A stretch of DNA of 64,000 nt, from assembly GCF_000315545.1 (NCBI RefSeq), contig NZ_JH992902.1:841280-905279 (forward strand). The letters run 5' to 3'. Under the pieces are notes generated by a model. It did not search any database and was not told where the DNA came from. It was given only the letters and a program-made list of their open reading frames with translations. Every line of letters starts with the position of its first letter. The first letter of the stretch is position 1. The DNA comes from Selenomonas sp. F0473 (GTDB lineage: Bacteria > Bacillota > Negativicutes > Selenomonadales > Selenomonadaceae). Positions 1-64,000 of this stretch are shown here, one piece after another. A program made the translations under genes and the position numbers.

Positions 1-933
1 GACGAGCGCGTTCATGCCCGCCTCGTACTGGGAGAACGTCACAAACGGAATCTTCAGCGACTCGTCGCGCTTAAATCCGTCGAACTTCTTATCCACAAAG
101 GCATGCGTGAGCTGGCGCGCGCGGTCGGGGCGGAAATTGTAGAAAATCGCGCCGTCGCCGTTCTTCATCCCGGGATACCCCGCGACGACAAACGGAACGA
201 CGAACTCGTCCGTCACGCCCTCGGGCTTTTCGCTCGTATCGGCATAGGAGGCGAGCAGTCCTTTGATGGCCGAGGGCGCAGTTGTCTTCGCCTTGGCGTG
301 CGCGATCGCCTCGTAGGCGAGCTGCTCGCGTTCCCAGCGATGATCGCGGTCCATCGCATAGTAGCGTCCCGCAACGGTCGCAATCTTGCCTTCGCCGATC
401 TCCGCCGCTTTCTTCTCCACAGCCTCGAGGTATTCCTTCGCGCTCTTTGGCGGAACGTCGCGCCCGTCGAGGAACGCGTGGATCCAGACGGTCTTGATCC
501 CCTCGCGATGCGCAAGTTCGAGCGTCGCAAAGAGATGATCTTCGTGGCTGTGCACGCCGCCCGGGGAGACGAGCCCCATCACATGCAGCGCGCCGCCGCT
601 CTCCTTCACGCCGCGCACAATCTTAAGCAGCGCCTCGTTCTTAAAGAAGTCGCCGTTCCTGATATCGCGCGTGATGCGCGTGAGCTGCTGGTAAACGATG
701 CGGCCCGCGCCGATGTTCGTGTGCCCGACCTCGGAGTTGCCCATCTGCCCGTCGGGCAGGCCGACGTATTCGCCGGACGCGTTGATCTCATTGTGTTTAT
801 ACTTCTTGAGCAGCCCGTCGATGACGGGCGTCTTTGCCATCGCGATGGCGTTGTATTTCATATCGTTCGGGTCGCCGTCGCCGAATCCGTCCATGATGAT
901 GAGGGCAACCGGAGCATTTTTCAGTTTTGCCAT
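1..933 (-). CDS. gpmI: 2,3-bisphosphoglycerate-independent phosphoglycerate mutase (partial, 3' end outside window)
   Basis: Interconverts 3- and 2-phosphoglycerate in glycolysis, using two Mn ions and a catalytic serine. The visible 311 codons start at ATG 933-931 (MAKLKNAPVALIIMDGFG) and stay open to the window edge. The Asp of DGFG is a family metal ligand, and the GNSEVGHTNIGAGR motif carries the serine that becomes phosphorylated. The family is about 510 residues long, so roughly the last 40 percent lies beyond position 1. It is the last visible gene of gap-pgk-tpiA-gpmI and begins 40 bp after the tpiA stop. The ribosome site is weak (AAAGAG). Identity is clear; only the C-terminus is unseen. 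Confidence 0.96.
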   Translation of the reverse strand, partial: MAKLKNAPVALIIMDGFGDGDPNDMKYNAIAMAKTPVIDGLLKKYKHNEINASGEYVGLPDGQMGNSEVGHTNIGAGRIVYQQLTRITRDIRNGDFFKNEALLKIVRGVKESGGALHVMGLVSPGGVHSHEDHLFATLELAHREGIKTVWIHAFLDGRDVPPKSAKEYLEAVEKKAAEIGEGKIATVAGRYYAMDRDHRWEREQLAYEAIAHAKAKTTAPSAIKGLLASYADTSEKPEGVTDEFVVPFVVAGYPGMKNGDGAIFYNFRPDRARQLTHAFVDKKFDGFKRDESLKIPFVTFSQYEAGMNALV

Positions 934-972
934 GATAAACTCTTTCTAAGAGCAATGTGCTCGCAGAGGAAA

Positions 973-1722
973 TCAGAAATTAACGATCGCGGCAAAATCC
1001 TTCGCCTTGAGCGCCGCGCCGCCGACGAGCGCGCCGTCGACGTTCGGCTTCTTCATGAGACCCGCGATCGTCTCGGGCTTCACGCTGCCGCCGTATTGAA
1101 TGCGGATCGCATTCGCCGCGGCTGCGCCGTATTTCGCTTTGACAGTCGCACGAATATGAGCGCAGACTTCTTCCGCCTGTTCAAAGGTTGCGGTCTTGCC
1201 CGTACCGATCGCCCAGATCGGCTCGTAGGCGATGACGAGTTTCGCGACCTCCCTCGCCTTAAAGCCCGCGAGCGCGGCCTCGATCTGATACGCGACGTAG
1301 GCGAGATAGGTGCCCGCCTCGCGGATCTCGAGCGACTCGCCGCAGCAGATGATCGGCGTGATGCCCGCCGCGTAGGCCGCACGCGCGCGCTTATTCACGC
1401 CCTCGTTCGTCTCGCCGAAGTAGTCGCGGCGCTCGCTGTGGCCGAGCACACAGTAGGAAACGCCGATCTCGGCGAGCATATCCGTCGAGATCTCGCCCGT
1501 GTAGGCGCCGCTCTTTTCCCAGTGCACATTCTGCGCGCCGACCGCGATATTCGTTCCTTTGACCGCTTTGGCGACGGCAGCGAGCGCCGTTGCCGCGGGG
1601 CAGACGACGACCGCGGCCTTCGCCCCCTTCACGAGGGGGGCAAGCGCTTTCACAAGAGCCTTGCCCTGCGCGATCGTATTGTTCATCTTCCAGTTGCCCG
1701 CAATAATCGGTGTTCTTGCCAT
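973..1722 (-). CDS. tpiA: triosephosphate isomerase
   Basis: Interconverts dihydroxyacetone phosphate and glyceraldehyde 3-phosphate in the cytoplasm. The 249-residue product has the full TIM-barrel signature set: the N-terminal IIAGNWKMN with catalytic Asn/Lys, the catalytic His in VLGHSERR, the catalytic Glu in AYEPIWAIGTGKTA, and the phosphate-binding QYGGSVKP loop near the C-terminus. The start is ATG 1722 because GAGGGG lies 8-9 bases upstream; an in-frame Met 10 codons earlier lacks such a site. It sits 30 bp after pgk and 39 bp before gpmI, so it is probably co-transcribed with both. Confidence 0.98.
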   Translation of the reverse strand: MARTPIIAGNWKMNNTIAQGKALVKALAPLVKGAKAAVVVCPAATALAAVAKAVKGTNIAVGAQNVHWEKSGAYTGEISTDMLAEIGVSYCVLGHSERRDYFGETNEGVNKRARAAYAAGITPIICCGESLEIREAGTYLAYVAYQIEAALAGFKAREVAKLVIAYEPIWAIGTGKTATFEQAEEVCAHIRATVKAKYGAAAANAIRIQYGGSVKPETIAGLMKKPNVDGALVGGAALKAKDFAAIVNF

Positions 1723-1752
1723 ATTGAAATCCCCTCTTCCAAGTTTTAGCAA

Positions 1753-2946
1753 TTATTTATCCGCAATGGCGTCGATGCCCGGAAGCACCTTGCCTTCGAG
1801 GAGTTCGAGGGTGGCGCCGCCGCCCGTCGAGATGTGCGAAATCCGGTCGGAAAGCCCGGTCTTCTTGAGCGCCGCGATGGAGTCGCCGCCGCCGACGATG
1901 GACGTCGCGCCCTCCTTCGTCGCCTGCGCGACCGCACGGGCGACCGCCTCGGTGCCCTTTGCGAACGCGTCGAACTCGAACACGCCCATGGGGCCGTTCC
2001 AGATGACGGTTTTCGCCCCCTTCAGGGCCTTGACATATTCCTCGGACGTCTTCGCGCCGCTGTCGAGCGCCTGCCAGCCGTCGGGCACCTTGTCCACGTC
2101 GACCGTCTGCGTTTTGGCATCCGCCGCAAACTTGTCCGCAATGACGAGATCCACGGGGAGGACGACCTTCACACCCTTCTTCGCCGCCTTGTCGAGGAGT
2201 TCCTTGGCGAGCGGGATCTTGTCCTTCTCCACGAGCGAATTGCCGACGGGATAGCCCTTCGACGCGTCAAAGGTGTGCGCCATGCCGCCGCCGATGATGA
2301 TGGTGTCCACCTTGTCGATCATGTTCTCGATGACGCCGATCTTTTCCGAGACTTTCGCGCCGCCGAGGATCGCGACAAACGGGCGCCGCGGCGCCTCAAG
2401 CGTCTTGCCGATGTAGTTGATCTCCTTCTCCATGAGGAAGCCCGCAACCGTCTCGAGGTCGGCGGTAATGCCGACGTTCGAGGCGTGCGCGCGGTGGGCC
2501 ACGCCGAACGCGTCGTCCACGGCCACATCCGCAAGCGCCGCGAGATGTTTTGCAAAGGCGGGGTCGTTCTTCTTCTCCTCCTTGTGATAGCGGAGGTTTT
2601 CGAGGAGCAACACCTCGCCGGGCTTGAGCGCGCCCGCGGCCTTTTCCGCCGCCGGACCGACGCAGTCCGGCACCCATTTCACCTCTTTGCCAAGGAGTTC
2701 CGAAAGCCGCGCTGCGACGGGCTTCGTCGAGAACTGCGGCTCGCGCGCCTCCGTCGGGCGCCCGATGTGGCAGGCGAGAATGACCGCCGCGCCGCCGTCC
2801 AAGAGATAATTGATCGTCGGCAGCGTCGCGCGGATGCGCGTGTCGTTCGTGATGTTTTGATGCTCGTCCATCGGCACGTTGAAATCCGCGCGGACAAAGA
2901 CCTTCTTACCCTTGACGTCAATATCGCGAATGGTCTTTTTATTCAT
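1753..2946 (-). CDS. pgk: phosphoglycerate kinase
   Basis: Transfers phosphate from 1,3-bisphosphoglycerate to ADP, the first ATP-yielding step of lower glycolysis. The 397-residue length is normal. The N-domain shows RADFNVPM and the C-domain shows [13 protein letters not shown], the nucleotide-site WNGPMGVFE and the terminal [16 protein letters not shown] 2946 is preceded by GGAGGGG at good spacing, so the extra 53 in-frame upstream codons are rejected as leader. The gene follows gap by 86 bp and precedes tpiA by 30 bp in one operon. Confidence 0.98.
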
Positions 2947-3032
2947 ATTTTCCCCTCCGTAAATAAAATTCGAGGTTCGGCCCAAACGTTCGGCCGGACC
3001 TCGAAAGATCGTGCTTATCTCATTGTTTAATT

Positions 3033-4046
3033 TTAGCCGAGCTCGGCAAAGTACTTGATCGTGCGGACCATCTGGCTCGTGTAGCTGTTCTCGTTGTCGT
3101 ACCACGAGACGACCTGAACGAGCGTGTTGCCGTCGCCCGTATCGCTGACCATCGTCTGCGTCGCGTCGAAGACCGAACCGTAGGTTGTCCCGATGATGTC
3201 GCTCGAGACGATCTCGTCCGTATTGTAGCCGAACGACTCCGTCGATTCCTTCTTCATCTGGGCGTTGACCTGATCGACTGTCACCCTGCCCTGGACGACC
3301 GCGTAGAGGAGCGTCGTGGAGCCCGTCGGGGTCGGCACGCGCTGCGCGGCGCCGATGAGTTTGCCGTTGAGCTCGGGGATCACGAGGCCGATCGCCTTTG
3401 CCGCGCCCGTCGAGTTCGGGACGATGTTGAGCGCCGCGGCGCGGCTGCGGCGGAGATCCCCCTTGCGCTGCGGGCCGTCGAGCACCATCTGATCTCCCGT
3501 ATACGCATGGATCGTCTGCATGATGCCGCTCTTGATCGGCGCGAGATCGTTCAGCGCCTTGGCCATCGGCGCGAGGCAGTTCGTCGTGCAGGAGGCCGCC
3601 GAGATGACCTTATCGGCTTTCGTCAGCACCTTGTGGTTGACGTTGAACACAACCGTCGGGAGATCGCTGCCCGCAGGCGCCGAGATGACGACCTTCTTCG
3701 CGCCGGCCTTCAGATGCGCCTCAGCCTTTGCCTTTGCCGTGTAAAAGCCCGTGCACTCGAGCACGACGTCGACGTCATGCTTGCCCCAGGGGATCTGCGC
3801 GGCGTCCGCCTGCGCGTAAATATTGATCTTCTTTCCGTTGACCGTGATGGAATCCTCGCCGGCCGCGACGGAATCCGCATACTTATAACGCCCCTGCGTG
3901 GAGTCGTACTTCAGGAGATGTGCGAGCATCGTCGGACTGGTCAAATCATTGATGGCGACGACCTCATAGCCGGGCGCGTCGAACATCTGACGGAAGGCGA
4001 GACGGCCGATACGGCCAAAACCGTTGATAGCAACCTTTACTGCCAT
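3033..4046 (-). CDS. gap: type I glyceraldehyde-3-phosphate dehydrogenase
   Basis: Oxidises and phosphorylates glyceraldehyde 3-phosphate with NAD+ to 1,3-bisphosphoglycerate. The 337-residue protein has the Rossmann start [13 protein letters not shown], the catalytic cysteine in [15 protein letters not shown] and the catalytic His in TIHAYTGDQ. It is the first gene of gap-pgk-tpiA-gpmI and has a strong sigma-A type promoter 74 bp upstream. No cggR regulator lies next to it, unlike in Bacillus, so control of the operon is not explained by a neighbouring gene. Confidence 0.98.
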
Positions 4047-4119
4047 AGAAATACCCCCTGTAATTTCCTAGTCTGAGCGCCGCAGGCCAATCCCGCCGCA
4101 CCTTTTTTTCACAGTGTAT

Positions 4120-4147
4120 ATTATAAACCATTCCCAATAAAAGTCAA
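4120..4147 (-). promoter_or_regulatory. promoter of the gap-pgk-tpiA-gpmI operon
   Basis: On the minus strand TTGACT (4147-4142) and a perfect TATAAT (4125-4120) are separated by 16 bp. The predicted transcript begins about 65 bp before the gap start codon. No other hexamer pair as good is seen in this intergenic region. Confidence 0.75.
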
Positions 4148-4175
4148 ACCTTTTATCCCCTGTGAAGCCCTTCCC

Positions 4176-4191
4176 GCGCAAAGTTTTGCGC
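4176..4191. promoter_or_regulatory. palindrome upstream of the gap promoter, possible operator
   Basis: GCGCAAA-GT-TTTGCGC is an inverted repeat with 7-bp arms, about 29 bp upstream of the -35 box. Its position would suit an activator or upstream repressor site. A sequence containing AAGCGCTT, resembling the core of a CcpA cre site, follows at about 4199-4206 but matches the outer consensus poorly. Function is inference only. Confidence 0.3.
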
Positions 4192-4276
4192 AGATGCAAA
4201 AAGCGCTTGCCGCCCCGCAAATCTTCGCTAAAATATGAATAGGGGACGACGCCGACGCTCGGCGCTTCGCGTCAAA

Positions 4277-4322
4277 GGGACCGCCGCATCCGCGCTAAAA
4301 CAGCGTTGATGCGGCGGTCCCT
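4277..4322 (-). terminator. intrinsic terminator after the epimerase gene
   Basis: The arms AGGGACCGCCGCATC (4276-4290) and GATGCGGCGGTCCCT (4308-4322) pair over about 15 bp, with an inner CGCT/AGCG pairing. It begins 8 bp after the epimerase stop codon on the minus strand. The T-tract on that side is short, so efficiency is uncertain. Confidence 0.65.
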
Positions 4323-4329
4323 ATTTGTA

Positions 4330-5304
4330 TTATAAATTCTCCCGATACCACGCGATCGCCTCCGCGACGCCCCGCTCGAAGTCGTATGCGGGAGTGTAGC
4401 CGAGTTTTTCCCGCGCCTTCGCGATGTCCGCCCCGCTGTGGCGGATATCCCCCGCCCGCTCCGGTCCGTAGACGGGCGCGATGTCCTTGCCGAGCAGTCT
4501 CTTGAGCACCGCGTACATTTCGTTGAGGCTCGACTGCTTTCCGCTCGCGATATTATAGGCCTCGCCCGCCGCCTCATGCGGCGCGGCGCAGGCAAGGAGA
4601 TTTGCCTGCACGACGTCCTCGACGTAGACGAAGTCGCGCGACTGTTCTCCGTCGCCGTTGACCGTCGGCGGCATATCGCGCAGCAGCGCCTCGACGAATT
4701 TCGGAACGACCGCCGCATACGCGCCGTTCGGATCCTGCCGCCGCCCGTACACGTTAAAGTAACGCATGCCGTAGCAGTCCAGCCCATAGTGCGTCGTATA
4801 CTGCACGGCGTATTCCTCCGCAACATATTTCGTTACGGCGTAGACGGAGAGGCGCCGCCCTACCGTGTCCTCCCGTTTCGGCATCGTCAAATCGTCGCCG
4901 TAGACCGCAGAGCTCGAAGCGTAGACGAATTTTTTCACATGCGCCTCCGCCGCCGCCTGCATCATGTTGACCGTCCCCATGACGTTCGTCTCCGTGTAGG
5001 CGAGCGGCCGCTCGATGCTCTCCGGCACGCTCACCGCCGCCGCCTGATGGAGCACGTAGTCGGCACCTGTGCAGACGCGCGCGCATGCCGCGAAGTCTCT
5101 GATATCCCCTTCGATCAACTCGAACTTCGGATGCGTACGGAACCCCGCGATGTTCTTCTCATATCCCGTCGACAGATTGTCGAGAACGCGCACGCGATGT
5201 CCCATCGAAAGAATGGCCCCGCATAGATTCGAGCCGATGAATCCGGCGCCCCCCGTCACGAGAAATAAGCTGTTTTTCGGAAAGTCGATCGTACGATAGT
5301 TCAT
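4330..5304 (-). CDS. NAD-dependent epimerase/dehydratase, UDP-sugar 4-epimerase type
   Basis: A 324-residue extended short-chain dehydrogenase that probably epimerises a UDP-hexose for surface polysaccharide. NAD binding is shown by VTGGAGFIGSNL, and the catalytic pair by SVYAVTKY (YxxxK). RYFNVYGRRQDP is the usual substrate-side motif. It resembles the GalE and WbpP-like UDP-GlcNAc epimerases, and the substrate cannot be chosen from sequence alone. Two adjacent ATGs exist (5307 and 5304); the second has better spacing from GGGGG. It lies 24 bp after the PHP phosphatase gene and is followed by a hairpin terminator, so it ends this transcription unit. Confidence 0.88.
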   Translation of the reverse strand: MNYRTIDFPKNSLFLVTGGAGFIGSNLCGAILSMGHRVRVLDNLSTGYEKNIAGFRTHPKFELIEGDIRDFAACARVCTGADYVLHQAAAVSVPESIERPLAYTETNVMGTVNMMQAAAEAHVKKFVYASSSAVYGDDLTMPKREDTVGRRLSVYAVTKYVAEEYAVQYTTHYGLDCYGMRYFNVYGRRQDPNGAYAAVVPKFVEALLRDMPPTVNGDGEQSRDFVYVEDVVQANLLACAAPHEAAGEAYNIASGKQSSLNEMYAVLKRLLGKDIAPVYGPERAGDIRHSGADIAKAREKLGYTPAYDFERGVAEAIAWYRENL

Positions 5305-5327
5305 CATATCCCCCGTTCGGCGACGTA

Positions 5328-6107
5328 TTACAGTGCACAGATCCGCATCTTCCGTGCGCGGAACGTCACGACCCGCAGATCAAACGCCCGCGCAAGTTCC
5401 AGCGCGCGGTCGAAATGCGCGCCGACCGCCCCGGGCACATGCGCGTCCGAGCCGATCGTCACATACCGCCCGCCGAGCTCGCGGTAGCGGCGGTAGACGG
5501 GCGCGAGCTCTTTGATGCCGCGCGCCTTGCCGAAGCGGCGCGTATTGATCTCGACGACCGTCTCCGTCTCGACGAGCGCGCGCAGCACGCCGTCAATCTC
5601 CTCCGCAAAGTCCCCGTAGGAAATCTCCGGGTTCTCGAACGGCGCATTGCGCGCGATGTAGTCGATGTGCGCGAGCGCGTTGATATACGGATGCGCGTAT
5701 ATTTCCGCGCGCATGACGGAGAAGTATTCGCGGTACATCTCCTCCTTCCGACGCCCCTCGTACGCCTCGGAATGATAAAGATCCTTGACGCGCAGGAAGT
5801 GAATCGATGCGATGATGAAGTCAAACGGGACGCGCGCCGCAAACGCCGCGTTTTTCTCCCGCGCGCTCTCCATCATGCCCATCTCGACGCCAAGAGAGAG
5901 CCCCGCGCCCCGCAGCGGCTCGTACGCCGCCCAGTACGCCTCGGGATCGAAGAGGAACGTCTCCTCCCCCGGCGCCGGATAGTCATAGTCGCAGTGCTCG
6001 GTAAAGACGAGTCCCAGCCCCTTTGCCTGCGCCGCACGCAGGGCTTCCTCCGCGGGCATCTCCGAATCCGCGGAAAACACGGTGTGCGAATGGCTGTCAA
6101 ACAGCAT
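5328..6107 (-). CDS. PHP-domain phosphatase, HisJ-like histidinol-phosphatase family
   Basis: A 259-residue metal-dependent PHP phosphoesterase. The N-terminal DSHSHTVFSAD supplies the first metal ligands, followed by FTEHCDYD, then HIDYIARN in the middle and IGSDAHVPGAVG near the end, all PHP motifs. The closest described role is dephosphorylation of L-histidinol phosphate in histidine synthesis, but no his genes are nearby and other small phosphate esters are possible. ATG 6107 is preferred over ATG 6113 because GAGGAGG touches the earlier one and sits 7 bases from the later one. It lies 12 bp after rsmA. Confidence 0.8.
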   Translation of the reverse strand: MLFDSHSHTVFSADSEMPAEEALRAAQAKGLGLVFTEHCDYDYPAPGEETFLFDPEAYWAAYEPLRGAGLSLGVEMGMMESAREKNAAFAARVPFDFIIASIHFLRVKDLYHSEAYEGRRKEEMYREYFSVMRAEIYAHPYINALAHIDYIARNAPFENPEISYGDFAEEIDGVLRALVETETVVEINTRRFGKARGIKELAPVYRRYRELGGRYVTIGSDAHVPGAVGAHFDRALELARAFDLRVVTFRARKMRICAL

Positions 6108-6119
6108 CTTCATTCCTCC

Positions 6120-6995
6120 TCACGTCTGCGCATGCAAAGCCCCGACCGCATCGGAGAGGCGCGCAAACGCCTCGAGCGAAAGCTGCTCCCCGCGCGCGTT
6201 CTCCCCGATTTCCGCCGCCGCGAGGGCGGCGCGAATCGCGTCCTTTGTCAGCCCCGCAGCCGTGAGCGCGTTCAGCAGCGTCTTGCGCCGCTGGCCGAAT
6301 GCGGCGCGGATGAGACGGAAGAACAGCTTTTCATCCGCGGGAAGGGCCCCCGGCGTCTCCCGCACGACGCAGGAAACGACGGCGCTCGTCACCTCCGGCG
6401 CGGGACGGAACGCGCGCGGCGGAACGTCCGTCACCATGCGCGGCGCGGTGAAATACTGCACGGCGACCGAGAGCGCGCCGTAGTCCTTCGTGCCGGGCCG
6501 CGCCGTCATGCGCATCGCCACTTCCTTCTGCACCATCGTGACGAGCCGCTCGATCGGCAGGCGCTGTTCGAGGAGCGTCATGATGATCGGCGTCGTGATG
6601 TAATAGGGCAGATTCGCGACGACCTTGAATCGTTCTCCATTTTCCAGTTTCAGCGTCTCCGGGATATCGATCTTGAGGATATCCCCCGGCACCACGGTCA
6701 CATTGTCATAGCCTCTCAGCGTCTGGGCGAGCACCGCGGGGAGTTTCCGATCCACCTCGACGGCGACGACGCGCGCCCCCGTCTCCGCGAGTCCCTGCGT
6801 CAGCGTGCCGATGCCGGGGCCGATCTCGAGCACCGTGTCTCCCGCAGTCAGTTCCGCCGCATCCACAATGCCGCGCACAACGGAGGCGTCTACGAGGAAG
6901 TTCTGCCCGAGCCGCTTTCTTGCGCGCAGACCGAAGGCGTTCAATATACGGCGCGTAACCGCCGGATCGGCGATCACGGGGATGGTCGCATTCAT
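6120..6995 (-). CDS. rsmA: 16S rRNA (adenine1518-N6/adenine1519-N6)-dimethyltransferase
   Basis: Dimethylates two adjacent adenines near the 3' end of 16S rRNA with S-adenosylmethionine during 30S maturation. The 291-residue product has the family opening KRLGQNFLVD, the SAM motif VLEIGPGIGTLT and the catalytic NLPYYITTP motif, followed by the C-terminal helical domain. Its start overlaps the rnmV stop by 4 bp (ATGA), a common Firmicutes gene order that couples 5S and 16S rRNA maturation functions. Confidence 0.97.
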   Translation of the reverse strand: MNATIPVIADPAVTRRILNAFGLRARKRLGQNFLVDASVVRGIVDAAELTAGDTVLEIGPGIGTLTQGLAETGARVVAVEVDRKLPAVLAQTLRGYDNVTVVPGDILKIDIPETLKLENGERFKVVANLPYYITTPIIMTLLEQRLPIERLVTMVQKEVAMRMTARPGTKDYGALSVAVQYFTAPRMVTDVPPRAFRPAPEVTSAVVSCVVRETPGALPADEKLFFRLIRAAFGQRRKTLLNALTAAGLTKDAIRAALAAAEIGENARGEQLSLEAFARLSDAVGALHAQT

Positions 6996-7531
6996 ATGAG
7001 CTCCTCAACGGCAGATTGAAACGCGGCGCGGGTAATGCCGTAGGTGTTGAGCCGCATGAGAAAGGTCTTCGCGTTCGCAAAGCCGAGTCCGAGGCGGCGG
7101 CCGATCTGCGCGCGCCGCGCGGAGGCATCCGGGGCGCCCGTCAGTCCGCAGCGGATCAGATCACGCATGGAAAACTCCTCCGCCGGCCGCTCCATCGGGG
7201 TATGCACAACGGCAAGCGCCGTGCGCACGGCGTCGGGACGCGCCTGCTCGACGCCGACATCTCCGTCCGACGGGTTCGTCGCATCCTCTGCGGGAATGAA
7301 GGCGTGTTTTGCGCGCGGGAACATCTCCGTCAGCCGCGCGCGGATGCGCTCGCCGACCGTATCGGGATCGGTGAGGACAATGATGCCGCGTGCTTCGTAC
7401 GCGGCGCGAATGTCCCTCACCGTGCGGCTGCGGAGGCGAAACCCGTCCGTCACAATGCAGTCCGCCTCAACTGCGCGCCGCACCGCCGCGACGTCCATCT
7501 TCCCCTCGACAACGATCACTTCTCGAATCAA
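6992..7531 (-). CDS. rnmV: ribonuclease M5
   Basis: Matures 5S rRNA precursor together with ribosomal protein L18. The 179-residue protein is a Toprim domain: VVEGKMD carries the catalytic Glu and TDPDTVGERIR the DxD acidic pair. The C-terminal half holds the substrate-recognition region. The gene is a Gram-positive marker in this otherwise LPS-bearing genome. It is translationally coupled to rsmA (4-bp overlap) and starts 4 bp after the dTMP kinase stop. Confidence 0.93.
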   Translation of the reverse strand: MIREVIVVEGKMDVAAVRRAVEADCIVTDGFRLRSRTVRDIRAAYEARGIIVLTDPDTVGERIRARLTEMFPRAKHAFIPAEDATNPSDGDVGVEQARPDAVRTALAVVHTPMERPAEEFSMRDLIRCGLTGAPDASARRAQIGRRLGLGFANAKTFLMRLNTYGITRAAFQSAVEELI

Positions 7532-7535
7532 CGGC

Positions 7536-8222
7536 TCACTCTCTCCTCAATGATAAAAACGTCCCGGCCGCGCGGTACAGCCGCGCGTGAATCTCTTCGA
7601 CCGGGTCCGGGACCCCGTCTGTGCTCGAGGGGATACGCACCCAGCCGTAACGCTCCGCGAGCAGGACATAGGCGTCGTGCGTACGCGCAAGATAGTCCGC
7701 GTCGCGCTCGTGGATATCGGGCGCGGCGCCGCTTTTCTCCGCGCGCGCCGCAATGAGGCGCTGTGCCGCCGCAGGCTCCATATCGAGGAAGAACACGGCG
7801 TCCGGCACGGGCAGCCCCATCTTATTGAATTCGAGGTCATAGAGCCAGTCGAGATAGGCGTCGCGCTGCGCCGCATCAGATATCTTCACCGCCTGATGCA
7901 CCATATTCGACGTCGTATAGCGGTCGGCGAGCACAACGGCACCCGCCTCATAGTCCCGCCCCCACTTCGTCCGATAGGAGGCGTAGCGATCTACGGCAAA
8001 AAAGGTCGATGCGGCATAGGCGTTCACATCGGCCGCATGCGCGCCGAAATCGCCGCGCAGATACATCCGCACAAGCGCCGACGAATCCGACGCATAGTCG
8101 GGAAACGCGACGGGAACGACACGGTGCCCGTCCCGTACCAGCCGCTCCGCGAGGAGCCGCGTCTGCGTCTCCTTGCCCGAGCCGTCCCCCGCCTCGATGA
8201 TAAAGAGTTTGCCCCTTGCCAT
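7536..8222 (-). CDS. thymidylate kinase family protein with atypical P-loop
   Basis: A 228-residue nucleoside-monophosphate kinase fold, probably phosphorylating dTMP to dTDP. PDY after the first strand, ADRYTTSN, and the LID-like stretch around HERDADYLARTHDAY fit the dTMP kinase family. The P-loop reads EAGDGSGKET instead of the usual EGxDGxGKTT, so Ala replaces the first Gly and Glu-18 stands where Ser/Thr normally binds magnesium. ATG 8222 is preferred because GGAAGG lies 6 bases upstream; an ATG at 8228 overlaps the stop of the preceding decarboxylase gene. Activity as a dTMP kinase is likely but less certain because of the P-loop. Confidence 0.75.
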   Translation of the reverse strand: MARGKLFIIEAGDGSGKETQTRLLAERLVRDGHRVVPVAFPDYASDSSALVRMYLRGDFGAHAADVNAYAASTFFAVDRYASYRTKWGRDYEAGAVVLADRYTTSNMVHQAVKISDAAQRDAYLDWLYDLEFNKMGLPVPDAVFFLDMEPAAAQRLIAARAEKSGAAPDIHERDADYLARTHDAYVLLAERYGWVRIPSSTDGVPDPVEEIHARLYRAAGTFLSLRRE

Positions 8223-8224
8223 AG

Positions 8225-9679
8225 TCATCCTTCCGCCGTCACCAATATCGTTTCGAGGGACACATCCGCCGCCCCCACAACATGCGCGCCCGCGGCTTTC
8301 ATTTCGCGCAGATAAGAGAGCGCCGCCGTATCGACCGCATCGCCGGGCGCGAGCACGGGAATCCCCGGCGGATAAAAGACAATCGTCTCCGCCGCCGTGC
8401 GCCCCGCTGCGCGGGCCGCAGGGACGCGTTCATGCCGCGCAAAATACGCCTCCCGCGGCGTGCGCATCACACGCGGCAGGGGCGGCATCTCCGACAATCC
8501 GGGAACCGCATCCTCCGCGCCGGCGGCGCCGCTGCGGCGCGCGGCCATTCTCTTCAGCGCCGCCGCGATCCGCCCCGTCTCCCGCGCGCCGTCCGCATAG
8601 GATAGCAGGAAGAGCACGTTGCGCGCATCCGAGAGTTCGCAGGCGATATTCTCGCGGCGCAGCTCCTCCTCCGCGGCAAACCCAGAGAGGCCGAGCCCCG
8701 CAACGCTCACAGTCACCTTCAACGGGTCGAGCGCGGCGCGCCCGGGCGCCCCCATCGATTCCGCGCCGAACGACCGCAGCCCGGGCAGCTTGTTTATCCG
8801 TGCGCGCAAGGCCTCCGCATCACGCGCGGCCGCACCGAGCCGTGCGCCCCCTTCCTCCGCCATCTGCAGGCGCGCCGCGTCGAGCGAGGCGAGCAGGATC
8901 TCGTTCGGGCTCGTCGACTGGAGGATGCCCGACGCCGCGCGGATACGTTCGGCGGAGACGCGTCCGCCGCGCGCGAGCAGCATCGAGGTCTGGGTGAGCG
9001 AACCGAGCGTCTTATGCGTACTCTCGGCGGAGAGATCCGCCCCCGCCTGCATCGCAGACGGCGGCAGCGCATCGGAGAATGCAAAATGCGCCCCGTGCGC
9101 AGCGTCCGTGAGAACGAGCATATTGCGTTCATGCAGGAAGTCGGCGATCTTAGGTAGTTCATTTGCGACGCCGTAGTAGGTCGGATAAACGAAGAGCCCG
9201 GCGCGCGCCTCCGGATGTTCCGAAACGGCGCGCCGCACCTCCGCAAGCGACACGCCCATCGCGATGCCGAGCCGTTCGTCGGTCTCCGGCCGCATGTAGA
9301 CGGGGCGCGCCCCAACGAGGATCAGCCCGCCCACGATCGAACGGTGCGCATTGCGCGGCACGAGCACCGTATCGCCGGGCGCGAGCGCCGCCATAAGCAT
9401 CGTATGAACCGCGCCCGTCGTCCCGTTGATCATGAAATACGCGGTATCCGCCCCGTACGCCTCCGCCGCGAGTTCTTCCGCCGCGCGGATACACCCCGTC
9501 GGCGCGTGGAGATCGTCGAGCTCCGCCGAAAGCGAAACGTCCGCGCGCAGTCCCGTCTCCGTCAAGAAACTGCGCAGAAGAGGGTGCGCCCCGCGCCCTC
9601 CTTTATGCCCCGGCGTGTGCATCGGCGCGATACCAAGTCCCGCATAGGTCAGCAAAGACTCCGCAATCGGCGCTTTCAC
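8225..9679 (-). CDS. PLP-dependent Orn/Lys/Arg decarboxylase family protein
   Basis: A 484-residue fold-type I PLP enzyme that likely decarboxylates a basic amino acid (lysine, ornithine or arginine) for polyamine supply. The family signature HTPGHKGG lies at residues 21-28, the cofactor-binding Asp in TDAAHGAHF near 192, and the Schiff-base lysine in STHKTLGSLTQ at Lys-223. The length matches the short Firmicutes branch (YaaO/SpeA-like) without the wing domain of inducible E. coli enzymes. It overlaps the DegS-like gene by 4 bp and the dTMP kinase region downstream, matching the Firmicutes order decarboxylase-tmk. Substrate is not readable from sequence. Confidence 0.88.
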   Translation of the reverse strand: MKAPIAESLLTYAGLGIAPMHTPGHKGGRGAHPLLRSFLTETGLRADVSLSAELDDLHAPTGCIRAAEELAAEAYGADTAYFMINGTTGAVHTMLMAALAPGDTVLVPRNAHRSIVGGLILVGARPVYMRPETDERLGIAMGVSLAEVRRAVSEHPEARAGLFVYPTYYGVANELPKIADFLHERNMLVLTDAAHGAHFAFSDALPPSAMQAGADLSAESTHKTLGSLTQTSMLLARGGRVSAERIRAASGILQSTSPNEILLASLDAARLQMAEEGGARLGAAARDAEALRARINKLPGLRSFGAESMGAPGRAALDPLKVTVSVAGLGLSGFAAEEELRRENIACELSDARNVLFLLSYADGARETGRIAAALKRMAARRSGAAGAEDAVPGLSEMPPLPRVMRTPREAYFARHERVPAARAAGRTAAETIVFYPPGIPVLAPGDAVDTAALSYLREMKAAGAHVVGAADVSLETILVTAEG

Positions 9680-10932
9680 TCCTCCACCATGCGGTTCTCT
9701 ACGCGCAGATGCACCTTCGTCCCCTTATGCGGCGCGGAAATGATCTGGATCGCCGCGCCGACGAGCTTGGCGCGCTCCTCCATGCCGATCATGCCGAAAT
9801 GCCGCCCGCGTTTGCGCCGCTGCAGTTCCATATCGAAGGCGTCGTCCGCATCCTCCGACGGCTCTTCGCTCGTATACTTGGTATCAAAGCCGACGCCCTC
9901 GTCCGCGACGAGCACCGTCAGCGCCCGGTCCGTATAGTGCATCCGCACGCGCACCTTGTCCGTCCCGGCATGGTTCGCCACATTGTTCAGCGCCTCCTGC
10001 ACAATGCGGAACACGGCGATCTCCACATGTTTCGGCAGCGGATAATACGTCCCTTCGAGACTGAACGTCCCGCGCAGCTTGCCGCGCTCGCCGAAGAGCC
10101 GGATGAGCTGCTCGACCGCCTGCGGCAGGCCGAGATCGTCGAGCGCCATCGGGCGCATGTCGAAGATGATCTGCCGCACGCTCGTGAGGCATTTGCGGAT
10201 CTCGTTGCGCAGTTCTCCGAGCGTTTCCTTCGCCGCTGCCATATCCTGATCCATCAGGCGCTCCGTGATGCTCGTTGTGAAAAGGAGGTTCGCCAGATCC
10301 TGCGCGGGGCCGTCGTGGATCTCCCGCGAGATGCGGTAGCGCTCCTCCTCCGTCGCCTTGATGATGCGCGCGCCGACGAATTTATCCTTCTGCACCGCCT
10401 CGATCTTCCAAATGACGCCGCTGACCTGCGTGCTGAGATAACTGAGCACCGACCCGATCGCGAGCGCCATATGCTCCGCGCGTTCGACCATTGTGAAGAG
10501 ATAGCGCAGACGGATCTCGAGTTTATCGCGTTCGACGCGCATTTGCTGCTCCTTCTCGCGCTCGATCGCAAGGTTGATCTGGATGATGGAGACATTCTCG
10601 TAGGTCTTGCGGATCTCATCCTCCGAGAACTCCGAAAACCTGCTGCTGACTTCGGCGAGCCGCTGTTTCGCCCGCTGCTCCTCAGCGGCAAGGCCGTCCA
10701 CGCGCTCGATCGTCGCGGCAACGTTCTTCTTTAGTTCTATCAGGCGCCGCCGCGCTTCGTCCAGCTCTCTGCGCGTATTCTGGTAGATGTCGAAGATCTG
10801 CGTCTTATTGTCCTCGATCGTATCGATCGTATTCGTCAGCAGACGGCGCAGCTGACTCTCCTCGAGCCCCTCCGTCTCCCGCTCGTCCCGTGCGCGGCTC
10901 TGCCCGCGCGGATGCCCGTTACGTTTGCTCAT
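9676..10932 (-). CDS. cytoplasmic sensor histidine kinase, DegS-like
   Basis: A 418-residue kinase without membrane segments. The N-terminal ~180 residues are charged and predicted coiled coil, as in DegS. A HisKA_3 dimerisation domain follows with phospho-acceptor His-206 in SREIHDGPAQD. The C-terminal ATPase domain shows EALNNVANHAG (N box), DEGVGFD (G1 box) and HFGMIGMEERAKLVGA. The start is ATG 10932 after GGAGGGGG. No response regulator gene is adjacent on either side, so its DegU-type partner must be encoded elsewhere. It overlaps the decarboxylase gene by 4 bp, suggesting co-expression. Confidence 0.88.
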   Translation of the reverse strand: MSKRNGHPRGQSRARDERETEGLEESQLRRLLTNTIDTIEDNKTQIFDIYQNTRRELDEARRRLIELKKNVAATIERVDGLAAEEQRAKQRLAEVSSRFSEFSEDEIRKTYENVSIIQINLAIEREKEQQMRVERDKLEIRLRYLFTMVERAEHMALAIGSVLSYLSTQVSGVIWKIEAVQKDKFVGARIIKATEEERYRISREIHDGPAQDLANLLFTTSITERLMDQDMAAAKETLGELRNEIRKCLTSVRQIIFDMRPMALDDLGLPQAVEQLIRLFGERGKLRGTFSLEGTYYPLPKHVEIAVFRIVQEALNNVANHAGTDKVRVRMHYTDRALTVLVADEGVGFDTKYTSEEPSEDADDAFDMELQRRKRGRHFGMIGMEERAKLVGAAIQIISAPHKGTKVHLRVENRMVEE

Positions 10933-11019
10933 GATCCCCCTCCTGCTCTGTGTGACCATTCTACCCTATTTTACCGCAAAAGTCACGCCGCCGATACGAT
11001 TCATCCTTTTCCTTTCATC

Positions 11020-11048
11020 TTGCTTTTTTCTTAAAAAGTCTGTAAAAT
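11020..11048 (+). promoter_or_regulatory. promoter of the YgbA-like gene
   Basis: TTGCTT (11020-11025) and TAAAAT (11043-11048) are 17 bp apart, about 62 bp before the start codon. The -35 box is weak, so an activator may assist. Confidence 0.45.
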
Positions 11049-11109
11049 AACAAATCGGAGAGAACAGCGCGCACGCGCAAAAAATAAACGAAAGCATAGG
11101 TGATTCCGA

Positions 11110-11562
11110 ATGAGCATCTTCTCACGCTTCCTCCCGAAGCGCAAACCGCCCGAAATCAAGAACAACATCCCGAAGGAAAAAGAGAACATCCGCAAAACCT
11201 TCGGCATATACTGCGGCAAACATCACGAAAAGCGCGGCGACAAGCTCTGCCCGCACTGTACGGCGCTCCTCGCGACCGTCTTTACCAAAATCGACCGCTG
11301 TCCTTACGGCATCACGAAGCCGATCTGCGACCGCTGCGACCGTCCGTGTTTCGGGCCAAAGGCGACGCGGGAGTTTCTCACGATCATGCAGGGAACGCAG
11401 CGCGGCATGCTGTTCCGCCACCCCGTCATGACGATCAAGCATAAGCTCGCGGGCATGGGCGTCGACTATGCCAGACATCAGCAGCAGAAAAAGCTGGACG
11501 ACAAGGTCAAAGCGCGCGAGCGGGCGGCAAAAGAGCGCGCCAAGGAACGAAAGAAAAAATAA
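11110..11562 (+). CDS. YgbA-like nitrous oxide-stimulated promoter family protein
   Basis: A 150-residue cysteine-rich cytoplasmic protein. Seven cysteines at residues 35, 47, 50, 64, 73, 76 and 80, with CGKHH and CPYGITKPICDRCDRPCFGP, match the YgbA family, whose E. coli member is induced by nitric oxide and aids recovery from nitrosative stress. The cysteines probably bind a metal or an Fe-S cluster (inference). The C-terminal ~45 residues are highly charged and Lys-rich. It is monocistronic, with its own promoter and a shared bidirectional terminator. Family assignment rests on the cysteine pattern; the molecular role is unknown. Confidence 0.75.
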   Translation: MSIFSRFLPKRKPPEIKNNIPKEKENIRKTFGIYCGKHHEKRGDKLCPHCTALLATVFTKIDRCPYGITKPICDRCDRPCFGPKATREFLTIMQGTQRGMLFRHPVMTIKHKLAGMGVDYARHQQQKKLDDKVKARERAAKERAKERKKK

Positions 11563-11572
11563 TTGACATACA

Positions 11573-11610
11573 AAAACCTCCCGTCGGCGCAAGCCGTACA
11601 GGGAGGTTTT
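11573..11610. terminator. bidirectional intrinsic terminator
   Basis: AAAACCTCCC (11573-11582) pairs with GGGAGGTTTT (11601-11610) around a partly paired loop. T-rich sequence follows on the plus strand and A-rich sequence precedes it. It serves the YgbA-like gene and the convergent chemotaxis-domain gene. Confidence 0.85.
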
Positions 11611-11620
11611 CTTTTGTCTT

Positions 11621-12145
11621 TTACGCGAGCTTCTTGATATATTCCTTCAGCTCGTCGGCCGCGTGGGTCACACGCGAGAGGTTCGCCGTGATCTCCTGCG
11701 TCGAGGCCGCCTGTTCCTGGCTGATCGCCCCCGTCGTCTCGATGGATTTCGAGATATCGTCAACCGCGCGGTTCATCTCGTTCAGCGTCACCTGAATGCG
11801 CTCGGTCGCTTCGCGCGACTGCTCGGCGAGTTTGCGCACCTCTTCGGCGACGACGGCAAAACCGCGCCCCTGTTCGCCCGCGCGCGCCGCCTCGATCGCG
11901 GCGTTAAGCCCGAGGAGGTTCGTCTGACCGGCGATGTTCGTGATGAAATCGATGACCTTAATGGTATCGGCATTGCGCTCCTGCAGGAACTTCGCCTGCT
12001 CCACCGACTCCTGCCCCGCGTTGGCAAGCTCCGTCGCGCTCTGAGCGACCTGCTCGATCGCCTGGTAGACGGTCTGCGTCGATGTCGCGATCTCCTCGAT
12101 CGCGGACAAGAGGCGCTCGTGGTCAACCTTCGTCTCTTCTGACAT
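11621..12145 (-). CDS. soluble minimal methyl-accepting chemotaxis signalling domain
   Basis: A 174-residue protein made almost only of an MCP signalling hairpin. The tip motif [20 protein letters not shown] and the following [18 protein letters not shown] are canonical for CheA/CheW contact. There is no transmembrane segment, sensory domain or HAMP domain; the N-terminal ~40 residues are a heptad-rich coiled coil. The gene has a good ribosome site (GGGAGGAAG) and is not broken at either end. It may act as a cytoplasmic chemoreceptor or couple to another input protein. Normal receptors are two to four times longer. Confidence 0.88.
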
Positions 12146-12261
12146 GTTTCTACTTCCTCCCTGATCACCCGGGTGTCAATCATTCCCCACGGCATTGTTC
12201 GCTACGATTTTTATTCAACGAAAAGTTTAAAAAACCTTCCCGCGGGCAAAATTTTCTCCGC

Positions 12262-13485
12262 CTATTTTTCCGGCATCAAGACGATATGCACCGGCAGATT
12301 CGACGCGCCGGGCGGCGAGTACTCGAACGTTACCGGCTGATCGCTCGGATAGGCGCCGAGATCGGAGAGTTCCGTATACCGCGTCAAAAAGAGCGTGGCC
12401 TCCCCGTGCGCGATACGCTCCGGCTCCGCCACAGTCTGATCGCCGAAATACGGACGGTTCGCAGGCGTTTCGATGAGACGCGTCTGCCCGCCGCTCCGGA
12501 CGCGCACGGCGCCCGCATAGACGCCGCCGAGGGGACTGAGGAAGTACTGCGTCCGCGCCCTGCCGCTCGTCGGTATGCTGATCCGGTAAAGGAGACCGTA
12601 ATTGCCGTAATTGACGGCGGGCGTGCCGTCCGTCGCGTCGATCCCGGAGAGATAGGTATCGTACAGATTATCGCCGATGGAAAAATAGACCGCGCCGTCT
12701 CGTTCCGGATAGTAGACCCGCTGCGACGTAACGACGCGGTCCATCCCTCGGAACGTCCCGCGCAGCGCGACCTCGTCGCGCGGCAGCACCCGCGCCGTGC
12801 GCAGGAAGGCAAACGGATCCACATCCGCGCCGTACATGATCACGGAGACGCGCACGGGCGCGCTCGCGTTGAAGTCGTAGACGCCGTAGACGAGTTCTCC
12901 CGGCCGGAGAATCGTTTCATCCATCTCAGGCGTCAGCAGACGCGGGCGCTCCTTCGTCACATGAATGCGTTCGGTCATCTCATGCGTGTCAAAATAGCCG
13001 ATCTGCGTCGCCTTGCCGACGCGCAGATAATCGACGCTCGGCTCGCTCGCGGCGCCGCGCGTCACGGAAACGACCGCCAGATCGGCCTCCGTCTCGAGAA
13101 CGACCGCCACCTTTTTCGGCGAGGCCGTATCGTTCAGATGATAGTAGAGCACGCGCGCATCGCCCGTCACCGTATCGCGGTAGAGGATGCCCGTCTCCTT
13201 GACGTACTCCGGACTGTCCGAAAAGAGCAGCGTTCCGCCCGTATCGTAAGACTCCACCGTCCAGCGGCGCATCGTCCGCGGCGTCTGCTCCGGCAACGCT
13301 TTTGCCGCGCGGCTCCTGTCCCCGAGGATATCCGCCACGCGGCTGCGGATATTCGCCTCGGCCGCGCCGCGTTCCCGCGCAACCGTTGTGCCCTCCCTCG
13401 GGTGCGCCTCTGCCGTCTGTCCCATCGCGACAATGAGCGGCGCGAGGAGCAGCGCCGCCGTTTTCCCCAAAATTCCCTTTTTCAT
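12262..13485 (-). CDS. secreted protein of unknown function
   Basis: A 407-residue protein I do not recognise. Residues 1 to about 27 form a Sec signal peptide (KK start, hydrophobic LLLAPLIVAMG, cleavage near AEA-HP). The mature part is rich in beta-type sequence with many Tyr, Val and Thr and no Cys, and carries no catalytic motif I can name. Several segments (YDTGGTLLFSDSPEYV, VESYDTGG, GAVYFSIGDNLYDTYLSG) suggest an all-beta periplasmic or surface protein. It lies 24 bp after the polysaccharide deacetylase gene in the rapZ-yvcK-whiA run, so it may belong to the same envelope-related unit. Confidence 0.7.
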   Translation of the reverse strand: MKKGILGKTAALLLAPLIVAMGQTAEAHPREGTTVARERGAAEANIRSRVADILGDRSRAAKALPEQTPRTMRRWTVESYDTGGTLLFSDSPEYVKETGILYRDTVTGDARVLYYHLNDTASPKKVAVVLETEADLAVVSVTRGAASEPSVDYLRVGKATQIGYFDTHEMTERIHVTKERPRLLTPEMDETILRPGELVYGVYDFNASAPVRVSVIMYGADVDPFAFLRTARVLPRDEVALRGTFRGMDRVVTSQRVYYPERDGAVYFSIGDNLYDTYLSGIDATDGTPAVNYGNYGLLYRISIPTSGRARTQYFLSPLGGVYAGAVRVRSGGQTRLIETPANRPYFGDQTVAEPERIAHGEATLFLTRYTELSDLGAYPSDQPVTFEYSPPGASNLPVHIVLMPEK

Positions 13486-13509
13486 TCTCTCTTGGTTCCC
13501 TTTCCTCGT

Positions 13510-14358
13510 TTATGATCTGCGCAGCAAATAGAGCATTTCCCGCGCACGTTCCCGGATGCCGTCCGGCAGTTCCGTAACGCGCTCTTCGAGCCGTGCCGCC
13601 AGTTCCGCCTTAAACAGACGCAGACGGAACTCCGTGAGCCCGAAGCGCGGCGGCGGGATGTTCACGCGGCGGAGACGATACGGATCCGTCTCCGTCGTAT
13701 TGAGCCCCGCCTCCCCCGTCACGGCCGTCAGATAGTTCTCCGCGGCGAGCATCTCGACGATCACATCGTCGTAGGACCCGTTCGGATAGGAGAAACTGTA
13801 GATCGTTTTCATGCCGTTCCACTCGAGCAGGAGCTTCGAGAGGCGGATCTCGTCCAGCTGCCGTTCGCGCGGGAGAGTCGTCAGCGGAATATGGTTCGCC
13901 GTATGGCTGCCGATCTCCATGCCGTGCGTCTCAAGCGCGCGCAGATTATCCCACGTCATATAGCCGGGCTTGCCGATGTCGTTCGTCACCATGTAGAACA
14001 CGCCCTTCATGCCCCGCTCGTCGAGCATCGGCAGAATGACGCGGTAGTTGTCCTCATAGCCGTCGTCAAAGGAAAGGACGACGGGCTTTTCGGGCAGCAC
14101 CTGCTTCCCCTTGCGCGCGCGCGCGTAGTCCTGCGGCGTAACGGTCGTATATCCCTCCCGACGGAGGTAGTCGAGCTGCTCCGCGAAGTCCGCGGGCGGC
14201 ACGACATACGGTTCGGCGCCGGGGCGCGGATGCTCCGTCACCATGTGATACTCTAGGATGGGAAATCCTGCGGGCGGCGGCGCCGTAACGAGCCATGCAA
14301 AGAGCCCGAGCAATACCCACAGCGGCAGTGTCAGGAGCCGACCGATCGTTTTCCGCAA
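13510..14358 (-). CDS. polysaccharide deacetylase (NodB-type)
   Basis: A 282-residue carbohydrate esterase family 4 enzyme with an N-terminal membrane anchor (about residues 5-27), so it acts outside the inner membrane, probably on peptidoglycan or another N-acetylated glycan. VLSFDDGYEDN holds the catalytic and metal-binding aspartates, EIGSHTANHIPL the two metal-binding histidines, and FSYPNGSYDD the third conserved motif. ILEYHMV near the N-terminus is typical of the anchored Firmicutes members. It begins 4 bp after whiA and ends 24 bp before the unknown secreted protein gene. Confidence 0.92.
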   Translation of the reverse strand: MRKTIGRLLTLPLWVLLGLFAWLVTAPPPAGFPILEYHMVTEHPRPGAEPYVVPPADFAEQLDYLRREGYTTVTPQDYARARKGKQVLPEKPVVLSFDDGYEDNYRVILPMLDERGMKGVFYMVTNDIGKPGYMTWDNLRALETHGMEIGSHTANHIPLTTLPRERQLDEIRLSKLLLEWNGMKTIYSFSYPNGSYDDVIVEMLAAENYLTAVTGEAGLNTTETDPYRLRRVNIPPPRFGLTEFRLRLFKAELAARLEERVTELPDGIRERAREMLYLLRRS

Positions 14359-14362
14359 AACT

Positions 14363-15286
14363 TTATACCTCCTCCGCCGCCGCGCGGATCTTCCGCAGGC
14401 GATGGCTCATGCCCGATTTACTGATATGACAGAGCGCGGCGAGTTCCGCCATGCTGATCTCCGGATGGGCGCGGCGCATCTCTGCCGTCTCCCGCAGATC
14501 CTCCGGCAGCGCCTCCAGCCGCCCGGCCGCGGCAAGGCGCTCGATCGCCGCCAGCTGATCGGCGGCCGCGTCTACGGCGCGCCGGACATTCGCCATCTCG
14601 ACGTTGACGAGCCGGTTGACCTGCGCGCGCACCTCTTTGACATTGCGCGCGACCTCGATCTCCTCCGCGGCCTCCTCCGCGCCGATGAGCGAGAGGAAGT
14701 CCATCACGGCGTCGCCCTCCTTGAGGTAGACGACGTAGAGATCGCGCCGGTCGGTCAGCCCCACGGGGAAGCCCATGCGGCGCAGGAGCATATGAAGTCC
14801 GCGCCCTAACGTTTCGCTGCGCGCCGTGAGTTCGAGGTGACAGCTCGCCTCGGGGCGGTTCACGCTCCCGCCGCCGAGGAAAGCGCCGCGCAGATAGGCG
14901 GCGCGGCAGCATTTTTTGCGCAGGAGCGCCATATCTGTCCCCGCGCGCAGTTCTCCCTCCTCGAGAAAGCCGAGCCGCGTGAGCAGCGGCGTCGCGGCGG
15001 TGCCGGCCGCGATGTTGACGATGTAGATGCGCCGCCGGAGCTGCGGTCTGCGCTCCATCGCAACCGACGTCTCGATCTCCGCATCCATATTGTGCAGGAG
15101 ACGGATCACGCGGCGGGCGACCGCCGCCCCCGTCGTCTCGAACCGCAGGCCGCGGCCGTGTCCCGCGTCCGTCGCCGCAGACGCTCCCATGCGCAGGAGC
15201 GCGGCAAGCTCCGCCGTTTGGCAGCAGACCCGATCCGCATCCGTACGCGAGAGCGCGTTTTTCACATCCGAAGCAAACGACGGCAT
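14363..15286 (-). CDS. whiA: WhiA family DNA-binding protein
   Basis: A 307-residue protein with the two WhiA parts: an N-terminal LAGLIDADG-derived domain (RGAFLGGGSVNRPEASCHLEL) and a C-terminal helix-turn-helix (RRAHPEISMAELAALCHISKSGMSHRLRKI). WhiA binds DNA and influences cell division and chromosome segregation in Firmicutes, and sporulation in Streptomyces. It lies 1 bp after yvcK and 4 bp before the deacetylase gene; the rapZ-yvcK-whiA order is conserved across Firmicutes. Confidence 0.96.
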   Translation of the reverse strand: MPSFASDVKNALSRTDADRVCCQTAELAALLRMGASAATDAGHGRGLRFETTGAAVARRVIRLLHNMDAEIETSVAMERRPQLRRRIYIVNIAAGTAATPLLTRLGFLEEGELRAGTDMALLRKKCCRAAYLRGAFLGGGSVNRPEASCHLELTARSETLGRGLHMLLRRMGFPVGLTDRRDLYVVYLKEGDAVMDFLSLIGAEEAAEEIEVARNVKEVRAQVNRLVNVEMANVRRAVDAAADQLAAIERLAAAGRLEALPEDLRETAEMRRAHPEISMAELAALCHISKSGMSHRLRKIRAAAEEV

Positions 15287-15287
15287 G

Positions 15288-16583
15288 TCAGTGCACCCGG
15301 AAGTCGTAGATCATGCGCATAACGTTCCGGCTGAGCTTATCCGGATCGTGGCGCACGGCGTCGGACTGATTGACGATATCTGCGCCGACGAAGCCGATGC
15401 CGAGCGCGTTGATCGCCTCTTCGTCCACCCTGACGGGGCAGATGCCCTCCGCCGCGTATTTTCGCCTGAGCGCGGGCGAGATCGGCGCGTTGTTCACCAG
15501 CATGAAGTCGATGGCGCCGCGCCCCGCGTGCTTTAATATCGCCTCCGCGTGCATGGACGCTGTATAGCCGTCCGTTTCGCCGGGCTGGGTCATGACGTTG
15601 CAGATGTATATTTTGAGCGCGCGGCTTTTCCGCAGCTCCGCCGCCACACCGTCGACGAGCAGGTTCGGCATGATGCTCGTATAGAGGCTCCCGGGCCCGA
15701 GGACAATCGCGTCCGCCGTGCGGATCGCCTCGAGCGCCGACTCCACGGGCGCGGCATCCGGAGGAAAGAGCCGCACGCTGCGGATCCGCCCCGGGGCCTC
15801 CGGGATATGGGATTCGCCCTCGACGACCGTCCCGTCCTCGAGGATCGCGTCGAGCCTGACGGATTCCTTCGACGCGGGGAGCACGCGCCCTTTCACCGCG
15901 AGAACCTTCGAGGACTCCCGGAGCGCCGTCTCCATATCGCCCGTAACCTCGGCCATCGCCGCGAGGAAAAGATTGCCGAAGCTGTGCCCCGCGAGATTGC
16001 TGTGTCCCTCGAAACGGTACTGGAAAAGCTTCTCCATCAACGGCTCGGTGTCCGCAAGCGCGACGAGGCAGTTGCGCAGGTCGCCGGGCGGGATAATGCC
16101 GAGTTCTTCGCGCAGGCGCCCGGACGAGCCGCCGTCGTCCGCGACCGTGACGATCGCCGTCACGTTGCTCGTCAGTTCCTTGATGCCGCGCAGCAGAACG
16201 GAGAGGCCGTGCCCGCCGCCGATGACCGCCACCGACGGACCGCGGCTGAGGCGTGTCTTTTCATAGACGAGGTCCACGAGACGCGCGGACGCCCCCTCGG
16301 GCATAAGCGCCGTGATGATCGCGCGGATGACGCGCCGCATCGCCACAAGCATGAGAATACTGCCGACGGCAATGAGCAGGGCACCCGCAATCGCCGTAAA
16401 TATGTAATCATAGCTGCCCTGCCAAGTATAGACGAACCGAAAGATCGCCTCCTCGACGGCGTCGAGGTATTGGTAGTTGAACACGAGCGCTACGCCGAGA
16501 CTGACGCAGATCGTGCCGAGCGCAAATGCGAACAGCCAGCGCTTGAACCCGATCCCGGGGTAGAGCCATTTCATGAGATGCAT
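15288..16583 (-). CDS. yvcK: YvcK/CofD-like gluconeogenesis factor with membrane segments
   Basis: A 431-residue protein. Two hydrophobic segments (about residues 14-36 and 56-78) precede the YvcK core, which begins near VAVIGGGHGLSVLLRGIKELTSN and continues with VTVADDGGSSGRLREELGIIPPGDLRNCLVALAD, a UDP-sugar binding region in studied members. LGPGSLYTSIMPNLLV and MTQPGETDGYTASMHAEAI are later family motifs. YvcK links carbon status to cell-wall synthesis. Start ATG 16583 or the next Met at 16574 are both possible. It sits 3 bp after rapZ and 1 bp before whiA. Confidence 0.94.
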   Translation of the reverse strand: MHLMKWLYPGIGFKRWLFAFALGTICVSLGVALVFNYQYLDAVEEAIFRFVYTWQGSYDYIFTAIAGALLIAVGSILMLVAMRRVIRAIITALMPEGASARLVDLVYEKTRLSRGPSVAVIGGGHGLSVLLRGIKELTSNVTAIVTVADDGGSSGRLREELGIIPPGDLRNCLVALADTEPLMEKLFQYRFEGHSNLAGHSFGNLFLAAMAEVTGDMETALRESSKVLAVKGRVLPASKESVRLDAILEDGTVVEGESHIPEAPGRIRSVRLFPPDAAPVESALEAIRTADAIVLGPGSLYTSIMPNLLVDGVAAELRKSRALKIYICNVMTQPGETDGYTASMHAEAILKHAGRGAIDFMLVNNAPISPALRRKYAAEGICPVRVDEEAINALGIGFVGADIVNQSDAVRHDPDKLSRNVMRMIYDFRVH

Positions 16584-16586
16584 GGA

Positions 16587-17501
16587 TTACCCCTCGCTCA
16601 CGTGTTCCTGCACCTCGTTTTTCATGAGATCGCGGTGCTCAAGGCGTACGGCGTACCGGCTCTTGATGCGGTCGTAGAGATGCTTTGCGATGAAGACGCT
16701 GCGGTGCATGCCGCCCGTACAGCCGACGGCAATCACGAGCTGGCTCTTGCCCTCCTTCTCGTAGTTCGGCAGGAGGAAATCGACGAAATCGTCGAGATGA
16801 CGCTCAAATTTCTGCGTCACATCCCACGACTCGATATAGGACGCGACCTGCGGCACCGTGCCGCTCTTGCTGCGCAGATTATCCACGTAGAACGGATTCG
16901 GCAGGAAACGCACGTCGAAGACGAGATCCGCGTCGAGCGGCACGCCGTATTTAAACCCGAACGAGAGCACGGTCACGTTCATGACCGCGTCGCTGCCCGG
17001 CGTATCGTAGTGCTCGCGGATGATCTCGCGCAGCTCCGTCTTGCGCAGCCGAGACGTGTCCACGATCTGTGTGGCGCGCTCGCGCACGGGGGCGAGCTGC
17101 GCCCGCTCGCGCGTCACGCCCTCGGAGATGCGCGCGGCGGGGGCGAGCGGATGCGGACGGCGCGTCTCCTTGTAGCGGCGGATGATCACGTCGTCCGACG
17201 CCTCGATGAAGAGCAGTTCGTAGGAGATATCCCCCGCGTCGAGCTCGTCGAGGATCTGCACGAACGCGTCGAAGAACTCGCGGCTGCGCGTATCCACCAC
17301 GATGGCGGCGCGGCTGATCTGTCCGTGCGTCTCGCGGCAGAGATCGATGAATTTCGGAATAAAGACCGGCGGCAGATTGTCCACGCAAAAATAACCAAGA
17401 TCCTCCATGTACCGCGCCGCCAGCGTTTTTCCGCCGCCCGACATGCCCGTGATGATCACGGGGCGGAATTTTTCGGCCGCTTTTGCATTCTTCTCGCTCA
17501 T
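16587..17501 (-). CDS. rapZ: RapZ/YvcJ family nucleotide-binding protein
   Basis: A 304-residue P-loop protein with Walker A GMSGGGKT near residue 20, followed by DLGYFCVDNLPP, a family hallmark. The C-terminal part has VAVGCTGGMHRSV-like sequence (IAVGCTGGMHRSVFIAKHL). RapZ adapts an sRNA to RNase E in E. coli; the Bacillus homologue YvcJ hydrolyses nucleotides and its role is less clear. ATG 17501 is chosen because GAGGTG lies 5 bases upstream; ATG 17504 is the adjacent alternative, and the longer open frame lacks a site. First gene of rapZ-yvcK-whiA. Confidence 0.95.
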   Translation of the reverse strand: MSEKNAKAAEKFRPVIITGMSGGGKTLAARYMEDLGYFCVDNLPPVFIPKFIDLCRETHGQISRAAIVVDTRSREFFDAFVQILDELDAGDISYELLFIEASDDVIIRRYKETRRPHPLAPAARISEGVTRERAQLAPVRERATQIVDTSRLRKTELREIIREHYDTPGSDAVMNVTVLSFGFKYGVPLDADLVFDVRFLPNPFYVDNLRSKSGTVPQVASYIESWDVTQKFERHLDDFVDFLLPNYEKEGKSQLVIAVGCTGGMHRSVFIAKHLYDRIKSRYAVRLEHRDLMKNEVQEHVSEG

Positions 17502-17606
17502 CATATCACCTCGCATATGCACCGAAATGCCTTCCTCATGTCGTTCGCGCGCGTCTTGCCGAAAGGGCGCGCATGATACCATAATTTGTCTGCAAAGAGC
17601 CCGCCG

Positions 17607-18449
17607 TCATATATCTCTCTTTGGCAGCGGCACGGGCGCCTCCGCCCCCATACCGAGCGCATACGCGTAGATCGCGGCGGCAAGCCCGTTCTCCTCACAG
17701 GTAAGCGTCTCATAGTCCGCCGCTTCCTTCACCTCGGGAAACGCGTTGCCCATCGCGACGCTTTTTCCCGCGCTCCGGAGCATGGGCAGATCATTGTACG
17801 CATCGCCGATCGCCATCGTCTCCTCCATCGGGATCCCCAGCCGATCGGCGAGCGTGCGCAGCCCCGACGCCTTAGAAACCCCCTTCGGCACGATCTCGAC
17901 GAGCGTATCCGCCGACCGCGTCACATCGACGGACATCCCGAATGCGGCGTTCAGTTCCTCCGCGCGGGCGAGCGTCTCCGCGCGCCCCGCGGTCACCAAG
18001 AGCAGCTTGCAGTTGCCCGCCGCATGCACCAGCATGCCGTCCCGCCCCACCGCGATCCCCGGCACGCCCTGCGAGTTCTCATAGTACCGGGACTCCGCGC
18101 ATGCCGCCGCATAACGCAGCCGGCCGCCGCTGTACTCTTGAATATACCAGTCCCGTGCGTGACAGAACGCGATGATATCCCGCGCAAGCTGCGTATCCAG
18201 CGGATGCTCCTCATAGACGCGCCCGCTCGGGCTCTTGATCAGCCCCCCGTTGTACGCGATGATCGGCACATCGAGGCCGAGTTCCCGCGCCACAGGCAGC
18301 GCCGCTTCGTACATGCGGCCCGTCGCGATCGTCACGACGACGCCCGCCTCCGCCGCACGGCGCACCGCTTCGACGTTTTCGCGCGACACCGCGCTCTTAT
18401 TCGGCAGCATCGTTCCGTCAAGATCCGATACGAACAGCTTGACCGCCAT
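17607..18449 (-). CDS. Cof-type HAD-IIB family sugar-phosphate phosphatase-like hydrolase
   Basis: A 280-residue HAD phosphatase. Motif I is SDLDGT near residue 8, motif II is TIATGRM near residue 40, and motif III/IV is KGVSKASGL with GDAYNDLPML near residue 215. The alpha/beta cap inserted between motifs II and III is of the C2B type. Family members dephosphorylate sugar phosphates or nucleotide intermediates such as flavin precursors; the substrate cannot be assigned. It precedes rapZ by about 105 bp on the same strand. Confidence 0.88.
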   Translation of the reverse strand: MAVKLFVSDLDGTMLPNKSAVSRENVEAVRRAAEAGVVVTIATGRMYEAALPVARELGLDVPIIAYNGGLIKSPSGRVYEEHPLDTQLARDIIAFCHARDWYIQEYSGGRLRYAAACAESRYYENSQGVPGIAVGRDGMLVHAAGNCKLLLVTAGRAETLARAEELNAAFGMSVDVTRSADTLVEIVPKGVSKASGLRTLADRLGIPMEETMAIGDAYNDLPMLRSAGKSVAMGNAFPEVKEAADYETLTCEENGLAAAIYAYALGMGAEAPVPLPKRDI

Positions 18450-18501
18450 ATTTTTCTCCTCTCCGCAGTCCCTCTCCGTACGCTCCGCCGCACGCTCCCT
18501 G

Positions 18502-18531
18502 CTGACAAAGCGATCGCCCCTGTGTTATAAT
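18502..18531 (+). promoter_or_regulatory. promoter of the small membrane-protein operon
   Basis: CTGACA (18502-18507) and a perfect TATAAT (18526-18531) are 18 bp apart, 32 bp before the ATG. It diverges from the HAD hydrolase gene. Confidence 0.65.
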
Positions 18532-18563
18532 ACCCCGAAACGACCGTTTAAAGGAGGCCGCCG

Positions 18564-19052
18564 ATGCAGAATCTATTCCGTCAGCTCGTTATACTCGTAG
18601 CGCTGCTCGCGATCCTCGTCGGCATCTTCGGTCTCTCCTACACCTACCGCGTCGATCACCGCACGGCGCGCAGTCTCTCCGCCTACGCGCGTATCGACTT
18701 CCAAACGTCCTATACCGAAGAGGGGCGGCTCGAGGGGGCGACGCTCGCCCTGCGGGACTATCGCTACGATACGGCGAAACTGCTGCCCGACGTGATCCTC
18801 TACACCGACGGCAGCGCGTGGGAGATGAAAGCCGCCACAAAGCATACCCCGCGTCCCGTCCCGGATGCGGACAGCCGCTATAAAAACGAAAACAAACTCT
18901 TCGTCGAGCTGCCCCGCGCATCGCTCCCCGCCGTCCGCAAAGCCGCGGGCGTACGCCTGCGCTTTTACTACGACAACGGGCAGACCGTCGATCTGCCGCT
19001 CAGCGAACCGGATCTCGCCTACTGGCAGAGAGAACTCGGCAAGGGCGTTTAG
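18564..19052 (+). CDS. membrane-anchored protein of unknown function
   Basis: A 162-residue protein with one N-terminal membrane segment (about residues 6-27) and a short basic N-terminus, so the remaining ~130 residues are predicted outside the cytoplasm. No family motif is recognised. The ribosome site AAAGGAGG is strong. It is first in a plus-strand run with a NusG domain II protein and a Gx transporter and could belong to that system, but a 57-bp gap separates it from them. Confidence 0.65.
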   Translation: MQNLFRQLVILVALLAILVGIFGLSYTYRVDHRTARSLSAYARIDFQTSYTEEGRLEGATLALRDYRYDTAKLLPDVILYTDGSAWEMKAATKHTPRPVPDADSRYKNENKLFVELPRASLPAVRKAAGVRLRFYYDNGQTVDLPLSEPDLAYWQRELGKGV

Positions 19053-19109
19053 TCCGATCGAATATTTTTATATTGTACTGTGATTGAAAACTTTCGTCAA
19101 GGCAAGGCA

Positions 19110-19454
19110 ATGATTATGCAGAAAAGAGACCTCCTCCTCATCGCCGTTCTCCTCCTCGTCTGCGGCATCGCCGCCGCATTCCTCTACCCGCGGGGGGACG
19201 CCGGGCCGCGCCGCGCCGTCATCACGCAGGACGGCAAAGTGCTCTACGATATCCCTCTGACGGGGCATAAGGGAATCGACGAGATCCGCATTGAGGACGA
19301 ACGCGGCGAAAACACCATCCGTATCGAGGACGAGACCGTCGCCGTCGTCGATGCGGACTGCCCCGACCTCGTCTGCGTAAAGACGGGCAAAGCTGCGAAA
19401 AAAGGGGACGTCATCGCCTGCCTCCCCCACAAACTCCTCATCGAAGTAAAATGA
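19110..19454 (+). CDS. NusG domain II-containing membrane-anchored protein
   Basis: About 115 residues: an N-terminal membrane anchor (DLLLIAVLLLVCGIAAAFLY) followed by a small extracytoplasmic NusG domain II (DUF1312-like). CPDLVCVKTGKAAKKGDVIACLPHKLLIEV is the conserved core, with three cysteines. The start is set at ATG 19110 or ATG 19116 near AAGGCAAGG; a GTG at 19080 has no ribosome site. The pair with the next gene, 1 bp away, is common in Firmicutes near flavin-transfer or electron-transport genes. Its biochemical role is unknown. Confidence 0.78.
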   Translation: MIMQKRDLLLIAVLLLVCGIAAAFLYPRGDAGPRRAVITQDGKVLYDIPLTGHKGIDEIRIEDERGENTIRIEDETVAVVDADCPDLVCVKTGKAAKKGDVIACLPHKLLIEVK

Positions 19455-19455
19455 C

Positions 19456-19953
19456 ATGAACGAACTTCGTACGCCCGTCCGCATCGCGCTCCTCACATCG
19501 TTCTCCCTCCTGCTCTTCATTCTCGAAGGCCTGCTCCCGCTGCCGCTGCCCGTCCCGGGCGCAAAACTCGGGCTTGCGGCCGTCGTCACCCTCGTCGCGC
19601 TCTATACGCTTCCGCATACGCGCGACGCGCTCGCCGTCCTGATCCTGCGCATCCTGCTCGCCTCGTTCTTCGGCGGCGGCATAGCGCCGATGCTCTACAG
19701 CCTCGCGGGCGGTCTCGGCAGCTTTGCGGTCATGGCGCTGCTCAAGAAGCATACGCGGCGGCTCTCCATCGTCGGCATCAGCGCTGTGGGCGGACTCATG
19801 CATAACGTCTGCCAGCTTGCCGTCGCCGCCGTCGTCATGCGGACGGACGCCCTGTTCGTTTATGCGCCCGTCCTCGGCATTGTCGGCACCCTAACGGGCA
19901 TCGGGATCGGACTCCTCGCGCGCGAAATCCTTCAAAATTTTTCAACCGGATGA
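19456..19953 (+). CDS. Gx transporter family protein (heptaprenyl diphosphate synthase component I family)
   Basis: A 165-residue integral membrane protein with about five hydrophobic segments. The motif PVPGAKLGLAAVVTLVALY near residue 35 is the family signature. The family was first named heptaprenyl diphosphate synthase component I, but the sequence resembles ECF-type substrate-binding membrane components, hence the Gx transporter name. The substrate is unknown. It follows the NusG domain II gene by 1 bp and is the last gene of this run. Confidence 0.82.
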   Translation: MNELRTPVRIALLTSFSLLLFILEGLLPLPLPVPGAKLGLAAVVTLVALYTLPHTRDALAVLILRILLASFFGGGIAPMLYSLAGGLGSFAVMALLKKHTRRLSIVGISAVGGLMHNVCQLAVAAVVMRTDALFVYAPVLGIVGTLTGIGIGLLAREILQNFSTG

Positions 19954-19956
19954 ACG

Positions 19957-19985
19957 TTCTCATTCCTACCGTATTGTGCTATACT
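19957..19985 (+). promoter_or_regulatory. possible fumC promoter
   Basis: TTCTCA (19957-19962) and TATACT (19980-19985) are 17 bp apart, about 50 bp before the fumC start. Both boxes are partial matches. Confidence 0.4.
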
Positions 19986-20034
19986 TTATATCAACATATT
20001 TTTCTCTTACGCTCTGATAAGGAGGACGATCCAA

Positions 20035-21399
20035 ATGGAGTACCGCATCGAACACGATTCCCTCGGAGAAGTCAAAGTCCCTGCCGACAAATACTGGGCG
20101 GCGCAGACTGAGCGAAGTTTTGAAAATTTCCCCATCGGCATTGAAAAGATGCCCGCCGAAATCATTCATGCGTTCGGCATTTTGAAAAAATCCGCCGCCA
20201 TCGCGAACAACAAACTCGGCAAACTCGACGATAAGCGCCTCGGCGCTATCAAAGCGGCCTGCGACGAAATCATCGCGGGAAAACTCGCAGAGCACTTCCC
20301 CCTCGCCGTATGGCAGACGGGAAGCGGCACGCAGTCGAACATGAACGTCAACGAGGTCATCGCGAACCGCGGCAACGAGATCGCAGGTGAGAAGATTATC
20401 CATCCGAACGACCATGCCAATATGTCGCAGAGCTCGAACGACACATTCCCGACCGCCATGCACATCGCGGCGGTCATCGCCATCGAGGACCATCTCTTCC
20501 CGAGCATCGACCTCCTCGCCGGTACCTTCCGCCGCCTCATGAAGGAGAACGAGGGCATCGTCAAGACGGGACGCACCCATCTGCAGGACGCCGTTCCCAT
20601 TTCCTTCCCGCAGGAGATCAGCGGCTGGCTCGCCATGCTCGAAGAGTCAAAGAAACAGCTGAGCGCCGCCCTTCCCTTCCTCCACGAGCTTGCGCTCGGC
20701 GGCACCGCCGTCGGCACAGGGCTCAACGCGCCGAAGGGATTTGATGTTGCCGTCGCGCAGGCGGCGAGCGAGCTGACGGGAAAGAAATTCGTCACCGCCC
20801 CGAACAAATATCACGCGCTCACAAGCAAGGACGCCGTCGTCTTCGCCCACGGCGCGCTCAAGGGACTCGCCGCGAACATGATGAAGATCGCGAACGACGT
20901 CCGCTGGCTCGCGTCGGGTCCGCGCTGCGGACTCGGCGAGATTACAATCCCCGCGAACGAACCGGGCAGCTCCATCATGCCGGGCAAGGTCAACCCGACG
21001 CAGTGCGAATCCGTAACGATGGTCGCGGTGCAGGTTATGGGCAACGACGCCGCCGTCGGCTTCGCGGCATCGCAGGGCAATTTCGAGCTGAATGTGTTCA
21101 TGCCCGTTATCATTTACAACTTCCTCCAGTCGACGCGCCTCCTCACCGACTCGCTGAAGTCGTTCAACGACCGCTGCGTCGTCGGCATCAAGGCGAACCG
21201 AGAGAAAATGCACGAGAACCTCCATCGCTCGCTCATGCTCGTCACCGCGCTCAACCCGTACATCGGCTACGAGAACGCCGCCAAGACCGCGCACAAAGCG
21301 TTCGACGAGAACATCAGCCTCAAAGAGGCCTGCGTCGCCCTCGGCTTCCTCACCGCCGAAAAATTCGACGAAGTATTCCATCCCGAAGAGATGGTATAA
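20035..21399 (+). CDS. fumC: class II fumarate hydratase
   Basis: Interconverts fumarate and malate without an iron-sulfur cluster. The 454-residue length is normal. TGSGTQSNMNVNEV and SSNDTFPTAMH are the first conserved regions, GRTHLQDAVP the second, and GSSIMPGKVNPTQCE the third, with the catalytic Ser in the SS loop. PTQCE rather than PVIPE separates it from aspartate ammonia-lyase. The ribosome site AAGGAGG precedes ATG 20035. It has its own terminator. In this fermentative group it would act in the malate-fumarate-succinate branch toward propionate (inference). Confidence 0.95.
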   Translation: MEYRIEHDSLGEVKVPADKYWAAQTERSFENFPIGIEKMPAEIIHAFGILKKSAAIANNKLGKLDDKRLGAIKAACDEIIAGKLAEHFPLAVWQTGSGTQSNMNVNEVIANRGNEIAGEKIIHPNDHANMSQSSNDTFPTAMHIAAVIAIEDHLFPSIDLLAGTFRRLMKENEGIVKTGRTHLQDAVPISFPQEISGWLAMLEESKKQLSAALPFLHELALGGTAVGTGLNAPKGFDVAVAQAASELTGKKFVTAPNKYHALTSKDAVVFAHGALKGLAANMMKIANDVRWLASGPRCGLGEITIPANEPGSSIMPGKVNPTQCESVTMVAVQVMGNDAAVGFAASQGNFELNVFMPVIIYNFLQSTRLLTDSLKSFNDRCVVGIKANREKMHENLHRSLMLVTALNPYIGYENAAKTAHKAFDENISLKEACVALGFLTAEKFDEVFHPEEMV

Positions 21400-21414
21400 A
21401 AGAGATAAAGCGAC

Positions 21415-21453
21415 GAAAGGGCGTCGGTACGAAATTCGTATCGACGCCCTTTT
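21415..21453 (+). terminator. fumC intrinsic terminator
   Basis: AAAGGGCGTCG (21415-21425) pairs with CGACGCCCTTT (21442-21452), with extra GTACG/CGTAT pairing toward the loop, followed by T. It lies 15 bp after the stop codon. Confidence 0.85.
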
Positions 21454-21502
21454 GCGTGCGTATCTTATTGTGCCGCGCCAAGTTCTACAGGCAGCACTAA
21501 GC

Positions 21503-21623
21503 GACGCGCAAGTTTGGATGCAGAGCAAGGAATGAGGAGGACACGAGGGCAGGCGTAGTCAAAAGCCTACGTCAACCGAAGTGTCCGACCGAATGACACA
21601 GCGATGCGCCAAAATCGCGCGTC
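21503..21623. repeat. structured intergenic element with four nested inverted repeats
   Basis: Four stems nest around one centre: GACGCGC (21503-21509) with GCGCGTC (21617-21623); TTTGG (21513-21517) with CCAAA (21609-21613); GGACAC (21539-21544) with GTGTCC (21581-21586); CGTAG (21554-21558) with CTACG (21567-21571). It lies between the fumC terminator and the stop codon of the convergent Crp-family gene, 5 bp from the latter, so transcripts of that gene could include it. It has no convincing ORF. It looks like a dispersed repeat or a structured RNA; no second copy is seen here. Confidence 0.55.
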
Positions 21624-21628
21624 ACGTC

Positions 21629-22324
21629 TCACATCGCTAAAAAATCTTCGTCTAACACCCACACCGTCTTACGGTCATAGTCGATGGCGCCCTCCTCGCG
21701 CAGATGGCTCATCTCGCGGCTAAGCGCGCTCCGCTCCACGCCGAGATAGCGTGCGAGCTGCGTCTGATTCATGTCGCGCCGCACCGCGCCGTCCGCATCG
21801 CGGGAGGCTTCTTGGAGATAGACGCTGAGTTTCGCGCGGATACTCTTTTGCCCCATGATGCGGATCTTGTGCTGGTAGAAAATCCCCTTTGCCGAGATAC
21901 GCCGCAGCATATTGAGCGTAAAACGCCAAAGATGCGGATCCTCGCACGCCGCTTTCCGATAGAGCTGACGGAACTGCATCCGCAGGATGACCGCGTCCCG
22001 GATCGCCTTCACGAACATACGGCTCTCGACAAGATCGGCGCCCTCCATCGTCTCGCCGAAACTCCTCCCTGCCTCGAATATATTCATATCGATCTGATCG
22101 GCATTTTCATTGAGGAACGATACCTCGATCGCCCCCGCCAGAATGATGCCCGTCACGATCGGCGCGCGCCCCATCCGCATGATGTTCTGTCCCGCCGCAT
22201 AGCGTTTGATCTCCCCGCCCAGTTGGTTCAACAGCGCCGGCAGCGCCTCTGCGGGAATCCCCTCAAACAAATCGTGCCGGAGTAAAAGTTCCGTATACGG
22301 TGCCAATATATCACGCGTCAGCAT
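21629..22324 (-). CDS. Crp/Fnr family transcriptional regulator
   Basis: A 231-residue regulator with an N-terminal cyclic-nucleotide-binding-type beta domain (about 25-115; FEAGRSFGE resembles the phosphate-cassette region) and a C-terminal winged helix (about 150-225; QTQLARYLGVERSALSREMSHLREEGAIDYD is the helix-turn-helix). No cysteine cluster for Fe-S sensing is seen, so it is not FNR-like in that sense; the effector is unknown. Start ATG 22324 follows AAAGGAG. It is transcribed toward fumC and is the last host gene before the integrated element. Confidence 0.88.
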   Translation of the reverse strand: MLTRDILAPYTELLLRHDLFEGIPAEALPALLNQLGGEIKRYAAGQNIMRMGRAPIVTGIILAGAIEVSFLNENADQIDMNIFEAGRSFGETMEGADLVESRMFVKAIRDAVILRMQFRQLYRKAACEDPHLWRFTLNMLRRISAKGIFYQHKIRIMGQKSIRAKLSVYLQEASRDADGAVRRDMNQTQLARYLGVERSALSREMSHLREEGAIDYDRKTVWVLDEDFLAM

Positions 22325-22389
22325 AGACCGCTCCTTTCCAAAACCGTAGGAATGCACGATGCATCCACAAAAGAGAATTATTATCTCCC

Positions 22390-22418
22390 ATTATACGATT
22401 TACAGGAATGAATAGCAA
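22390..22418 (-). promoter_or_regulatory. promoter of the Crp-family regulator
   Basis: TTGCTA (22418-22413) and a perfect TATAAT (22395-22390) are separated by 17 bp on the minus strand, about 65 bp before the start codon. Confidence 0.7.
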
Positions 22419-22530
22419 TACACGGAAATGGGAAAACGCCCTCTCCCGTTGATATATCTAGCTTTCCACTGATTATCCGCCAACAAAATAAATACACATA
22501 AATACACCTAAACGGGGATTTTTAAGGCAT

Positions 22531-22553
22531 TTTGTAGACAAATTGTAGACAAA
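22531..22553. repeat. left boundary repeat of the integrated element (attL candidate)
   Basis: A 23-bp sequence made of two tandem copies of TTGTAGACAAA (with one extra T in front) is identical to the one at 31192-31214 just beyond the integrase. The two copies are direct repeats 8661 bp apart. They may contain the crossover core, or be integrase arm-binding sites lying just inside the ends. Confidence 0.65.
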
Positions 22554-22580
22554 AAAAGAGGCGGCATAACGCTGCCCCTC
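22551..22580 (-). terminator. terminator of the left element gene
   Basis: On the minus strand an imperfect GC-rich hairpin (GAGGGGCAGC, loop GTTAT, GCCGCCTC) is followed by seven T. It begins 2 bp after the stop codon of the interrupted membrane-protein gene and overlaps the boundary repeat. Confidence 0.7.
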
Positions 22581-22582
22581 AA

Positions 22583-23167
22583 TCACCACTCTGCGACCGT
22601 ATAGATCACAGAGCATCCCTTAACGTCACCGCCCTGTCCGTGGACAAGACCCTCCCAGCGTCCGACCTGCAGGCCTGCCGTCCAATATGTACGGCTGTCG
22701 ATCTGTGTCACGCCCGCCTTGATCTTGCGCCGCTTGTCGAGGTTGATTTTATACACCCCAACTTGATAGTCTTTATTCTCCAGCTGCGGCGCTACCACCG
22801 TCCTATCACTTTTGGCCAACGCCTCAGCCGGCAGTGTCTTATCGTTACGGTTGATCCGCTCCCGTATGTCCGCCGCTACACGCTCGACGGTCGGAGCCGT
22901 CACTGTGACATGAGTGACAGGCTGCGTCTTACCCTGCTGTGCGCGCTCGATGACTCGGGCAAGCTGCTCTGCCTGTCCCTCTGAGATGCGCAGCCTCTCT
23001 CGGAGCGCCTCGGCGTCCCGTGCCTGCTCCTCGGTCATCTCCTGCGCCTGCCGTATAGCCTCCTACGTCCCTGCGTAATAGTGATACGCCAGCACGCCGA
23101 CAGCGACGAGGACAAGGGCGCACAGCACGGCGATAATGGTCTGCCTGCGCGTGATGTTTTGAATCAT
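22583..23167 (-). pseudogene. membrane-anchored coiled-coil protein gene interrupted by an in-frame TAG
   Basis: From ATG 23167, with GGAGGG upstream, the frame encodes a basic N-terminus and a membrane segment (IIAVLCALVLVAVGVLAYHYY), then meets TAG at 23065-23063 (codon 35). The same frame continues open for 160 further codons: a Glu/Arg-rich coiled coil (EEQARDAEALRERLRISEGQ) and a C-terminal domain ending in GCSVIYTVAEW. The continuous coding quality across the TAG indicates one 194-residue protein with a premature stop. It could resemble a phage membrane-anchored lysis accessory (inference). ATG 23038 could give a shorter 151-residue product without the anchor. Confidence 0.65.
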
Positions 23168-23184
23168 GGTTTATCCCTCCAAAC

Positions 23185-23211
23185 AAAAAAGACACGTTGC
23201 ATGCGTGTCTT
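23185..23211 (-). terminator. terminator of the antisense RNA
   Basis: On the minus strand AAGACACG, a 7-nt loop and CGTGTCTT form a perfect 8-bp stem followed by a run of six T. It lies 18 bp before the start of the interrupted membrane-protein gene. The -35 box of the toxin promoter lies in its loop. Confidence 0.75.
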
Positions 23212-23225
23212 GTGGCTGATATAAT
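23197..23225 (+). promoter_or_regulatory. promoter of the small toxin gene
   Basis: TTGCAT (23197-23202) and a perfect TATAAT (23220-23225) are 17 bp apart. The start would be near 23232, giving a leader of about 57 nt before the ATG. Confidence 0.65.
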
Positions 23226-23288
23226 ATTCTTTAGGTGCTACCACAGCGGTAGGCGGTCGAATCTTGCCCCTAGAAAGGGGCGATGCTT

Positions 23289-23357
23289 ATGGAGATATAC
23301 GATTTTTTATCGTTGGTTTTCCTCGTTACGATTTGCATTGTAGCGTTACGAGCATAA
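23289..23357 (+). CDS. putative holin-like type I toxin, 22 residues
   Basis: A 22-codon ORF: MEIYDFLSLV, then a hydrophobic helix, then ALRA at the C-terminus. The pattern of an acidic/Tyr start (MEIYDFLSL), one hydrophobic span of about 15 residues and a short basic end is that of the putative holin-like toxins of Firmicutes (TxpA/BsrG-type peptides). AAAGGGG lies 8 bases before ATG 23289; an ATG at 23283 is too close to it. It has its own promoter, a strong terminator and a convergent antisense RNA. Such peptides insert in the cell membrane. No function is proven here. Confidence 0.65.
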   Translation: MEIYDFLSLVFLVTICIVALRA

Positions 23358-23397
23358 GAATCCCCGCCTCTAGTCTCCAGCTCTAGGCGGGGTTCTT
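23356..23397. terminator. toxin mRNA terminator hairpin
   Basis: AAGAA plus CCCCGCCT (23356-23369, one bulged T) pair with AGGCGGGG plus TTCTT (23385-23397), beginning at the toxin stop codon. In type I systems this shared hairpin is the usual first contact between toxin mRNA and antitoxin RNA. Confidence 0.75.
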
Positions 23398-23450
23398 CCC
23401 GATTAGGTGTTTGGGGCTGACCGTCTGCCGGTAGCGCCTTTTCTATGCTT

Positions 23451-23479
23451 ATTATAGGCGTTTCTGAGTAATTCGTCAA
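23451..23479 (-). promoter_or_regulatory. promoter of the antitoxin RNA
   Basis: TTGACG (23479-23474) and a perfect TATAAT (23456-23451) with 17-bp spacing on the minus strand: the best-matching promoter in the element. It lies just downstream of the frameshifted gene, whose stop is at 23493, and points at the toxin terminator. Confidence 0.75.
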
Positions 23480-23492
23480 GCAATGCGTACGC

Positions 23493-24433
23493 TTACTTTT
23501 GTTGTTTATAGTCAAAATCTAGTTTTATCTGATTCGGAGCTTCCTTCACCTCTAAAACCTTCACAGCCGTGTAGGTTGTAGATAGTGCCCCATTTTTGAT
23601 ATTTTGTTCAATACGGAATTTAACCCGCAACATTGCACCTTTTGTGAAGGCTAGTTCACTGCGATCTACTTTTGCATTAAAGGTTTCATCCTCTATGGAA
23701 GCCCAAAAAGAATGTTCACCGTCAGTCAGCTTCCATTTCCCCTCATCGAAATTTGGAGAAATAATCCTAACGAGAAGCACTTGCTCTATTGGTTCGTTGC
23801 ATTCTTCATCGGGGATAGGAGCAGCTTCGGGAGCTTTGAAATTGACAAGCTCTGCTTTTTCAATACGTTCAATAGGCTTTTCATTATCCTTATCGTTCGC
23901 GTCTCGAATCTCGAAAGAATCAATCCCTTCCTGCGACACCGGAGCAACGATTTTTTCAATACTTTTCCTACAATCAACATTCAAGTAAACATTGAGCAAT
24001 TTTTGTTTAATGATAAGAGATTCTTCATCAGATAGATGAACCGTCGCCTGTTCATCGCTCTCGCTCGTTATTCCAGTAATCTTTCGCCCGCGAATCCTCT
24101 TGATAAGGGAAAAAACACCCGCGTCGCCGTACCTCCCCAGCCTAATACCTCCATAAGGTCTTTTAAGCCGGATTCCTCAGCGCCGCTCATAAACAACTTT
24201 GCTTGCTCTAGGATATTGATGTCCAAAAGAAAGGTAATGTCAAAAGAACCACGCCGGATACTATCTGCATTCAGCATAACTTTTATGTTATGTTCACTGC
24301 CGATCACATCGCTAATCTGTCGGATTAGGTCTGAGAACGCAATCAGCGCAGGAGCGAGATCTCGGACGTCCATTGCACCGTTTTCGATTGCCGCTCCGCC
24401 GTATGCGATGCGTGCCTTTCGCGTAATGTTCAT
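23493..24433 (-). pseudogene. element gene of unknown function, split by a -1 frameshift
   Basis: The first part (24433-24068, 121 codons) opens MNITRKARIAYGGAAIENGA and includes MDVRDLAPALIAFSDLIRQI and RRGSFDITFLLDINIL, then runs out of frame after GWGGTA. The -1 frame takes over with GVFSLIKRIRGRKITGI and stays open to 23493 (..LDFDYKQQK). The switch is at a run of six T on the coding strand (A at 24110-24115); one more T would give a single ~313-residue protein. I recall similar MDVRDLAPAL proteins as unnamed proteins of mobile elements; function unknown. A sequencing error or slippage at the homopolymer is possible. Confidence 0.65.
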
Positions 24434-24539
24434 TGACGCTCACTCCTTCTTTTTTGTCATCAATATACTATTTCAAGTGGAAACCGTCAAGAGAAATGCG
24501 ATAAACGAAAACCTGTCTCTCTGAAACAGAAATCGGATT

Positions 24540-25028
24540 TCAGTTATTCGCATACCAATTTCCTTTCCCTCTGATCTCCGGCAACATCGCATAGAGATTC
24601 GCTCCGGGGCACGCAGTCGGCATGAGGTCACGATGCCCGACAACGTGATCTCCATCAATCGGCAGTCCGTAGTCCACACAGAGGTTCGCTATGAGCATAG
24701 ACAGCGCCTCGATTTGCGCACCCGTCGGTTCAGCAAGTTCAAAATTGCCGCAAACGTGGATACCGATTGTGTGATTGTTGTGCTCGTATGCGTGTGCGCC
24801 GACCGTCCAATGCGGGCGCCCCGCCTCTATGCTGGCATCCTTGCGGACGACGTAGTGATAGCCGATCCCCGACCAGCCCTTTGCCCTGTGACTGGCGTGA
24901 ATCTCTGCGGCGGACAGATCGTCATCGTACGGATTGCCCGTATGATGGATCACAATCTGATCCGTCGTGGGGCGCTTGCTTAACGCGCCGAAATCTAGGC
25001 CTGTATCTTTGATGTTTACTCGCTGCAT
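24540..25028 (-). CDS. N-acetylmuramoyl-L-alanine amidase (phage-type Amidase_2)
   Basis: A 162-residue single-domain peptidoglycan amidase that cleaves the bond between N-acetylmuramic acid and L-Ala. Zinc ligands are likely His-28 in IVIHHTGNP, His-132 in VGHRDLMPTACPG and Cys-140 in the same motif; Tyr-58 in IGYHYVV is the usual catalytic-site Tyr. No signal peptide or binding domain, so it resembles a small phage endolysin needing a holin for export. It has a strong ribosome site (AAAGGAGGGG) and its own promoter divergent from the repressor. No virion genes accompany it. Confidence 0.9.
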   Translation of the reverse strand: MQRVNIKDTGLDFGALSKRPTTDQIVIHHTGNPYDDDLSAAEIHASHRAKGWSGIGYHYVVRKDASIEAGRPHWTVGAHAYEHNNHTIGIHVCGNFELAEPTGAQIEALSMLIANLCVDYGLPIDGDHVVGHRDLMPTACPGANLYAMLPEIRGKGNWYANN

Positions 25029-25054
25029 AATTTTCCCCTCCTTTCATCAACTTC

Positions 25055-25083
25055 ATAATACAAGAAGTTCTAACTTATATCAA
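25055..25083 (-). promoter_or_regulatory. leftward promoter for the amidase unit
   Basis: TTGATA (25083-25078) and TATTAT (25060-25055) are 17 bp apart on the minus strand, 27 bp before the amidase start. The operator palindrome begins 18 bp upstream of its -35 box. Confidence 0.65.
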
Positions 25084-25100
25084 CGCTTTTCTTCCCAATT

Positions 25101-25137
25101 CACGAAAAAATATCTTGAATGTGAATATTTTTTCGTG
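25101..25137. promoter_or_regulatory. operator: perfect 13-bp inverted repeat between divergent promoters
   Basis: CACGAAAAAATAT (25101-25113) and ATATTTTTTCGTG (25125-25137) are perfect inverted repeats with an 11-bp spacer. They cover the -35 box and spacer of the repressor promoter and abut its -10 box. A dimer of the adjacent helix-turn-helix protein is the expected ligand, giving autoregulation (inference). Confidence 0.75.
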
Positions 25138-25143
25138 TATAAT
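25115..25143 (+). promoter_or_regulatory. repressor promoter
   Basis: TTGAAT (25115-25120) and a perfect TATAAT (25138-25143) have 17-bp spacing, 22 bp before the repressor ATG. The operator lies over it. Confidence 0.8.
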
Positions 25144-25165
25144 GAAACCATTAGGAGGTGATAAG

Positions 25166-25558
25166 ATGGATGTGAAGTCATATACCGCCTCAAAAATAAG
25201 GGAATATCGGAAGTTGCGCGGACTGACTCAAAAAGAACTGGGAGAAAAAATCGGCGTAAAACATAACACTATCTCCGGCTATGAGAGTGGTACAAACGAG
25301 CCGGAGCAAGATCTTTTATTCAAGATAGCATCTGCCCTAGAGGTTAGCATCAATGACCTTTTTCCAGACACTACAAATAACACCTCATCTTACTATTACG
25401 ACGACGAAGTCGCCGCCATAGCAAATGAAATAAAGGACAATCCGGGTATCAGAGTTTTATTCGATGCCTCTCGCGGGCTAAAAAAAGAGAGCATCGAAGA
25501 AGTCCGTCGTTTCATAGAATTTCAAAAAGCAAAGGAGAGAGGAGACTATGAGGGATAA
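25166..25558 (+). CDS. XRE-family phage-type repressor
   Basis: A 130-residue DNA-binding protein. Residues about 8-65 are a Cro/C1-type helix-turn-helix (IREYRKLRGLTQKELGEKIGVKHNTISGYESGTNEP). The C-terminal half (EEVRRFIEFQKAKER) is helical and probably dimerises or contacts the partner protease. ATG 25166 is fixed by AGGAGGTG upstream; the longer frame back to 25115 runs through the promoter. It overlaps the ImmA-like gene by 11 bp, a classic repressor/anti-repressor pairing of mobile elements. Confidence 0.9.
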   Translation: MDVKSYTASKIREYRKLRGLTQKELGEKIGVKHNTISGYESGTNEPEQDLLFKIASALEVSINDLFPDTTNNTSSYYYDDEVAAIANEIKDNPGIRVLFDASRGLKKESIEEVRRFIEFQKAKERGDYEG

Positions 25559-25778
25559 CGTACGGGAGGTAATACAGGACCTTCCAATCGGTATTAAGGG
25601 ATTTGTTGTCGAGGACGGCGCAGAAGATTTTTATACCATCGTTCTAAATGCTCGCTATTCAAGGGAAGCGAACATCGAGACATATAGACACGAGTTGAAG
25701 CATATTGAAGATGGAGACTTACGCAGCGGAGAATCCGCCGATGATATAGAGGTGAGAGCACATGGAAGGCAGTACTAG
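25548..25778 (+). CDS. small ImmA/IrrE-like metallopeptidase
   Basis: A 76-residue protein with a zinc-protease motif HELKH at residues 48-52 (ETYRHELKHIEDGD). In ICEBs1-type systems ImmA cleaves the ImmR repressor to induce the element; the overlap with the repressor gene supports the same role. It is much shorter than typical ImmA proteins (about 150 residues), so it keeps only the helix bearing the active site; the third zinc ligand is not obvious. It may be a reduced, still functional form. Confidence 0.7.
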   Translation: MRDNVREVIQDLPIGIKGFVVEDGAEDFYTIVLNARYSREANIETYRHELKHIEDGDLRSGESADDIEVRAHGRQY

Positions 25779-26244
25779 GACGGAAATTATAATACAACTT
25801 ATTTCAACTTTGATTGTTGGAGGAGTTGTTCTGCTTTATAAATACCTCCCCAGATTGGCACATAGAACAGATAAAGAAACTGTGATGATAAAATGTAAAT
25901 CTTTTTTAGAAGGATACGATGATTTTAATGTTCGTTGCGTGAAGAACATTTTAATCTCTCATATAGATAAGCAGCATTCAAACGAAGAAATTCACCGTGC
26001 CATAACGATAGAAAATCTATCTCATAAAAACTCAGCCCTATTTTTAATCGGCAACACGTCTTTTGATTTACTCATTTCGGGACGGTTTCACATATACAGA
26101 GGACGTTTATCCCCAGAAGGCAATGGCTTATATAGATTATTCAACGATGCCTACAAAGAACTAGTAAAAGAAAATCTTTTATCAAAAGACGACTATGATG
26201 AAACCTTATCCGAGCTAAATACCGAAATAAAAGAAATTGGATAA
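25762..26244 (+). CDS. membrane-anchored protein of unknown function
   Basis: A 160-residue protein, not recognised. One N-terminal membrane segment (IIIQLISTLIVGGVVLLYKYL, about residues 9-29) is followed by a cytoplasmic-looking, Lys- and Asn-rich domain with a helical end. It overlaps the ImmA-like gene by 17 bp and ends 41 bp before the DUF805 gene. Codon use is AT-rich, unlike the host genes. Confidence 0.6.
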   Translation: MEGSTRTEIIIQLISTLIVGGVVLLYKYLPRLAHRTDKETVMIKCKSFLEGYDDFNVRCVKNILISHIDKQHSNEEIHRAITIENLSHKNSALFLIGNTSFDLLISGRFHIYRGRLSPEGNGLYRLFNDAYKELVKENLLSKDDYDETLSELNTEIKEIG

Positions 26245-26284
26245 ACAATTAGAGGATATATTTCCTATCCGAGGAGGAATTGAC

Positions 26285-26836
26285 ATGGATGTATTATCAA
26301 AACTCAAGAATGGCTTTCTTTATTTCTTCCGTTTCTCTGGAAGAATGGGAAGAAAAGAGTTTATAAGAAATATATTATTCCTACTTCTCTTTACTTTTTT
26401 ATTTTCTATTGTCGCATTGCCTATTGGAGAACTTGTTTCGCCTGACAAGCCCGATGTTGTTAATTTTCTCTTTATATTCTTATTTGCAGTTTGCTATATT
26501 GGAATTATTCTCGCGGGCTTATCATCATTTTCTTTTTGTATCCGCAGAGCAAGAGATATTTCAAAGCATTGCATTATCGCCATTCCGATAATATTTCTTT
26601 TATTATTTTACCTCCAGTTTCAACAGCAACACGCCTTTCATCAAACTGTAAACATAGCATCAAATACTATGGGTAAAAATGTTTCAAAAGATGCTGAACG
26701 TGCCGCGCAAAAAGACGCACGCCCCTATGTAGAAGCTTATGAGGGATATAAACAAAAGAAACAGATTCTGATGCTATTATTCCCCGTCATACTTGCAGCC
26801 CTCCCAACCGATTCATTACGGAGGAAAGCAAAATGA
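26285..26836 (+). CDS. DUF805 family membrane protein
   Basis: A 183-residue integral membrane protein. The opening FSGRMGRKEFIRNILFL is the DUF805 signature (the aromatic/basic start of this family), followed by about four hydrophobic segments; SFSFCIRRARDISKH is the second conserved motif (RRxRD). The usual function is unknown. ATG 26285 follows GAGGAGG. It overlaps the next gene by 4 bp. It is a cargo gene in the AT-rich rightward unit. Confidence 0.78.
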   Translation: MDVLSKLKNGFLYFFRFSGRMGRKEFIRNILFLLLFTFLFSIVALPIGELVSPDKPDVVNFLFIFLFAVCYIGIILAGLSSFSFCIRRARDISKHCIIAIPIIFLLLFYLQFQQQHAFHQTVNIASNTMGKNVSKDAERAAQKDARPYVEAYEGYKQKKQILMLLFPVILAALPTDSLRRKAK

Positions 26837-27210
26837 ACACAAACAAAATATGCATCGCCGTTGCTGCGCTGTCCCTGCTCTCAACAGCCGCTCTCGGTGT
26901 CATCACCTATCAGCAGCAAAACTATATCCAATCTATAAAAGCGCAGCTGCCGAAAAAAGAATCGGCAAAAAAAGCAACATACACACTGCAGGATGCAAAA
27001 TCCGATATTGACGCCTTGCAATCCAAGATGTCTTATCTTGAATCTAGCGTCGATGACCTAGAGGCTCACCTCAATTCACTTGATGATGACGTGTCTAATA
27101 TCCCCATCAGAGTGGCAGGACTAGAAGATGATATAGATGCGACACGGGCAAGTCTTAACAGCCTCATCTATCAGTTGAACTTGAACTCACGTTCAAATTA
27201 CTACTATTGA
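26833..27210 (+). CDS. membrane-anchored coiled-coil protein of unknown function
   Basis: A 125-residue protein with an N-terminal membrane segment or signal (IAVAALSLLSTAALGVITYQQ) and a long heptad-rich coiled coil (DIDALQSKMSYLESSVDDLEAHLNSLDDDV and DDIDATRASLNSLIYQLN). It ends in SNYYY. Not recognised. It shares a 4-bp overlap with the DUF805 gene, so it is likely translated together with it. Confidence 0.65.
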   Translation: MNTNKICIAVAALSLLSTAALGVITYQQQNYIQSIKAQLPKKESAKKATYTLQDAKSDIDALQSKMSYLESSVDDLEAHLNSLDDDVSNIPIRVAGLEDDIDATRASLNSLIYQLNLNSRSNYYY

Positions 27211-27268
27211 TATAAAATTTTACATCTCCCCTGACCGAGATATAAAAATCCGCGATTTTTACTATCTC

Positions 27269-27314
27269 AAAGTATACTTTACATTTTCGGCAGTAATATC
27301 TTAAAGTATACTTT
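27269..27314. promoter_or_regulatory. two identical 12-bp palindromes AAAGTATACTTT
   Basis: Perfect palindromes AAAGTATACTTT at 27269-27280 and 27303-27314, with centres 34 bp apart (about three helical turns). They lie between the coiled-coil gene and the beta-family-like gene, as expected for a cooperative dimeric regulator. The binding protein is unknown. Confidence 0.5.
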
Positions 27315-27369
27315 GTATCTTTGATATCACACCACGTAACCCCTTGATATACAAGGCTTTGTGGACACA

Positions 27370-27421
27370 AAAGGACTACAAAAGGACTACGAAAGGACTA
27401 GCATCATGCGTTTAGTCCTTT
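27370..27421 (+). promoter_or_regulatory. three 11-bp tandem repeats and a hairpin in the leader of the beta-family-like gene
   Basis: AAAGGACTA occurs at 27370-27378, 27381-27389 and 27392-27400 (11-bp period), and its inverted copy TAGTCCTTT at 27413-27421. The inverted copy can pair with any of the three, so alternative hairpins are possible upstream of the start at 27502. Confidence 0.5.
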
Positions 27422-27501
27422 CCAAAATAAAAGCCGCCAACTCTGCTGTAACAGAGAGGACTGCGAAGCAATATCTTTTTAAAAGGGAGTGTATTTTCAT
27501 C

Positions 27502-28488
27502 ATGACGACTTATTTTCCTATTTTGAAATGGAAACGAGGAGAACAAATCGCATTACAAAATATAGGGGGTACTGCACCTCAATTAATGCCAGTAATCCAA
27601 ATAGTAGATGATAGCACACCAACAGATTTTTGCGATTCCATCAGAACATATTACAATCACCCTATCTACCTTGATACATCAAATCACCCTGATGAAGATG
27701 ATCATCTTTCTGTATTAAATTCGTATATCCAATATGCACAAGCTAACGGCTTTGCTATATATCCCATTGTGAATTATCCTGATATTGCCTACATTCCCTC
27801 AAACATAAATAGATGCGCTGTTTATCTCCCCATCCCACTTGATTTTAATGGACCACAAATCCACCAAATACTCAGTGATATATCTCAATATACATCCAAT
27901 CTTCAGTTAGATATATTTTTAAATGCTGGCAACATCCTTGACCAACAAACGGCCAACATATGTTATTCCCAGTATATATCAATACTACAAGGACTCATTC
28001 CACTCAAAGCACAATGTATCATTTGTTCAACGTCCTTTCCTGATGACATATCCTCTATCGGAAATGGTTGTTTTGCTGAATATCTTAGATATGACTATCA
28101 GATTTTTTCTCAACTAAAACAAGAACCCATATTATCCCCGATTAGAAGTAACATACACTACTCAGATTATGGTGTAACCAAATTCACTGAAAGCGAAATC
28201 AATTTTCGCTTTTTACGTAATGGCGTTCTTCCAAAAATTAGATATACGGCTAGTGATCGCTATATCGTTTGGAAAGGCTCCCGAAATCCACAGATTAACT
28301 ATCATCAACTATCAAGACAAGTGATTAACTCTATGTATTACTATGGTGCTCACTTCTCTTTTGGAGATCAAAACATTGATCGAATAGCACAAGGAAATGC
28401 AGGTGTCGGTAACAATACTAATTGGGTAACATACGCTTGCAATCACCATCTTGCTGTTGTATTGCAACAGATTTCCACGGTTCCCTAA
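27502..28488 (+). CDS. beta-family / sce7725-like protein, candidate defence component
   Basis: A 328-residue soluble protein. The start TTYFPILKWKRGEQIALQNI and the following PVIQIVDD match the beginning of beta-protein/sce7725-like families (YxPILKxKxGE..AL, then PxIEI); the rest looks like a TIM-barrel-type repeat of strands and helices (IYLDTS, IYPIVNYPD, LDIFLNAGNI). ATG 27502 is chosen because homology begins there; the upstream frame from GTG 27361 crosses tandem repeats. Its 3' end overlaps the opposite sce7726-like gene by 71 bp. Function is not established; the pairing suggests a two-gene module. Confidence 0.6.
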   Translation: MTTYFPILKWKRGEQIALQNIGGTAPQLMPVIQIVDDSTPTDFCDSIRTYYNHPIYLDTSNHPDEDDHLSVLNSYIQYAQANGFAIYPIVNYPDIAYIPSNINRCAVYLPIPLDFNGPQIHQILSDISQYTSNLQLDIFLNAGNILDQQTANICYSQYISILQGLIPLKAQCIICSTSFPDDISSIGNGCFAEYLRYDYQIFSQLKQEPILSPIRSNIHYSDYGVTKFTESEINFRFLRNGVLPKIRYTASDRYIVWKGSRNPQINYHQLSRQVINSMYYYGAHFSFGDQNIDRIAQGNAGVGNNTNWVTYACNHHLAVVLQQISTVP

Positions 28489-29041
28489 CTTTTAGTTGTT
28501 CTCTAACAATTAGGGGGATCTGATCATGCGATATATGGGCTGTCAGCAATTCCCCTAGTTGTTTTCTGGTTTTACTTTTATATCCTTTACGGATATCTGT
28601 ATACATCATCAAGGCGTTGATCATCTCATCTCTCCACAATAGTAAGATTAGGCTATCAACATCAATATTTTTATTTATCTGCCCTTTCCGTATGGTTGTA
28701 ATAACAATTTTTGAGTTCTTCTCCTTTACGCTTTTTACCGTCCACCATGAAGGAATTAACTCGTATATTTTATCAAGATGATTTTCAAAAACAACAAGTG
28801 TCATCGTATCAAATATTTTATTGTAATCTTCTACTTGTCTAGGAAGCCGTTCTAAATTATCTTGCTTACTTTTTATCTCATAACCATGCATCTTTCCATT
28901 TATAACGGCTATATCAATACGTGAACGACCTGCACAAATATCCATTTCATCAACAACAATGGTAGGGGTTTTTATGAAATCTTTACGTTGATAGAAACCT
29001 CTGTATAAGATTTTCCTAATATCACTATCGTAGATTTTCAT
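28418..29041 (-). CDS. sce7726-like protein with PD-(D/E)XK nuclease-type motif
   Basis: A 207-residue protein. RIDIAVINGKMHGYEIKSKQDNLERLPRQVEDY fits a PD-(D/E)XK core: Asp-43, then Glu-55 and Lys-57 in E-I-K, with the Gln-containing helix after it. sce7726-family proteins are known beside sce7725-family proteins, here the convergent neighbour. A nuclease role in defence is inference. The last ~23 residues are encoded antisense to the neighbour's C-terminus and may be an extension. AT-rich codon use, like the neighbour. Confidence 0.65.
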   Translation of the reverse strand: MKIYDSDIRKILYRGFYQRKDFIKTPTIVVDEMDICAGRSRIDIAVINGKMHGYEIKSKQDNLERLPRQVEDYNKIFDTMTLVVFENHLDKIYELIPSWWTVKSVKEKNSKIVITTIRKGQINKNIDVDSLILLLWRDEMINALMMYTDIRKGYKSKTRKQLGELLTAHISHDQIPLIVREQLKVREPWKSVAIQQQDGDCKRMLPN

Positions 29042-29145
29042 GTATTATTCCCTTCATTCGTTAACCATTCTACAAGTTAATTGTACCATATACGTCAACT
29101 AAAAACCGCCCGCGATGTTGGCGCATCACGAGCGGAATAGCAGAA

Positions 29146-29577
29146 TCAGCGTTTCAACTGATTCACTAGTTTTTGTTTTTCAACAATCTCTTTTACATTG
29201 GCACGTTTCCCATAGATGAACGTACCGACCAAAGCAGAAATCCCCATAAGCATTGTCCCGAGGCCTTCAAGAGAATGCCCCGTTACAACAATCCATGCAC
29301 CAAAGCCTATTGATGCAAGCCCTAACAAAAATCCGCAGATAATCCCTGCAAGACTATTTATGGACTGAGATTTAACAACACGCCTTTCTATATCTTGACG
29401 ATGCCCCGCTTGGTTCTCTGCCATCGTAATGATACGATCAGCAGCTCCCGGGCATATCTCCTCATAGTCTGCCAAATGAACAGGCGGCGGCAAGGGGCCT
29501 TCAAAGTGTCCCGCATATGTTACACCTTGATTCTGCTTTACAACAGTATCGTTTCTTTGCTTTTTATTACTGCCCAT
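29146..29577 (-). CDS. DUF2335 family membrane protein
   Basis: A 143-residue protein. The first half holds the DUF2335 signature (FEGPLPPPVHLADYEEICPG, then ADRIITMAENQAGHRQDIE), followed by two membrane segments (about 75-95 and 100-120) and a basic end. Function is unknown. Its ATG lies inside the 67-residue gene, 11-bp overlap, so the two are translationally coupled and may form a two-component module of the element. Confidence 0.82.
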   Translation of the reverse strand: MGSNKKQRNDTVVKQNQGVTYAGHFEGPLPPPVHLADYEEICPGAADRIITMAENQAGHRQDIERRVVKSQSINSLAGIICGFLLGLASIGFGAWIVVTGHSLEGLGTMLMGISALVGTFIYGKRANVKEIVEKQKLVNQLKR

Positions 29578-29770
29578 ATTCCACGCTCATTGCGTTGCGC
29601 AGATCATTCCCCACAACACGCCAATCATGCGCTAAAGCATTACGATCAGCTTCTTCTGGCGTGGAGGATTCATTGTAGGTATTCAGCGTTGAGCCCATAT
29701 CAAAAACGGATGCCATACCTTTCAAGAATCCGATCTCGGAAAACAGCAGGCTAACATATCCCTTTTCCAT
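29567..29770 (-). CDS. small element protein coupled to the DUF2335 gene
   Basis: A 67-residue protein, not recognised. It has a hydrophobic start (YVSLLFSEIGFLKGMASVF) and a polar, acidic C-terminal half ending in EYGQ; ALAHDWRVVGNDLRNAM looks like a small conserved motif. Start ATG 29770 is fixed by AGGAGGTG; an ATG 11 codons upstream would have no site. It is first in the two-gene minus-strand unit with DUF2335. Confidence 0.6.
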   Translation of the reverse strand: MEKGYVSLLFSEIGFLKGMASVFDMGSTLNTYNESSTPEEADRNALAHDWRVVGNDLRNAMSVEYGQ

Positions 29771-29791
29771 AAAGCAACACCTCCTAAATTG

Positions 29792-29800
29792 ATTATAGCA
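29792..29800 (-). promoter_or_regulatory. extended -10 promoter for the DUF2335 unit
   Basis: The minus strand reads TGCTATAAT, an extended -10 box, 21 bp before the start codon of the 67-residue protein. A TTGACA lies only 8 bp upstream of the -10, too close to serve as its -35. Confidence 0.45.
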
Positions 29801-30000
29801 CAATTTGTCAACGCCAAAAAATTCTCTATTTACTTCTATTACGTTCTATTATATTCATTAGCTTAAAAACCGTCCCCCATGCTACCAAGACAGAGGACGG
29901 CTCGAGCAAGCATCCCGAAGGGTATACTCACCGCAACAGGAACAGTATATCACACTTCCGGTTTGTTCGCTATCCCCTACAAACCCAGAGGTGTTTTATT

Positions 30001-31182
30001 ATGGCAAAAATCAGAGTCCGCAAACGCGGCAAGACGTATTCCTATTCATTCGACATATCCAAAAAGCCCCGCAAGATGAAGGAGAAAGGCGGCTTTGCCA
30101 CCGAGCAGGAAGCCTTCGATGCGGGGACGACGGCATATGCGGCATGGAAAACGGGCAACGTCGGCATCACGAGCGCAAAAGTCACGCTCGACGAGTTCAT
30201 TGTGTCGTGGCTTGAGAACGTCGTCAAAGGGAGCACAAAACAGCGAACGCACCATATCTATGAATACCAATACAGGCTATACATATCCCCATACATTGGG
30301 ACGATGTCATTGCAGGATATACGTCCCCGAGACATTGATCGCACAGTTCACGAACTAGTGGAAAAAGGATTATCACACGGAACAATATCCTCTGCTCTAC
30401 GCGTTGCGCATATCGCGTTCAAGTATGCCGTCTATCCATCTGAACTCATACAGATGAATCCGACAGAATATATAACAATCCCAAAAACAACAAAGAAAAA
30501 AGTGGTTAAACATACGATTATCAGCAAGCAGCAATTCAACGATCTTTTAGCGATATTCCCGTTCCCTCATCGGTATAGGATTCCATTGATGATAGCCTAC
30601 TATACGGGCATGAGGCTCGGAGAGGTGCTCGGCCTCACATGGGACGACATATCGATAGAGGGAAAGACCATCTCGGTATCCCGCCAGCTTTGCCCCGCCA
30701 CAAGCGCCGTGCCCGCATATTTTGATACGCCGAAAACAACGACAAGCAGCCGTACTATTTGCATCGGTAGTACCCTTCTATCCGCCCTAAAACAATGGAA
30801 GAACATTCAGAACGGATTCCGCCTCAAACTCGGCATAGTATATCAAATCGCCTATGAAATGCCGGACAGTAGAATATTGCATTTGCTCCCCCGCAAGGAT
30901 GCCGCCCCGCATGACGCAAAAGAGCGCCCTCTTGTATGTACCGATCACTTCGGCATTCCTGTGAGTCGTGCATCCATTATAGAACGCTTGCGGCATTTGG
31001 GATTAAATTCTCATAGTTTCCGCCACACACACGCCACTCGCTTAATTGAAAGCGGGGCAAAAGCCGTTGATGTCGCCGCTCGTCTCGGTCATACAGATGC
31101 AACAATTACGCAGAATCTATACACGCACGATACGGAAGCGATGCAAAGAGAAACCGCAGCCCTCACTGATACGGTTTTGTAG
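30001..31182 (+). CDS. tyrosine-type site-specific integrase
   Basis: A 393-residue phage-type recombinase that would integrate and excise the element. Residues 1-60 are an AP2-like arm-binding domain (KIRVRKRGKTYSYSFDISKK), 62-150 the core-binding SAM-like domain, and 175-385 the catalytic domain with Arg-205 (TGMRLGEVLGLTW), His-338 and Arg-341 (HSFRHTHATRL), His-364 (LGHT) and nucleophile Tyr-374 (QNLYTH). All catalytic residues are present. Its stop codon lies within one copy of the decamer TTGTAGACAA, which continues as the boundary repeat. ATG 30001 follows AGAGGTG. No excisionase gene is recognised. Confidence 0.95.
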   Translation: MAKIRVRKRGKTYSYSFDISKKPRKMKEKGGFATEQEAFDAGTTAYAAWKTGNVGITSAKVTLDEFIVSWLENVVKGSTKQRTHHIYEYQYRLYISPYIGTMSLQDIRPRDIDRTVHELVEKGLSHGTISSALRVAHIAFKYAVYPSELIQMNPTEYITIPKTTKKKVVKHTIISKQQFNDLLAIFPFPHRYRIPLMIAYYTGMRLGEVLGLTWDDISIEGKTISVSRQLCPATSAVPAYFDTPKTTTSSRTICIGSTLLSALKQWKNIQNGFRLKLGIVYQIAYEMPDSRILHLLPRKDAAPHDAKERPLVCTDHFGIPVSRASIIERLRHLGLNSHSFRHTHATRLIESGAKAVDVAARLGHTDATITQNLYTHDTEAMQRETAALTDTVL

Positions 31183-31191
31183 ACAACCATG

Positions 31192-31214
31192 TTTGTAGAC
31201 AAATTGTAGACAAA
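31192..31214. repeat. right boundary repeat of the integrated element (attR candidate)
   Basis: Identical 23-bp copy of the left repeat: a T followed by two tandem TTGTAGACAAA. A third, partial copy (TTGTAGACAA, 31176-31185) overlaps the integrase stop codon. The interval from 31215 to 31497 holds only terminators and short inverted repeats (for example TTTGTAAAG and CTTTACAAA) and no gene I can support. Confidence 0.65.
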
Positions 31215-31220
31215 TGCTTA

Positions 31221-31263
31221 ATAAAAGCCCCTCTTCCTATTGAAAAACAATGGATTGAGAGGC
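31221..31263 (+). terminator. probable integrase terminator
   Basis: AAGCCCCTC and GAGAGGCT-type arms flank an inner ATTG/CAAT stem, followed by TATTATTTAT. The stem has mismatches, so it is a moderate call. Confidence 0.5.
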
Positions 31264-31423
31264 TATTATTTATACTCCCCCATTATAGATGGAAGGCCGT
31301 CCTTTGTAAAGCCGACAGTATCAGCATCGGACGCAAAGCCCTTGACTTTACAAAATGCTCCTTACAATTGGGAAGGATTACAATAAAAACCGCCTCATAA
31401 CGAACGAAGAATCATAGTTCAAG

Positions 31424-31468
31424 AAAACGCGCCCCGCGGTCGTAGCATTCGACCGCGGGGCGCGTTTT
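31424..31468. terminator. bidirectional terminator after the giant TPS gene
   Basis: A perfect 19-bp stem (AAAACGCGCCCCGCGGTCG, 31424-31442, with 31450-31468) and a 7-nt loop, followed by T on both strands. It lies 29 bp after the stop of the 3058-residue protein gene. Confidence 0.9.
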
Positions 31469-31497
31469 ATTTACTTGAGACGTCGGCGGGCAAATCC

Positions 31498-34400
31498 TTA
31501 CCCGAACACCTCGTTCATCAGCTCAAATACGGCATCATCCGTCGCATAGATGTCCGGCGTGCGGACGTTCTTTCCGTCCCGGATCGAGTTGAGTGCGGGA
31601 TTGCGGTATGCGACCGCAGCCTCCGAAGCGCGCCCGAAGTTACCATGCTGGTCGAGCGACGCGTTCTCATAGGCGTACTCATCGGGGAGCATCTTATTCT
31701 GCGCGAGGACATTGTAGTAATTCGCATCCGGGATATACGGCCCGACATGGAGCGCCGTCGCGTTCGCGGGATCCTGCACAAAGCGATAGTTCCAATAGAC
31801 GACCTCTCCCACCGCGGGGGCATAGGAGCCGTTAACGGCATAATCTCCCATGCGCAGGCGCGCATCCGGCGCATCGTAACTGAACGTCCCCCGGAGATGT
31901 TCGCCGTTCACGCCCGTTGCGTAGCCCGGCGCAGGATATGTGCCGTCGGGCGTTCCCGTATAGCTGCCGCGCGGCGGCAGTCCCTCGTTGATCCAAACGG
32001 TCTTCGGATCGGCCTTCATCCGAATCTCTACGGGATTGATCCTCCCTGTCGCAGTCGTCACATCATAGGTCAGCGTCGTTCTCGCCGGATTCCGCGTGCC
32101 GATGCTGTTCCCATGTTCGTCAACGAGCTCGTAATTCGACAAAGGACTGCCCGAAAGACTAAATCGATAGTCTACATCCTTGTTCGCGACATCATTGCGA
32201 TCCTGCCACATCGCGTTCGGATCGGCGTTCCCGTTCGGCGTCCATGCGACATCCTTGTCGGCATAGGCGGCCGCCGAACTGTGCGCGATGTGCGGCCGAT
32301 CGGCTTTGACAATGCCCTCCTCATCGTCGTAACGAGTCTCTTCATTCTCGTTATAGTGTCGGAAGTGCCGGATCGCAAGGGATTCCCGGGTAATGACGTT
32401 CCCGTCCGCATCTTTCGCGATACCGACGATTTCTTTGTTCCCGTCATAAGTCTTGGTCGGATTGATCGACTTCATGTCGGCAATCAGCTTGCGCGGCGTA
32501 ATGTATCCCTTATTTACTGTCGGCGTAAAGGTATTTCCTCCGGCGATCACAAAATTCCCGCCCGTATAGGTCAGCGCATAGGTGACATTGTGCGACGCAC
32601 CGCCGTTGACATTTGCGTTGTCATAGTGCGTGCCCGATGCGTCGACGGACAGATCGTCTTTGTTCAGTTCAATCGTTTCCGAGCCGCTCCGATACGTGGC
32701 GCCGTTCAGATAGTTCTTGACCGAATCGCCGTCCGATTTGCCATGATACTTGACCGAGGTGTCTCCGTCATACTCCTTCGTTGCATTCTTGAAGTCAAAG
32801 GTGATATCGCTCTGATTGATCCTGCGCGGATTGATACGCCCCTTTCCCTGTGTCGCGGTATAGCTTACGCCGTCGTTTTCGAGTCGATAGTTCTTCGCAT
32901 CCGACGCCGTGTTGCGCGCGGCATAATCGTTCAGTGCATCGTTAAAGCCTGTGTAGGAAACCGCCTTATCGACGACATTACCGTTGGCATCGCGGCTCAC
33001 GTTTGAGTCGGCATATGCCCCTCGAATTTTATTCATCGCCGTTTGATCAAGGCGCAACGTATCTCCGTTCACAACGCCATGGAACGTCATATCGCCCGCT
33101 GCAAGATCCTTGACGGCGGCTGTGCCGTCATAGTCCTTGACCTTGCGCGCAACATCCGCCGTCAGCGTCTTTTTGTAGATATCTGCTTTTCCTGTCGCGA
33201 TCCCCGCACCGACGGTATAATTTTGGCTTGCTATCGGATCCCCCGAGAGCGTCAACGTATAATCGACATTAATCGCGCCTGCGCCGTTCTCCCTTCGGGC
33301 TTCGGCTTGTTCCTTCGTGTCTACCGTCGCATCCTTGCTTGCATACCGGCCCTCCACTTTGAGATGTACCTTGCCCTTATCCTTTGAAACGATAAGATCC
33401 TCGTCATCGAGTACCATCTTATCGATGAGCGCCTGATTCTCCCTGCTCAGCTCCCTTGTCCCGTCATATTCCTTATAGATATTCTGCGGAACATGCGCCG
33501 TGAGATTGCGCGGCGTGATGGTGCCCGTTGTATGCCCATACACAACACTGCCGCCCTCGATATCGAAATTCCGCGTGCTCAGCGTGAACTCATAGTCCAC
33601 CATATTATTTGAATAGGCAACATTTTCGTCCCTGTACGCCGCCTTGTTCAGCGTAATATCATCGGGATTGACAGGAGTATCAACCCCGTTGAGTTTGAAA
33701 GTACTCGACCGGAAGTAATTGCTCGCATCGCCCTTCTTGTGCGTAATGGGATCCGTCCAAACGACTTTTTTCGTGCCGTCATATTCCTTCGTCGCAGGAT
33801 CAATGTGGAACGTAAAATCGCTCTGCTTGACCCGCACGCGGTCGATCCGCCCCGTGCCAAAACCGGGATCCGTGAACTCATAGTTCCCAGCATCGCCCGC
33901 GAGCACCGTATTCATCGCGCTTCTCACGCCTTGATAGCGGACGGTCTTCGTCCCCGCATTCGGGTCGGCGGTGAACGCATCGCCCGTGCCCATGCCGTAC
34001 TCGCTCGTGATGCCCGTCAGCCCCGTGAGTTTGTTATTGCCGTCCGCAAAGCCCGGCCGGTCGTGATTTAGAACCGCTGCATCGGCAGCGGAAACAGACG
34101 CCGTAACGTCGTTGTTCGTCGCTGTGGTATCGTAGTTTTTCCGTACATCGGCGAAGGTGAGATCGACCCTGCGCTTTGTAATCGTATTGTTGTTCGTTAT
34201 CACGGTTCCGGTAATCGCATTGTTGGAGTCGTCGACAAGGCGATAGTTCCCCGCATTGTCCGCATCAATCCCGATATTGTAGTTCACGATCTTGCTCGTG
34301 CCTGCATTCTTGTCCGCGTACTCTGCCGTCGTGATGTTGGTCGCGCCGTCGCCTGCGACAAGCCCCGTGAGCGTCACGAGATCGTTGCCGGACAGCGCGT

Positions 34401-37400
34401 TCCCCGCGGCGTTCTTGACTGCCGTCGTCGCGTCGTAAGTCTTCGTCAGCGGCCCTTTAATGGTCGCGACGACATCCTTCGGCGTAATGGCGCCGTCGCC
34501 TTTGAGGGAGAGCGTCTGCGCGTTCGGCGCGAGCGCAAAGTTGCCGCTCTCATTTGAGAAGGTGAAGTTATAAGTCACGCGGTTATGGGACGCGCCACTG
34601 TTGACATCCTTCGAATCGTATTCCGCAGAGGTGAGGTTGAGGTCGCCGAGTACGTTCACCGGATTACCGTTGACCATCACGGTTGCGCTGCTGATATACC
34701 CCATGACGTCGGAAAGGTTCTTCGAAGTACCTTTCCATACGGAGGTGTTGCCGTCGTAGACCTTCGTCGCCGTCCCTGCGGTGACAGTCACGCTGCCCGG
34801 CGTAAGCCGGAACGGCGTGATCTCGCCAAGTCCCTTTGCCGTCTCAGCGAGGTTGTAGTTGCCCGCATCCGCACCGCCGAGCTTGAGCTTCGAATAATTG
34901 ACCCAGTTCTTCTGTGCAGTGCCGTCAATGACCGCTGTTGTGCCGTCGCCGCGGACATTTTGACTTTGGAACGATTCGTCGTGTCTGTCGAGCGTTACAA
35001 TATCGCTCCCGATCACCGCGCCTGCGATAAATCCAACGTCCCCGGGCTTGACATTTTTCGTCCCGTCGTAAACCTTCGTGATTTTCTTAAACGCACCCGA
35101 AAGGTCCTTCGGCGTGATCCTGCCCGTCGCGGAGAGCGTCAGACCGTTCTCCGCGTTGACCGTCGCATGCCCGTCCGAAAGCGTATAGTTGCGCGCGTCG
35201 CCGCCCGCGATGTTGACCGTATAGGTGATGTTTTTATCGACAACATTACTGCCTGAACGTGCGACGTTCTTATCCGCGTATTTTGACGCGATGTTAAAGC
35301 TCGTGCCGTCGGTCGTGACGAGTTTATCTTTCGCCGTCGCACTGTCCGCATATTTGACGTTGCCCGCAGTGTCGACATCTGTCAGCATATTCCACTTCTT
35401 CGCCGCCGTATCGACAAGGTCCGACGTTCTATCATAGACTTTATCAATACCGCTGTTCTGCACAAGGTCGAGACTGAGCACGCGCCGTGTGATCTCGCCC
35501 TCGCCCGTGACGTTTACCTGCCCCGATTCGAGGTTCTGTCCGTTCAGCGTATAGTTTTTCAGCAGATCGCCGTAACCCACATCCGCCGTGACGTCCACCT
35601 TATACGCAACGCGCGAGGCATCGGCGACGTTCGCCGTATCTGTCACGTTGTCGCTTTTCCTGAATTTTGCATTCCCGGGGACAAGCTCAAAGTGAATACG
35701 ATTGCCGTCCGTGCCGACAAAGCCACTCGTCCCCGGCCGGAGTTTCCAGCCCGAGAGCACCTGATAATCGGCAGTACCGTCGTAGACCTTCGTCGCCTTT
35801 CTTACGGTGCCGCCTGTATCGACGACTTTGAAGTCATCGGGCGTAATCGCTTTACGGTTGATCGTTCCCTTGCCGTACAACGTGTCGTCTACTTCGTAGT
35901 CGCCTGCAAGCTGCGTGCCGAATGCGTTCTCAAACGCCTTCTTCATCTGCGTGTAGCGGACGTCATGCGGCGTGCTGTTGCTGGCATTGGCATTCTTTTG
36001 GAACGCTGTCCCCGTACCGCGCCCATAATCGCTCGTCGCGGGATCGGTCGCCGCGCTCGCGCGCGCGTTCCACTTAGCAGAAAGGATTTCTTTTGTGATA
36101 TTGTCACTCGCCACGGCGTTTGTAATTCCCGCAACGGTCGCTCCCATCGTGTTTTTCGACGTGCCGTCATAGGTCTTACTGACGTCGGCCATCGTGATAT
36201 CCAGCTTGCGCGGGGTGATCGTTCCTTTGTTTGCCTGCAAACCGAGATTCGCCGTGACGGTCTGCCCTGCCCCGGAGCCGCTGCGCGTACTAATGACATG
36301 ATTTGAGTCGTCGACAATCTGATAGTCGTCCGCATACTGTCCCGTGAGTTGTCCTTGATAGGTGACGTTTTTCTTAATAATATTGCCGTCCGCACCGCGC
36401 GAGACATGCTGATCCGCATACTTTGCAGTCGAGGTATTCTCTCTCGTATCGGCGGGCTTCACCCAGCCCGTGAAGCTGACAACCGTGCCGCCTTTCTTCA
36501 CCGTGCGGTTGCCGTCCGTATGCTCCGCAAGGCCGTCGTAGACCTTCTCAATCTCATGCGTCACAGCCTTGAGCGACGCAGGGGTAATAGACCCTGCCGA
36601 CGTTGCATGGGCGGGATCGTCATCGTTGACGTTTTCTAAATTGCGCTCTGATCCCGATGGACCAAACGTATAGTTCGTGAGCGGGTTATTCGCCGCGTCC
36701 GACGTCTGCGCCACGATGTCATAGGCGACATACTGCGCCTCGGAAACGTGGGAGGTCTGCTGGTTGCCCGCCGCATCCTTGGTAAAATGTCCCGGCGCTC
36801 CGTTCTTCAGACGGAACGTGATCTTTTTATAGTCGCGCGACACGATCCCCTCGTTTGGGGTAGACGCCTGCGGCGTGACAAGTTTCGCACCGTTGGGCAG
36901 ATTGTAGTCGGAAGTACCGTCGTATACCTTCGTCGCATCGGCAAGCGGATCATCGCCCTTGAGCACTTTAAAGCCCGTCGGATCGATGCGGCGGCGCGTA
37001 ATCTCACCCGTGCCGTATTGCTTATCTGCAACGGAATAGTTCCTGCCGAGGGTGCTGCTGATGCCCGTATACTCCACCGAACGGCTGCCCGCGTTCACAT
37101 TCTCTATGAACGTTGCCGTCGTCGTCCCGTCGCCATAGCGGCTCGTGACGCCTGCAACATTGATGTTGCCGATCGTATAGCCGTCCGCGCCAAGCACAGC
37201 GTTGCCCGTCGTGCCGTCGCTCATGGCACTCAGCGCGGTCTGTGTGTTGGTCGCCGTCCCGTCGTAGATTTTCGTTGCAGGTCCAAACGTGAGCGTCACG
37301 GGGCGCGGCGTGATCGTGCCGAGCCCCGTCAGCGTCGTCGTCCGCGTGACCGTCGTCGTGTTCGGTGCCGTATCAAATGTATAATTATCCGCTTCCTCTG

Positions 37401-40400
37401 CGTTCGGCGTCGTAAAGGCGACGTTATAAGTCACGTTCTGCGTCGTGGGAACGCCGCCCGAATAGACGACGTTCTTTGAAGCATACGTCGCCGTCGAGGT
37501 ATTCGTCACCGAATCGCCGGAGACAATGCCGCTCAGCGTGACGAGCGCATCGCCCTTAATCTCATTCCGATTGCCGTCCGTATGAGTCTCGAGCGCATCG
37601 TACACTTTCGTAATCGAATCGTTCTTCTTCACCGCCGTGATCGTCTTCGGCGTGATCTTGCCCGCGCCCGTGGCGTTAAAGGTCTCATCCAGCGCCTTAT
37701 GCGTCCCGCCCATATCGACATAGTAGTCGCCGAGTTGGTACTCCGACGGATTATCCGACTGTCCGGTCACGTTATAGGCGATCTTCTCTGCCGTACTCAC
37801 ATTCTTCGTGGCTGTTGTCCCGTCGGATTTGCGGAACTGTCCCTTCCCGCCCGTCAGCGCAAAGGTGATATGTCCCTTATCGCGGTCAACGATGCCCGTT
37901 GTGTCCGTCGTTGCCCCCGCATTCGCGGAGAGATAGAGGTTCGTCGTATCGGGCGCGTACTCGTTATTGCCGTCGTAGACCTTTTGCGCCGATGCCTCTG
38001 TATTGGTCCCCTTGTTGTAGACCTTGAATCCGTCCGTCTTAATCTCGCGCGGAATGATCGTGCCGCCGAGGTAGACATTCTCCCCCGTTACCGCCTGCTG
38101 CGTGCCGCCTGCGGGCGTATAGAAGAGCTCATAGTTCTGCGCATCGTTCGCATAGATGCCGTCCGTGCGAAGCCCGACCCCATCGTACTTGATCTTATAG
38201 GTTCCTACGTGAAACCGCTCCTCCGTACCGGCATCATTGGTATATTTCGGAGTGTCGATATCTTTCAGTTCGACATTATCCCGCGTCCCCCCGTCATCCG
38301 TCATAATCTCGCCTTTTGTCCCGGCGGCAATCGTTTTATTCAGCGCGATATTCGGCGTCCCGCCGGACTGGAGCATCGCCGAATCCACAACCGTGCTCGT
38401 GCCGTCATAAGTCTTAGCGTCCGCCTTTTCCTTTCGGATGGTGAGATAAAGAGGCGCCTTGGTAATGGTAATCTTGCCCTTAATATTACCTAGCGAAGCA
38501 CTATCGAACGTATAGTTTTTCGAGTCCTCTTTCGTGCTGTCGAAGGCGATGGAACCGCCAAAAGTAACTTCCTTTGCCGTGCCGACATGCTTATCCGCCA
38601 TCCGCGCGGTGAGATGCGTCGTATCAAGTCCAACGGAATGATCCGCTAGGTCATCCGCGGTAATCCCGGCTTTTCCTCCGCCCTTGAACGCAGTCTCAAA
38701 TTCGGCTTTAACATCCGTCTTGCCGTTGTAAACGCGCGTAAGTGTCCCGATGGCGTTGAGGGCAAGGCTGACTTTTCTCTGTCCAATCGTCACATTCACG
38801 CCGCGCAGGTTCGGGCCGTGCTGATCCGACCAAACGATCGCCTTTGTTCCCGCGTTACGGATGCCGTTCGCTTTGTCGGCCGCAGAGTTCGTATAGGCAT
38901 ATTCCTTAACTTTATTCGTATCGACGGACGGCTCGTATTGAATCTTTGATTTGTCGCCCGGCGTATCGGGCGTATCCGCATCCACAATGCGAAGATATTT
39001 GCTGTTATAGGTCAGCCCCGTAACATCCGCACCGTTGTTGGTCTTTGGCGTATTCGCCGTATCGTTGACAACGGTTCCGTCCTGATTGAAATACCTATAA
39101 TTATAGGTCGCCGTCGCAGTCCCGTCCATAAACGCAGTCAAAAGCGGCACAGTACGCCCCTCGTAAATGCGCCACGTCGCCCCCGGATCGCCGTTGTTGT
39201 TGATGTCCCAGCCGCTGTAGGTGGACGATGAATACGCATCGTGTTCTGTGGCCGATGGGGTCGGACCGGGGATGACAGGTTTCGCCTTTCCTGTCGATAT
39301 ATCGATAATGTAATTCCCCGATACTTTCGCCGGCGTGAACGATTGGGTCGCAGAAAACTTCTTTGATGTCGTATAAGAATTTCTGATTGTCGTCCCATCA
39401 TCCGGATCAATGACGCGAATGAAAAAGGAATCTCCCGCTACCGCACTTTTCGGTTTATTATAGGTGTTCGTTACCTCGGTTCCGGTATCCGAAAGGCCAA
39501 TAATACCGCCGCCCTCACTTGTGATCGGCGAGGTATTATAGGAACTGTCAATCTTCGTGTGTTGTGTGCATCCTACGATTCCCCCAAATCGACCGCTCTC
39601 CCCCGTAATAGAGCCGCCTTCCACATAGACGTTTTTCAATACGGTATTGCCGGTTGCCTCTCCAACGAGCCCACCCGCTGTATTAACCCCAGCGCCCGTA
39701 TCATTTCCCGCAATCGTCGGAGCAATGACCCCGAGATTTTCGATACGCGCGCCGCTGACCCTGCCAAACAGCGCGGCATGGTCGACGCCCGCGATATTTA
39801 GATTTCGTATCTTATAAAAATTCCCGTCAAATTTTCCCGTAAAAGCCGCATAGGCATTCCCGCCGATCGGCGCGGTAATGCCCGTCATATCAATATCATT
39901 CTCAAGCATATAATTGCCCGCTAAATTTGTTGTATTGATATTGCTTATTTCGGCTGCATTGCTGACGAGCCGGTAGTAATTGTTTGCCGGGGTCGCCGCA
40001 GAGCCATTTACCGTATATCCAGACGTCGGTGCCGTCGTCTTATAGCCGATATGCGCAGTACCGTCGTTTGCGGTATCCGTATGCATCACAACAGATGTGC
40101 TGTGCACATTTGCCGCGTTCAGGAATCGAATGCTTTTCCCCACGACTTCTACGCCGATTGCGGTAACGTTCCCCATATTGACGACGTCGGCTTTGCCGAC
40201 AGGCGATGCTCCAAGAGGATTCGAACCGTCCCATGAAGTCATCGCGCTAAGCGCGGCAGTATCCTGCGTGGAGACATAAAGATTCCCGACGTTCACGCTC
40301 GCCGTCTTACCAAAAATGACGCCGTTCGGGTTGACGATATAGACGTTATTTCCTCCCGTAATATTCCCATTGATTACAGAGCTGTTTCCGCCGCGGACAA

Positions 40401-40674
40401 TATTCAAATAGTTGTTGGTCTGCGCCCCGCCGTCATATTGAACAATTTCTCCATTTCCCACGGAGTAATCCGCCCAACTGATGACATTATTTGTATCGGA
40501 CGACCCGATACTGGTCGTCGCTCCTGAACGGGAAACGACGGCGTTCCCTGCAAGGTTCTGCTCCCCTGTCGGCGCGGCAAAAGAAACCTGAGGAATCAAA
40601 AATGCTCCCGTCATCCCCGCCAATACCGCATAGCGTATATTTCTCCGCAGCTTCATCATCCGATACGCGCTCAT
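31498..40674 (-). CDS. giant TPS-domain (filamentous haemagglutinin N-terminal) exoprotein with YDG repeats
   Basis: A 3058-residue secreted protein. Residues 1-33 are a long signal peptide (cut near SFA-AP). Residues ~36-180 are a two-partner secretion domain with the hallmark NPNG at 115-118 (NPNGVIFGKTASVNVGNLYV). A GLUG-type stretch follows near 310-370 (GGLVGEATGN). From about 690 to 2800 there are about 19 YDG-type repeats, each ~113 residues and marked by variants of TKVYDGT and linkers like GxITPRxL. The tail has no anchor. It probably crosses the outer membrane through a TpsB partner not in this window and acts as an adhesin. ATG 40674 follows GGGGAGCGG. Confidence 0.9.
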   Translation of the reverse strand: MSAYRMMKLRRNIRYAVLAGMTGAFLIPQVSFAAPTGEQNLAGNAVVSRSGATTSIGSSDTNNVISWADYSVGNGEIVQYDGGAQTNNYLNIVRGGNSSVINGNITGGNNVYIVNPNGVIFGKTASVNVGNLYVSTQDTAALSAMTSWDGSNPLGASPVGKADVVNMGNVTAIGVEVVGKSIRFLNAANVHSTSVVMHTDTANDGTAHIGYKTTAPTSGYTVNGSAATPANNYYRLVSNAAEISNINTTNLAGNYMLENDIDMTGITAPIGGNAYAAFTGKFDGNFYKIRNLNIAGVDHAALFGRVSGARIENLGVIAPTIAGNDTGAGVNTAGGLVGEATGNTVLKNVYVEGGSITGESGRFGGIVGCTQHTKIDSSYNTSPITSEGGGIIGLSDTGTEVTNTYNKPKSAVAGDSFFIRVIDPDDGTTIRNSYTTSKKFSATQSFTPAKVSGNYIIDISTGKAKPVIPGPTPSATEHDAYSSSTYSGWDINNNGDPGATWRIYEGRTVPLLTAFMDGTATATYNYRYFNQDGTVVNDTANTPKTNNGADVTGLTYNSKYLRIVDADTPDTPGDKSKIQYEPSVDTNKVKEYAYTNSAADKANGIRNAGTKAIVWSDQHGPNLRGVNVTIGQRKVSLALNAIGTLTRVYNGKTDVKAEFETAFKGGGKAGITADDLADHSVGLDTTHLTARMADKHVGTAKEVTFGGSIAFDSTKEDSKNYTFDSASLGNIKGKITITKAPLYLTIRKEKADAKTYDGTSTVVDSAMLQSGGTPNIALNKTIAAGTKGEIMTDDGGTRDNVELKDIDTPKYTNDAGTEERFHVGTYKIKYDGVGLRTDGIYANDAQNYELFYTPAGGTQQAVTGENVYLGGTIIPREIKTDGFKVYNKGTNTEASAQKVYDGNNEYAPDTTNLYLSANAGATTDTTGIVDRDKGHITFALTGGKGQFRKSDGTTATKNVSTAEKIAYNVTGQSDNPSEYQLGDYYVDMGGTHKALDETFNATGAGKITPKTITAVKKNDSITKVYDALETHTDGNRNEIKGDALVTLSGIVSGDSVTNTSTATYASKNVVYSGGVPTTQNVTYNVAFTTPNAEEADNYTFDTAPNTTTVTRTTTLTGLGTITPRPVTLTFGPATKIYDGTATNTQTALSAMSDGTTGNAVLGADGYTIGNINVAGVTSRYGDGTTTATFIENVNAGSRSVEYTGISSTLGRNYSVADKQYGTGEITRRRIDPTGFKVLKGDDPLADATKVYDGTSDYNLPNGAKLVTPQASTPNEGIVSRDYKKITFRLKNGAPGHFTKDAAGNQQTSHVSEAQYVAYDIVAQTSDAANNPLTNYTFGPSGSERNLENVNDDDPAHATSAGSITPASLKAVTHEIEKVYDGLAEHTDGNRTVKKGGTVVSFTGWVKPADTRENTSTAKYADQHVSRGADGNIIKKNVTYQGQLTGQYADDYQIVDDSNHVISTRSGSGAGQTVTANLGLQANKGTITPRKLDITMADVSKTYDGTSKNTMGATVAGITNAVASDNITKEILSAKWNARASAATDPATSDYGRGTGTAFQKNANASNSTPHDVRYTQMKKAFENAFGTQLAGDYEVDDTLYGKGTINRKAITPDDFKVVDTGGTVRKATKVYDGTADYQVLSGWKLRPGTSGFVGTDGNRIHFELVPGNAKFRKSDNVTDTANVADASRVAYKVDVTADVGYGDLLKNYTLNGQNLESGQVNVTGEGEITRRVLSLDLVQNSGIDKVYDRTSDLVDTAAKKWNMLTDVDTAGNVKYADSATAKDKLVTTDGTSFNIASKYADKNVARSGSNVVDKNITYTVNIAGGDARNYTLSDGHATVNAENGLTLSATGRITPKDLSGAFKKITKVYDGTKNVKPGDVGFIAGAVIGSDIVTLDRHDESFQSQNVRGDGTTAVIDGTAQKNWVNYSKLKLGGADAGNYNLAETAKGLGEITPFRLTPGSVTVTAGTATKVYDGNTSVWKGTSKNLSDVMGYISSATVMVNGNPVNVLGDLNLTSAEYDSKDVNSGASHNRVTYNFTFSNESGNFALAPNAQTLSLKGDGAITPKDVVATIKGPLTKTYDATTAVKNAAGNALSGNDLVTLTGLVAGDGATNITTAEYADKNAGTSKIVNYNIGIDADNAGNYRLVDDSNNAITGTVITNNNTITKRRVDLTFADVRKNYDTTATNNDVTASVSAADAAVLNHDRPGFADGNNKLTGLTGITSEYGMGTGDAFTADPNAGTKTVRYQGVRSAMNTVLAGDAGNYEFTDPGFGTGRIDRVRVKQSDFTFHIDPATKEYDGTKKVVWTDPITHKKGDASNYFRSSTFKLNGVDTPVNPDDITLNKAAYRDENVAYSNNMVDYEFTLSTRNFDIEGGSVVYGHTTGTITPRNLTAHVPQNIYKEYDGTRELSRENQALIDKMVLDDEDLIVSKDKGKVHLKVEGRYASKDATVDTKEQAEARRENGAGAINVDYTLTLSGDPIASQNYTVGAGIATGKADIYKKTLTADVARKVKDYDGTAAVKDLAAGDMTFHGVVNGDTLRLDQTAMNKIRGAYADSNVSRDANGNVVDKAVSYTGFNDALNDYAARNTASDAKNYRLENDGVSYTATQGKGRINPRRINQSDITFDFKNATKEYDGDTSVKYHGKSDGDSVKNYLNGATYRSGSETIELNKDDLSVDASGTHYDNANVNGGASHNVTYALTYTGGNFVIAGGNTFTPTVNKGYITPRKLIADMKSINPTKTYDGNKEIVGIAKDADGNVITRESLAIRHFRHYNENEETRYDDEEGIVKADRPHIAHSSAAAYADKDVAWTPNGNADPNAMWQDRNDVANKDVDYRFSLSGSPLSNYELVDEHGNSIGTRNPARTTLTYDVTTATGRINPVEIRMKADPKTVWINEGLPPRGSYTGTPDGTYPAPGYATGVNGEHLRGTFSYDAPDARLRMGDYAVNGSYAPAVGEVVYWNYRFVQDPANATALHVGPYIPDANYYNVLAQNKMLPDEYAYENASLDQHGNFGRASEAAVAYRNPALNSIRDGKNVRTPDIYATDDAVFELMNEVFG

Positions 40675-40781
40675 GTTCCGCTCCCCTTATCTCTCCCAAA
40701 TCAACATATACTTGCTTATATAGTTTATCGTGTTTACCGGCTTGTTTTATAATATCATAATAACAGCAAAAAAAGCAAGAA

Positions 40782-40817
40782 AATCGCCCCGATGGTCCTA
40801 TGTCCACCGGGGCGATT
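40782..40817 (-). terminator. flagellin gene terminator
   Basis: AATCGCCCCG (40782-40791) pairs with CGGGGCGATT (40808-40817); on the minus strand it is followed by TTTTCTTGC. It begins 10 bp after the flagellin stop. Confidence 0.8.
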
Positions 40818-40826
40818 GTTTTATTT

Positions 40827-42197
40827 TCACTGTAAGAGACTGAGCACTGCGCCGGAATTCTGATTTGCCTGCGCAAGCATCGCCTGCGACGCCTGCGTGA
40901 GCACATTGTGCTTCGTATAAGCGGTCATTTCTTTCGCCATATCGGCGTCGCGAATCGTGGACTCGGACGCCTGCACGTTCTCGGATGCCACAGTCAGATT
41001 ACTGCTCGTATAGCGGAGGCGCGTCTGCACCGCGCCGATGGCAACCGCCTGATCCGTCGCTTTAATCAGCGCATTATCGAAGACATTGATGGCGGCGTTC
41101 GCGGCTTCCCGCGTCGTCACCTGGATCTTCGGCCCCGCGCCGACAACATCAACGCCGGCAGGCAGCGTCCCGCGTCCCCATCCCGCGCCGTCCTGTGACT
41201 GAAGTCCAAGCGCGGCGGAACGCATATCGGTAAAACCGACCTTGACGGCTTGATTTGCCCGTGTCCCCGTTTGAAGGGTAATGGAGTTGTCCGGAGACGG
41301 GTTCTGGGCGCGCACCGTCTCTTTAAACGCATCCAGCACCGCGTTGACCTCATTGCGCATACGACCCTCACGGTCTTTCACGGCAAAGGTAACGCCCGAA
41401 ATCTGTCCGTTGATCCCCGGATTCGCCGCACGAATGGTAAGTGCCGGCTGATTGTCCGGCGTATGAACCTCTTTGCCGTGTTCATCTATGCCAACTTTAG
41501 ACGTACGGCTATAGTAGCTGGCGTCCGTATTCGTAATAATATTGATTGCCGCCGCAACGTCTTTTGTTCCGATGGGACTTAGCGTCCCCGTATAGGTAAC
41601 GCCGTTGCGCGTCCACGAAGCGGTAAGACTGTCTGTCGGACGGATGCCGACAGGATTTCCGTCTCTCCGAACCAAATTCGTTAGGCGTGTGATGCTTGTT
41701 GTATTTGTTGCCAAACTCATATTCGTAAAGCTCGAATATGTCCCCTGTCCCGCATCGCCGGTCACGCTCATATTATGCGAGCCGTCGATCAGATACTTCC
41801 CGTTATATGTCGTCAGCGCGTTGTCGTCGATCTGGTCGATCAGCTTGTCGACTTCCTTCTGAATCAGCGCGCGGTCCTCGTCCGTGTTCGTATCGTTCGC
41901 CGCGTTGATCGCCTTTTCCTTGAGCGTCTTAATAATCTCAATGGTCGACTGCACAGCGCCCTCGGCCGTGCGCATGAGCGCCGAGCCGTTCGCCGTATTG
42001 TCGTTGTCCTGGTTCAGCGCCCGCACCTGCACACGCATGCGCTCGGAGATCGCCATCCCCGAGGCATCGTCGCCCGCGCTGTTGATCTTCATCCCGGAGG
42101 AGACTTTTTCGAGGCTCTTAGACAATCCGCTCTGATTTTTGTTGAGCGTATTCAGCGTGTTCACCGCCGACATATTGTTCTTAACCACCATCGCCAT
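40827..42197 (-). CDS. flagellin
   Basis: A 456-residue filament protein. The conserved N-terminal D0/D1 region (VVKNNMSAVNTLNTLN, then SSGMKINSAGDDASGMAIS) and C-terminal D1/D0 region (NLTVASENVQASESTIRDAD ending in QANQNSGAVLSLLQ) are intact; the middle ~200 residues are the variable surface domain. Start ATG 42197 is set by GGGAGG and by the family start MVVKNN; in-frame codons upstream are leader. The gene is monocistronic, with a possible sigma-28-like promoter and its own terminator; no other flagellar gene is in the window. Confidence 0.95.
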   Translation of the reverse strand: MAMVVKNNMSAVNTLNTLNKNQSGLSKSLEKVSSGMKINSAGDDASGMAISERMRVQVRALNQDNDNTANGSALMRTAEGAVQSTIEIIKTLKEKAINAANDTNTDEDRALIQKEVDKLIDQIDDNALTTYNGKYLIDGSHNMSVTGDAGQGTYSSFTNMSLATNTTSITRLTNLVRRDGNPVGIRPTDSLTASWTRNGVTYTGTLSPIGTKDVAAAINIITNTDASYYSRTSKVGIDEHGKEVHTPDNQPALTIRAANPGINGQISGVTFAVKDREGRMRNEVNAVLDAFKETVRAQNPSPDNSITLQTGTRANQAVKVGFTDMRSAALGLQSQDGAGWGRGTLPAGVDVVGAGPKIQVTTREAANAAINVFDNALIKATDQAVAIGAVQTRLRYTSSNLTVASENVQASESTIRDADMAKEMTAYTKHNVLTQASQAMLAQANQNSGAVLSLLQ

Positions 42198-42275
42198 AAA
42201 GACTGCCTCCCTGAATGAAACTTTCCTTGTCCTCTGTTTTTGAACTCTACCGATAGCATACGTTTTCTGCGTATT

Positions 42276-42303
42276 ATATCGTCGAAACAACGCGCAGACT
42301 TAA
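42276..42303 (-). promoter_or_regulatory. possible flagellin promoter, sigma-28-like
   Basis: TTAAGTCT (42303-42296) and GACGATAT (42283-42276), spaced 12 bp, each match 6 of 8 positions of the sigma-28 consensus (TAAAGTTT, GCCGATAA), whose usual spacing is 11. A sigma-A -10 box TATAAT overlaps it. Confidence 0.4.
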
Positions 42304-42433
42304 ATCCTCTGAGCGAAATTCCCGCATAAAGATTCGGCAGCGCTGCGATATCCGTACCGAAAGAATCTTCATGGCAAATGTTTATAATTCGGATGGAACG
42401 GTTTTTCGGATGATATCTTTGCCGGCGGCAGAG

Positions 42434-42484
42434 ACACAAACGTCCCCGCAGAGAGCCGTCTACTCTCTGCGGGGACGTTTGTGT
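42434..42484 (-). terminator. terminator of the LPS operon
   Basis: A perfect 21-bp inverted repeat (42434-42454 with 42464-42484, outer ends ACACAAACGTCCCC and GGGGACGTTTGTGT) with a 9-nt loop. It begins directly at the lptB stop codon. Confidence 0.88.
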
Positions 42485-43204
42485 TCAAAGGCTAAAATTC
42501 TCTCCCAAATAGAATTTCCGTGCGACGGGGCTCTCGGCGATGGTTTGGCTGTCGCCCTCGATGAGGAGTTTGCCCTCGCTGAGAAGGTAGACGCGGTCGA
42601 CGATGTGAAGCGTCTCGCGGACGTTATGGTCGGTGATGAGGATGCCCATGCCGCGCTGGCGCAGATACTCGATGATCTCCTGGATGTCGGCGACGGCAAG
42701 CGGATCGACGCCTGCGAACGGCTCGTCGAGCAGGATGAACTGCGGTTCGAGCGCAAGGCAGCGCGCGATCTCCACGCGGCGGCGTTCGCCGCCCGAGAGT
42801 TCGGTACCGCGCCGGTCGCGGACATGTCCGATATGGAACTCCTCAAGGAGTCCGTCGAGGCGGTGTTTCTGCTCGGCCTCGGAGAGTTTCGTCGTCTCGA
42901 GGATCGCTGCGATGTTCTCTGTGACGGTGAGTTTGCGGAAGATGGACGGCTCCTGCGTGAGGTAGCTGATGCCGAGCTCCGCGCGCCGATACATGGGATA
43001 GTCGGTGATGCAGATATCGGAGAGGTAAACGTCGCCGTGCGTCGGCTGCTCGAGTCCGACGATCATGTAGAACGTGGTTGTCTTGCCCGCGCCGTTGGGG
43101 CCTAAAAGGCCGACGATCTCTCCCTTCTCCACGCGGACGGAGATGCGGTCAACGACGGTGCGGCTGCCAAATTTCTTGACGAGGTTCCGGGATTCGAGAT
43201 GCAA
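42485..43204 (-). CDS. lptB: LPS export ABC transporter ATP-binding protein
   Basis: The cytoplasmic ATPase that powers LptFG to extract lipopolysaccharide from the inner membrane. The 239-residue protein has Walker A GPNGAGKTT, Q-loop, signature LSGGERRRVEIARCLA and Walker B FILLDEPFAGVD, with the LptB-type end. It is last in the operon, after lptA, with a 12-bp gap. LptF/LptG are not in the window. Confidence 0.95.
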   Translation of the reverse strand: MHLESRNLVKKFGSRTVVDRISVRVEKGEIVGLLGPNGAGKTTTFYMIVGLEQPTHGDVYLSDICITDYPMYRRAELGISYLTQEPSIFRKLTVTENIAAILETTKLSEAEQKHRLDGLLEEFHIGHVRDRRGTELSGGERRRVEIARCLALEPQFILLDEPFAGVDPLAVADIQEIIEYLRQRGMGILITDHNVRETLHIVDRVYLLSEGKLLIEGDSQTIAESPVARKFYLGENFSL

Positions 43205-43216
43205 ACTGCCGCCCCC

Positions 43217-43912
43217 TTATTCCGTCACGGCCGTGCCGTCGTCCGCGAGATAGACGGTCATACGGTTGCTGCGCGCCGTATTGTTCCCCTGAAACACCCA
43301 TGCGTTCCCCTCGAGGACGACATAGGGCCTCTCCACCTGACTGTAGTAGTCCATACGGTCGCCGCCGCCCTCGAGATCGCGCGGCGGGCTGGTAATGTGG
43401 GCGTTCCCGGTACCGACATAGTGCCCCTCTTTGAGCCATCCCTCGAGGCGGTCTGCGGAGAGCGTCCCATCCGTCCCAGTGATCGTCCCGCCCGATGCGG
43501 CGAGGATATGATCGTTCTGTGCGGGATAATAGTCGACCTGCGGTCCCGTAAACGTCCGATCCGCCTTGACCATACGGACGCTGCCGATCGCCTGCCAATG
43601 CTCCTGTCCCTCGGCAAAGAGGCGGTCGCAGGAAAGGCGCATATCGTCGCGCGAAGCGCGGACGCCGCCCTCGACCGTTCCCTCTTGCGTCTTGGTGTTA
43701 TAGGTGGCGCGCCGCCCCTCAACATAGCCGGTTCCCTGTTCCATGCGGACGTTATTCTCCGCTGTGACAAGCCCCGTACGCGTATCATAGGTGAGAGAGT
43801 CGGCCGTGAGATTTGTCGGTTCGTTCGATCCTGCCGCCGAGCCGACCGCCGTACAAAGCGCTCCTGCCGCCAGCAGGAGGAGAATGCCCCGATAGAGTTT
43901 CTTGGTCGTCAT
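43217..43912 (-). CDS. lptA: LptA/OstA-like periplasmic LPS-bridge protein
   Basis: Forms the periplasmic bridge carrying LPS to the outer membrane. The 231-residue product has a signal peptide (KKLYRGILLLLAAGALCTAVG) and beta-jellyroll OstA repeats (NLTADSLTYDTRTGLVTAENNVRME, then YVEGRRATYNTKTQEGTVEGGV). ATG 43912 overlaps the lptC stop by 4 bp. The longer in-frame upstream extension is anti-parallel overlap with lptC and is rejected. It is longer than E. coli LptA (185 residues). Confidence 0.88.
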   Translation of the reverse strand: MTTKKLYRGILLLLAAGALCTAVGSAAGSNEPTNLTADSLTYDTRTGLVTAENNVRMEQGTGYVEGRRATYNTKTQEGTVEGGVRASRDDMRLSCDRLFAEGQEHWQAIGSVRMVKADRTFTGPQVDYYPAQNDHILAASGGTITGTDGTLSADRLEGWLKEGHYVGTGNAHITSPPRDLEGGGDRMDYYSQVERPYVVLEGNAWVFQGNNTARSNRMTVYLADDGTAVTE

Positions 43913-44454
43913 TTTGTCTCTCCTCCTTTTTCTATCCGTGCGTTGCCCGTGATGCGGAACTGTTGAAATTCGTCGGAACTCGTAATGACGTCGCCCGTCG
44001 CGCGGAGATCGTCCCGCGTGATCTGTGGCTCCCCCGTTGCGCTGAGCTCGCCTGCGGCCGCCGTCCACATGAGATCGTCGGCCGTCAGCGTCGCACCGTC
44101 GCTCGTCGCGGCGCTCACATTGCCCGTAAGCGTGACGTTCCGCGTCTCATGATCCATATGACCCTCGTCCGCCTTCAGCTCGAGCGTCCGTCCGTCCTTG
44201 CCGTAAAAGGTGCCGACGATGCCGCGCATACTCGCGTCCTGCGTGTCGATATCAAAATTCACCTGCTCCGCCGTAAGCGTCCAAATCGTCCGCCCGTCGC
44301 GCTCCTCACTGAGCGTATTGCCCTCGTAGGACATGACGCGGGGCTCCTGCGAAGCGTCGGAGGCCGTCGGCGTCTCCGGTGCGGTCGATATCGCCCATAC
44401 GATGAGGGCAACGATGAATGCCGCCGCAGCGCCGTAGATATATTTCTTCCGCAC
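43909..44454 (-). CDS. lptC: LptC, LPS export periplasmic protein
   Basis: Couples the inner-membrane LptBFG extractor to LptA. The 181-residue protein has one N-terminal anchor (YIYGAAAAFIVALIVWAI) and a beta-jellyroll domain (IWTLTAEQVNFDIDTQDASM, EGHMDHETRNVTLTGNV). The start is taken as GTG 44454 because AGGAGG lies 7 bases upstream; no ATG fits. It overlaps lptA by 4 bp and is 2 bp from the lpxL stop, so the three genes are tightly coupled. Confidence 0.85.
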   Translation of the reverse strand: MRKKYIYGAAAAFIVALIVWAISTAPETPTASDASQEPRVMSYEGNTLSEERDGRTIWTLTAEQVNFDIDTQDASMRGIVGTFYGKDGRTLELKADEGHMDHETRNVTLTGNVSAATSDGATLTADDLMWTAAAGELSATGEPQITRDDLRATGDVITSSDEFQQFRITGNARIEKGGETK

Positions 44455-44456
44455 CG

Positions 44457-45392
44457 TCAAGCCTCCTCCTGCGCAACTGACATGTGGTGTTTGCCCATTT
44501 TCTGCTGCTCGGGGGCCGTGTTCCAGCGATGCTGGAACCAAATCCACTGCGTCGGATTTTCGCGGATGATCCGCTCGACGATCGCGGTCATCTGCACGGT
44601 AAATTCATGCAGGTCGCGGTCGCTGTCACCCGTATTCGGACAGTGCATGATCTCTCCGATGACGACCTTGTGTTTGCCGTTCGGCTGCCGCAGGATAAAT
44701 GCGGGCAGGACGGGCGATTTGAACTTCCGAGAAAACACGGCGGGGCCGAGCGGGGTCGAAGCCGTACGCCCCAAAAACTCGATAAACGCGCCGCCGGGGC
44801 CGCCGTCCTGATCCGCAAGGAAGCCGAGGATGCGGCCCGCCTTGAGGGCGCGCGCCGCCGCGAGCAGTTCGCTCGTACCGCGGGAGAAAATCTCGACGTG
44901 AATCGTTGCGCGCAGGTCGTCCAAAACGCGCGTATACTGGATGTTCGGCTGCGGTTTTGCAATCGCGCTGACGGGCATGCCGTTCAGCGTAAATGCCGCC
45001 GAGAGCCACTCCCAGCAGCCGACATGCCCCGTGAGCACGACGACGCCGCGCCCCTCGGCAAGGGCCGCCTCCATGCGTTCCATATGATCGATCTCGATAT
45101 AGTCGCTGAGGTTCCGCTCGTTCAGCATCGGCATGGCGAGAATGTCGAGGACGTTCCGGGCCATATTGATGAAGGAGGCGCGCACGAGCCGCTTCGCCTC
45201 CGCCTCGTCAATGCCGAGCGCGGGCATCATCTGCGCGACGGCGCGGCGGCGCATCTTCGCGATGACGAGGTAGTAGAGGTTGCCGAGCAACCATCCTGCG
45301 GCGAGCAGGATGGGACGCGGCGTGCGGCACGCAATCCGGCTCATCAGCATCAATGTCTTATACAGCACGGCGCGCCGCACCTCCTTCCCCAT
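44457..45392 (-). CDS. LpxL-like lipid A acyltransferase
   Basis: A 311-residue membrane-associated acyltransferase adding a secondary acyl chain to KDO2-lipid A (or its precursor). An N-terminal hydrophobic segment is followed by the HX4E motif in GHVGCWEWL, QDGGPGGAFIEFLG and the family segment around PAVFSRKF. It is the only such gene in the cluster, so either it acts alone or a second paralogue lies elsewhere. It precedes lptC and follows kdsC by 37 bp. Confidence 0.88.
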   Translation of the reverse strand: MGKEVRRAVLYKTLMLMSRIACRTPRPILLAAGWLLGNLYYLVIAKMRRRAVAQMMPALGIDEAEAKRLVRASFINMARNVLDILAMPMLNERNLSDYIEIDHMERMEAALAEGRGVVVLTGHVGCWEWLSAAFTLNGMPVSAIAKPQPNIQYTRVLDDLRATIHVEIFSRGTSELLAAARALKAGRILGFLADQDGGPGGAFIEFLGRTASTPLGPAVFSRKFKSPVLPAFILRQPNGKHKVVIGEIMHCPNTGDSDRDLHEFTVQMTAIVERIIRENPTQWIWFQHRWNTAPEQQKMGKHHMSVAQEEA

Positions 45393-45429
45393 GCAAAATA
45401 TCGTCTTCGTGTTCCTTCGATGCCGCCTC

Positions 45430-45987
45430 TTACTGAGCGACGTCGTCCGTATCCTGCAAAAACGCCGTGAGCACGTTATCCCATAGTCCCTGCGCCTTGA
45501 GTATGATCTCGTAAATCTCGCGTACCGCGCCGCGCCCGCCCGGCACGCCCGCGATGATCTGCGCGATATCGCGCACCTCGGGAACGGCGTCGCCCACGGC
45601 GCACGGGAGGCCGACCATCCGCAAGATGGGCAAATCTACAATATCGTCGCCGATATAGGCAATCTCCTCGTCCGAGAGCCCCGTCTTCGCCTTGATGTCC
45701 GTATAGGCCGCACGCTTATCGAGGCTGCCTTGATAGACGAGACCGATGTGCAGTTCCCGCGCGCGGTTCGTAACGATAGCGGACGCGCGCCCCGTAACGA
45801 TTGCGGTCTCGACGCCGACCTTCCGCGCGAGCGAGACGATCAGCCCGTCGCGGGCAAAGAAGGGTTTATAAAGTTCGCTCCCGTCAGGCGCAACGTAAAT
45901 ACTGCCGTCCGTCAGCACGCCGTCCACATCGAGAATGATGCATTTGATTTTCTTTGCCCGCGCGATCGCCCGGTCGCGGATCGGCAT
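45430..45987 (-). CDS. kdsC: 3-deoxy-D-manno-octulosonate 8-phosphate phosphatase
   Basis: Removes phosphate from KDO 8-phosphate. The 185-residue HAD protein has motif I ILDVDGVLTDGSIYV, motif II VTGRAS, and the C-terminal IGDDIVDLPILR with no cap domain, as in KdsC. It overlaps kdsD by 1 bp. A C-terminal tail of about 20 residues after GAVREIYEII is unremarkable. Confidence 0.95.
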   Translation of the reverse strand: MPIRDRAIARAKKIKCIILDVDGVLTDGSIYVAPDGSELYKPFFARDGLIVSLARKVGVETAIVTGRASAIVTNRARELHIGLVYQGSLDKRAAYTDIKAKTGLSDEEIAYIGDDIVDLPILRMVGLPCAVGDAVPEVRDIAQIIAGVPGGRGAVREIYEIILKAQGLWDNVLTAFLQDTDDVAQ

Positions 45988-46973
45988 CAGACAACGCCCT
46001 CCCGCAGGAGATCCGTCAGATGGACGATCCCGACGGGGACGCCCGCCCCGTCGATCACCGGCAGCACGGTAACGGGGCGCGGCCGGTGCGTCTCCATGAC
46101 ATGAAGCGCAGCGGCCGCCATCTTATCGGGCGCAATCGTCAGCGGCGTGGGGAACATGATGTTCTGTACTTCTTCGTCGAGGAATGTGTAGTCTTTCGCA
46201 AGCGCGCGGCGGATGATTCCGTCGGTCACAAGTCCGATGAATTTCCCGTCGGCATCGACGACCGAGGCCGCGCCGAGGCCCTTGTCCGTCATGACAAAAA
46301 GCGCGTCCTTTGCGCTCGTATCATGCGCGACGACGGGGTTCTCATCGCCCGTGTGCATGACGTTCGCGACGGTGAGAAGCAGACGGCGTCCCAATGCGCC
46401 GCCCGGATGGAAGAGGGCGTAGTCCTCCTTCTTGAAGTCGCGCGCCGCCATGAGAGCTACCGCGATCGCATCGCCCATCGCAAGGGTCGCCGTCGTCGAA
46501 CAGGTCGGGGCAAGTCCGAGCGGGCACGCCTCGCGTTCCACGCCGATATCGATGTAAAAGTCCGCGCTGCGTCCGAGCTGGGACTGCCGCCGCCCGCACA
46601 TGGCGATGATCCGCGCGCCGATGCGGTGGATGATCGAGAGGATGTTGACGACCTCGTTCGACTCCCCGCTGTTGGAGATGGCGATAACGACGTCGTCCGT
46701 CGTCACCATGCCGAGATCCCCGTGAAACGCCTCGGCGGGATGCATGAAGAACGCGGGCGTCCCCGTGCTTGCAAGCGTTGCGGCGATCTTGCGGCCGACG
46801 TGGCCGGATTTGCCCATCCCCGTCACAACGACGCGCGCCTTACAGTCGAGAATCGCCCGCACCGCCGCTTCGAATTCGTCGTCGACACGGTCTTTGAGCT
46901 GCGCGACTGCTTTTGCCTCAAGATCGAGCGTCTCGACGGCTTTTTCGTGAATCAGGCTTGTATGGTCAGACAT
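45987..46973 (-). CDS. kdsD: arabinose-5-phosphate isomerase
   Basis: Makes D-arabinose 5-phosphate from ribulose 5-phosphate for KDO synthesis. The 328-residue protein has an SIS sugar isomerase domain (about 35-180; VVVTGMGKSGHVGRKIAATLASTGTPAFF) and two CBS domains (about 200-325; VANVMHTGDENPVV, VQNIMFPTPLTIAPDKMA). ATG 46973 follows GGAGG; the upstream in-frame stretch is rejected. It lies between kdsA (13 bp) and kdsC. Confidence 0.93.
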   Translation of the reverse strand: MSDHTSLIHEKAVETLDLEAKAVAQLKDRVDDEFEAAVRAILDCKARVVVTGMGKSGHVGRKIAATLASTGTPAFFMHPAEAFHGDLGMVTTDDVVIAISNSGESNEVVNILSIIHRIGARIIAMCGRRQSQLGRSADFYIDIGVEREACPLGLAPTCSTTATLAMGDAIAVALMAARDFKKEDYALFHPGGALGRRLLLTVANVMHTGDENPVVAHDTSAKDALFVMTDKGLGAASVVDADGKFIGLVTDGIIRRALAKDYTFLDEEVQNIMFPTPLTIAPDKMAAAALHVMETHRPRPVTVLPVIDGAGVPVGIVHLTDLLREGVV

Positions 46974-46986
46974 AGAATTCCTCCGT

Positions 46987-47814
46987 TTAAACCAGCTTTT
47001 TGCGTACGACCTCGTAAATGGCGAGCGCATCCTTCAGGAGATCCTCAAGTTTGTCCAAATAAACCATATTCGCGCCGTCCGAAAGCGCTTCGGGCGGGTT
47101 GTCGTGCACCTCGAGGAAGAGTCCGTCGACGCCCGCGCCGACGGCCGCGCGCACGAGGTACTCGACGTACTCGCGCTGCCCCGAAGAACTCGTGCCCGCC
47201 CCGCCCGGCAGCTGTACGCTGTGGGTGCCGTCAAAGATGACGGGATAGCCGAAGCCGCGCATGATCGGGAACGCGCGCATATCCACGACGAGGTTGTTGT
47301 AGCCGAAACTCGCGCCGCGCTCTGTCAGCAGCATGCGCTCGCTGCCGCTCTCGTGAATCTTGTCGACCACATTGCGCATGTCGTTCGGCGAGAGGAACTG
47401 CCCCTTCTTCACGTTGACGATCGCGCCCGTCTGTGCCGCCGCATGGAGCAGATCCGTCTGGCGCGAGAGAAACGCGGGGATTTGGAGAATGTCGACGACC
47501 TTTGCCGCGGGTTCGGCTTGACAGGTCTCATGGATATCCGTCACCACGGGAACCCCGAGTTCCTTTTTGATTGTGCCGAGGAGTTTCAGGCCCTCTTTGA
47601 GACCGGGGCCCCGGAAACTATGGAAAGCGGAGCGGTTCGCTTTATCAAAGGACGCCTTGAATACGTAGGGAATGCCGAGGCGCCGCGTGATCTCCTTGAT
47701 GCCGCGGCCGATCATGAGCGAACGCTCGAGGCCTTCGAGGACGCACGGTCCCGCGATGAGAACGAGAGGCTCGCCGCCGCCGATCTCAAAATTCGCCAGC
47801 TTCACTTTGTTCAT
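46987..47814 (-). CDS. kdsA: 3-deoxy-8-phosphooctulonate synthase (metal-dependent type)
   Basis: Condenses phosphoenolpyruvate with arabinose 5-phosphate to KDO 8-phosphate. The 275-residue barrel contains [32 protein letters not shown] and [11 protein letters not shown]. The Cys in AGPCVLE, with His in THSVQ and Glu/Asp in LEVHD, are the four metal ligands of class II enzymes, whereas metal-independent enzymes have Asn instead of Cys. ATG 47814 is preferred to ATG 47820 because AAAGGAG is 8 bases away. A gap of 85 bp separates it from kdsB upstream. Confidence 0.94.
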
Positions 47815-47899
47815 CTTCATGGCTCCTTTCAGTATGCATCTTGCCTATCAAGCAGTAGGACGGTATGTAGTTCTATTATAAAGAATTCGCGCGCGGCGG

Positions 47900-48634
47900 T
47901 CAATCGGCGGCGTTATTTCGATACGCCTCGTTGACCGCGATGAGGTCTTCCTCGGTGTCGACGCCGATGAATACGGCGTCGGTCTCGACGACGCGGATAC
48001 GGCAGCCGTTCTCGAGTGCGCGGAGCTGTTCGAGGGATTCGGAAATCTCAAGCGGCGTCTGCGGCATCTTCGCATAGGCGAGCAGAAAATCGCGGCGGTA
48101 CGCGTAGATGCCGATATGCTTATAGACCTTTGCGCCCGCGCTGCGCGCATACGGGATGCGCGCGCGGGAAAAATAGAGCGCGTTCCCCGCCGCATCCGTA
48201 ACGACTTTCACATTGTTCGGGTTCTCCATCTCCGCAGCATCGCGCATCTCGGTCTTGACGGTCGCCATCGAGAGGTTTTCGTCTGCGAGAAACGGCTCGA
48301 TCAGCGCGTCGATCACAGCGGGCTCGATCAGCGGTTCGTCGCCCTGCACGTTGACGACGAGATCATAGTCCGTCATGCGTGCCGCGACCTCGGCGAGCCG
48401 GTCCGTTCCTGTCGCATGGTCGGCGCGCGTCATGACGGCACGCCCGCCGTGTGCCTCGACGGCCGCGCGGATGCGTTCGTCGTCCGTTGCCACGACAACG
48501 TCCCGCACGAGCCGCGCCTCTACCGCACGTTCATAGACGCGCACAATCATCGGTTTCCCCGCGATATCGCGCAGGGGTTTCCCGGGCAGGCGGGTCGAGG
48601 CGTAACGCGCGGGAATGATGCAGAGAACCTTCAC
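47900..48634 (-). CDS. kdsB: 3-deoxy-manno-octulosonate cytidylyltransferase
   Basis: Activates KDO as CMP-KDO for transfer to lipid A. The 244-residue nucleotidyltransferase has IIPARYASTRLPGKPL at the N-terminus, VVVATDDERI, VVNVQGDEPLI and HIGIYAYRRDFLL, which are the family markers in order. It starts 33 bp after the waaA-lpxK stop and is followed by kdsA. Confidence 0.96.
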   Translation of the reverse strand: MKVLCIIPARYASTRLPGKPLRDIAGKPMIVRVYERAVEARLVRDVVVATDDERIRAAVEAHGGRAVMTRADHATGTDRLAEVAARMTDYDLVVNVQGDEPLIEPAVIDALIEPFLADENLSMATVKTEMRDAAEMENPNNVKVVTDAAGNALYFSRARIPYARSAGAKVYKHIGIYAYRRDFLLAYAKMPQTPLEISESLEQLRALENGCRIRVVETDAVFIGVDTEEDLIAVNEAYRNNAAD

Positions 48635-48667
48635 GATGCTTCACCTGATTTCATAGCGATGCAAAAC

Positions 48668-51193
48668 TTACGCTGGGGTACGGCCTCCGCGCAGTTTCGC
48701 TGCGAGTTGCTCTTTGAGGACGGAGAAGAACTCTTCCCGGCCCTTTTGGAACGTGACTTCGACGGAAATAACGTACATCGGGATGCGCCACTTCGCGCGG
48801 ACGACGTCGCCCGGGACCTTGACCGCGTCCTTCTCCGTGATAATGATCGCCTCGACGCCGAGGGTCTCGGCACGGTAGAGCACTTCCGCCATGTCGCGTT
48901 CGCCGTAATCGTGATGATCCGGGTAGCGCATGCTCTCGACCATCTCCACCCCGAGGTCGGCGAGAGTCTGCTCAAAGGAGGCGGGATTGCCGATCGCGGA
49001 GACGGCAAGAACCTTCTTGCCCTCCATCTCCGTGACGGGCACGCCGCCCGCCGCGATGTCCTCGTACCAGTCGGAGAGGCGCACAAACTGCCGCGGCTGA
49101 TGGATGCTCTCGAGGATGAGGCCGTCCTGATTGTAGCTGCGAAACGTCTCCCAAATGTGCTCGATGGCGCCCGACGCCGCCTGATCGACCTTCGTCATGA
49201 GGCAGACGTCGGCGCGGTCGATATGTGAGAGCGGTTCGCGCAGTGTGCCGCGCGGCAGCAGATAACCGTTGCCGAAGACGTTCACGGCGTCGACGAGCAG
49301 TATGTCCATATCGCGCTCGAGCTGCCAATGCTGATAGCCGTCGTCGAGGATTGCCACCTCCGCGCCGAAATGCTCGATGGCATAGCGCCCGGTCACGGCG
49401 CGCTGCGGCCCGATGAGCACCGGGACGTTCGGCAGATGCTTTGCGAGCATGAACGCCTCGTCGCCCGCCGTCTCCGCATCCATCTGCAAGCTGTGCCCGT
49501 CGGAGACGATACCGACCGCACCGCGCCACTTCGCGCGGTAGCCGCGGTTGAGAATCGCGACGCGGTAGCCCATATCGTAAATCTCACGCGCGAGATGCTG
49601 GGCGGTCGGCGTCTTGCCCGTGCCGCCGACTGTCACGTTGCCGAGACTGATGACGTAGCAGCCGAGCCGTTCTTTCTTGAACCAGCCCCAACGGTACATC
49701 GTAAGCTTGAGGTTGACGAGCTGCTCGTAGATGAGCGAGAAGGCGTAGAACACCGCCATGATAAGCCTGCGCGAGATGCCGCGCACCTCTTTATCATGCA
49801 CGAGATCGATGAAGTATGTCTGGAAATTCGCGACTTTCTGCGTCGCACGCACGCGGTGTCCGACGATGCGCTGCTGTACCCGAATGGCGCGGCGGGCTTC
49901 GTACGCCTCGAGCATACCGACGAGGATCTGCGCGGATTTCTTCGAGGCGCCCTTATTCTCGTTGATGATGGCGAGCGTCTCCGCCTCGAGGCGCGCGCGC
50001 TCCGCGGGATCGCCGAAGAGCCGCAGCGTCTCGCGCGTCAGTTCCGCTCCGTCGCTCACGGTAACCACCGCCCTGCGGTTGCGGAACAGCGCGTGGATGT
50101 CCTTGAAGTTGAACATCTGATTGCCGACGATGATCGCTTTGCCGTGCGCCGCGGGCTCGAGGATATTGTGTCCGCCGTGGGCCACGAGACTGCCGCCGAT
50201 GTAGATCACATCGCCGAGCCCATAGACGCGCCCGAGCTCTCCGACCGTATCGAGGACGACGATATCCTCCCCGCCGATGGCTTCCCCTTTTTGCAGGGTC
50301 TTGCGCGTCGTAACGCTGAATCCCGCCTTGCGGCAGAGGTGCTCCACCTCGATCGTGCGCAGCACCTCGCGCGGCGCGATGATGAGGCGTACGTTCGGCT
50401 CGCGTGCACGCACGGCTTTGAACGCGGCGAGCACGAGATCTTCTTCACCGCGGTGCGTGGAGCCCGCGATCATGATGTGACTCGCGCCTTCGAGTCCTAA
50501 TTCTTTGATGAGCACGGCGCGCTCTTCGGGGCTGACGCTCGTATACGCCTGATCGAATTTCGTATTGCCCGTAACGGTGACGAGCTCGCGCGGGGCGCCG
50601 AGACGCATGATATAGTCGGCGTCGATGGAGGACTGCATGGCGAAGCATTTCACCGTCCCGATCATCTCGCGCAGCATGCCGAAGAGATATTTGTACTGCT
50701 TGACGCTGCGGTCGCTGATGCGGCCGTTGACCATCATGACGGGCACGTCGAGCTTCTTCGCCTTTTTCAGGAAGTTCGGCCACAGCTCCGTCTCGACGGG
50801 CAGGAACACGCGCGGACGGATGCGCCCGACGACGCGTGCGGCGAGGAACGGCAGATCGAGCGGGAAATAGATGATCGCGTCCGCGTCCTTGATGATGCGG
50901 TGCGCCATCTCGTAGCCGCCCGTCGTAACGACGGAGACGAGGATAGGACTGTCCGGGAACATCTTGCGGAACTCGCGCACGAGCGGGCTCGTCGCGACGA
51001 TCTCACCGACGGATGCCGCATGCACCCAGATGGCGTTTTTGCCCGCGACCTTGTCGATCGTCTCCTGCGGATAGAATCCGAAGCTCTGTTTGATGCGCTC
51101 GACAAAGCCGCGTTCGCGTGTCGCGCGCAGCATAAAGATCGGTATGATGATGGTAACGATGAGGATGGCCGCTAGATTGTAGAGAAATCGCAT
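48668..51193 (-). CDS. waaA-lpxK: fused KDO transferase (WaaA) and tetraacyldisaccharide 4'-kinase (LpxK)
   Basis: A single 841-residue frame joins two enzymes. Residues 1 to ~430 are WaaA: membrane anchor (YNLAAILIVTIIIPIFML), WVHAASVGE, LPVETELWPN, VNGRISDRS, IAGSTHRGEE and GGHNILEPAA. A linker with a hydrophobic stretch (~476-498) leads to LpxK from ~510, with Walker A VTVGGTGKTPT near 520-530, LNRGYRAKW, ILDDGYQHW and LLPRGTLREP. So one polypeptide would phosphorylate the lipid A disaccharide at 4' and add KDO, on the inner face of the inner membrane. It starts 3 bp after the msbA stop; both halves retain their motifs. Confidence 0.93.
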   Translation of the reverse strand: MRFLYNLAAILIVTIIIPIFMLRATRERGFVERIKQSFGFYPQETIDKVAGKNAIWVHAASVGEIVATSPLVREFRKMFPDSPILVSVVTTGGYEMAHRIIKDADAIIYFPLDLPFLAARVVGRIRPRVFLPVETELWPNFLKKAKKLDVPVMMVNGRISDRSVKQYKYLFGMLREMIGTVKCFAMQSSIDADYIMRLGAPRELVTVTGNTKFDQAYTSVSPEERAVLIKELGLEGASHIMIAGSTHRGEEDLVLAAFKAVRAREPNVRLIIAPREVLRTIEVEHLCRKAGFSVTTRKTLQKGEAIGGEDIVVLDTVGELGRVYGLGDVIYIGGSLVAHGGHNILEPAAHGKAIIVGNQMFNFKDIHALFRNRRAVVTVSDGAELTRETLRLFGDPAERARLEAETLAIINENKGASKKSAQILVGMLEAYEARRAIRVQQRIVGHRVRATQKVANFQTYFIDLVHDKEVRGISRRLIMAVFYAFSLIYEQLVNLKLTMYRWGWFKKERLGCYVISLGNVTVGGTGKTPTAQHLAREIYDMGYRVAILNRGYRAKWRGAVGIVSDGHSLQMDAETAGDEAFMLAKHLPNVPVLIGPQRAVTGRYAIEHFGAEVAILDDGYQHWQLERDMDILLVDAVNVFGNGYLLPRGTLREPLSHIDRADVCLMTKVDQAASGAIEHIWETFRSYNQDGLILESIHQPRQFVRLSDWYEDIAAGGVPVTEMEGKKVLAVSAIGNPASFEQTLADLGVEMVESMRYPDHHDYGERDMAEVLYRAETLGVEAIIITEKDAVKVPGDVVRAKWRIPMYVISVEVTFQKGREEFFSVLKEQLAAKLRGGRTPA

Positions 51194-51196
51194 GCG

Positions 51197-52921
51197 TCAC
51201 TCTCCCCGAAATTGAATGTCATAGAGGTGCTCGTAGAGGCCGCCCTTGGCAAGCAGTTCCTCGTGCGTCCCCTGCTCCACAATACGTCCCCCGTCGATCA
51301 CGTAGATGCGGTCGGCGTTGAATATGGTCGAAAGCCGATGCGCGATGACAAAGCTCGTCCGGCCGACCATGAGCCGGTCGAGCGCCGCCTGCACGATCTT
51401 CTCGCTCTCCGTATCGAGCGCGGACGTCGCCTCGTCGAGGATGAGGATGCGCGGGTCCTTGAGGATCGCGCGCGCGATCGCGATGCGCTGGCGCTGTCCG
51501 CCCGAGATGCTGATCCCGCGCTCGCCGATCTCTGTATCGTAGCCGCGGTCAAGTTCCATGATAAAGTTATGCGCGTTCGCGGCATGCGCCGCCTCCTCGA
51601 TCTCAGCATCCGTCGCGTCGAGACGTCCGTAGCGGATATTCTCGCGGATCGTCGTCGAGAACAGCATCGTTTCCTGCGGCACAAGGCCGATCTGCCCGCG
51701 CAGGGAGGCAAGCGTCACATCGCGGATATCGTGACCGTCGATGCTGATCGTGCCGCTGTCCACTTCGTAAAAACGCGGAATGAGGTTTGCAATCGTCGAT
51801 TTTCCGGCGCCCGAGGGTCCGACGAAAGCGACCATCTCTCCCGGCGCGGCCTCGAGCGTAATCCCGCAGAGCGCCGCGCGTCCTTCCTTGTAGGAGAATG
51901 TGACGTTCTCGAAACGAACCCGTCCCTCCACGGGCGGAAGGGGCTGCGCCCCCGGTTGATCCGTGACGGACTCTTTCAGATCCACCACGGAGAAGACGCG
52001 GTCCACCGCCGCCATCGCCTTTTGGAGATTGCCGTAAATGCGCGAGAGGCGTTTCACAGGATTTGCGAGGTTCACGGCATAGGTGAGGAAGGCGACAAAC
52101 GCGCCCGCCGTGATATCGCCGTTCACTACTTCGTAGCCGCCGAACCACACGATAAAGGTAACGGCGATCGCAGCGAGGAACTCGACCGTCGGGGTGAGCA
52201 TGCTCGTCTGTTGGACGTTCTTCATCACCGCCTCAAAATTGCGGTTGTTGCTCGTGACAAAACGTTCGATCTCGTAGTCCTCGCGGACGAACGACTTCAC
52301 CACGCGCGTCGCGGAAAAGCTCTCCTGCAGGAGCGCCGTGATCTCCGCGAGCCGTTCCTGAATCACATTGCTGGACTTTTTGATTTTCCGCCCGAAGATT
52401 TTCATCGCCTGCCCGACCATCGGAATGACGACGAGGGTGAGCAGCGAGAGTTTCCAGTCGAGATAGAACATGAGGACAAGCGATCCGACGAGGATACAGC
52501 CCTCCGTCACGAGATCGATGAGATTGTCGACGAGCGCCGCCTGGATCGCGGCGACATCGTTCGTGACATAACTCATGATCTCGCCCGTCTGATGGCGGTC
52601 GTAGTACGAGAGCGGCATCCGCTGGAACTTGCGGAACATAATCTCGCGCACGTCGATGATGACCTTCTGCCCAATGTAGGAGACGAGATAAGACTGCCCA
52701 AAGTAAAAGATCCCGCGCAGGAAGAAGATGACGACAATGCCCACGCAGATGGCGTTGAGCAGCGCCATGTTCTTGTCTGCGAGGACATCGTCGATCATAT
52801 CCTTGACGATCCACGGGACATATAGATTCGCCGCCGAGGCGAGGATGATGCACAGGACGGCGAACGCAAATTTCTTCACGTACGGCCGCATGTAGGCAAG
52901 CAGTCTCTTGTAATTCTTCAT
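51197..52921 (-). CDS. msbA: MsbA-like lipid A-core flippase (ABC exporter)
   Basis: A 574-residue half-transporter: six membrane helices in about residues 15-310 and an ATPase domain with Walker A GPSGAGKST, signature ISGGQRQRIAIARAILK, Walker B ILILDEATSALD and the H-loop AHRLSTI. Position between lpxB and waaA-lpxK supports MsbA, flipping lipid A across the inner membrane. ATG 52921 follows GGGAGAG; a longer frame upstream runs through lpxB and is rejected. Substrate is inferred from context. Confidence 0.88.
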   Translation of the reverse strand: MKNYKRLLAYMRPYVKKFAFAVLCIILASAANLYVPWIVKDMIDDVLADKNMALLNAICVGIVVIFFLRGIFYFGQSYLVSYIGQKVIIDVREIMFRKFQRMPLSYYDRHQTGEIMSYVTNDVAAIQAALVDNLIDLVTEGCILVGSLVLMFYLDWKLSLLTLVVIPMVGQAMKIFGRKIKKSSNVIQERLAEITALLQESFSATRVVKSFVREDYEIERFVTSNNRNFEAVMKNVQQTSMLTPTVEFLAAIAVTFIVWFGGYEVVNGDITAGAFVAFLTYAVNLANPVKRLSRIYGNLQKAMAAVDRVFSVVDLKESVTDQPGAQPLPPVEGRVRFENVTFSYKEGRAALCGITLEAAPGEMVAFVGPSGAGKSTIANLIPRFYEVDSGTISIDGHDIRDVTLASLRGQIGLVPQETMLFSTTIRENIRYGRLDATDAEIEEAAHAANAHNFIMELDRGYDTEIGERGISISGGQRQRIAIARAILKDPRILILDEATSALDTESEKIVQAALDRLMVGRTSFVIAHRLSTIFNADRIYVIDGGRIVEQGTHEELLAKGGLYEHLYDIQFRGE

Positions 52922-52944
52922 AGCTCTCCCGCCGGAATAAAAGT

Positions 52945-54078
52945 TTATGCGCGCCGCGCGAGAGCGACGATCTTCTCCGCAACGCGGCGCGCCGCATGCG
53001 GCTCTCCAAGACACGCGACGGCACGGGCAAGGCGTTCCGTAACATAAGAGCGTTCTTCCCCGTCCCTAACGATGCGCTCCATCTCCGCCGCAATGCGGCG
53101 CGGCTCGACATCGCCCTGCAGCAGTTCCGTCTCAAACGTCTCGCCGAGCAGGATATTCGGCAAAGAAAACCGCTCCACATTGACGAGCAGTCGCCCGACG
53201 AGATACGACAGCATGGACAGCCGATAGAGAACAACCGCAGGCAGTCCCATGATCGCCGCCTCCATCACGACCGTCCCCGACGCCGCCATTGCCGCGCGCG
53301 CAATGCCCATCAGCGCATAGCGGGCGTCGCGCGCAAGCGTCACGGGCACGGACGCCGCCGCAAGATACGCGTTTAGGCGTTCCTCATCGACGCCGCCCGC
53401 AACAGGCAGAAAAAAACGCCGCGCAGGATCCGCCGCGTAGAGAATCTCCGCCGCGCCGAGCATCGCGGGCAGCAGGCGCTCGATCTCCTCACGGCGGCTG
53501 CCGGGCATGAGGAGGATTGGCACATCTCCGTCCGCAATGCCGAAGTGCCTGCGGGCCTCCGCCGGCGGCAGTTCCGCCCGGACCGTATCGACGAGAGGAT
53601 TACCGACAAAGGATATATGCGCGCCCGCCGCCTCATACGGAGCGAGTTCGTGCGGGAAAATCGCTACGAGCTCATCCGCAATCTTTGCGCAGTCCTGCGC
53701 GCGCCCTTTACGCCACGCCCATGCAGAGGGCGGAATATAAGAAAAGACGGGGATCCCCCGTTCTTTTGCCCGCTTCGCGAGCCGCCAGTTAAAATCCGGA
53801 TAGTCGATGATGACCAGGACGTCCGGTCGTTCCTCCTCCATGAGCCGCGTGAGGTCGTCGAGGAGCGCAAAGATACGGCGCAGATTCAGCAGCACCGCCG
53901 AGACGCCCATGACGTTGTAGTCCGTGTAGTTTTGGCGCAGCGCAACGCCCGCCTCCGCCATCCGCTCCCCGCCGAAGCCGATGAGAGAAACGGTCGGATC
54001 GATCGCCCGCAGTTCGCGCGCAAGCGCCGCTCCATGCAGATCTCCCGAGGTCTCGCCCGCCGACAGCATAATCTTCAA
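52945..54078 (-). CDS. lpxB: lipid-A-disaccharide synthase
   Basis: Condenses UDP-diacyl-GlcN with lipid X to the disaccharide. The 377-residue GT19 enzyme begins with LKIMLSAGETSGDLHG and continues with IGFGGERMAEAG, VIIDYPDFNWRLA, YIPPSAWAWRKGRA, FVGNPLVD and LMPGSRREEIERL. The start is TTG 54078, 8 bases after GAGAGGAGG; the next ATG is 9 bp further on and lacks the ribosome site. It follows lpxI by 17 bp. Confidence 0.94.
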   Translation of the reverse strand: MKIMLSAGETSGDLHGAALARELRAIDPTVSLIGFGGERMAEAGVALRQNYTDYNVMGVSAVLLNLRRIFALLDDLTRLMEEERPDVLVIIDYPDFNWRLAKRAKERGIPVFSYIPPSAWAWRKGRAQDCAKIADELVAIFPHELAPYEAAGAHISFVGNPLVDTVRAELPPAEARRHFGIADGDVPILLMPGSRREEIERLLPAMLGAAEILYAADPARRFFLPVAGGVDEERLNAYLAAASVPVTLARDARYALMGIARAAMAASGTVVMEAAIMGLPAVVLYRLSMLSYLVGRLLVNVERFSLPNILLGETFETELLQGDVEPRRIAAEMERIVRDGEERSYVTERLARAVACLGEPHAARRVAEKIVALARRA

Positions 54079-54095
54079 GGGCAAGGCCTCCTCTC

Positions 54096-54899
54096 CTAGA
54101 GTGCGGCGATCGTAATGCCGTTCGCCTCGGCAAGTGCGACGGCGCGCTCCTTGTCGATGAAGAGCGTCTTGCCCGCCTCGATCGCGAGCGCCGACGCCTT
54201 GACCGCAACGAGCGACTCGATCGTGTCGAGCCCGACCGCGGGTACGTCGAACCGACTGTCCTGCTGCGGCTTCGCCGCCTTCGCGACGACGGCGCCGCCG
54301 CCCGCGAGCTCTCCGCCGCGGCGAATGCACGCGTCCGTCCCCTCGATCGCCTCGAGCGCCATGACCGCCATATCCTTCACGACGGCCGTCTGCCCGACGT
54401 CGAGACGCCCGATCTCGCGCGCCATCCGGAGCCCAAACTCCATATCCCGGCGCTCGGCCTCGCTCGGCGCGCGGCTCGTGAGCGTCCCCGCCGCCGGCAT
54501 GAGCGGACGGATCAGCGCCGTCTGATCGAGCGGCGTGATACCGGCCTTCATCAGCGCGCCGACGAACATCATCATGACGGTATCGTCGTTCTGATTCGGC
54601 AGCTGCATGAGCATCCCGCGCAGCATCTCGTCGGGTACGATCGCCCCCGTGAAGAGGAGTTCCTTCGTCACCTTGCCGATCATGGTGACCTTTTTGATCT
54701 CCTCCTGCCGAAGATACGCCAAAATGGAGGCAATCTGTCCGATGCTGATCTCACGATAAGCATTTGCCGCGTCCTTCAGCTCCGGATCCGTGTCCGGCAG
54801 GAGCGCGACGGCATGCACCTCGTAACCGAGCGCACGCGCTGCGCGCGCGCATGCGGCGGGCAGACGTCCGACGCCAGCGAGCAGACCTAGTTTCTCCAT
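54096..54899 (-). CDS. lpxI: UDP-2,3-diacylglucosamine pyrophosphatase LpxI
   Basis: Hydrolyses UDP-2,3-diacylglucosamine to lipid X. The 267-residue protein is of the LpxI (DUF1009) family, as shown by KLGLLAGVGRLPAACARAARALG, MIGKVTKELLF, NQNDDTVMM and DIGQTAVVKDMAV-like sequence (RLDVGQTAVVKDMAVMALEAIEGTDACIRRGG). LpxI replaces the unrelated LpxH of E. coli. It sits between lpxA and lpxB, where the enzyme is needed. Confidence 0.93.
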   Translation of the reverse strand: MEKLGLLAGVGRLPAACARAARALGYEVHAVALLPDTDPELKDAANAYREISIGQIASILAYLRQEEIKKVTMIGKVTKELLFTGAIVPDEMLRGMLMQLPNQNDDTVMMMFVGALMKAGITPLDQTALIRPLMPAAGTLTSRAPSEAERRDMEFGLRMAREIGRLDVGQTAVVKDMAVMALEAIEGTDACIRRGGELAGGGAVVAKAAKPQQDSRFDVPAVGLDTIESLVAVKASALAIEAGKTLFIDKERAVALAEANGITIAAL

Positions 54900-54914
54900 G
54901 AATCTCTTCTCCCC

Positions 54915-55727
54915 TCACTCGTCCTCATGGCGTTCCCGGCAGATGCCGCGTTCCGCATTGCGGAGGAACCGCAGGAGATGATCGACCTCCTCGCAGGAGT
55001 CCACCTCCTGCTCGATGACGGCAATCGCCTGCGTGAGATTCAGCCCCGAGCGGTAGAGGATCTTATACGCCTGCTTGATGCGGCGGCGCACATTCACGGG
55101 AATGCCCGCACGCGAGATGCCCACGCTGTTGAGGCCGACGGCGCGCGCGGGGTGGCCGTCCACCATCGTGAACGGCACGACGTCCTGCACGAGTTTCGAC
55201 GTGCCGCCGATCATCGCGTTGCGCCCGATCTTCACAAACTGATGCACCCCCGCCATGCCGCCGATCACAACGCCGTCCTCGACGATTGCGTGCCCGGCGA
55301 GCATCGCGGCGTTGCTCATGATAATGCGGTTGCCGAGAATGCAGTTGTGGGCGATATGCGTATATGCCATGAGCAGACAGTCGTCGCCGATGCGCGTCTC
55401 CTCACCCTCACCCGTCGCGCGGTGCACCGTCGCACACTCGCGGATCGTCGTCCGGTCGCCGATGAACGTATAGCTCTTCTCGCCTTTAAACTTCAGATCC
55501 TGCGGCACCTCGCCGATGGAAGCACCTTGGAAAATATGACAGTCCCGGCCGATCTTTGTCCACTCTTTAATGACGGCGTGGGGTTCAATCTTCGTTCCCT
55601 CGCCGATCTCAACATGATCCGAGATGACCGCGTAGGGGCCGATCTCCACATTCCGCGCGATGCGCGCCGTCGGCGCTACGACGGCGGTGTCATGGATATA
55701 GGCGATAACCTTGCTGCTGCCTGTCAT
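54915..55727 (-). CDS. lpxA: acyl-ACP--UDP-N-acetylglucosamine O-acyltransferase
   Basis: First step of lipid A synthesis: transfers a hydroxyacyl chain to O3 of UDP-GlcNAc. The 270-residue protein is a left-handed parallel beta helix of hexapeptide repeats, starting YIHDTAVVAPTARIARNVEIG, with catalytic His in MAYTHIAHNCILGNRI and a C-terminal helical part (RRRIKQAYKILYRSGLNLTQA). ATG 55727 is preferred to the longer Met because GGAG precedes it. It follows fabZ after a 173-bp gap with no gene or clear terminator. Confidence 0.95.
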   Translation of the reverse strand: MTGSSKVIAYIHDTAVVAPTARIARNVEIGPYAVISDHVEIGEGTKIEPHAVIKEWTKIGRDCHIFQGASIGEVPQDLKFKGEKSYTFIGDRTTIRECATVHRATGEGEETRIGDDCLLMAYTHIAHNCILGNRIIMSNAAMLAGHAIVEDGVVIGGMAGVHQFVKIGRNAMIGGTSKLVQDVVPFTMVDGHPARAVGLNSVGISRAGIPVNVRRRIKQAYKILYRSGLNLTQAIAVIEQEVDSCEEVDHLLRFLRNAERGICRERHEDE

Positions 55728-55900
55728 CTTTTTCAACTCCTTTGGCCCCGACAATTCCTGCCCGGGCAGACATAGTCCACTCTCTTTATATAGTCCTGCG
55801 GCGGCAGTGTGTATTCACCTTGAAAAATCCGCCGAAATCGAGAATGTTTCCCCGTCAAGAGCAAATTATGTCCTTTTATCCTTTATTTACGACTCTTTTT

Positions 55901-56341
55901 TCAGAGTTCATCGCCCTTTTTCAGAGCAAATTTGAAATCCGCGGACGCGACAAGATCATCCTCGACATAAGCGTCCGCATGCAGCACGCCGAATACGCCG
56001 CGCACGCGCACCAGTTCCGCCTTCGTCACAACCACATCGCCGGGGACGACGGGACGCTTGAACTTCACATTCTCCATGCCGCCGAAGAGCGCGATCTTGC
56101 CGCGGTGCTCCGCCGGATAGAGCATCGTGACGCCGCCGACCTGCGCCATCCCCTCGAGGAGCAGCACGCCCGGCATGATCGGGTGCCCCGGAAAGTGCCC
56201 GAGGAAGAACGGCTCGTTCATCGTCACACACTTGATGCCCGTCGCGGATTTGAACGGCACCAGATCTATGATGCGGTCCACAAGGAGCATCGGCGGACGA
56301 TGCGGCAGAATCTGCTGAATCTCATTGATGTCCAAAGTCAT
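55901..56341 (-). CDS. fabZ: 3-hydroxyacyl-ACP dehydratase
   Basis: A 146-residue hot-dog fold dehydratase of fatty acid synthesis. PHRPPMLLVDRI at the N-terminus, the catalytic His in FLGHFPGHPIMPGVLLLEGMAQ with a Glu in the same helix, and FGGMENVKFKRPVVPGD are canonical. It shares hydroxyacyl-ACP with LpxA/LpxC, hence its place in this cluster. Start ATG 56341 is inside the 3' end of lpxC (20-bp overlap); a ribosome site AAGGGG precedes it. Confidence 0.95.
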   Translation of the reverse strand: MTLDINEIQQILPHRPPMLLVDRIIDLVPFKSATGIKCVTMNEPFFLGHFPGHPIMPGVLLLEGMAQVGGVTMLYPAEHRGKIALFGGMENVKFKRPVVPGDVVVTKAELVRVRGVFGVLHADAYVEDDLVASADFKFALKKGDEL

Positions 56342-57167
56342 GCTTATTCCCCTTCTCTGCAATCTGCTTCGCCAGCGCCGTGTTGAGCGCATGCCCCGAC
56401 GCAACCGCGACGATATGCCCGCGGATGATTCCCGCCAAACGGATGTCCCCGATCATGTCGAGGATCTTGTGGCGCACCAATTCATCGGAAAAATTCAGGG
56501 GGTTCACCCAGCCCTCGTCGTTGTAGACGATGACCGTCTCGAGCGAGCCGCCGAGCCCCAGTCCGTGTGCGCGCAGCGCCTCGACTTCCTTTTCATAGGC
56601 GATGGTCCGCGCGGGCGCGATCTCCCGCGCGTAGGTCTCCGGCGTAACCTCCACATCGTAATACTGCACGCCGATGAGCGGATGCTCGTTGAGCGACGTG
56701 AACGAGACGCGCAGGCCGTCATACGGCAGCGCCATTACAAACCGGCTGCCGTCGTCCACACGGTAGATGCGGTCGATGACCGTCGTCCTGCGCTCCGCGT
56801 CCTGCTCCACCGTCCCGACGCCCGCAATGAGGCTAAAAAATGCCGCTGCGCTGCCGTCCACGACGGGCGGCTCCTCGGCATCCAGCGTCACAAGGCAGTT
56901 ATCGACGCCATGCACATGCAGCGCGCTCATCAAATGCTCGATCGTGAAAAACTTGAGCGCGCCCGACGCAATGGTCGTTGCGCGCAGCGTCGCCGTCACA
57001 TTCTCGGCAACGGCGGCGACGGGCGGCGCCTCCGGCATGTCCGAGCGTGCGAACCGAATGCCCGAACCGGGCGGTGCCGGCGCGAGTTCCATGCGCACAT
57101 GCCGGCCCGAATGCAGGCCGATGCCTTCATAGACCGCTCGCGCCGCCAGCGTTCTCTCTCTTTGCAA
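56322..57167 (-). CDS. lpxC: UDP-3-O-acyl-N-acetylglucosamine deacetylase
   Basis: The zinc deacetylase committing to lipid A. The 281-residue protein has zinc-ligand His in IEHLMSALHV and HxxxD in RHKILDMIGDI, catalytic Glu/His context (ASGHALNTAL), and the opening TLAARAVYEGIGLHSG. The start is probably TTG 57167, 6-7 bases after GGGAGGT; a GTG at 57194 has no site. It is the first gene of the 15-gene LPS operon and its 3' end overlaps fabZ by 20 bp. Confidence 0.95.
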   Translation of the reverse strand: MQRERTLAARAVYEGIGLHSGRHVRMELAPAPPGSGIRFARSDMPEAPPVAAVAENVTATLRATTIASGALKFFTIEHLMSALHVHGVDNCLVTLDAEEPPVVDGSAAAFFSLIAGVGTVEQDAERRTTVIDRIYRVDDGSRFVMALPYDGLRVSFTSLNEHPLIGVQYYDVEVTPETYAREIAPARTIAYEKEVEALRAHGLGLGGSLETVIVYNDEGWVNPLNFSDELVRHKILDMIGDIRLAGIIRGHIVAVASGHALNTALAKQIAEKGNKHDFGHQ

Positions 57168-57211
57168 GCAACTACCTCCCGCAAGCTCTGTCACATTTCA
57201 ATCCATGGTAC

Positions 57212-57240
57212 ATCATACTAAAAATTTTCCGAACTTGCAA
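57212..57240 (-). promoter_or_regulatory. promoter of the LPS operon
   Basis: TTGCAA (57240-57235) and TATGAT (57217-57212) are 17 bp apart on the minus strand, 45 bp before the TTG start of lpxC. It diverges from the ssrA promoter; the two -35 boxes are 15 bp apart. Confidence 0.6.
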
Positions 57241-57255
57241 GGGCAAGGACTCGAT

Positions 57256-57284
57256 TTGACAGACTTCGTTTGTTCTGGTAGTAT
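57256..57284 (+). promoter_or_regulatory. ssrA promoter
   Basis: TTGACA (57256-57261) and TAGTAT (57279-57284), 17-bp spacer. The mature tmRNA 5' end is about 30 bp further on, so a leader would be trimmed by RNase P. Confidence 0.7.
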
Positions 57285-57315
57285 AAAGGCAAGCAAACGA
57301 CATGCTTCCATTATC

Positions 57316-57667
57316 GGGGATGTAATGGTCTCGACGGGGATGGGCGGCATGTGGACAGCGAGCCGGGGGGTCATCAACCCGTTAGTAAGGTGAAGACTTT
57401 TATTAAACATAAAAGCAAACGAAGACTACGCTCTGGCGGCTTAAGCCAGCCCCTTTCCGACCGTCTCCCGCACGGACGGAGCAAGGGGTCAAACGCGGGA
57501 TACCCGGGAGCCATCGCACGATAACTCTCAGGGGAACATCATCGTGATCGGCGGCGCATACCTTGTCTGCGGGGGATGCGACGCCTAAAGAAAAGCGCAG
57601 ACTGCGCTCGGAGAATTCCATGTGACGTTATCTTCGGACAGGAGTTCGATTCTCCTCATCTCCACCA
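57316..57667 (+). ncRNA. ssrA: transfer-messenger RNA (tmRNA)
   Basis: About 352 nt. The 5' end GGGGATGTAATGGTCTCGAC pairs with the 3' CATCTCC ahead of CCA to make the tRNA-like acceptor stem; the T-arm TTCGATTC lies near the 3' end. The tag frame begins at GCA 57415 and reads GCA AAC GAA GAC TAC GCT CTG GCG GCT TAA, giving ANEDYALAA, used by SmpB/ribosome rescue to mark stalled proteins for ClpXP. CCA is encoded. One-piece type. Confidence 0.96.
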
Positions 57668-57680
57668 AATGCATATGACA

Positions 57681-57716
57681 AAACCCGCGCGGGGAATTTC
57701 CCCGGCGGGTTTTTTT
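57681..57716 (+). terminator. ssrA terminator
   Basis: AAACCCGC (57681-57688) pairs with GCGGGTTT (57705-57712), with GGGG/CCCC inside and seven or more T after it. Confidence 0.85.
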
Positions 57717-57728
57717 GTTGAGAGAAAA

Positions 57729-57771
57729 AGGCTGCCCCGCCGACGTGTTTTCACGTGTGCGGAGCAGCCTT
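57729..57771 (-). terminator. terminator of the TonB-dependent receptor operon
   Basis: AAGGCTGC and GCAGCCTT outer arms with inner CACGTG-type pairing around a TTTT loop. It lies 75 bp after the receptor stop on the minus strand, followed by CTTTTTCTC. Confidence 0.7.
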
Positions 57772-57845
57772 ACTTTCATATGCCGGGATGGGATAACCTC
57801 TATGGGGCATCCTCCCCTGTTCTTAATTGCGGCGGCGTCGTTTAT

Positions 57846-59864
57846 TTAGAACCGATAGGTATAGTTCAGCATATAGTTTGCCGGTGTCGCCCAATAGGAG
57901 GCGCTGGAGTGCGAGAGCACGTCCTCACGGTCGAGCAGGTTATCAATCGCAAGGGAAATCTCGCTGTGCGCATCGGGGCGATAGATTGTGTTCCACGAGG
58001 TCAGCAGATACGGTCTGACCGGTGTGGAGTGGGCGCCCGACGGTGTCTGAACACGGCTGCCGAGATAGGAAGCGGAGAGAGCGGACGTCCATTTGCCGCG
58101 CTCATAGGAAATGCCGCCCGTGAGCTGGATTTTCCCGAATTTCCGATCCCAATAGGTTTTTCCCGTGTTTTGGCGGCTTACGGGATTTTGCCAAGTCAGC
58201 CCCCAATGGTAAGAGAACCCATTTTTTCCGGCGATTTTGTCCGAGAGTTCAATCCCCGTATTGCGGTAGTCCTCGTTGATATACACATAGGTGCGGTTAC
58301 CGGCACCCCCCGTCACGCGCGGCGTGATATTATCCTTGATACGGATATGGAAGAGCGCCGCCCGCAGGCTGTGGGCGCCGCGGTCCATTTTCCAGCCAAT
58401 CTCATAGTTCACGCCCGTCTGCGGTTTGAGACCGGGATTCGGAATTGCCATGTCAGTCTTGTTGAACATCTGGGAAAACGCCGGCATCTTAAAGGACTGC
58501 GTGACATTCATATAAACGCTGCTGTCGCGGTTCAGCTTATGCAGGAACTGCCCGGACATGCTGAAGTTATTATAGTTTCGCCCAAACTGCGCGCCTGTTG
58601 TCCACGTCTCGCGTGCTCCAAATACCCCCGTATTGCGGTCGTCAAATTTCTGCGTCCACTGTGCGAACAGCCCCCAGTTATTGCGCGTATAATCTAACGC
58701 CTTCGGCTCTGACAGCGACGGTATGCTTTTATAAATTTCGCGTTCCAACGATAGCCCGGCAATTAGATTCGCCTTATCGCCGATTCTCCACTGCTTCTGT
58801 GCGTCCACGCCGTAGGTGCGGTTGCGCTCTCGGCTTTGATACCAGTTTTTACTGCTCTTCGCGCCGCTCGGCGTATGCTTTCCGTCCGCCCCGATGAAGG
58901 TTGGGCCGTCGGCATTGATATCGGTCGTATTGAAATACAGCCCGATGTTCCAATTATGCGCATGGAAATGTGCCTGTATTGTATGCTGAGACGTGTCATA
59001 TTTGCGCATATTATACGGCTCGCCTAAGCGGATGCCGTACCTCGTATAGGATATCTCGTCCATATAGCGCTTATAGCGGGACTCGGTATTGTAATAATTA
59101 TACATGACGTCCCATACGGGGCTGATGCGGTAATTGAAGGCGACTGTCTCCTTCTTTACCTTATCGATATCGGTATAATAAGCCCCTGTCAGAGTGGTTC
59201 TAGAGGGTCTTACCTCTTTTCCGGATACTTCCGTCGTGCTGCGCCGAGTGATTTCGCCCCAACGGTTCATATTATAGCTCAGTCCAAACCGCTCGTCGCC
59301 CACGCTGACACCGTACGCCCTCTGACCGAAATTGCCCGCGCCGACGGTAACGGAGTTCTCTCCCCCCTTCTTCGTGATGATGTTTACGACGCCGCTGACC
59401 GCCGTGCTGCCGTAGAGAACGGAACCGCTGCCCTTGACGATCTCGATGCGCTCGATGTTGTCCGCCGCAATCGCGTCGAGATTGTACTTGCCGCGCCACG
59501 CAATCGGATTGCCGTTGACGAGCACAAGCGCGTCGCCGTCCACGCCGCGGATATTGAGCTCGTTGACCATCGTGCCGAGGGATGCCCCGCCCTGTCCCAT
59601 AGACTTGTAGGTAAAGCCGTTGACCTTACTCAGCACGTCGGCGGCGCTCTTCGCGCCGCTCTGCGCAATCTCTTCATGCGTAATTACCGTCGTCGACGCG
59701 GGGGTATCCAGTTCCTTTGTCTCGACGCGCTGCGCTGTGACGATGACATCATCCAAATGATACACGGGAAGATCAGTTGTATCTTGTTCTCCCGCGGACA
59801 CAACTCCGCTCATGCCGGAAAGAATTGCGGTAATGATCAATGTCTGCAAAAGACTTTTCTTCAT
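57846..59864 (-). CDS. TonB-dependent outer-membrane receptor 1
   Basis: A 672-residue receptor. The signal peptide is residues 1-24 (ending VVSA-GE), followed by a TonB-box-like DDVIVTAQRVETKELDTP, a plug domain (to about residue 175; VLVNGNPIAWRGKYNLDAI and SGSVLYGSTAVSGVVNIITKK) and a beta barrel that ends in Phe (LNYTYRF), the outer-membrane insertion signal. It imports an iron complex, haem or cobalamin-like ligand, not identifiable here. Its leader and plug are strikingly like the next receptor. It is the last gene of its operon. Confidence 0.92.
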   Translation of the reverse strand: MKKSLLQTLIITAILSGMSGVVSAGEQDTTDLPVYHLDDVIVTAQRVETKELDTPASTTVITHEEIAQSGAKSAADVLSKVNGFTYKSMGQGGASLGTMVNELNIRGVDGDALVLVNGNPIAWRGKYNLDAIAADNIERIEIVKGSGSVLYGSTAVSGVVNIITKKGGENSVTVGAGNFGQRAYGVSVGDERFGLSYNMNRWGEITRRSTTEVSGKEVRPSRTTLTGAYYTDIDKVKKETVAFNYRISPVWDVMYNYYNTESRYKRYMDEISYTRYGIRLGEPYNMRKYDTSQHTIQAHFHAHNWNIGLYFNTTDINADGPTFIGADGKHTPSGAKSSKNWYQSRERNRTYGVDAQKQWRIGDKANLIAGLSLEREIYKSIPSLSEPKALDYTRNNWGLFAQWTQKFDDRNTGVFGARETWTTGAQFGRNYNNFSMSGQFLHKLNRDSSVYMNVTQSFKMPAFSQMFNKTDMAIPNPGLKPQTGVNYEIGWKMDRGAHSLRAALFHIRIKDNITPRVTGGAGNRTYVYINEDYRNTGIELSDKIAGKNGFSYHWGLTWQNPVSRQNTGKTYWDRKFGKIQLTGGISYERGKWTSALSASYLGSRVQTPSGAHSTPVRPYLLTSWNTIYRPDAHSEISLAIDNLLDREDVLSHSSASYWATPANYMLNYTYRF

Positions 59865-59914
59865 AACATTTTCTCCTTATTGTCTAGGGCCCCTACGGCA
59901 CGCACTTAAATCGT

Positions 59915-61867
59915 TTAGAATTGATAGGTGTAGGACAGACGATAGTTCCGCGGCAGCGACCAATACTCGTATTCGTTGATTGGGTTCTCACGGTTGAGAA
60001 TGTTATAGACACCAAAGGACACGGTCTGATCCGGCGTCATTTCATAACTCATCGTCAGGTTTCCCTCAATGCGGTTTGGTACCCTATGATCCGGTCCTCT
60101 CTTTGCCTGCGTCTGCGTTTTTCCGGTCATGAGATAATATGCATCCTGCCTTTTGGCTGTAATATACCAATCCGTATTTACACGCAGTTTTGCATTCCGG
60201 TACTGGAGACCTAAAAAATACTGCTGACGCGCATCCGCCTGCTTCCATTTCTGTCCGTCTCTTGCCTGCGGGTTCGCATAATATCCGCCGATCCGCGCAC
60301 TCAGATGCGGGTTGATCTGCTTATTGTATTCCAGCTCCATACCGACATTGCGGAACTCATCCTGATTGGCCTGAATAGATATCGTCGGATCGCTTGGATC
60401 TTTGATCCAGACAAATTTATTCTTCACCATCATACGGAATACTGCAAGCTTAACCGATTCTTTTTGATCGCCGAATTTCAGTCCGGTCTCGTAATTCCAA
60501 CCAACCTGGGGCTTCATCTCGTGCTGGCGTTTCAGAACTTTTCTTGTCGCGGCCGGGAACCACGAATTGACCGCAGGCATCTCGAACGATTTGCCTATAT
60601 TGACATACCATACGGCTTTCGGTGAAATCTTATAGAGTGTCTGGATCTGCGGCAGGAATACGTTCTGACGCTGCTCATACGAGTTCGCTTTAACAAAATG
60701 CTCGCGCATCCCGAATGTCGCTGAGAAATAATCGTTGAACTGCCGCGTATAGGAAAGAAATGCGGCGTAGGAATCGCGGCGCATCGTCGCCTCCGTCTTC
60801 GTATGATCCTCGACATTTTCACTATGGAACTCTAGGCCGCTGACCAGATTATCCTTGCCCCCCCGCAAATCCCACGCTTTCTGAGTCTCAAAATGGTAGC
60901 TGTTCGAATCTGTATTTGTCGTACCATTGCCGGCAAAAGGTCGGATAGTCTGACGTGCCCATGCGAACTTCGTACGCCACTGTCTGTCGCTGTCATCGTA
61001 GGTAAGACCGACCCGCTGTGTCTTGAGATCCCAGTGGTAGCGGTATTCCGGTTTTGTCCAATCTTTCGTCCCTCCCCCATCATACTTAAATGTATCATAC
61101 TCAGAATTTGTATCGGCATAAGAGTAGTTCGCCGTCAGCTTATCGCTCAATCGCAGGTTTAAGAATACATAATCCTTTGTCCCGTTCGCACGCGCTTTGC
61201 GCGATGTCCCTGTTGTATAAATACGCCCGATCTGATGCACAGGTTTGCGGTAATCACGCTGATAAGTGAGCGTGACATCCTCATTTCCGACGGTAACCGC
61301 ATAGTTTTTCTCATAGCTGCCGATTGTTCCCGACACACTGCCCCGTACCTTTTTGCCCTCAGACTTCTTTGTGATGATGTTAATCACTCCGCCAAATGCA
61401 TCGGCACCGTAAAGAACCGATCCCGCACCTTTGACAATCTCAATTTTTTCAATAGAGTCGACAGGAATAGTATTCAAAAAAGAATTATAGTTAAGCATGT
61501 TGGCGGGCACACCGTCAATCAGCATCAATGTGCCTCGGTCAAGCCCACGGATGTTGATACGTGAAAACATGCCGCCATATGCTTCGCCGCCTTGACCGTA
61601 CGAAAAGGCATTCAGCCCCGGAACACGTTCAATGGCTTCATAGGTCGTCGTTGCCCCTGTGTCCTTCAGCTGCTGCGCGGTAATTACCGTCGTCGTCGCG
61701 GGTGTGTCCAAATCTTTGGTCTCGACGCGCTGCGCGGTAACGACCACATCGTCAAGCGTATACTCATCAAGTTTTGAGGTGTTTTGTCCCCCCCCGGCGG
61801 ACACAACTCCGTTCATGCCGGAGAGAATTGCGGTGACAATCAATGTCTGTAAGAGCCCCTTCTTCAT
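59915..61867 (-). CDS. TonB-dependent outer-membrane receptor 2
   Basis: A 650-residue receptor of the same layout: signal peptide (GVVSAGGG), TonB-box region DDVVVTAQRVETKDLDTPAT, plug domain (INIRGLDRGTLMLIDGVPAN, SVLYGADAFGGVINIITKKS) and barrel ending in Phe (SYTYQF). ATG 61867 starts the signal peptide; the longer in-frame upstream stretch runs into the radical SAM gene region and lacks a ribosome site. It is 50 bp upstream of receptor 1, indicating tandem duplication and divergence in the barrels. Confidence 0.92.
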   Translation of the reverse strand: MKKGLLQTLIVTAILSGMNGVVSAGGGQNTSKLDEYTLDDVVVTAQRVETKDLDTPATTTVITAQQLKDTGATTTYEAIERVPGLNAFSYGQGGEAYGGMFSRINIRGLDRGTLMLIDGVPANMLNYNSFLNTIPVDSIEKIEIVKGAGSVLYGADAFGGVINIITKKSEGKKVRGSVSGTIGSYEKNYAVTVGNEDVTLTYQRDYRKPVHQIGRIYTTGTSRKARANGTKDYVFLNLRLSDKLTANYSYADTNSEYDTFKYDGGGTKDWTKPEYRYHWDLKTQRVGLTYDDSDRQWRTKFAWARQTIRPFAGNGTTNTDSNSYHFETQKAWDLRGGKDNLVSGLEFHSENVEDHTKTEATMRRDSYAAFLSYTRQFNDYFSATFGMREHFVKANSYEQRQNVFLPQIQTLYKISPKAVWYVNIGKSFEMPAVNSWFPAATRKVLKRQHEMKPQVGWNYETGLKFGDQKESVKLAVFRMMVKNKFVWIKDPSDPTISIQANQDEFRNVGMELEYNKQINPHLSARIGGYYANPQARDGQKWKQADARQQYFLGLQYRNAKLRVNTDWYITAKRQDAYYLMTGKTQTQAKRGPDHRVPNRIEGNLTMSYEMTPDQTVSFGVYNILNRENPINEYEYWSLPRNYRLSYTYQF

Positions 61868-61941
61868 AAAACATTTCCTTTCCCTAGAAAATAATAGTTC
61901 ATCTATCTTTACATGCCGGTTGTTGCATGAGAGAGATTTCT

Positions 61942-62967
61942 TTATGCGCCGCCCGCCGCATGTGCGATGACGGCGCGCTTCATGCCGCATTCGGCACCAC
62001 CTGCGGGCGCGCCGTGCATACGGGCGAAGCATCCGCCGCCGCACGCGGCGAGTGCATCGCAGGCGCGGCAGCGCGCCATTCCGTCGTATACGAGCGCGGC
62101 GACCGCCTGCGCGCGCTCCTCGGAGATGCCTTGCATGACATCGCCGAGGTAGAACCGCGGGTCCCCGAAGAACGAGGAACAGGCATAGATGCCGCCGTCC
62201 GCCTGTACGAACGCCGCCTCACCGCGCAGAACAAAGCAGTGTTCGAACGCCTCCATGCGCCCGCTCACGAGCGCGCCGCAGCGTTCCGTCTGCGTGAGCG
62301 CGATGCGGATGCCCGTGAGCGCGGCGAGTTCGTCGAGGCGGCGGCAGAGCGCCGTGACCGCCGCCGCGGTCTCCGCCTCCCCTGCGGGGACGAGCCCTCT
62401 GCCGCGCCCCTGCCCGCGCAGGAGGTCGAGCCCGATGCGCCGCACGTTGCCGAGGTAGTATGCGAGCTCGGCGAGCCCCGGGAGGTCGCGGACATTCTCG
62501 CGCGAGACGACCGCGGTCACGCCGACGGGAATCCGCAGGGCGCGCAGTACCTCCATGCCGCGCATGACGGCGGCAAAAGAACCCGTACCGTTCGGGAGCT
62601 TGCGCAGGCAGTCATGCACCGCCGCGCGCCCGTCGATGCTGACGCCGATGCCGACGCGGTGCCGGTGCAGGAAGCGCGCCCGCTCTTCGGTGAGGAGCGA
62701 GCCGTTCGTCTGCACCTGCATCCGCGCGGGGATGCGCTCCGCCTCGACATAGCGTACGATTTCTTCGATCAGGGGAAACGCGAGCATCGGCTCTCCGCCG
62801 CTGAACTGGAGGACGAAGGGCGTGCCGCCCGCCGCGGCGAGCGCGAGCGCGCGTTGCGCCGTCTCAAAATCCATGGTCTCGCGCCGCATCTCCGCCGCGT
62901 AGCAGTAACGGCAGGCGAAGTTGCAGTCCCCCGTCAGCGCGAGCACGAGCAGCTTGCAGTGTTTCAT
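61942..62967 (-). CDS. radical SAM/SPASM domain protein
   Basis: A 341-residue [4Fe-4S]-SAM enzyme. The radical SAM motif is CNFACRYC (CxxxCxxC) near residue 15, followed by LQFSGGEPMLAF and VQTNGSLLTE. The C-terminal SPASM region has Cys in FEHC and IYAC, then CRACDALAACGGGC (CX2CX5CX3C) and a final Cys in AECGMKR, for two extra clusters. Such enzymes modify peptides (thioether or other crosslinks) or mature sulfatases. Its place between a permease and receptors is unusual; no precursor peptide is seen in the short gaps. Confidence 0.88.
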   Translation of the reverse strand: MKHCKLLVLALTGDCNFACRYCYAAEMRRETMDFETAQRALALAAAGGTPFVLQFSGGEPMLAFPLIEEIVRYVEAERIPARMQVQTNGSLLTEERARFLHRHRVGIGVSIDGRAAVHDCLRKLPNGTGSFAAVMRGMEVLRALRIPVGVTAVVSRENVRDLPGLAELAYYLGNVRRIGLDLLRGQGRGRGLVPAGEAETAAAVTALCRRLDELAALTGIRIALTQTERCGALVSGRMEAFEHCFVLRGEAAFVQADGGIYACSSFFGDPRFYLGDVMQGISEERAQAVAALVYDGMARCRACDALAACGGGCFARMHGAPAGGAECGMKRAVIAHAAGGA

Positions 62968-62980
62968 CTACGCCGCCCCG

Positions 62981-64000
62981 TCACGACAGCATCCGCCGAT
63001 TCTTCCGCAGGAGATAGAGGAAGTACGGCGTGCCGAGCAGCGCGGTCATGATGCCGACGCGAATCTCAATCGGGTCGAGGACGACGCGTCCGAGCGTATC
63101 GCAGAAGACGAGCAGCATCCCGCCCGCGAGGATGCTCGCGGGGAGCAGCCGCCTGTGGTCGGGACCGACAATCATGCGCATCATATGCGGCACGATGAGC
63201 CCGACAAAACCGATGTTGCCGCTGATGCAGACGCCCGTCGCCGTCGTCATGGACGCGACGGCAAGCAGGAGGAGCCGGTAGCGCGTGACGGGCATCCCGA
63301 CGGCGCGCGCCTCCACGTCGCCGAGGACGAGGATGTTGAGGTGCCGCGCCATGAAGAGCATGACGGCAAGCCCGATGCAGATGGGACCCACGCCGAGCAG
63401 GACGTGCTCCCAGCGGCGATAGTCGAGGCTGCCAATCGTCCAAAAGAGGTATTGCTGCATTTTCTGCTCGCTGATGACGGTCAAAATGCCCGCCGTAATC
63501 GCGCCGAGCAGCATGCCGACGACGACGCCCGCGAGGAGCAGCATCATCACGGGAATCTTGCCGTGCCGCATGGACAGCATGACCGTGAGCGAGACCGCTG
63601 CGAGCGAGCCGAGAAACGCGAACATCGGCAGGAAGAACATGCTCTCCTCCGAAAGCCCCAGCGAGATGGCGATGACCGCGCCGACCGCCGCGCCGCTTGA
63701 GACGCCGATGATGCCGGGGTCGGCGAGCGGATTGCTGAAGATGCCCTGCATAACCGTCCCCGACGCGCCGAGGCTCGCGCCGACCATCAGTCCGACAAAT
63801 GTGCGGGGGAACCGGATATGCCAAAGCACCGCCTCCTGCTCCGGCGAGACCGCGATGTCCGCGAGCACGGGCAGCCCCGCTGCGTGCGCGAGCGAGGCGA
63901 GCACCTGCACGAACGAGATGTCGAACTGTCCCCATGAGAGCGAGAACAGCGACACGAGGATAAGCAGCACGCCCATGACGGGCGCGAGCGTCCGCAGAGA
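62981..64000 (-). CDS. FecCD-family ABC transporter permease (partial, 5' end outside window)
   Basis: 339 residues are visible. The frame is open to the window edge, so the first residues are missing and the Met at 63976 need not be the start. Multiple hydrophobic helices carry FecCD motifs: RFPRTFVGLMVGASLGASGTVMQGIFSNPLADPGIIG, then GNIGFVGLIVPHMMR and LLPASILAGGMLLVFCDTLGR. The family imports iron-siderophores, haem or cobalamin with a periplasmic binding protein and an ATPase, which would lie beyond 64000. It lies 13 bp before the radical SAM gene. Confidence 0.92.
   Translation of the reverse strand, partial: SLRTLAPVMGVLLILVSLFSLSWGQFDISFVQVLASLAHAAGLPVLADIAVSPEQEAVLWHIRFPRTFVGLMVGASLGASGTVMQGIFSNPLADPGIIGVSSGAAVGAVIAISLGLSEESMFFLPMFAFLGSLAAVSLTVMLSMRHGKIPVMMLLLAGVVVGMLLGAITAGILTVISEQKMQQYLFWTIGSLDYRRWEHVLLGVGPICIGLAVMLFMARHLNILVLGDVEARAVGMPVTRYRLLLLAVASMTTATGVCISGNIGFVGLIVPHMMRMIVGPDHRRLLPASILAGGMLLVFCDTLGRVVLDPIEIRVGIMTALLGTPYFLYLLRKNRRMLS

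Follow-up and report, generated by a model that had tools for sequence, protein, structure and literature searches.

A convergent beta and sce7726 gene pair with a conserved antisense overlap, a candidate two-gene defence cassette of mobile elements

Introduction

Why should two genes inside a small integrated element face each other and share the last 71 bp of their coding sequences, and what might such a pair do for its host? The locus lies in a 64,000-nucleotide stretch of the Selenomonas sp. F0473 genome (the window, by which we mean the whole of that stretch). A first-pass annotation had reported two convergent open-reading frames of 328 and 207 amino acids with a 71 bp overlap of their 3' ends, which are present exactly as described, and had proposed that they form a nuclease and partner directed against phages or other elements. 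The beta and sce7726 families and the gop-beta-cII system of P4 are already known; the pair without gop as a unit, its regular convergent overlap and the fixed register of that overlap were not found in the open-licence literature.

Results

The gene pair and its integrated element

The features of the locus are, by coordinate:

22531..22553, no strand: left end of the element, attL-like 23-bp direct repeat
27269..27314, no strand: operator-like 12-bp palindrome 5' of beta, two perfect copies starting at 27269 and 27303 (repeat scan)
27370..27421, no strand: 9-mer 5' of beta, three direct copies and one inverted, direct copies spaced 11 bp apart
27450..29111, no strand: block common to the window and the viral contig L036 at 87% identity, the pair with margins of 52 and 70 bp (blastn)
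27502..28488, plus strand: beta-family gene, 328 aa from ATG, predicted TIM barrel (PF14350, PADLOC, structure model)
28418..28488, both strands: antisense coding overlap of the beta and sce7726 3' ends, 71 bp (ORF coordinates)
28418..29041, minus strand: sce7726/P4 cII-family gene, 207 aa, predicted PD-(D/E)XK nuclease (NF033832, PADLOC, model)
28447-28449 and 28484-28486: codons of beta H316 and sce7726 R186, 37 bp apart
29106..29164: two terminator-like hairpins, one per strand, 5' of the sce7726 start (terminator scan)
30001..31182, plus strand: tyrosine integrase of the element (ORF list and NCBIfam)
31192..31214, no strand: right end of the element, attR-like 23-bp direct repeat

The pair is enclosed in a phage-like element of ~8.7 kb, delimited by the 23-bp direct repeats and with its integrase gene immediately inside the right end, so that the earlier placement within an integrated element holds. 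Leftward of the pair the element carries an amidase and a split phage protein, a LAPAL/PDC-S42 (phrog_3243) homologue broken over two ORFs (23493-24433, minus strand), owing to which the element looks partly decayed. Directly beyond its right end is a repetitive ORF of 3058 aa (31498-40674, minus strand), judged by eye to be possibly a haemagglutinin-like surface protein. The AT-richness noted previously is borne out, the GC content of the pair being 0.352 against 0.575 for the whole window, which suggests by composition an origin outside this genome.

The closest relative of the pair is in L036, where sce7726 is 81% and beta 88% identical. As the DNA match to this contig comprises the pair and short margins, giving the two a shared cassette with common edges, just these two genes seem to have moved as a unit here; in a blastn of 26801-31600 against L036, matches outside the pair block were limited to two integrase stretches. 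A DNA comparison with plasmids gave one partial match for the pair.

An operator-like leader had also been proposed upstream of beta, whose ORF in the mechanical call extends back to a GTG at 27361. The palindromes and 9-mer repeats do exist, and four 9-mer copies in the leader were reached by none of 100 shuffles, but as they lie outside the block matching L036, which starts at 27450, they cannot be counted as the pair's own. Part of the leader (27349-27383) belongs with both element ends (22509-22554 and 31181-31226) to one repeat family of 66% identity, and the 11-bp repeat spacing is common to the leader and the ends; the leader repeats are perhaps an old attachment-like site. The terminator scan, covering 27150-29250, returned two hairpins against 1.0 expected in shuffles, a weak signal, and no terminator-like site between beta and sce7726.

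Both proteins belong to known families with predicted folds

The 207-aa protein is sce7726-like, as had been thought: it scores 181.1 bits against NF033832 (cut-off 70), aligned over positions 2-183 of 184, and 95 bits against the PADLOC cll model. The residues D43 and E55-x-K57 that had been singled out are present in the window and, together with E32 and Q69, invariant in all 82 rows of our alignment of the family (A6), whilst Y73 is conserved in 99%. An E, a D, an E-x-K and a Q-x3-Y are the defining residues of PD-(D/E)XK nucleases. In the structure model (pLDDT 92, of low confidence past residue ~190) three consecutive strands bear E32, D43 and E55/K57, and the helix that follows bears Q69. 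VIA-align gave a best Z of 9.5, to 3dnx, with just two chains at Z of at least 8 among the matches listed; the named matches listed are mostly PD-(D/E)XK nucleases by title, including PaqCI (Z 8.4), EndoMS/NucS (7.4-7.6), Can2, Card1 and Cap4. Foldseek returned no match under 0.001 for this model, and the best hit in a sequence search of solved structures had an E-value of 0.63. With its alpha-beta core and intact motif the protein is thus predicted to be a PD-(D/E)XK nuclease, in line with the earlier proposal, the support from fold comparison being modest. Judged by title, we found no paper on the function of sce7726 or sce7725. In the Gordonia phage DumpsterDude (L039) the sce7726 gene (4001-4600, plus strand) is unannotated, and a short antisense ORF is annotated instead.

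The 328-aa protein had been said to open like the beta and sce7725 families. The first half of this stands: it matches PF14350 (Beta_protein) at 118.4 bits (cut-off 27) over positions 1-341 of 342, and among PADLOC models it scores 95.4 bits with PD-Lambda-2_C (PDLC03984) and 19 bits with beta. The second half does not, as it has no NCBIfam match of any kind up to an E-value of 1 and a different gene architecture; a true sce7725 protein scores 344.6 against NF033831. The beta protein is predicted to fold as a TIM barrel, (beta/alpha)8: in VIA-align its model (pLDDT 93.1) had a best Z of 13.4, the 50 matches listed (Z 11.5-13.4 over 181-241 residues) being TIM-barrel enzymes or designs as far as their titles are recognisable, and the one Foldseek match under 0.001 was a triosephosphate isomerase. 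In a sequence search of solved structures the best E-value was 0.01, to a designed protein. In the DSSP string of the model the conserved charged residues D58, R196 and D222 are each found where a strand ends or immediately past it, which suggests a pocket there. At three loci (L127, L137 and L066) beta is split into two ORFs alongside an intact sce7726.

Beta and sce7726 are neighbours and convergent

That the two proteins belong together was examined in two surveys. The first used whole genomes, 398 from the window's phylum (its own included), 246 from the family of a Klebsiella locus and 246 from the phylum of a Parafrankia locus; these samples are less biased than the locus set described below, and each contains its own or the seed genome. 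Among the 398 Bacillota genomes sce7726 was over its cut-off in 22 and beta in 11, and in all 11 beta genomes sce7726 was adjacent and convergent, with an overlap of 44-71 bp that was always 2 modulo 3; beta was in two pieces in G212 and lacked its start in G077. Seven of the remaining 11 sce7726 genes run in the same direction as an sce7725-like neighbour and a third gene with a cysteine motif; the neighbourhood of sce7725 and sce7726 mentioned in the first-pass annotation does occur, but in an arrangement unlike that of the window pair. One further gene (L005) sits beside a fragment resembling sce7725 by eye, and the last three (L009, L020 and L021) had neither of the two neighbours within their 1.5-kb flanks. 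Within 121 genomes of the window's own family sce7726 matched in four: the window, G664 (convergent, overlap 68) and two tandem sce7725 forms.

In the Klebsiella-family sample beta and sce7726 were each found in 12 genomes and together in eight, adjacent and convergent in every case; seven of these pairs overlap, by 4-41 bp (four of the seven in phase 2 modulo 3), whereas the two genes are 55 bp apart in L219. The four beta genomes with no sce7726 match are PD-lambda-2 loci (B 589-620 bits, C 508-522 bits), which implies that beta can work with other partners. In the phylum of the Parafrankia locus beta was found in two genomes, with sce7726 in the seed genome alone, where they are convergent.

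The second survey comprised 160 loci fetched by sce7726, 80 viral and 80 genomic, being the best 80 of 230 and the best 80 of 345 confirmed, and several loci of the first genome sample recur among them. As they were fetched with window-like sce7726 alignments (A2 and A4) and the best kept, they under-sample the sce7725 type. Beta was detected by profile in 147 of these best loci, convergent with sce7726 in all 147; the coding sequences overlap in 144, by 4 to 140 bp, the exceptions being L157 (gap of 39), L166 (abutting) and L193 (gap of 14), and the overlap phase is 2 modulo 3 in 137 of the 147. Together with the spacing described below, this convergence is far beyond chance. By our own assignment from record titles the beta-bearing loci come from Bacillota, Pseudomonadota, Actinomycetota, Acidobacteriota, Bacteroidota, Nitrospirota, Planctomycetota, Myxococcota, Elusimicrobiota and Omnitrophota, and include one archaeal MAG contig that may reflect a binning error.

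The other 13 best loci divide into four at a contig edge (L060, L144, L146 and L176, where the contig ends within 190 bp of sce7726), two Xenorhabdus copies of the same locus and seven from Melainabacteria or cyanobacteria. Downstream of sce7726 in the Xenorhabdus loci (L063 and L159) are, by eye, kinase-like and phosphatase-like ORFs. In five of these seven, of Melainabacteria type (L167, L174, L185, L187 and L190), an sce7726 with a long C-terminus directly faces a non-beta protein of ~713 aa, which in the one scanned (L187) is DUF4388/DUF4384.

The overlap keeps one base register

Phase alone is not the argument, since 2 modulo 3 is the commonest phase for convergent overlaps generally, found in 49% of 1218 overlaps of at least 5 nt in the counts given in PMC2174442. 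We instead measured the distance between the codons for sce7726 R186 and beta H316, with the two proteins aligned separately, in 71 largely non-redundant pairs (the window, 25 viral and 45 genomic). The count drew on 77 beta rows from a non-redundant set of 90 and on 79 sce7726 rows from one of 89, to which L073 and L193 were added; L092, L155, L161 and L186 are among those left out, and two row pairs exceed 80% identity (window/L041 and L064/L073). The distance is exactly 37 bp in 57 of the 71 pairs and the register the same in 65, whilst six (L064, L073, L114, L163, L166 and L193) are far outliers at 52-81 bp. By a second route eight of 11 further pairs could be placed: four have the 37-bp spacing (Rac-SA53, the Gordonia phage, L014 and L216), the others 40 (L022), 67 (G664), 76 (L218) and 23 bp (L222), and P4, L219 and L223 could not be placed.

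Constant tail lengths cannot account for this spacing, as 3 to 47 residues follow R186 and 5 to 22 follow H316. Outside the overlap the beta proteins average 27% identity and the sce7726 proteins 41%, and the recurrence of 37 bp despite such divergence and such variable tails implies that the overlap is old and mostly locked base for base; in some lineages the lock has been released. In a gapless nucleotide profile of the 57 loci the codons for W189-R190 of sce7726 are interleaved with those for Q323-L324-S/A325 of beta (K190 and I324 in the window). A conserved hairpin or bidirectional terminator within the overlap was considered and rejected: the share of the 57 loci with z below -2 was 5% on one strand and 4% on the other, where control stretches gave 7% for each, and no conserved RNA structure was found on either strand. 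In our preferred reading this base-for-base interlock of the C-terminal codons binds the two genes to each other against recombination.

Genes beside the pair

The pair is mostly found without companions. Counting ORFs of at least 100 aa, beta has a co-directional one no more than 60 bp upstream in 14 of 70 loci, and sce7726 has one in three; the medians of the distance to the nearest such ORF upstream, whatever its direction, are 271 and 247 bp. In 61 of these loci the flanks could be classified (in the other nine they were at an edge or too far away): the neighbours are both co-oriented with sce7726 in 22, and other patterns account for 17, 13 and 9, whilst in the window there are same-strand neighbours on each side of the pair.

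In 11 genomic loci among the 160 best, one cluster of ORFs recurs beside the pair. At three of them (by title, L147 and L194 from Nitrospirae and L197 from Omnitrophota) a full PD-lambda-2 A-B-C operon is convergent with sce7726, scoring 124-138 bits for A, 478-538 for B and 118-221 for C. The cluster member is a weaker PD-lambda-2 B match (107-122 bits) in L154, L168 and L170, and the small gene preceding it in L154 and L168 had no PADLOC match. The member in L183 and L191 bears just a weak resemblance to M78, which falls short of the Pfam cut-off, and it lies beside a gene of ~208 aa that looks PIN-like by eye, which Pfam did not confirm in L183. Separately, a Peptidase_M78 gene precedes beta in L219, L222 and L223.

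Discussion

What the pair may do

On balance we lean slightly towards a defence module, in which the window pair would be a small mobile cassette of two genes, akin to the beta and cII part of P4 gop-beta-cII, that protects the lysogen against other phages or elements. The sce7726 protein would be the effector, a PD-(D/E)XK nuclease able to serve without gop, and the beta TIM barrel would sense infection or license the nuclease through direct interaction, acting as the common trigger part, with the two genes interlocked. Kinship with gop-beta-cII and PD-lambda-2 favours such a role, as had been anticipated, P4 beta and cII being of the same families in the same convergent order; so do the invariant catalytic residues and the correlation of beta with sce7726 protein distances (r 0.67 against a permutation maximum of 0.14, host phylogeny not being controlled). 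Weighing against it, we found no published phenotype for a gop-less pair, and sce7726 exists also with sce7725 or, in Melainabacteria, facing an unrelated gene.

Two other roles have to be set beside defence. That sce7726 is a phage DNA-processing or regulatory protein and beta a metabolic TIM-barrel enzyme, with no part in defence, strikes us as quite improbable: TIM barrels are mostly enzymes, we know of no assay of the gop-less pair, and the top VIA-align row for sce7726, 3dnx, is a protein of unknown function, but the kinship is with two tested defence systems, and many of the sce7726 fold matches listed are defence or restriction nucleases by entry title. Maintenance of a toxin-antitoxin kind, whereby sce7726 alone would be toxic and beta would restrain it, stabilising the element without any defence against phages, we consider unlikely, if less so. 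Toxin-antitoxin pairs seldom consist of convergent genes that each have their own upstream region, and the median upstream gaps of the pair point the same way. The presence of the family on phages, elements and plasmids does fit such a role, and the gop protein of P4 is toxic in the absence of beta (PMC9122126, citing Ghisotti 1990), which means that beta can act as an antitoxin; however, PD-lambda-2C, the beta relative, is reported as needed for defence against lambda-vir and dispensable for toxin neutralisation (PMC9519451).

The overlap itself admits two accounts. An expression switch, in which strong expression of either gene would hold back its partner through collision or pairing of the two convergent transcripts, is in our view doubtful. 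It has a precedent in tha/ith of Staphylococcus aureus prophages, an antisense arrangement needed to balance immunity and autoimmunity according to PMC11087260, and it fits the lack of a terminator-like site between the genes in the scan of the window and the 22 of 61 loci where both neighbours run sce7726-ward and beta is therefore antisense to its surroundings. Yet the other flank patterns are common too and the window is of another kind, conserved RNA structure is absent from the overlap in the 57 loci, P4 has a gap and an annotated terminator in its place, and a collision of transcripts needs no fixed coding register. A frozen accident is simpler and we rate it above the switch, as marginally the probable account: the overlap would be hard to undo because any break harms both proteins, and its conservation would be uninformative on regulation. 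This agrees with the conserved residues of both proteins encoded there and with the general commonness of the phase; against it stand the lineages that have come unlocked, with spacings of 52-81 bp in six of 71 pairs and no overlap in L157, L166, L193, P4 or L219, which show that escape is possible. The pair is a clear case of an antisense overlap held in one base register between proteins that keep about a quarter to two fifths of their residues, and the question of regulation versus frozen accident therefore becomes testable.

A broader reading, that beta/sce7726 is the ancient core of a defence class comprising gop-beta-cII, PD-lambda-2-type, M78-linked and minimal forms, with the overlap kept both as a switch between nuclease and restrainer and as a tie between the genes, is speculative and probably goes too far.

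Comparison with known systems

Of the known systems gop-beta-cII, which protects against lambda and P1 (PMC9122126), shares both families with the window. In P4 (NC_001609) the gene order is gop (plus), beta (plus) and cII (minus), with cII annotated as sce7726; beta and cII are convergent and, as in the window, the integrase gene adjoins cII. The two differ in that P4 has a 27-bp gap with its terminator where the window has the 71-bp overlap, in that gop lies upstream of beta in P4, and in that window beta is closer to the PADLOC model PD-Lambda-2_C than to beta (95 against 19 bits). A hidden gop in the window was rejected: PADLOC found none in the ORFs 25762-26244, 26282-26836, 26833-27210, 25160-25558 and 29146-29577, and phmmer with P4 gop matched no ORF of at least 60 aa in the 160 best loci, P4 itself serving as positive control, nor any of at least 40 aa in L212-L235. 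The window pair is thus a gop-less relative of gop-beta-cII. Such pairs occur elsewhere: Beta and CII of Escherichia phage Rac-SA53 have no gop annotation and are likewise convergent, with a 41-bp overlap and the 37-bp spacing, but are 23% (beta) and 38% (sce7726) identical to the window pair and have a lambdoid prophage context. Among 5426 E. coli genomes 93 carry a pair of this type, and in the 12 of them that were listed both genes have RefSeq labels.

With the sce7726-sce7725 tandem (NF033832, NF033831) the window has the sce7726 family in common; the tandem is co-directional and carries the third, cysteine-motif gene, whereas the window pair is convergent with no sce7725 match. In a profile comparison (hhalign) sce7725 aligned to beta over 129 C-terminal columns with a probability of 81% and an E-value of 1.2e-5, thus it is a probable distant relative of beta. 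The noncontiguous operon tha/ith resembles the pair in that a prophage defence gene is regulated by an overlapping antisense gene (PMC11087260), but its proteins, a HEPN RNase and its inhibitor, are unrelated, and the analogy is one of arrangement alone.

PD-lambda-2 consists of a HigB-like A, an XRE-peptidase B and the beta-related C, the nearest PADLOC model to window beta. The four genes upstream of window beta had no match to PD-Lambda-2_A or _B, the matches of the HTH gene at 25160-25558 being confined to the HTH part of other PADLOC models, and the PD-lambda-2 loci L212-L215 are without sce7726. The system is described in PMC9519451 by three components that do not include sce7726, yet its A-B-C operon faces sce7726 in the three loci described above, from two phyla, which suggests a core common to two published defence systems and obscured by the way they are defined.
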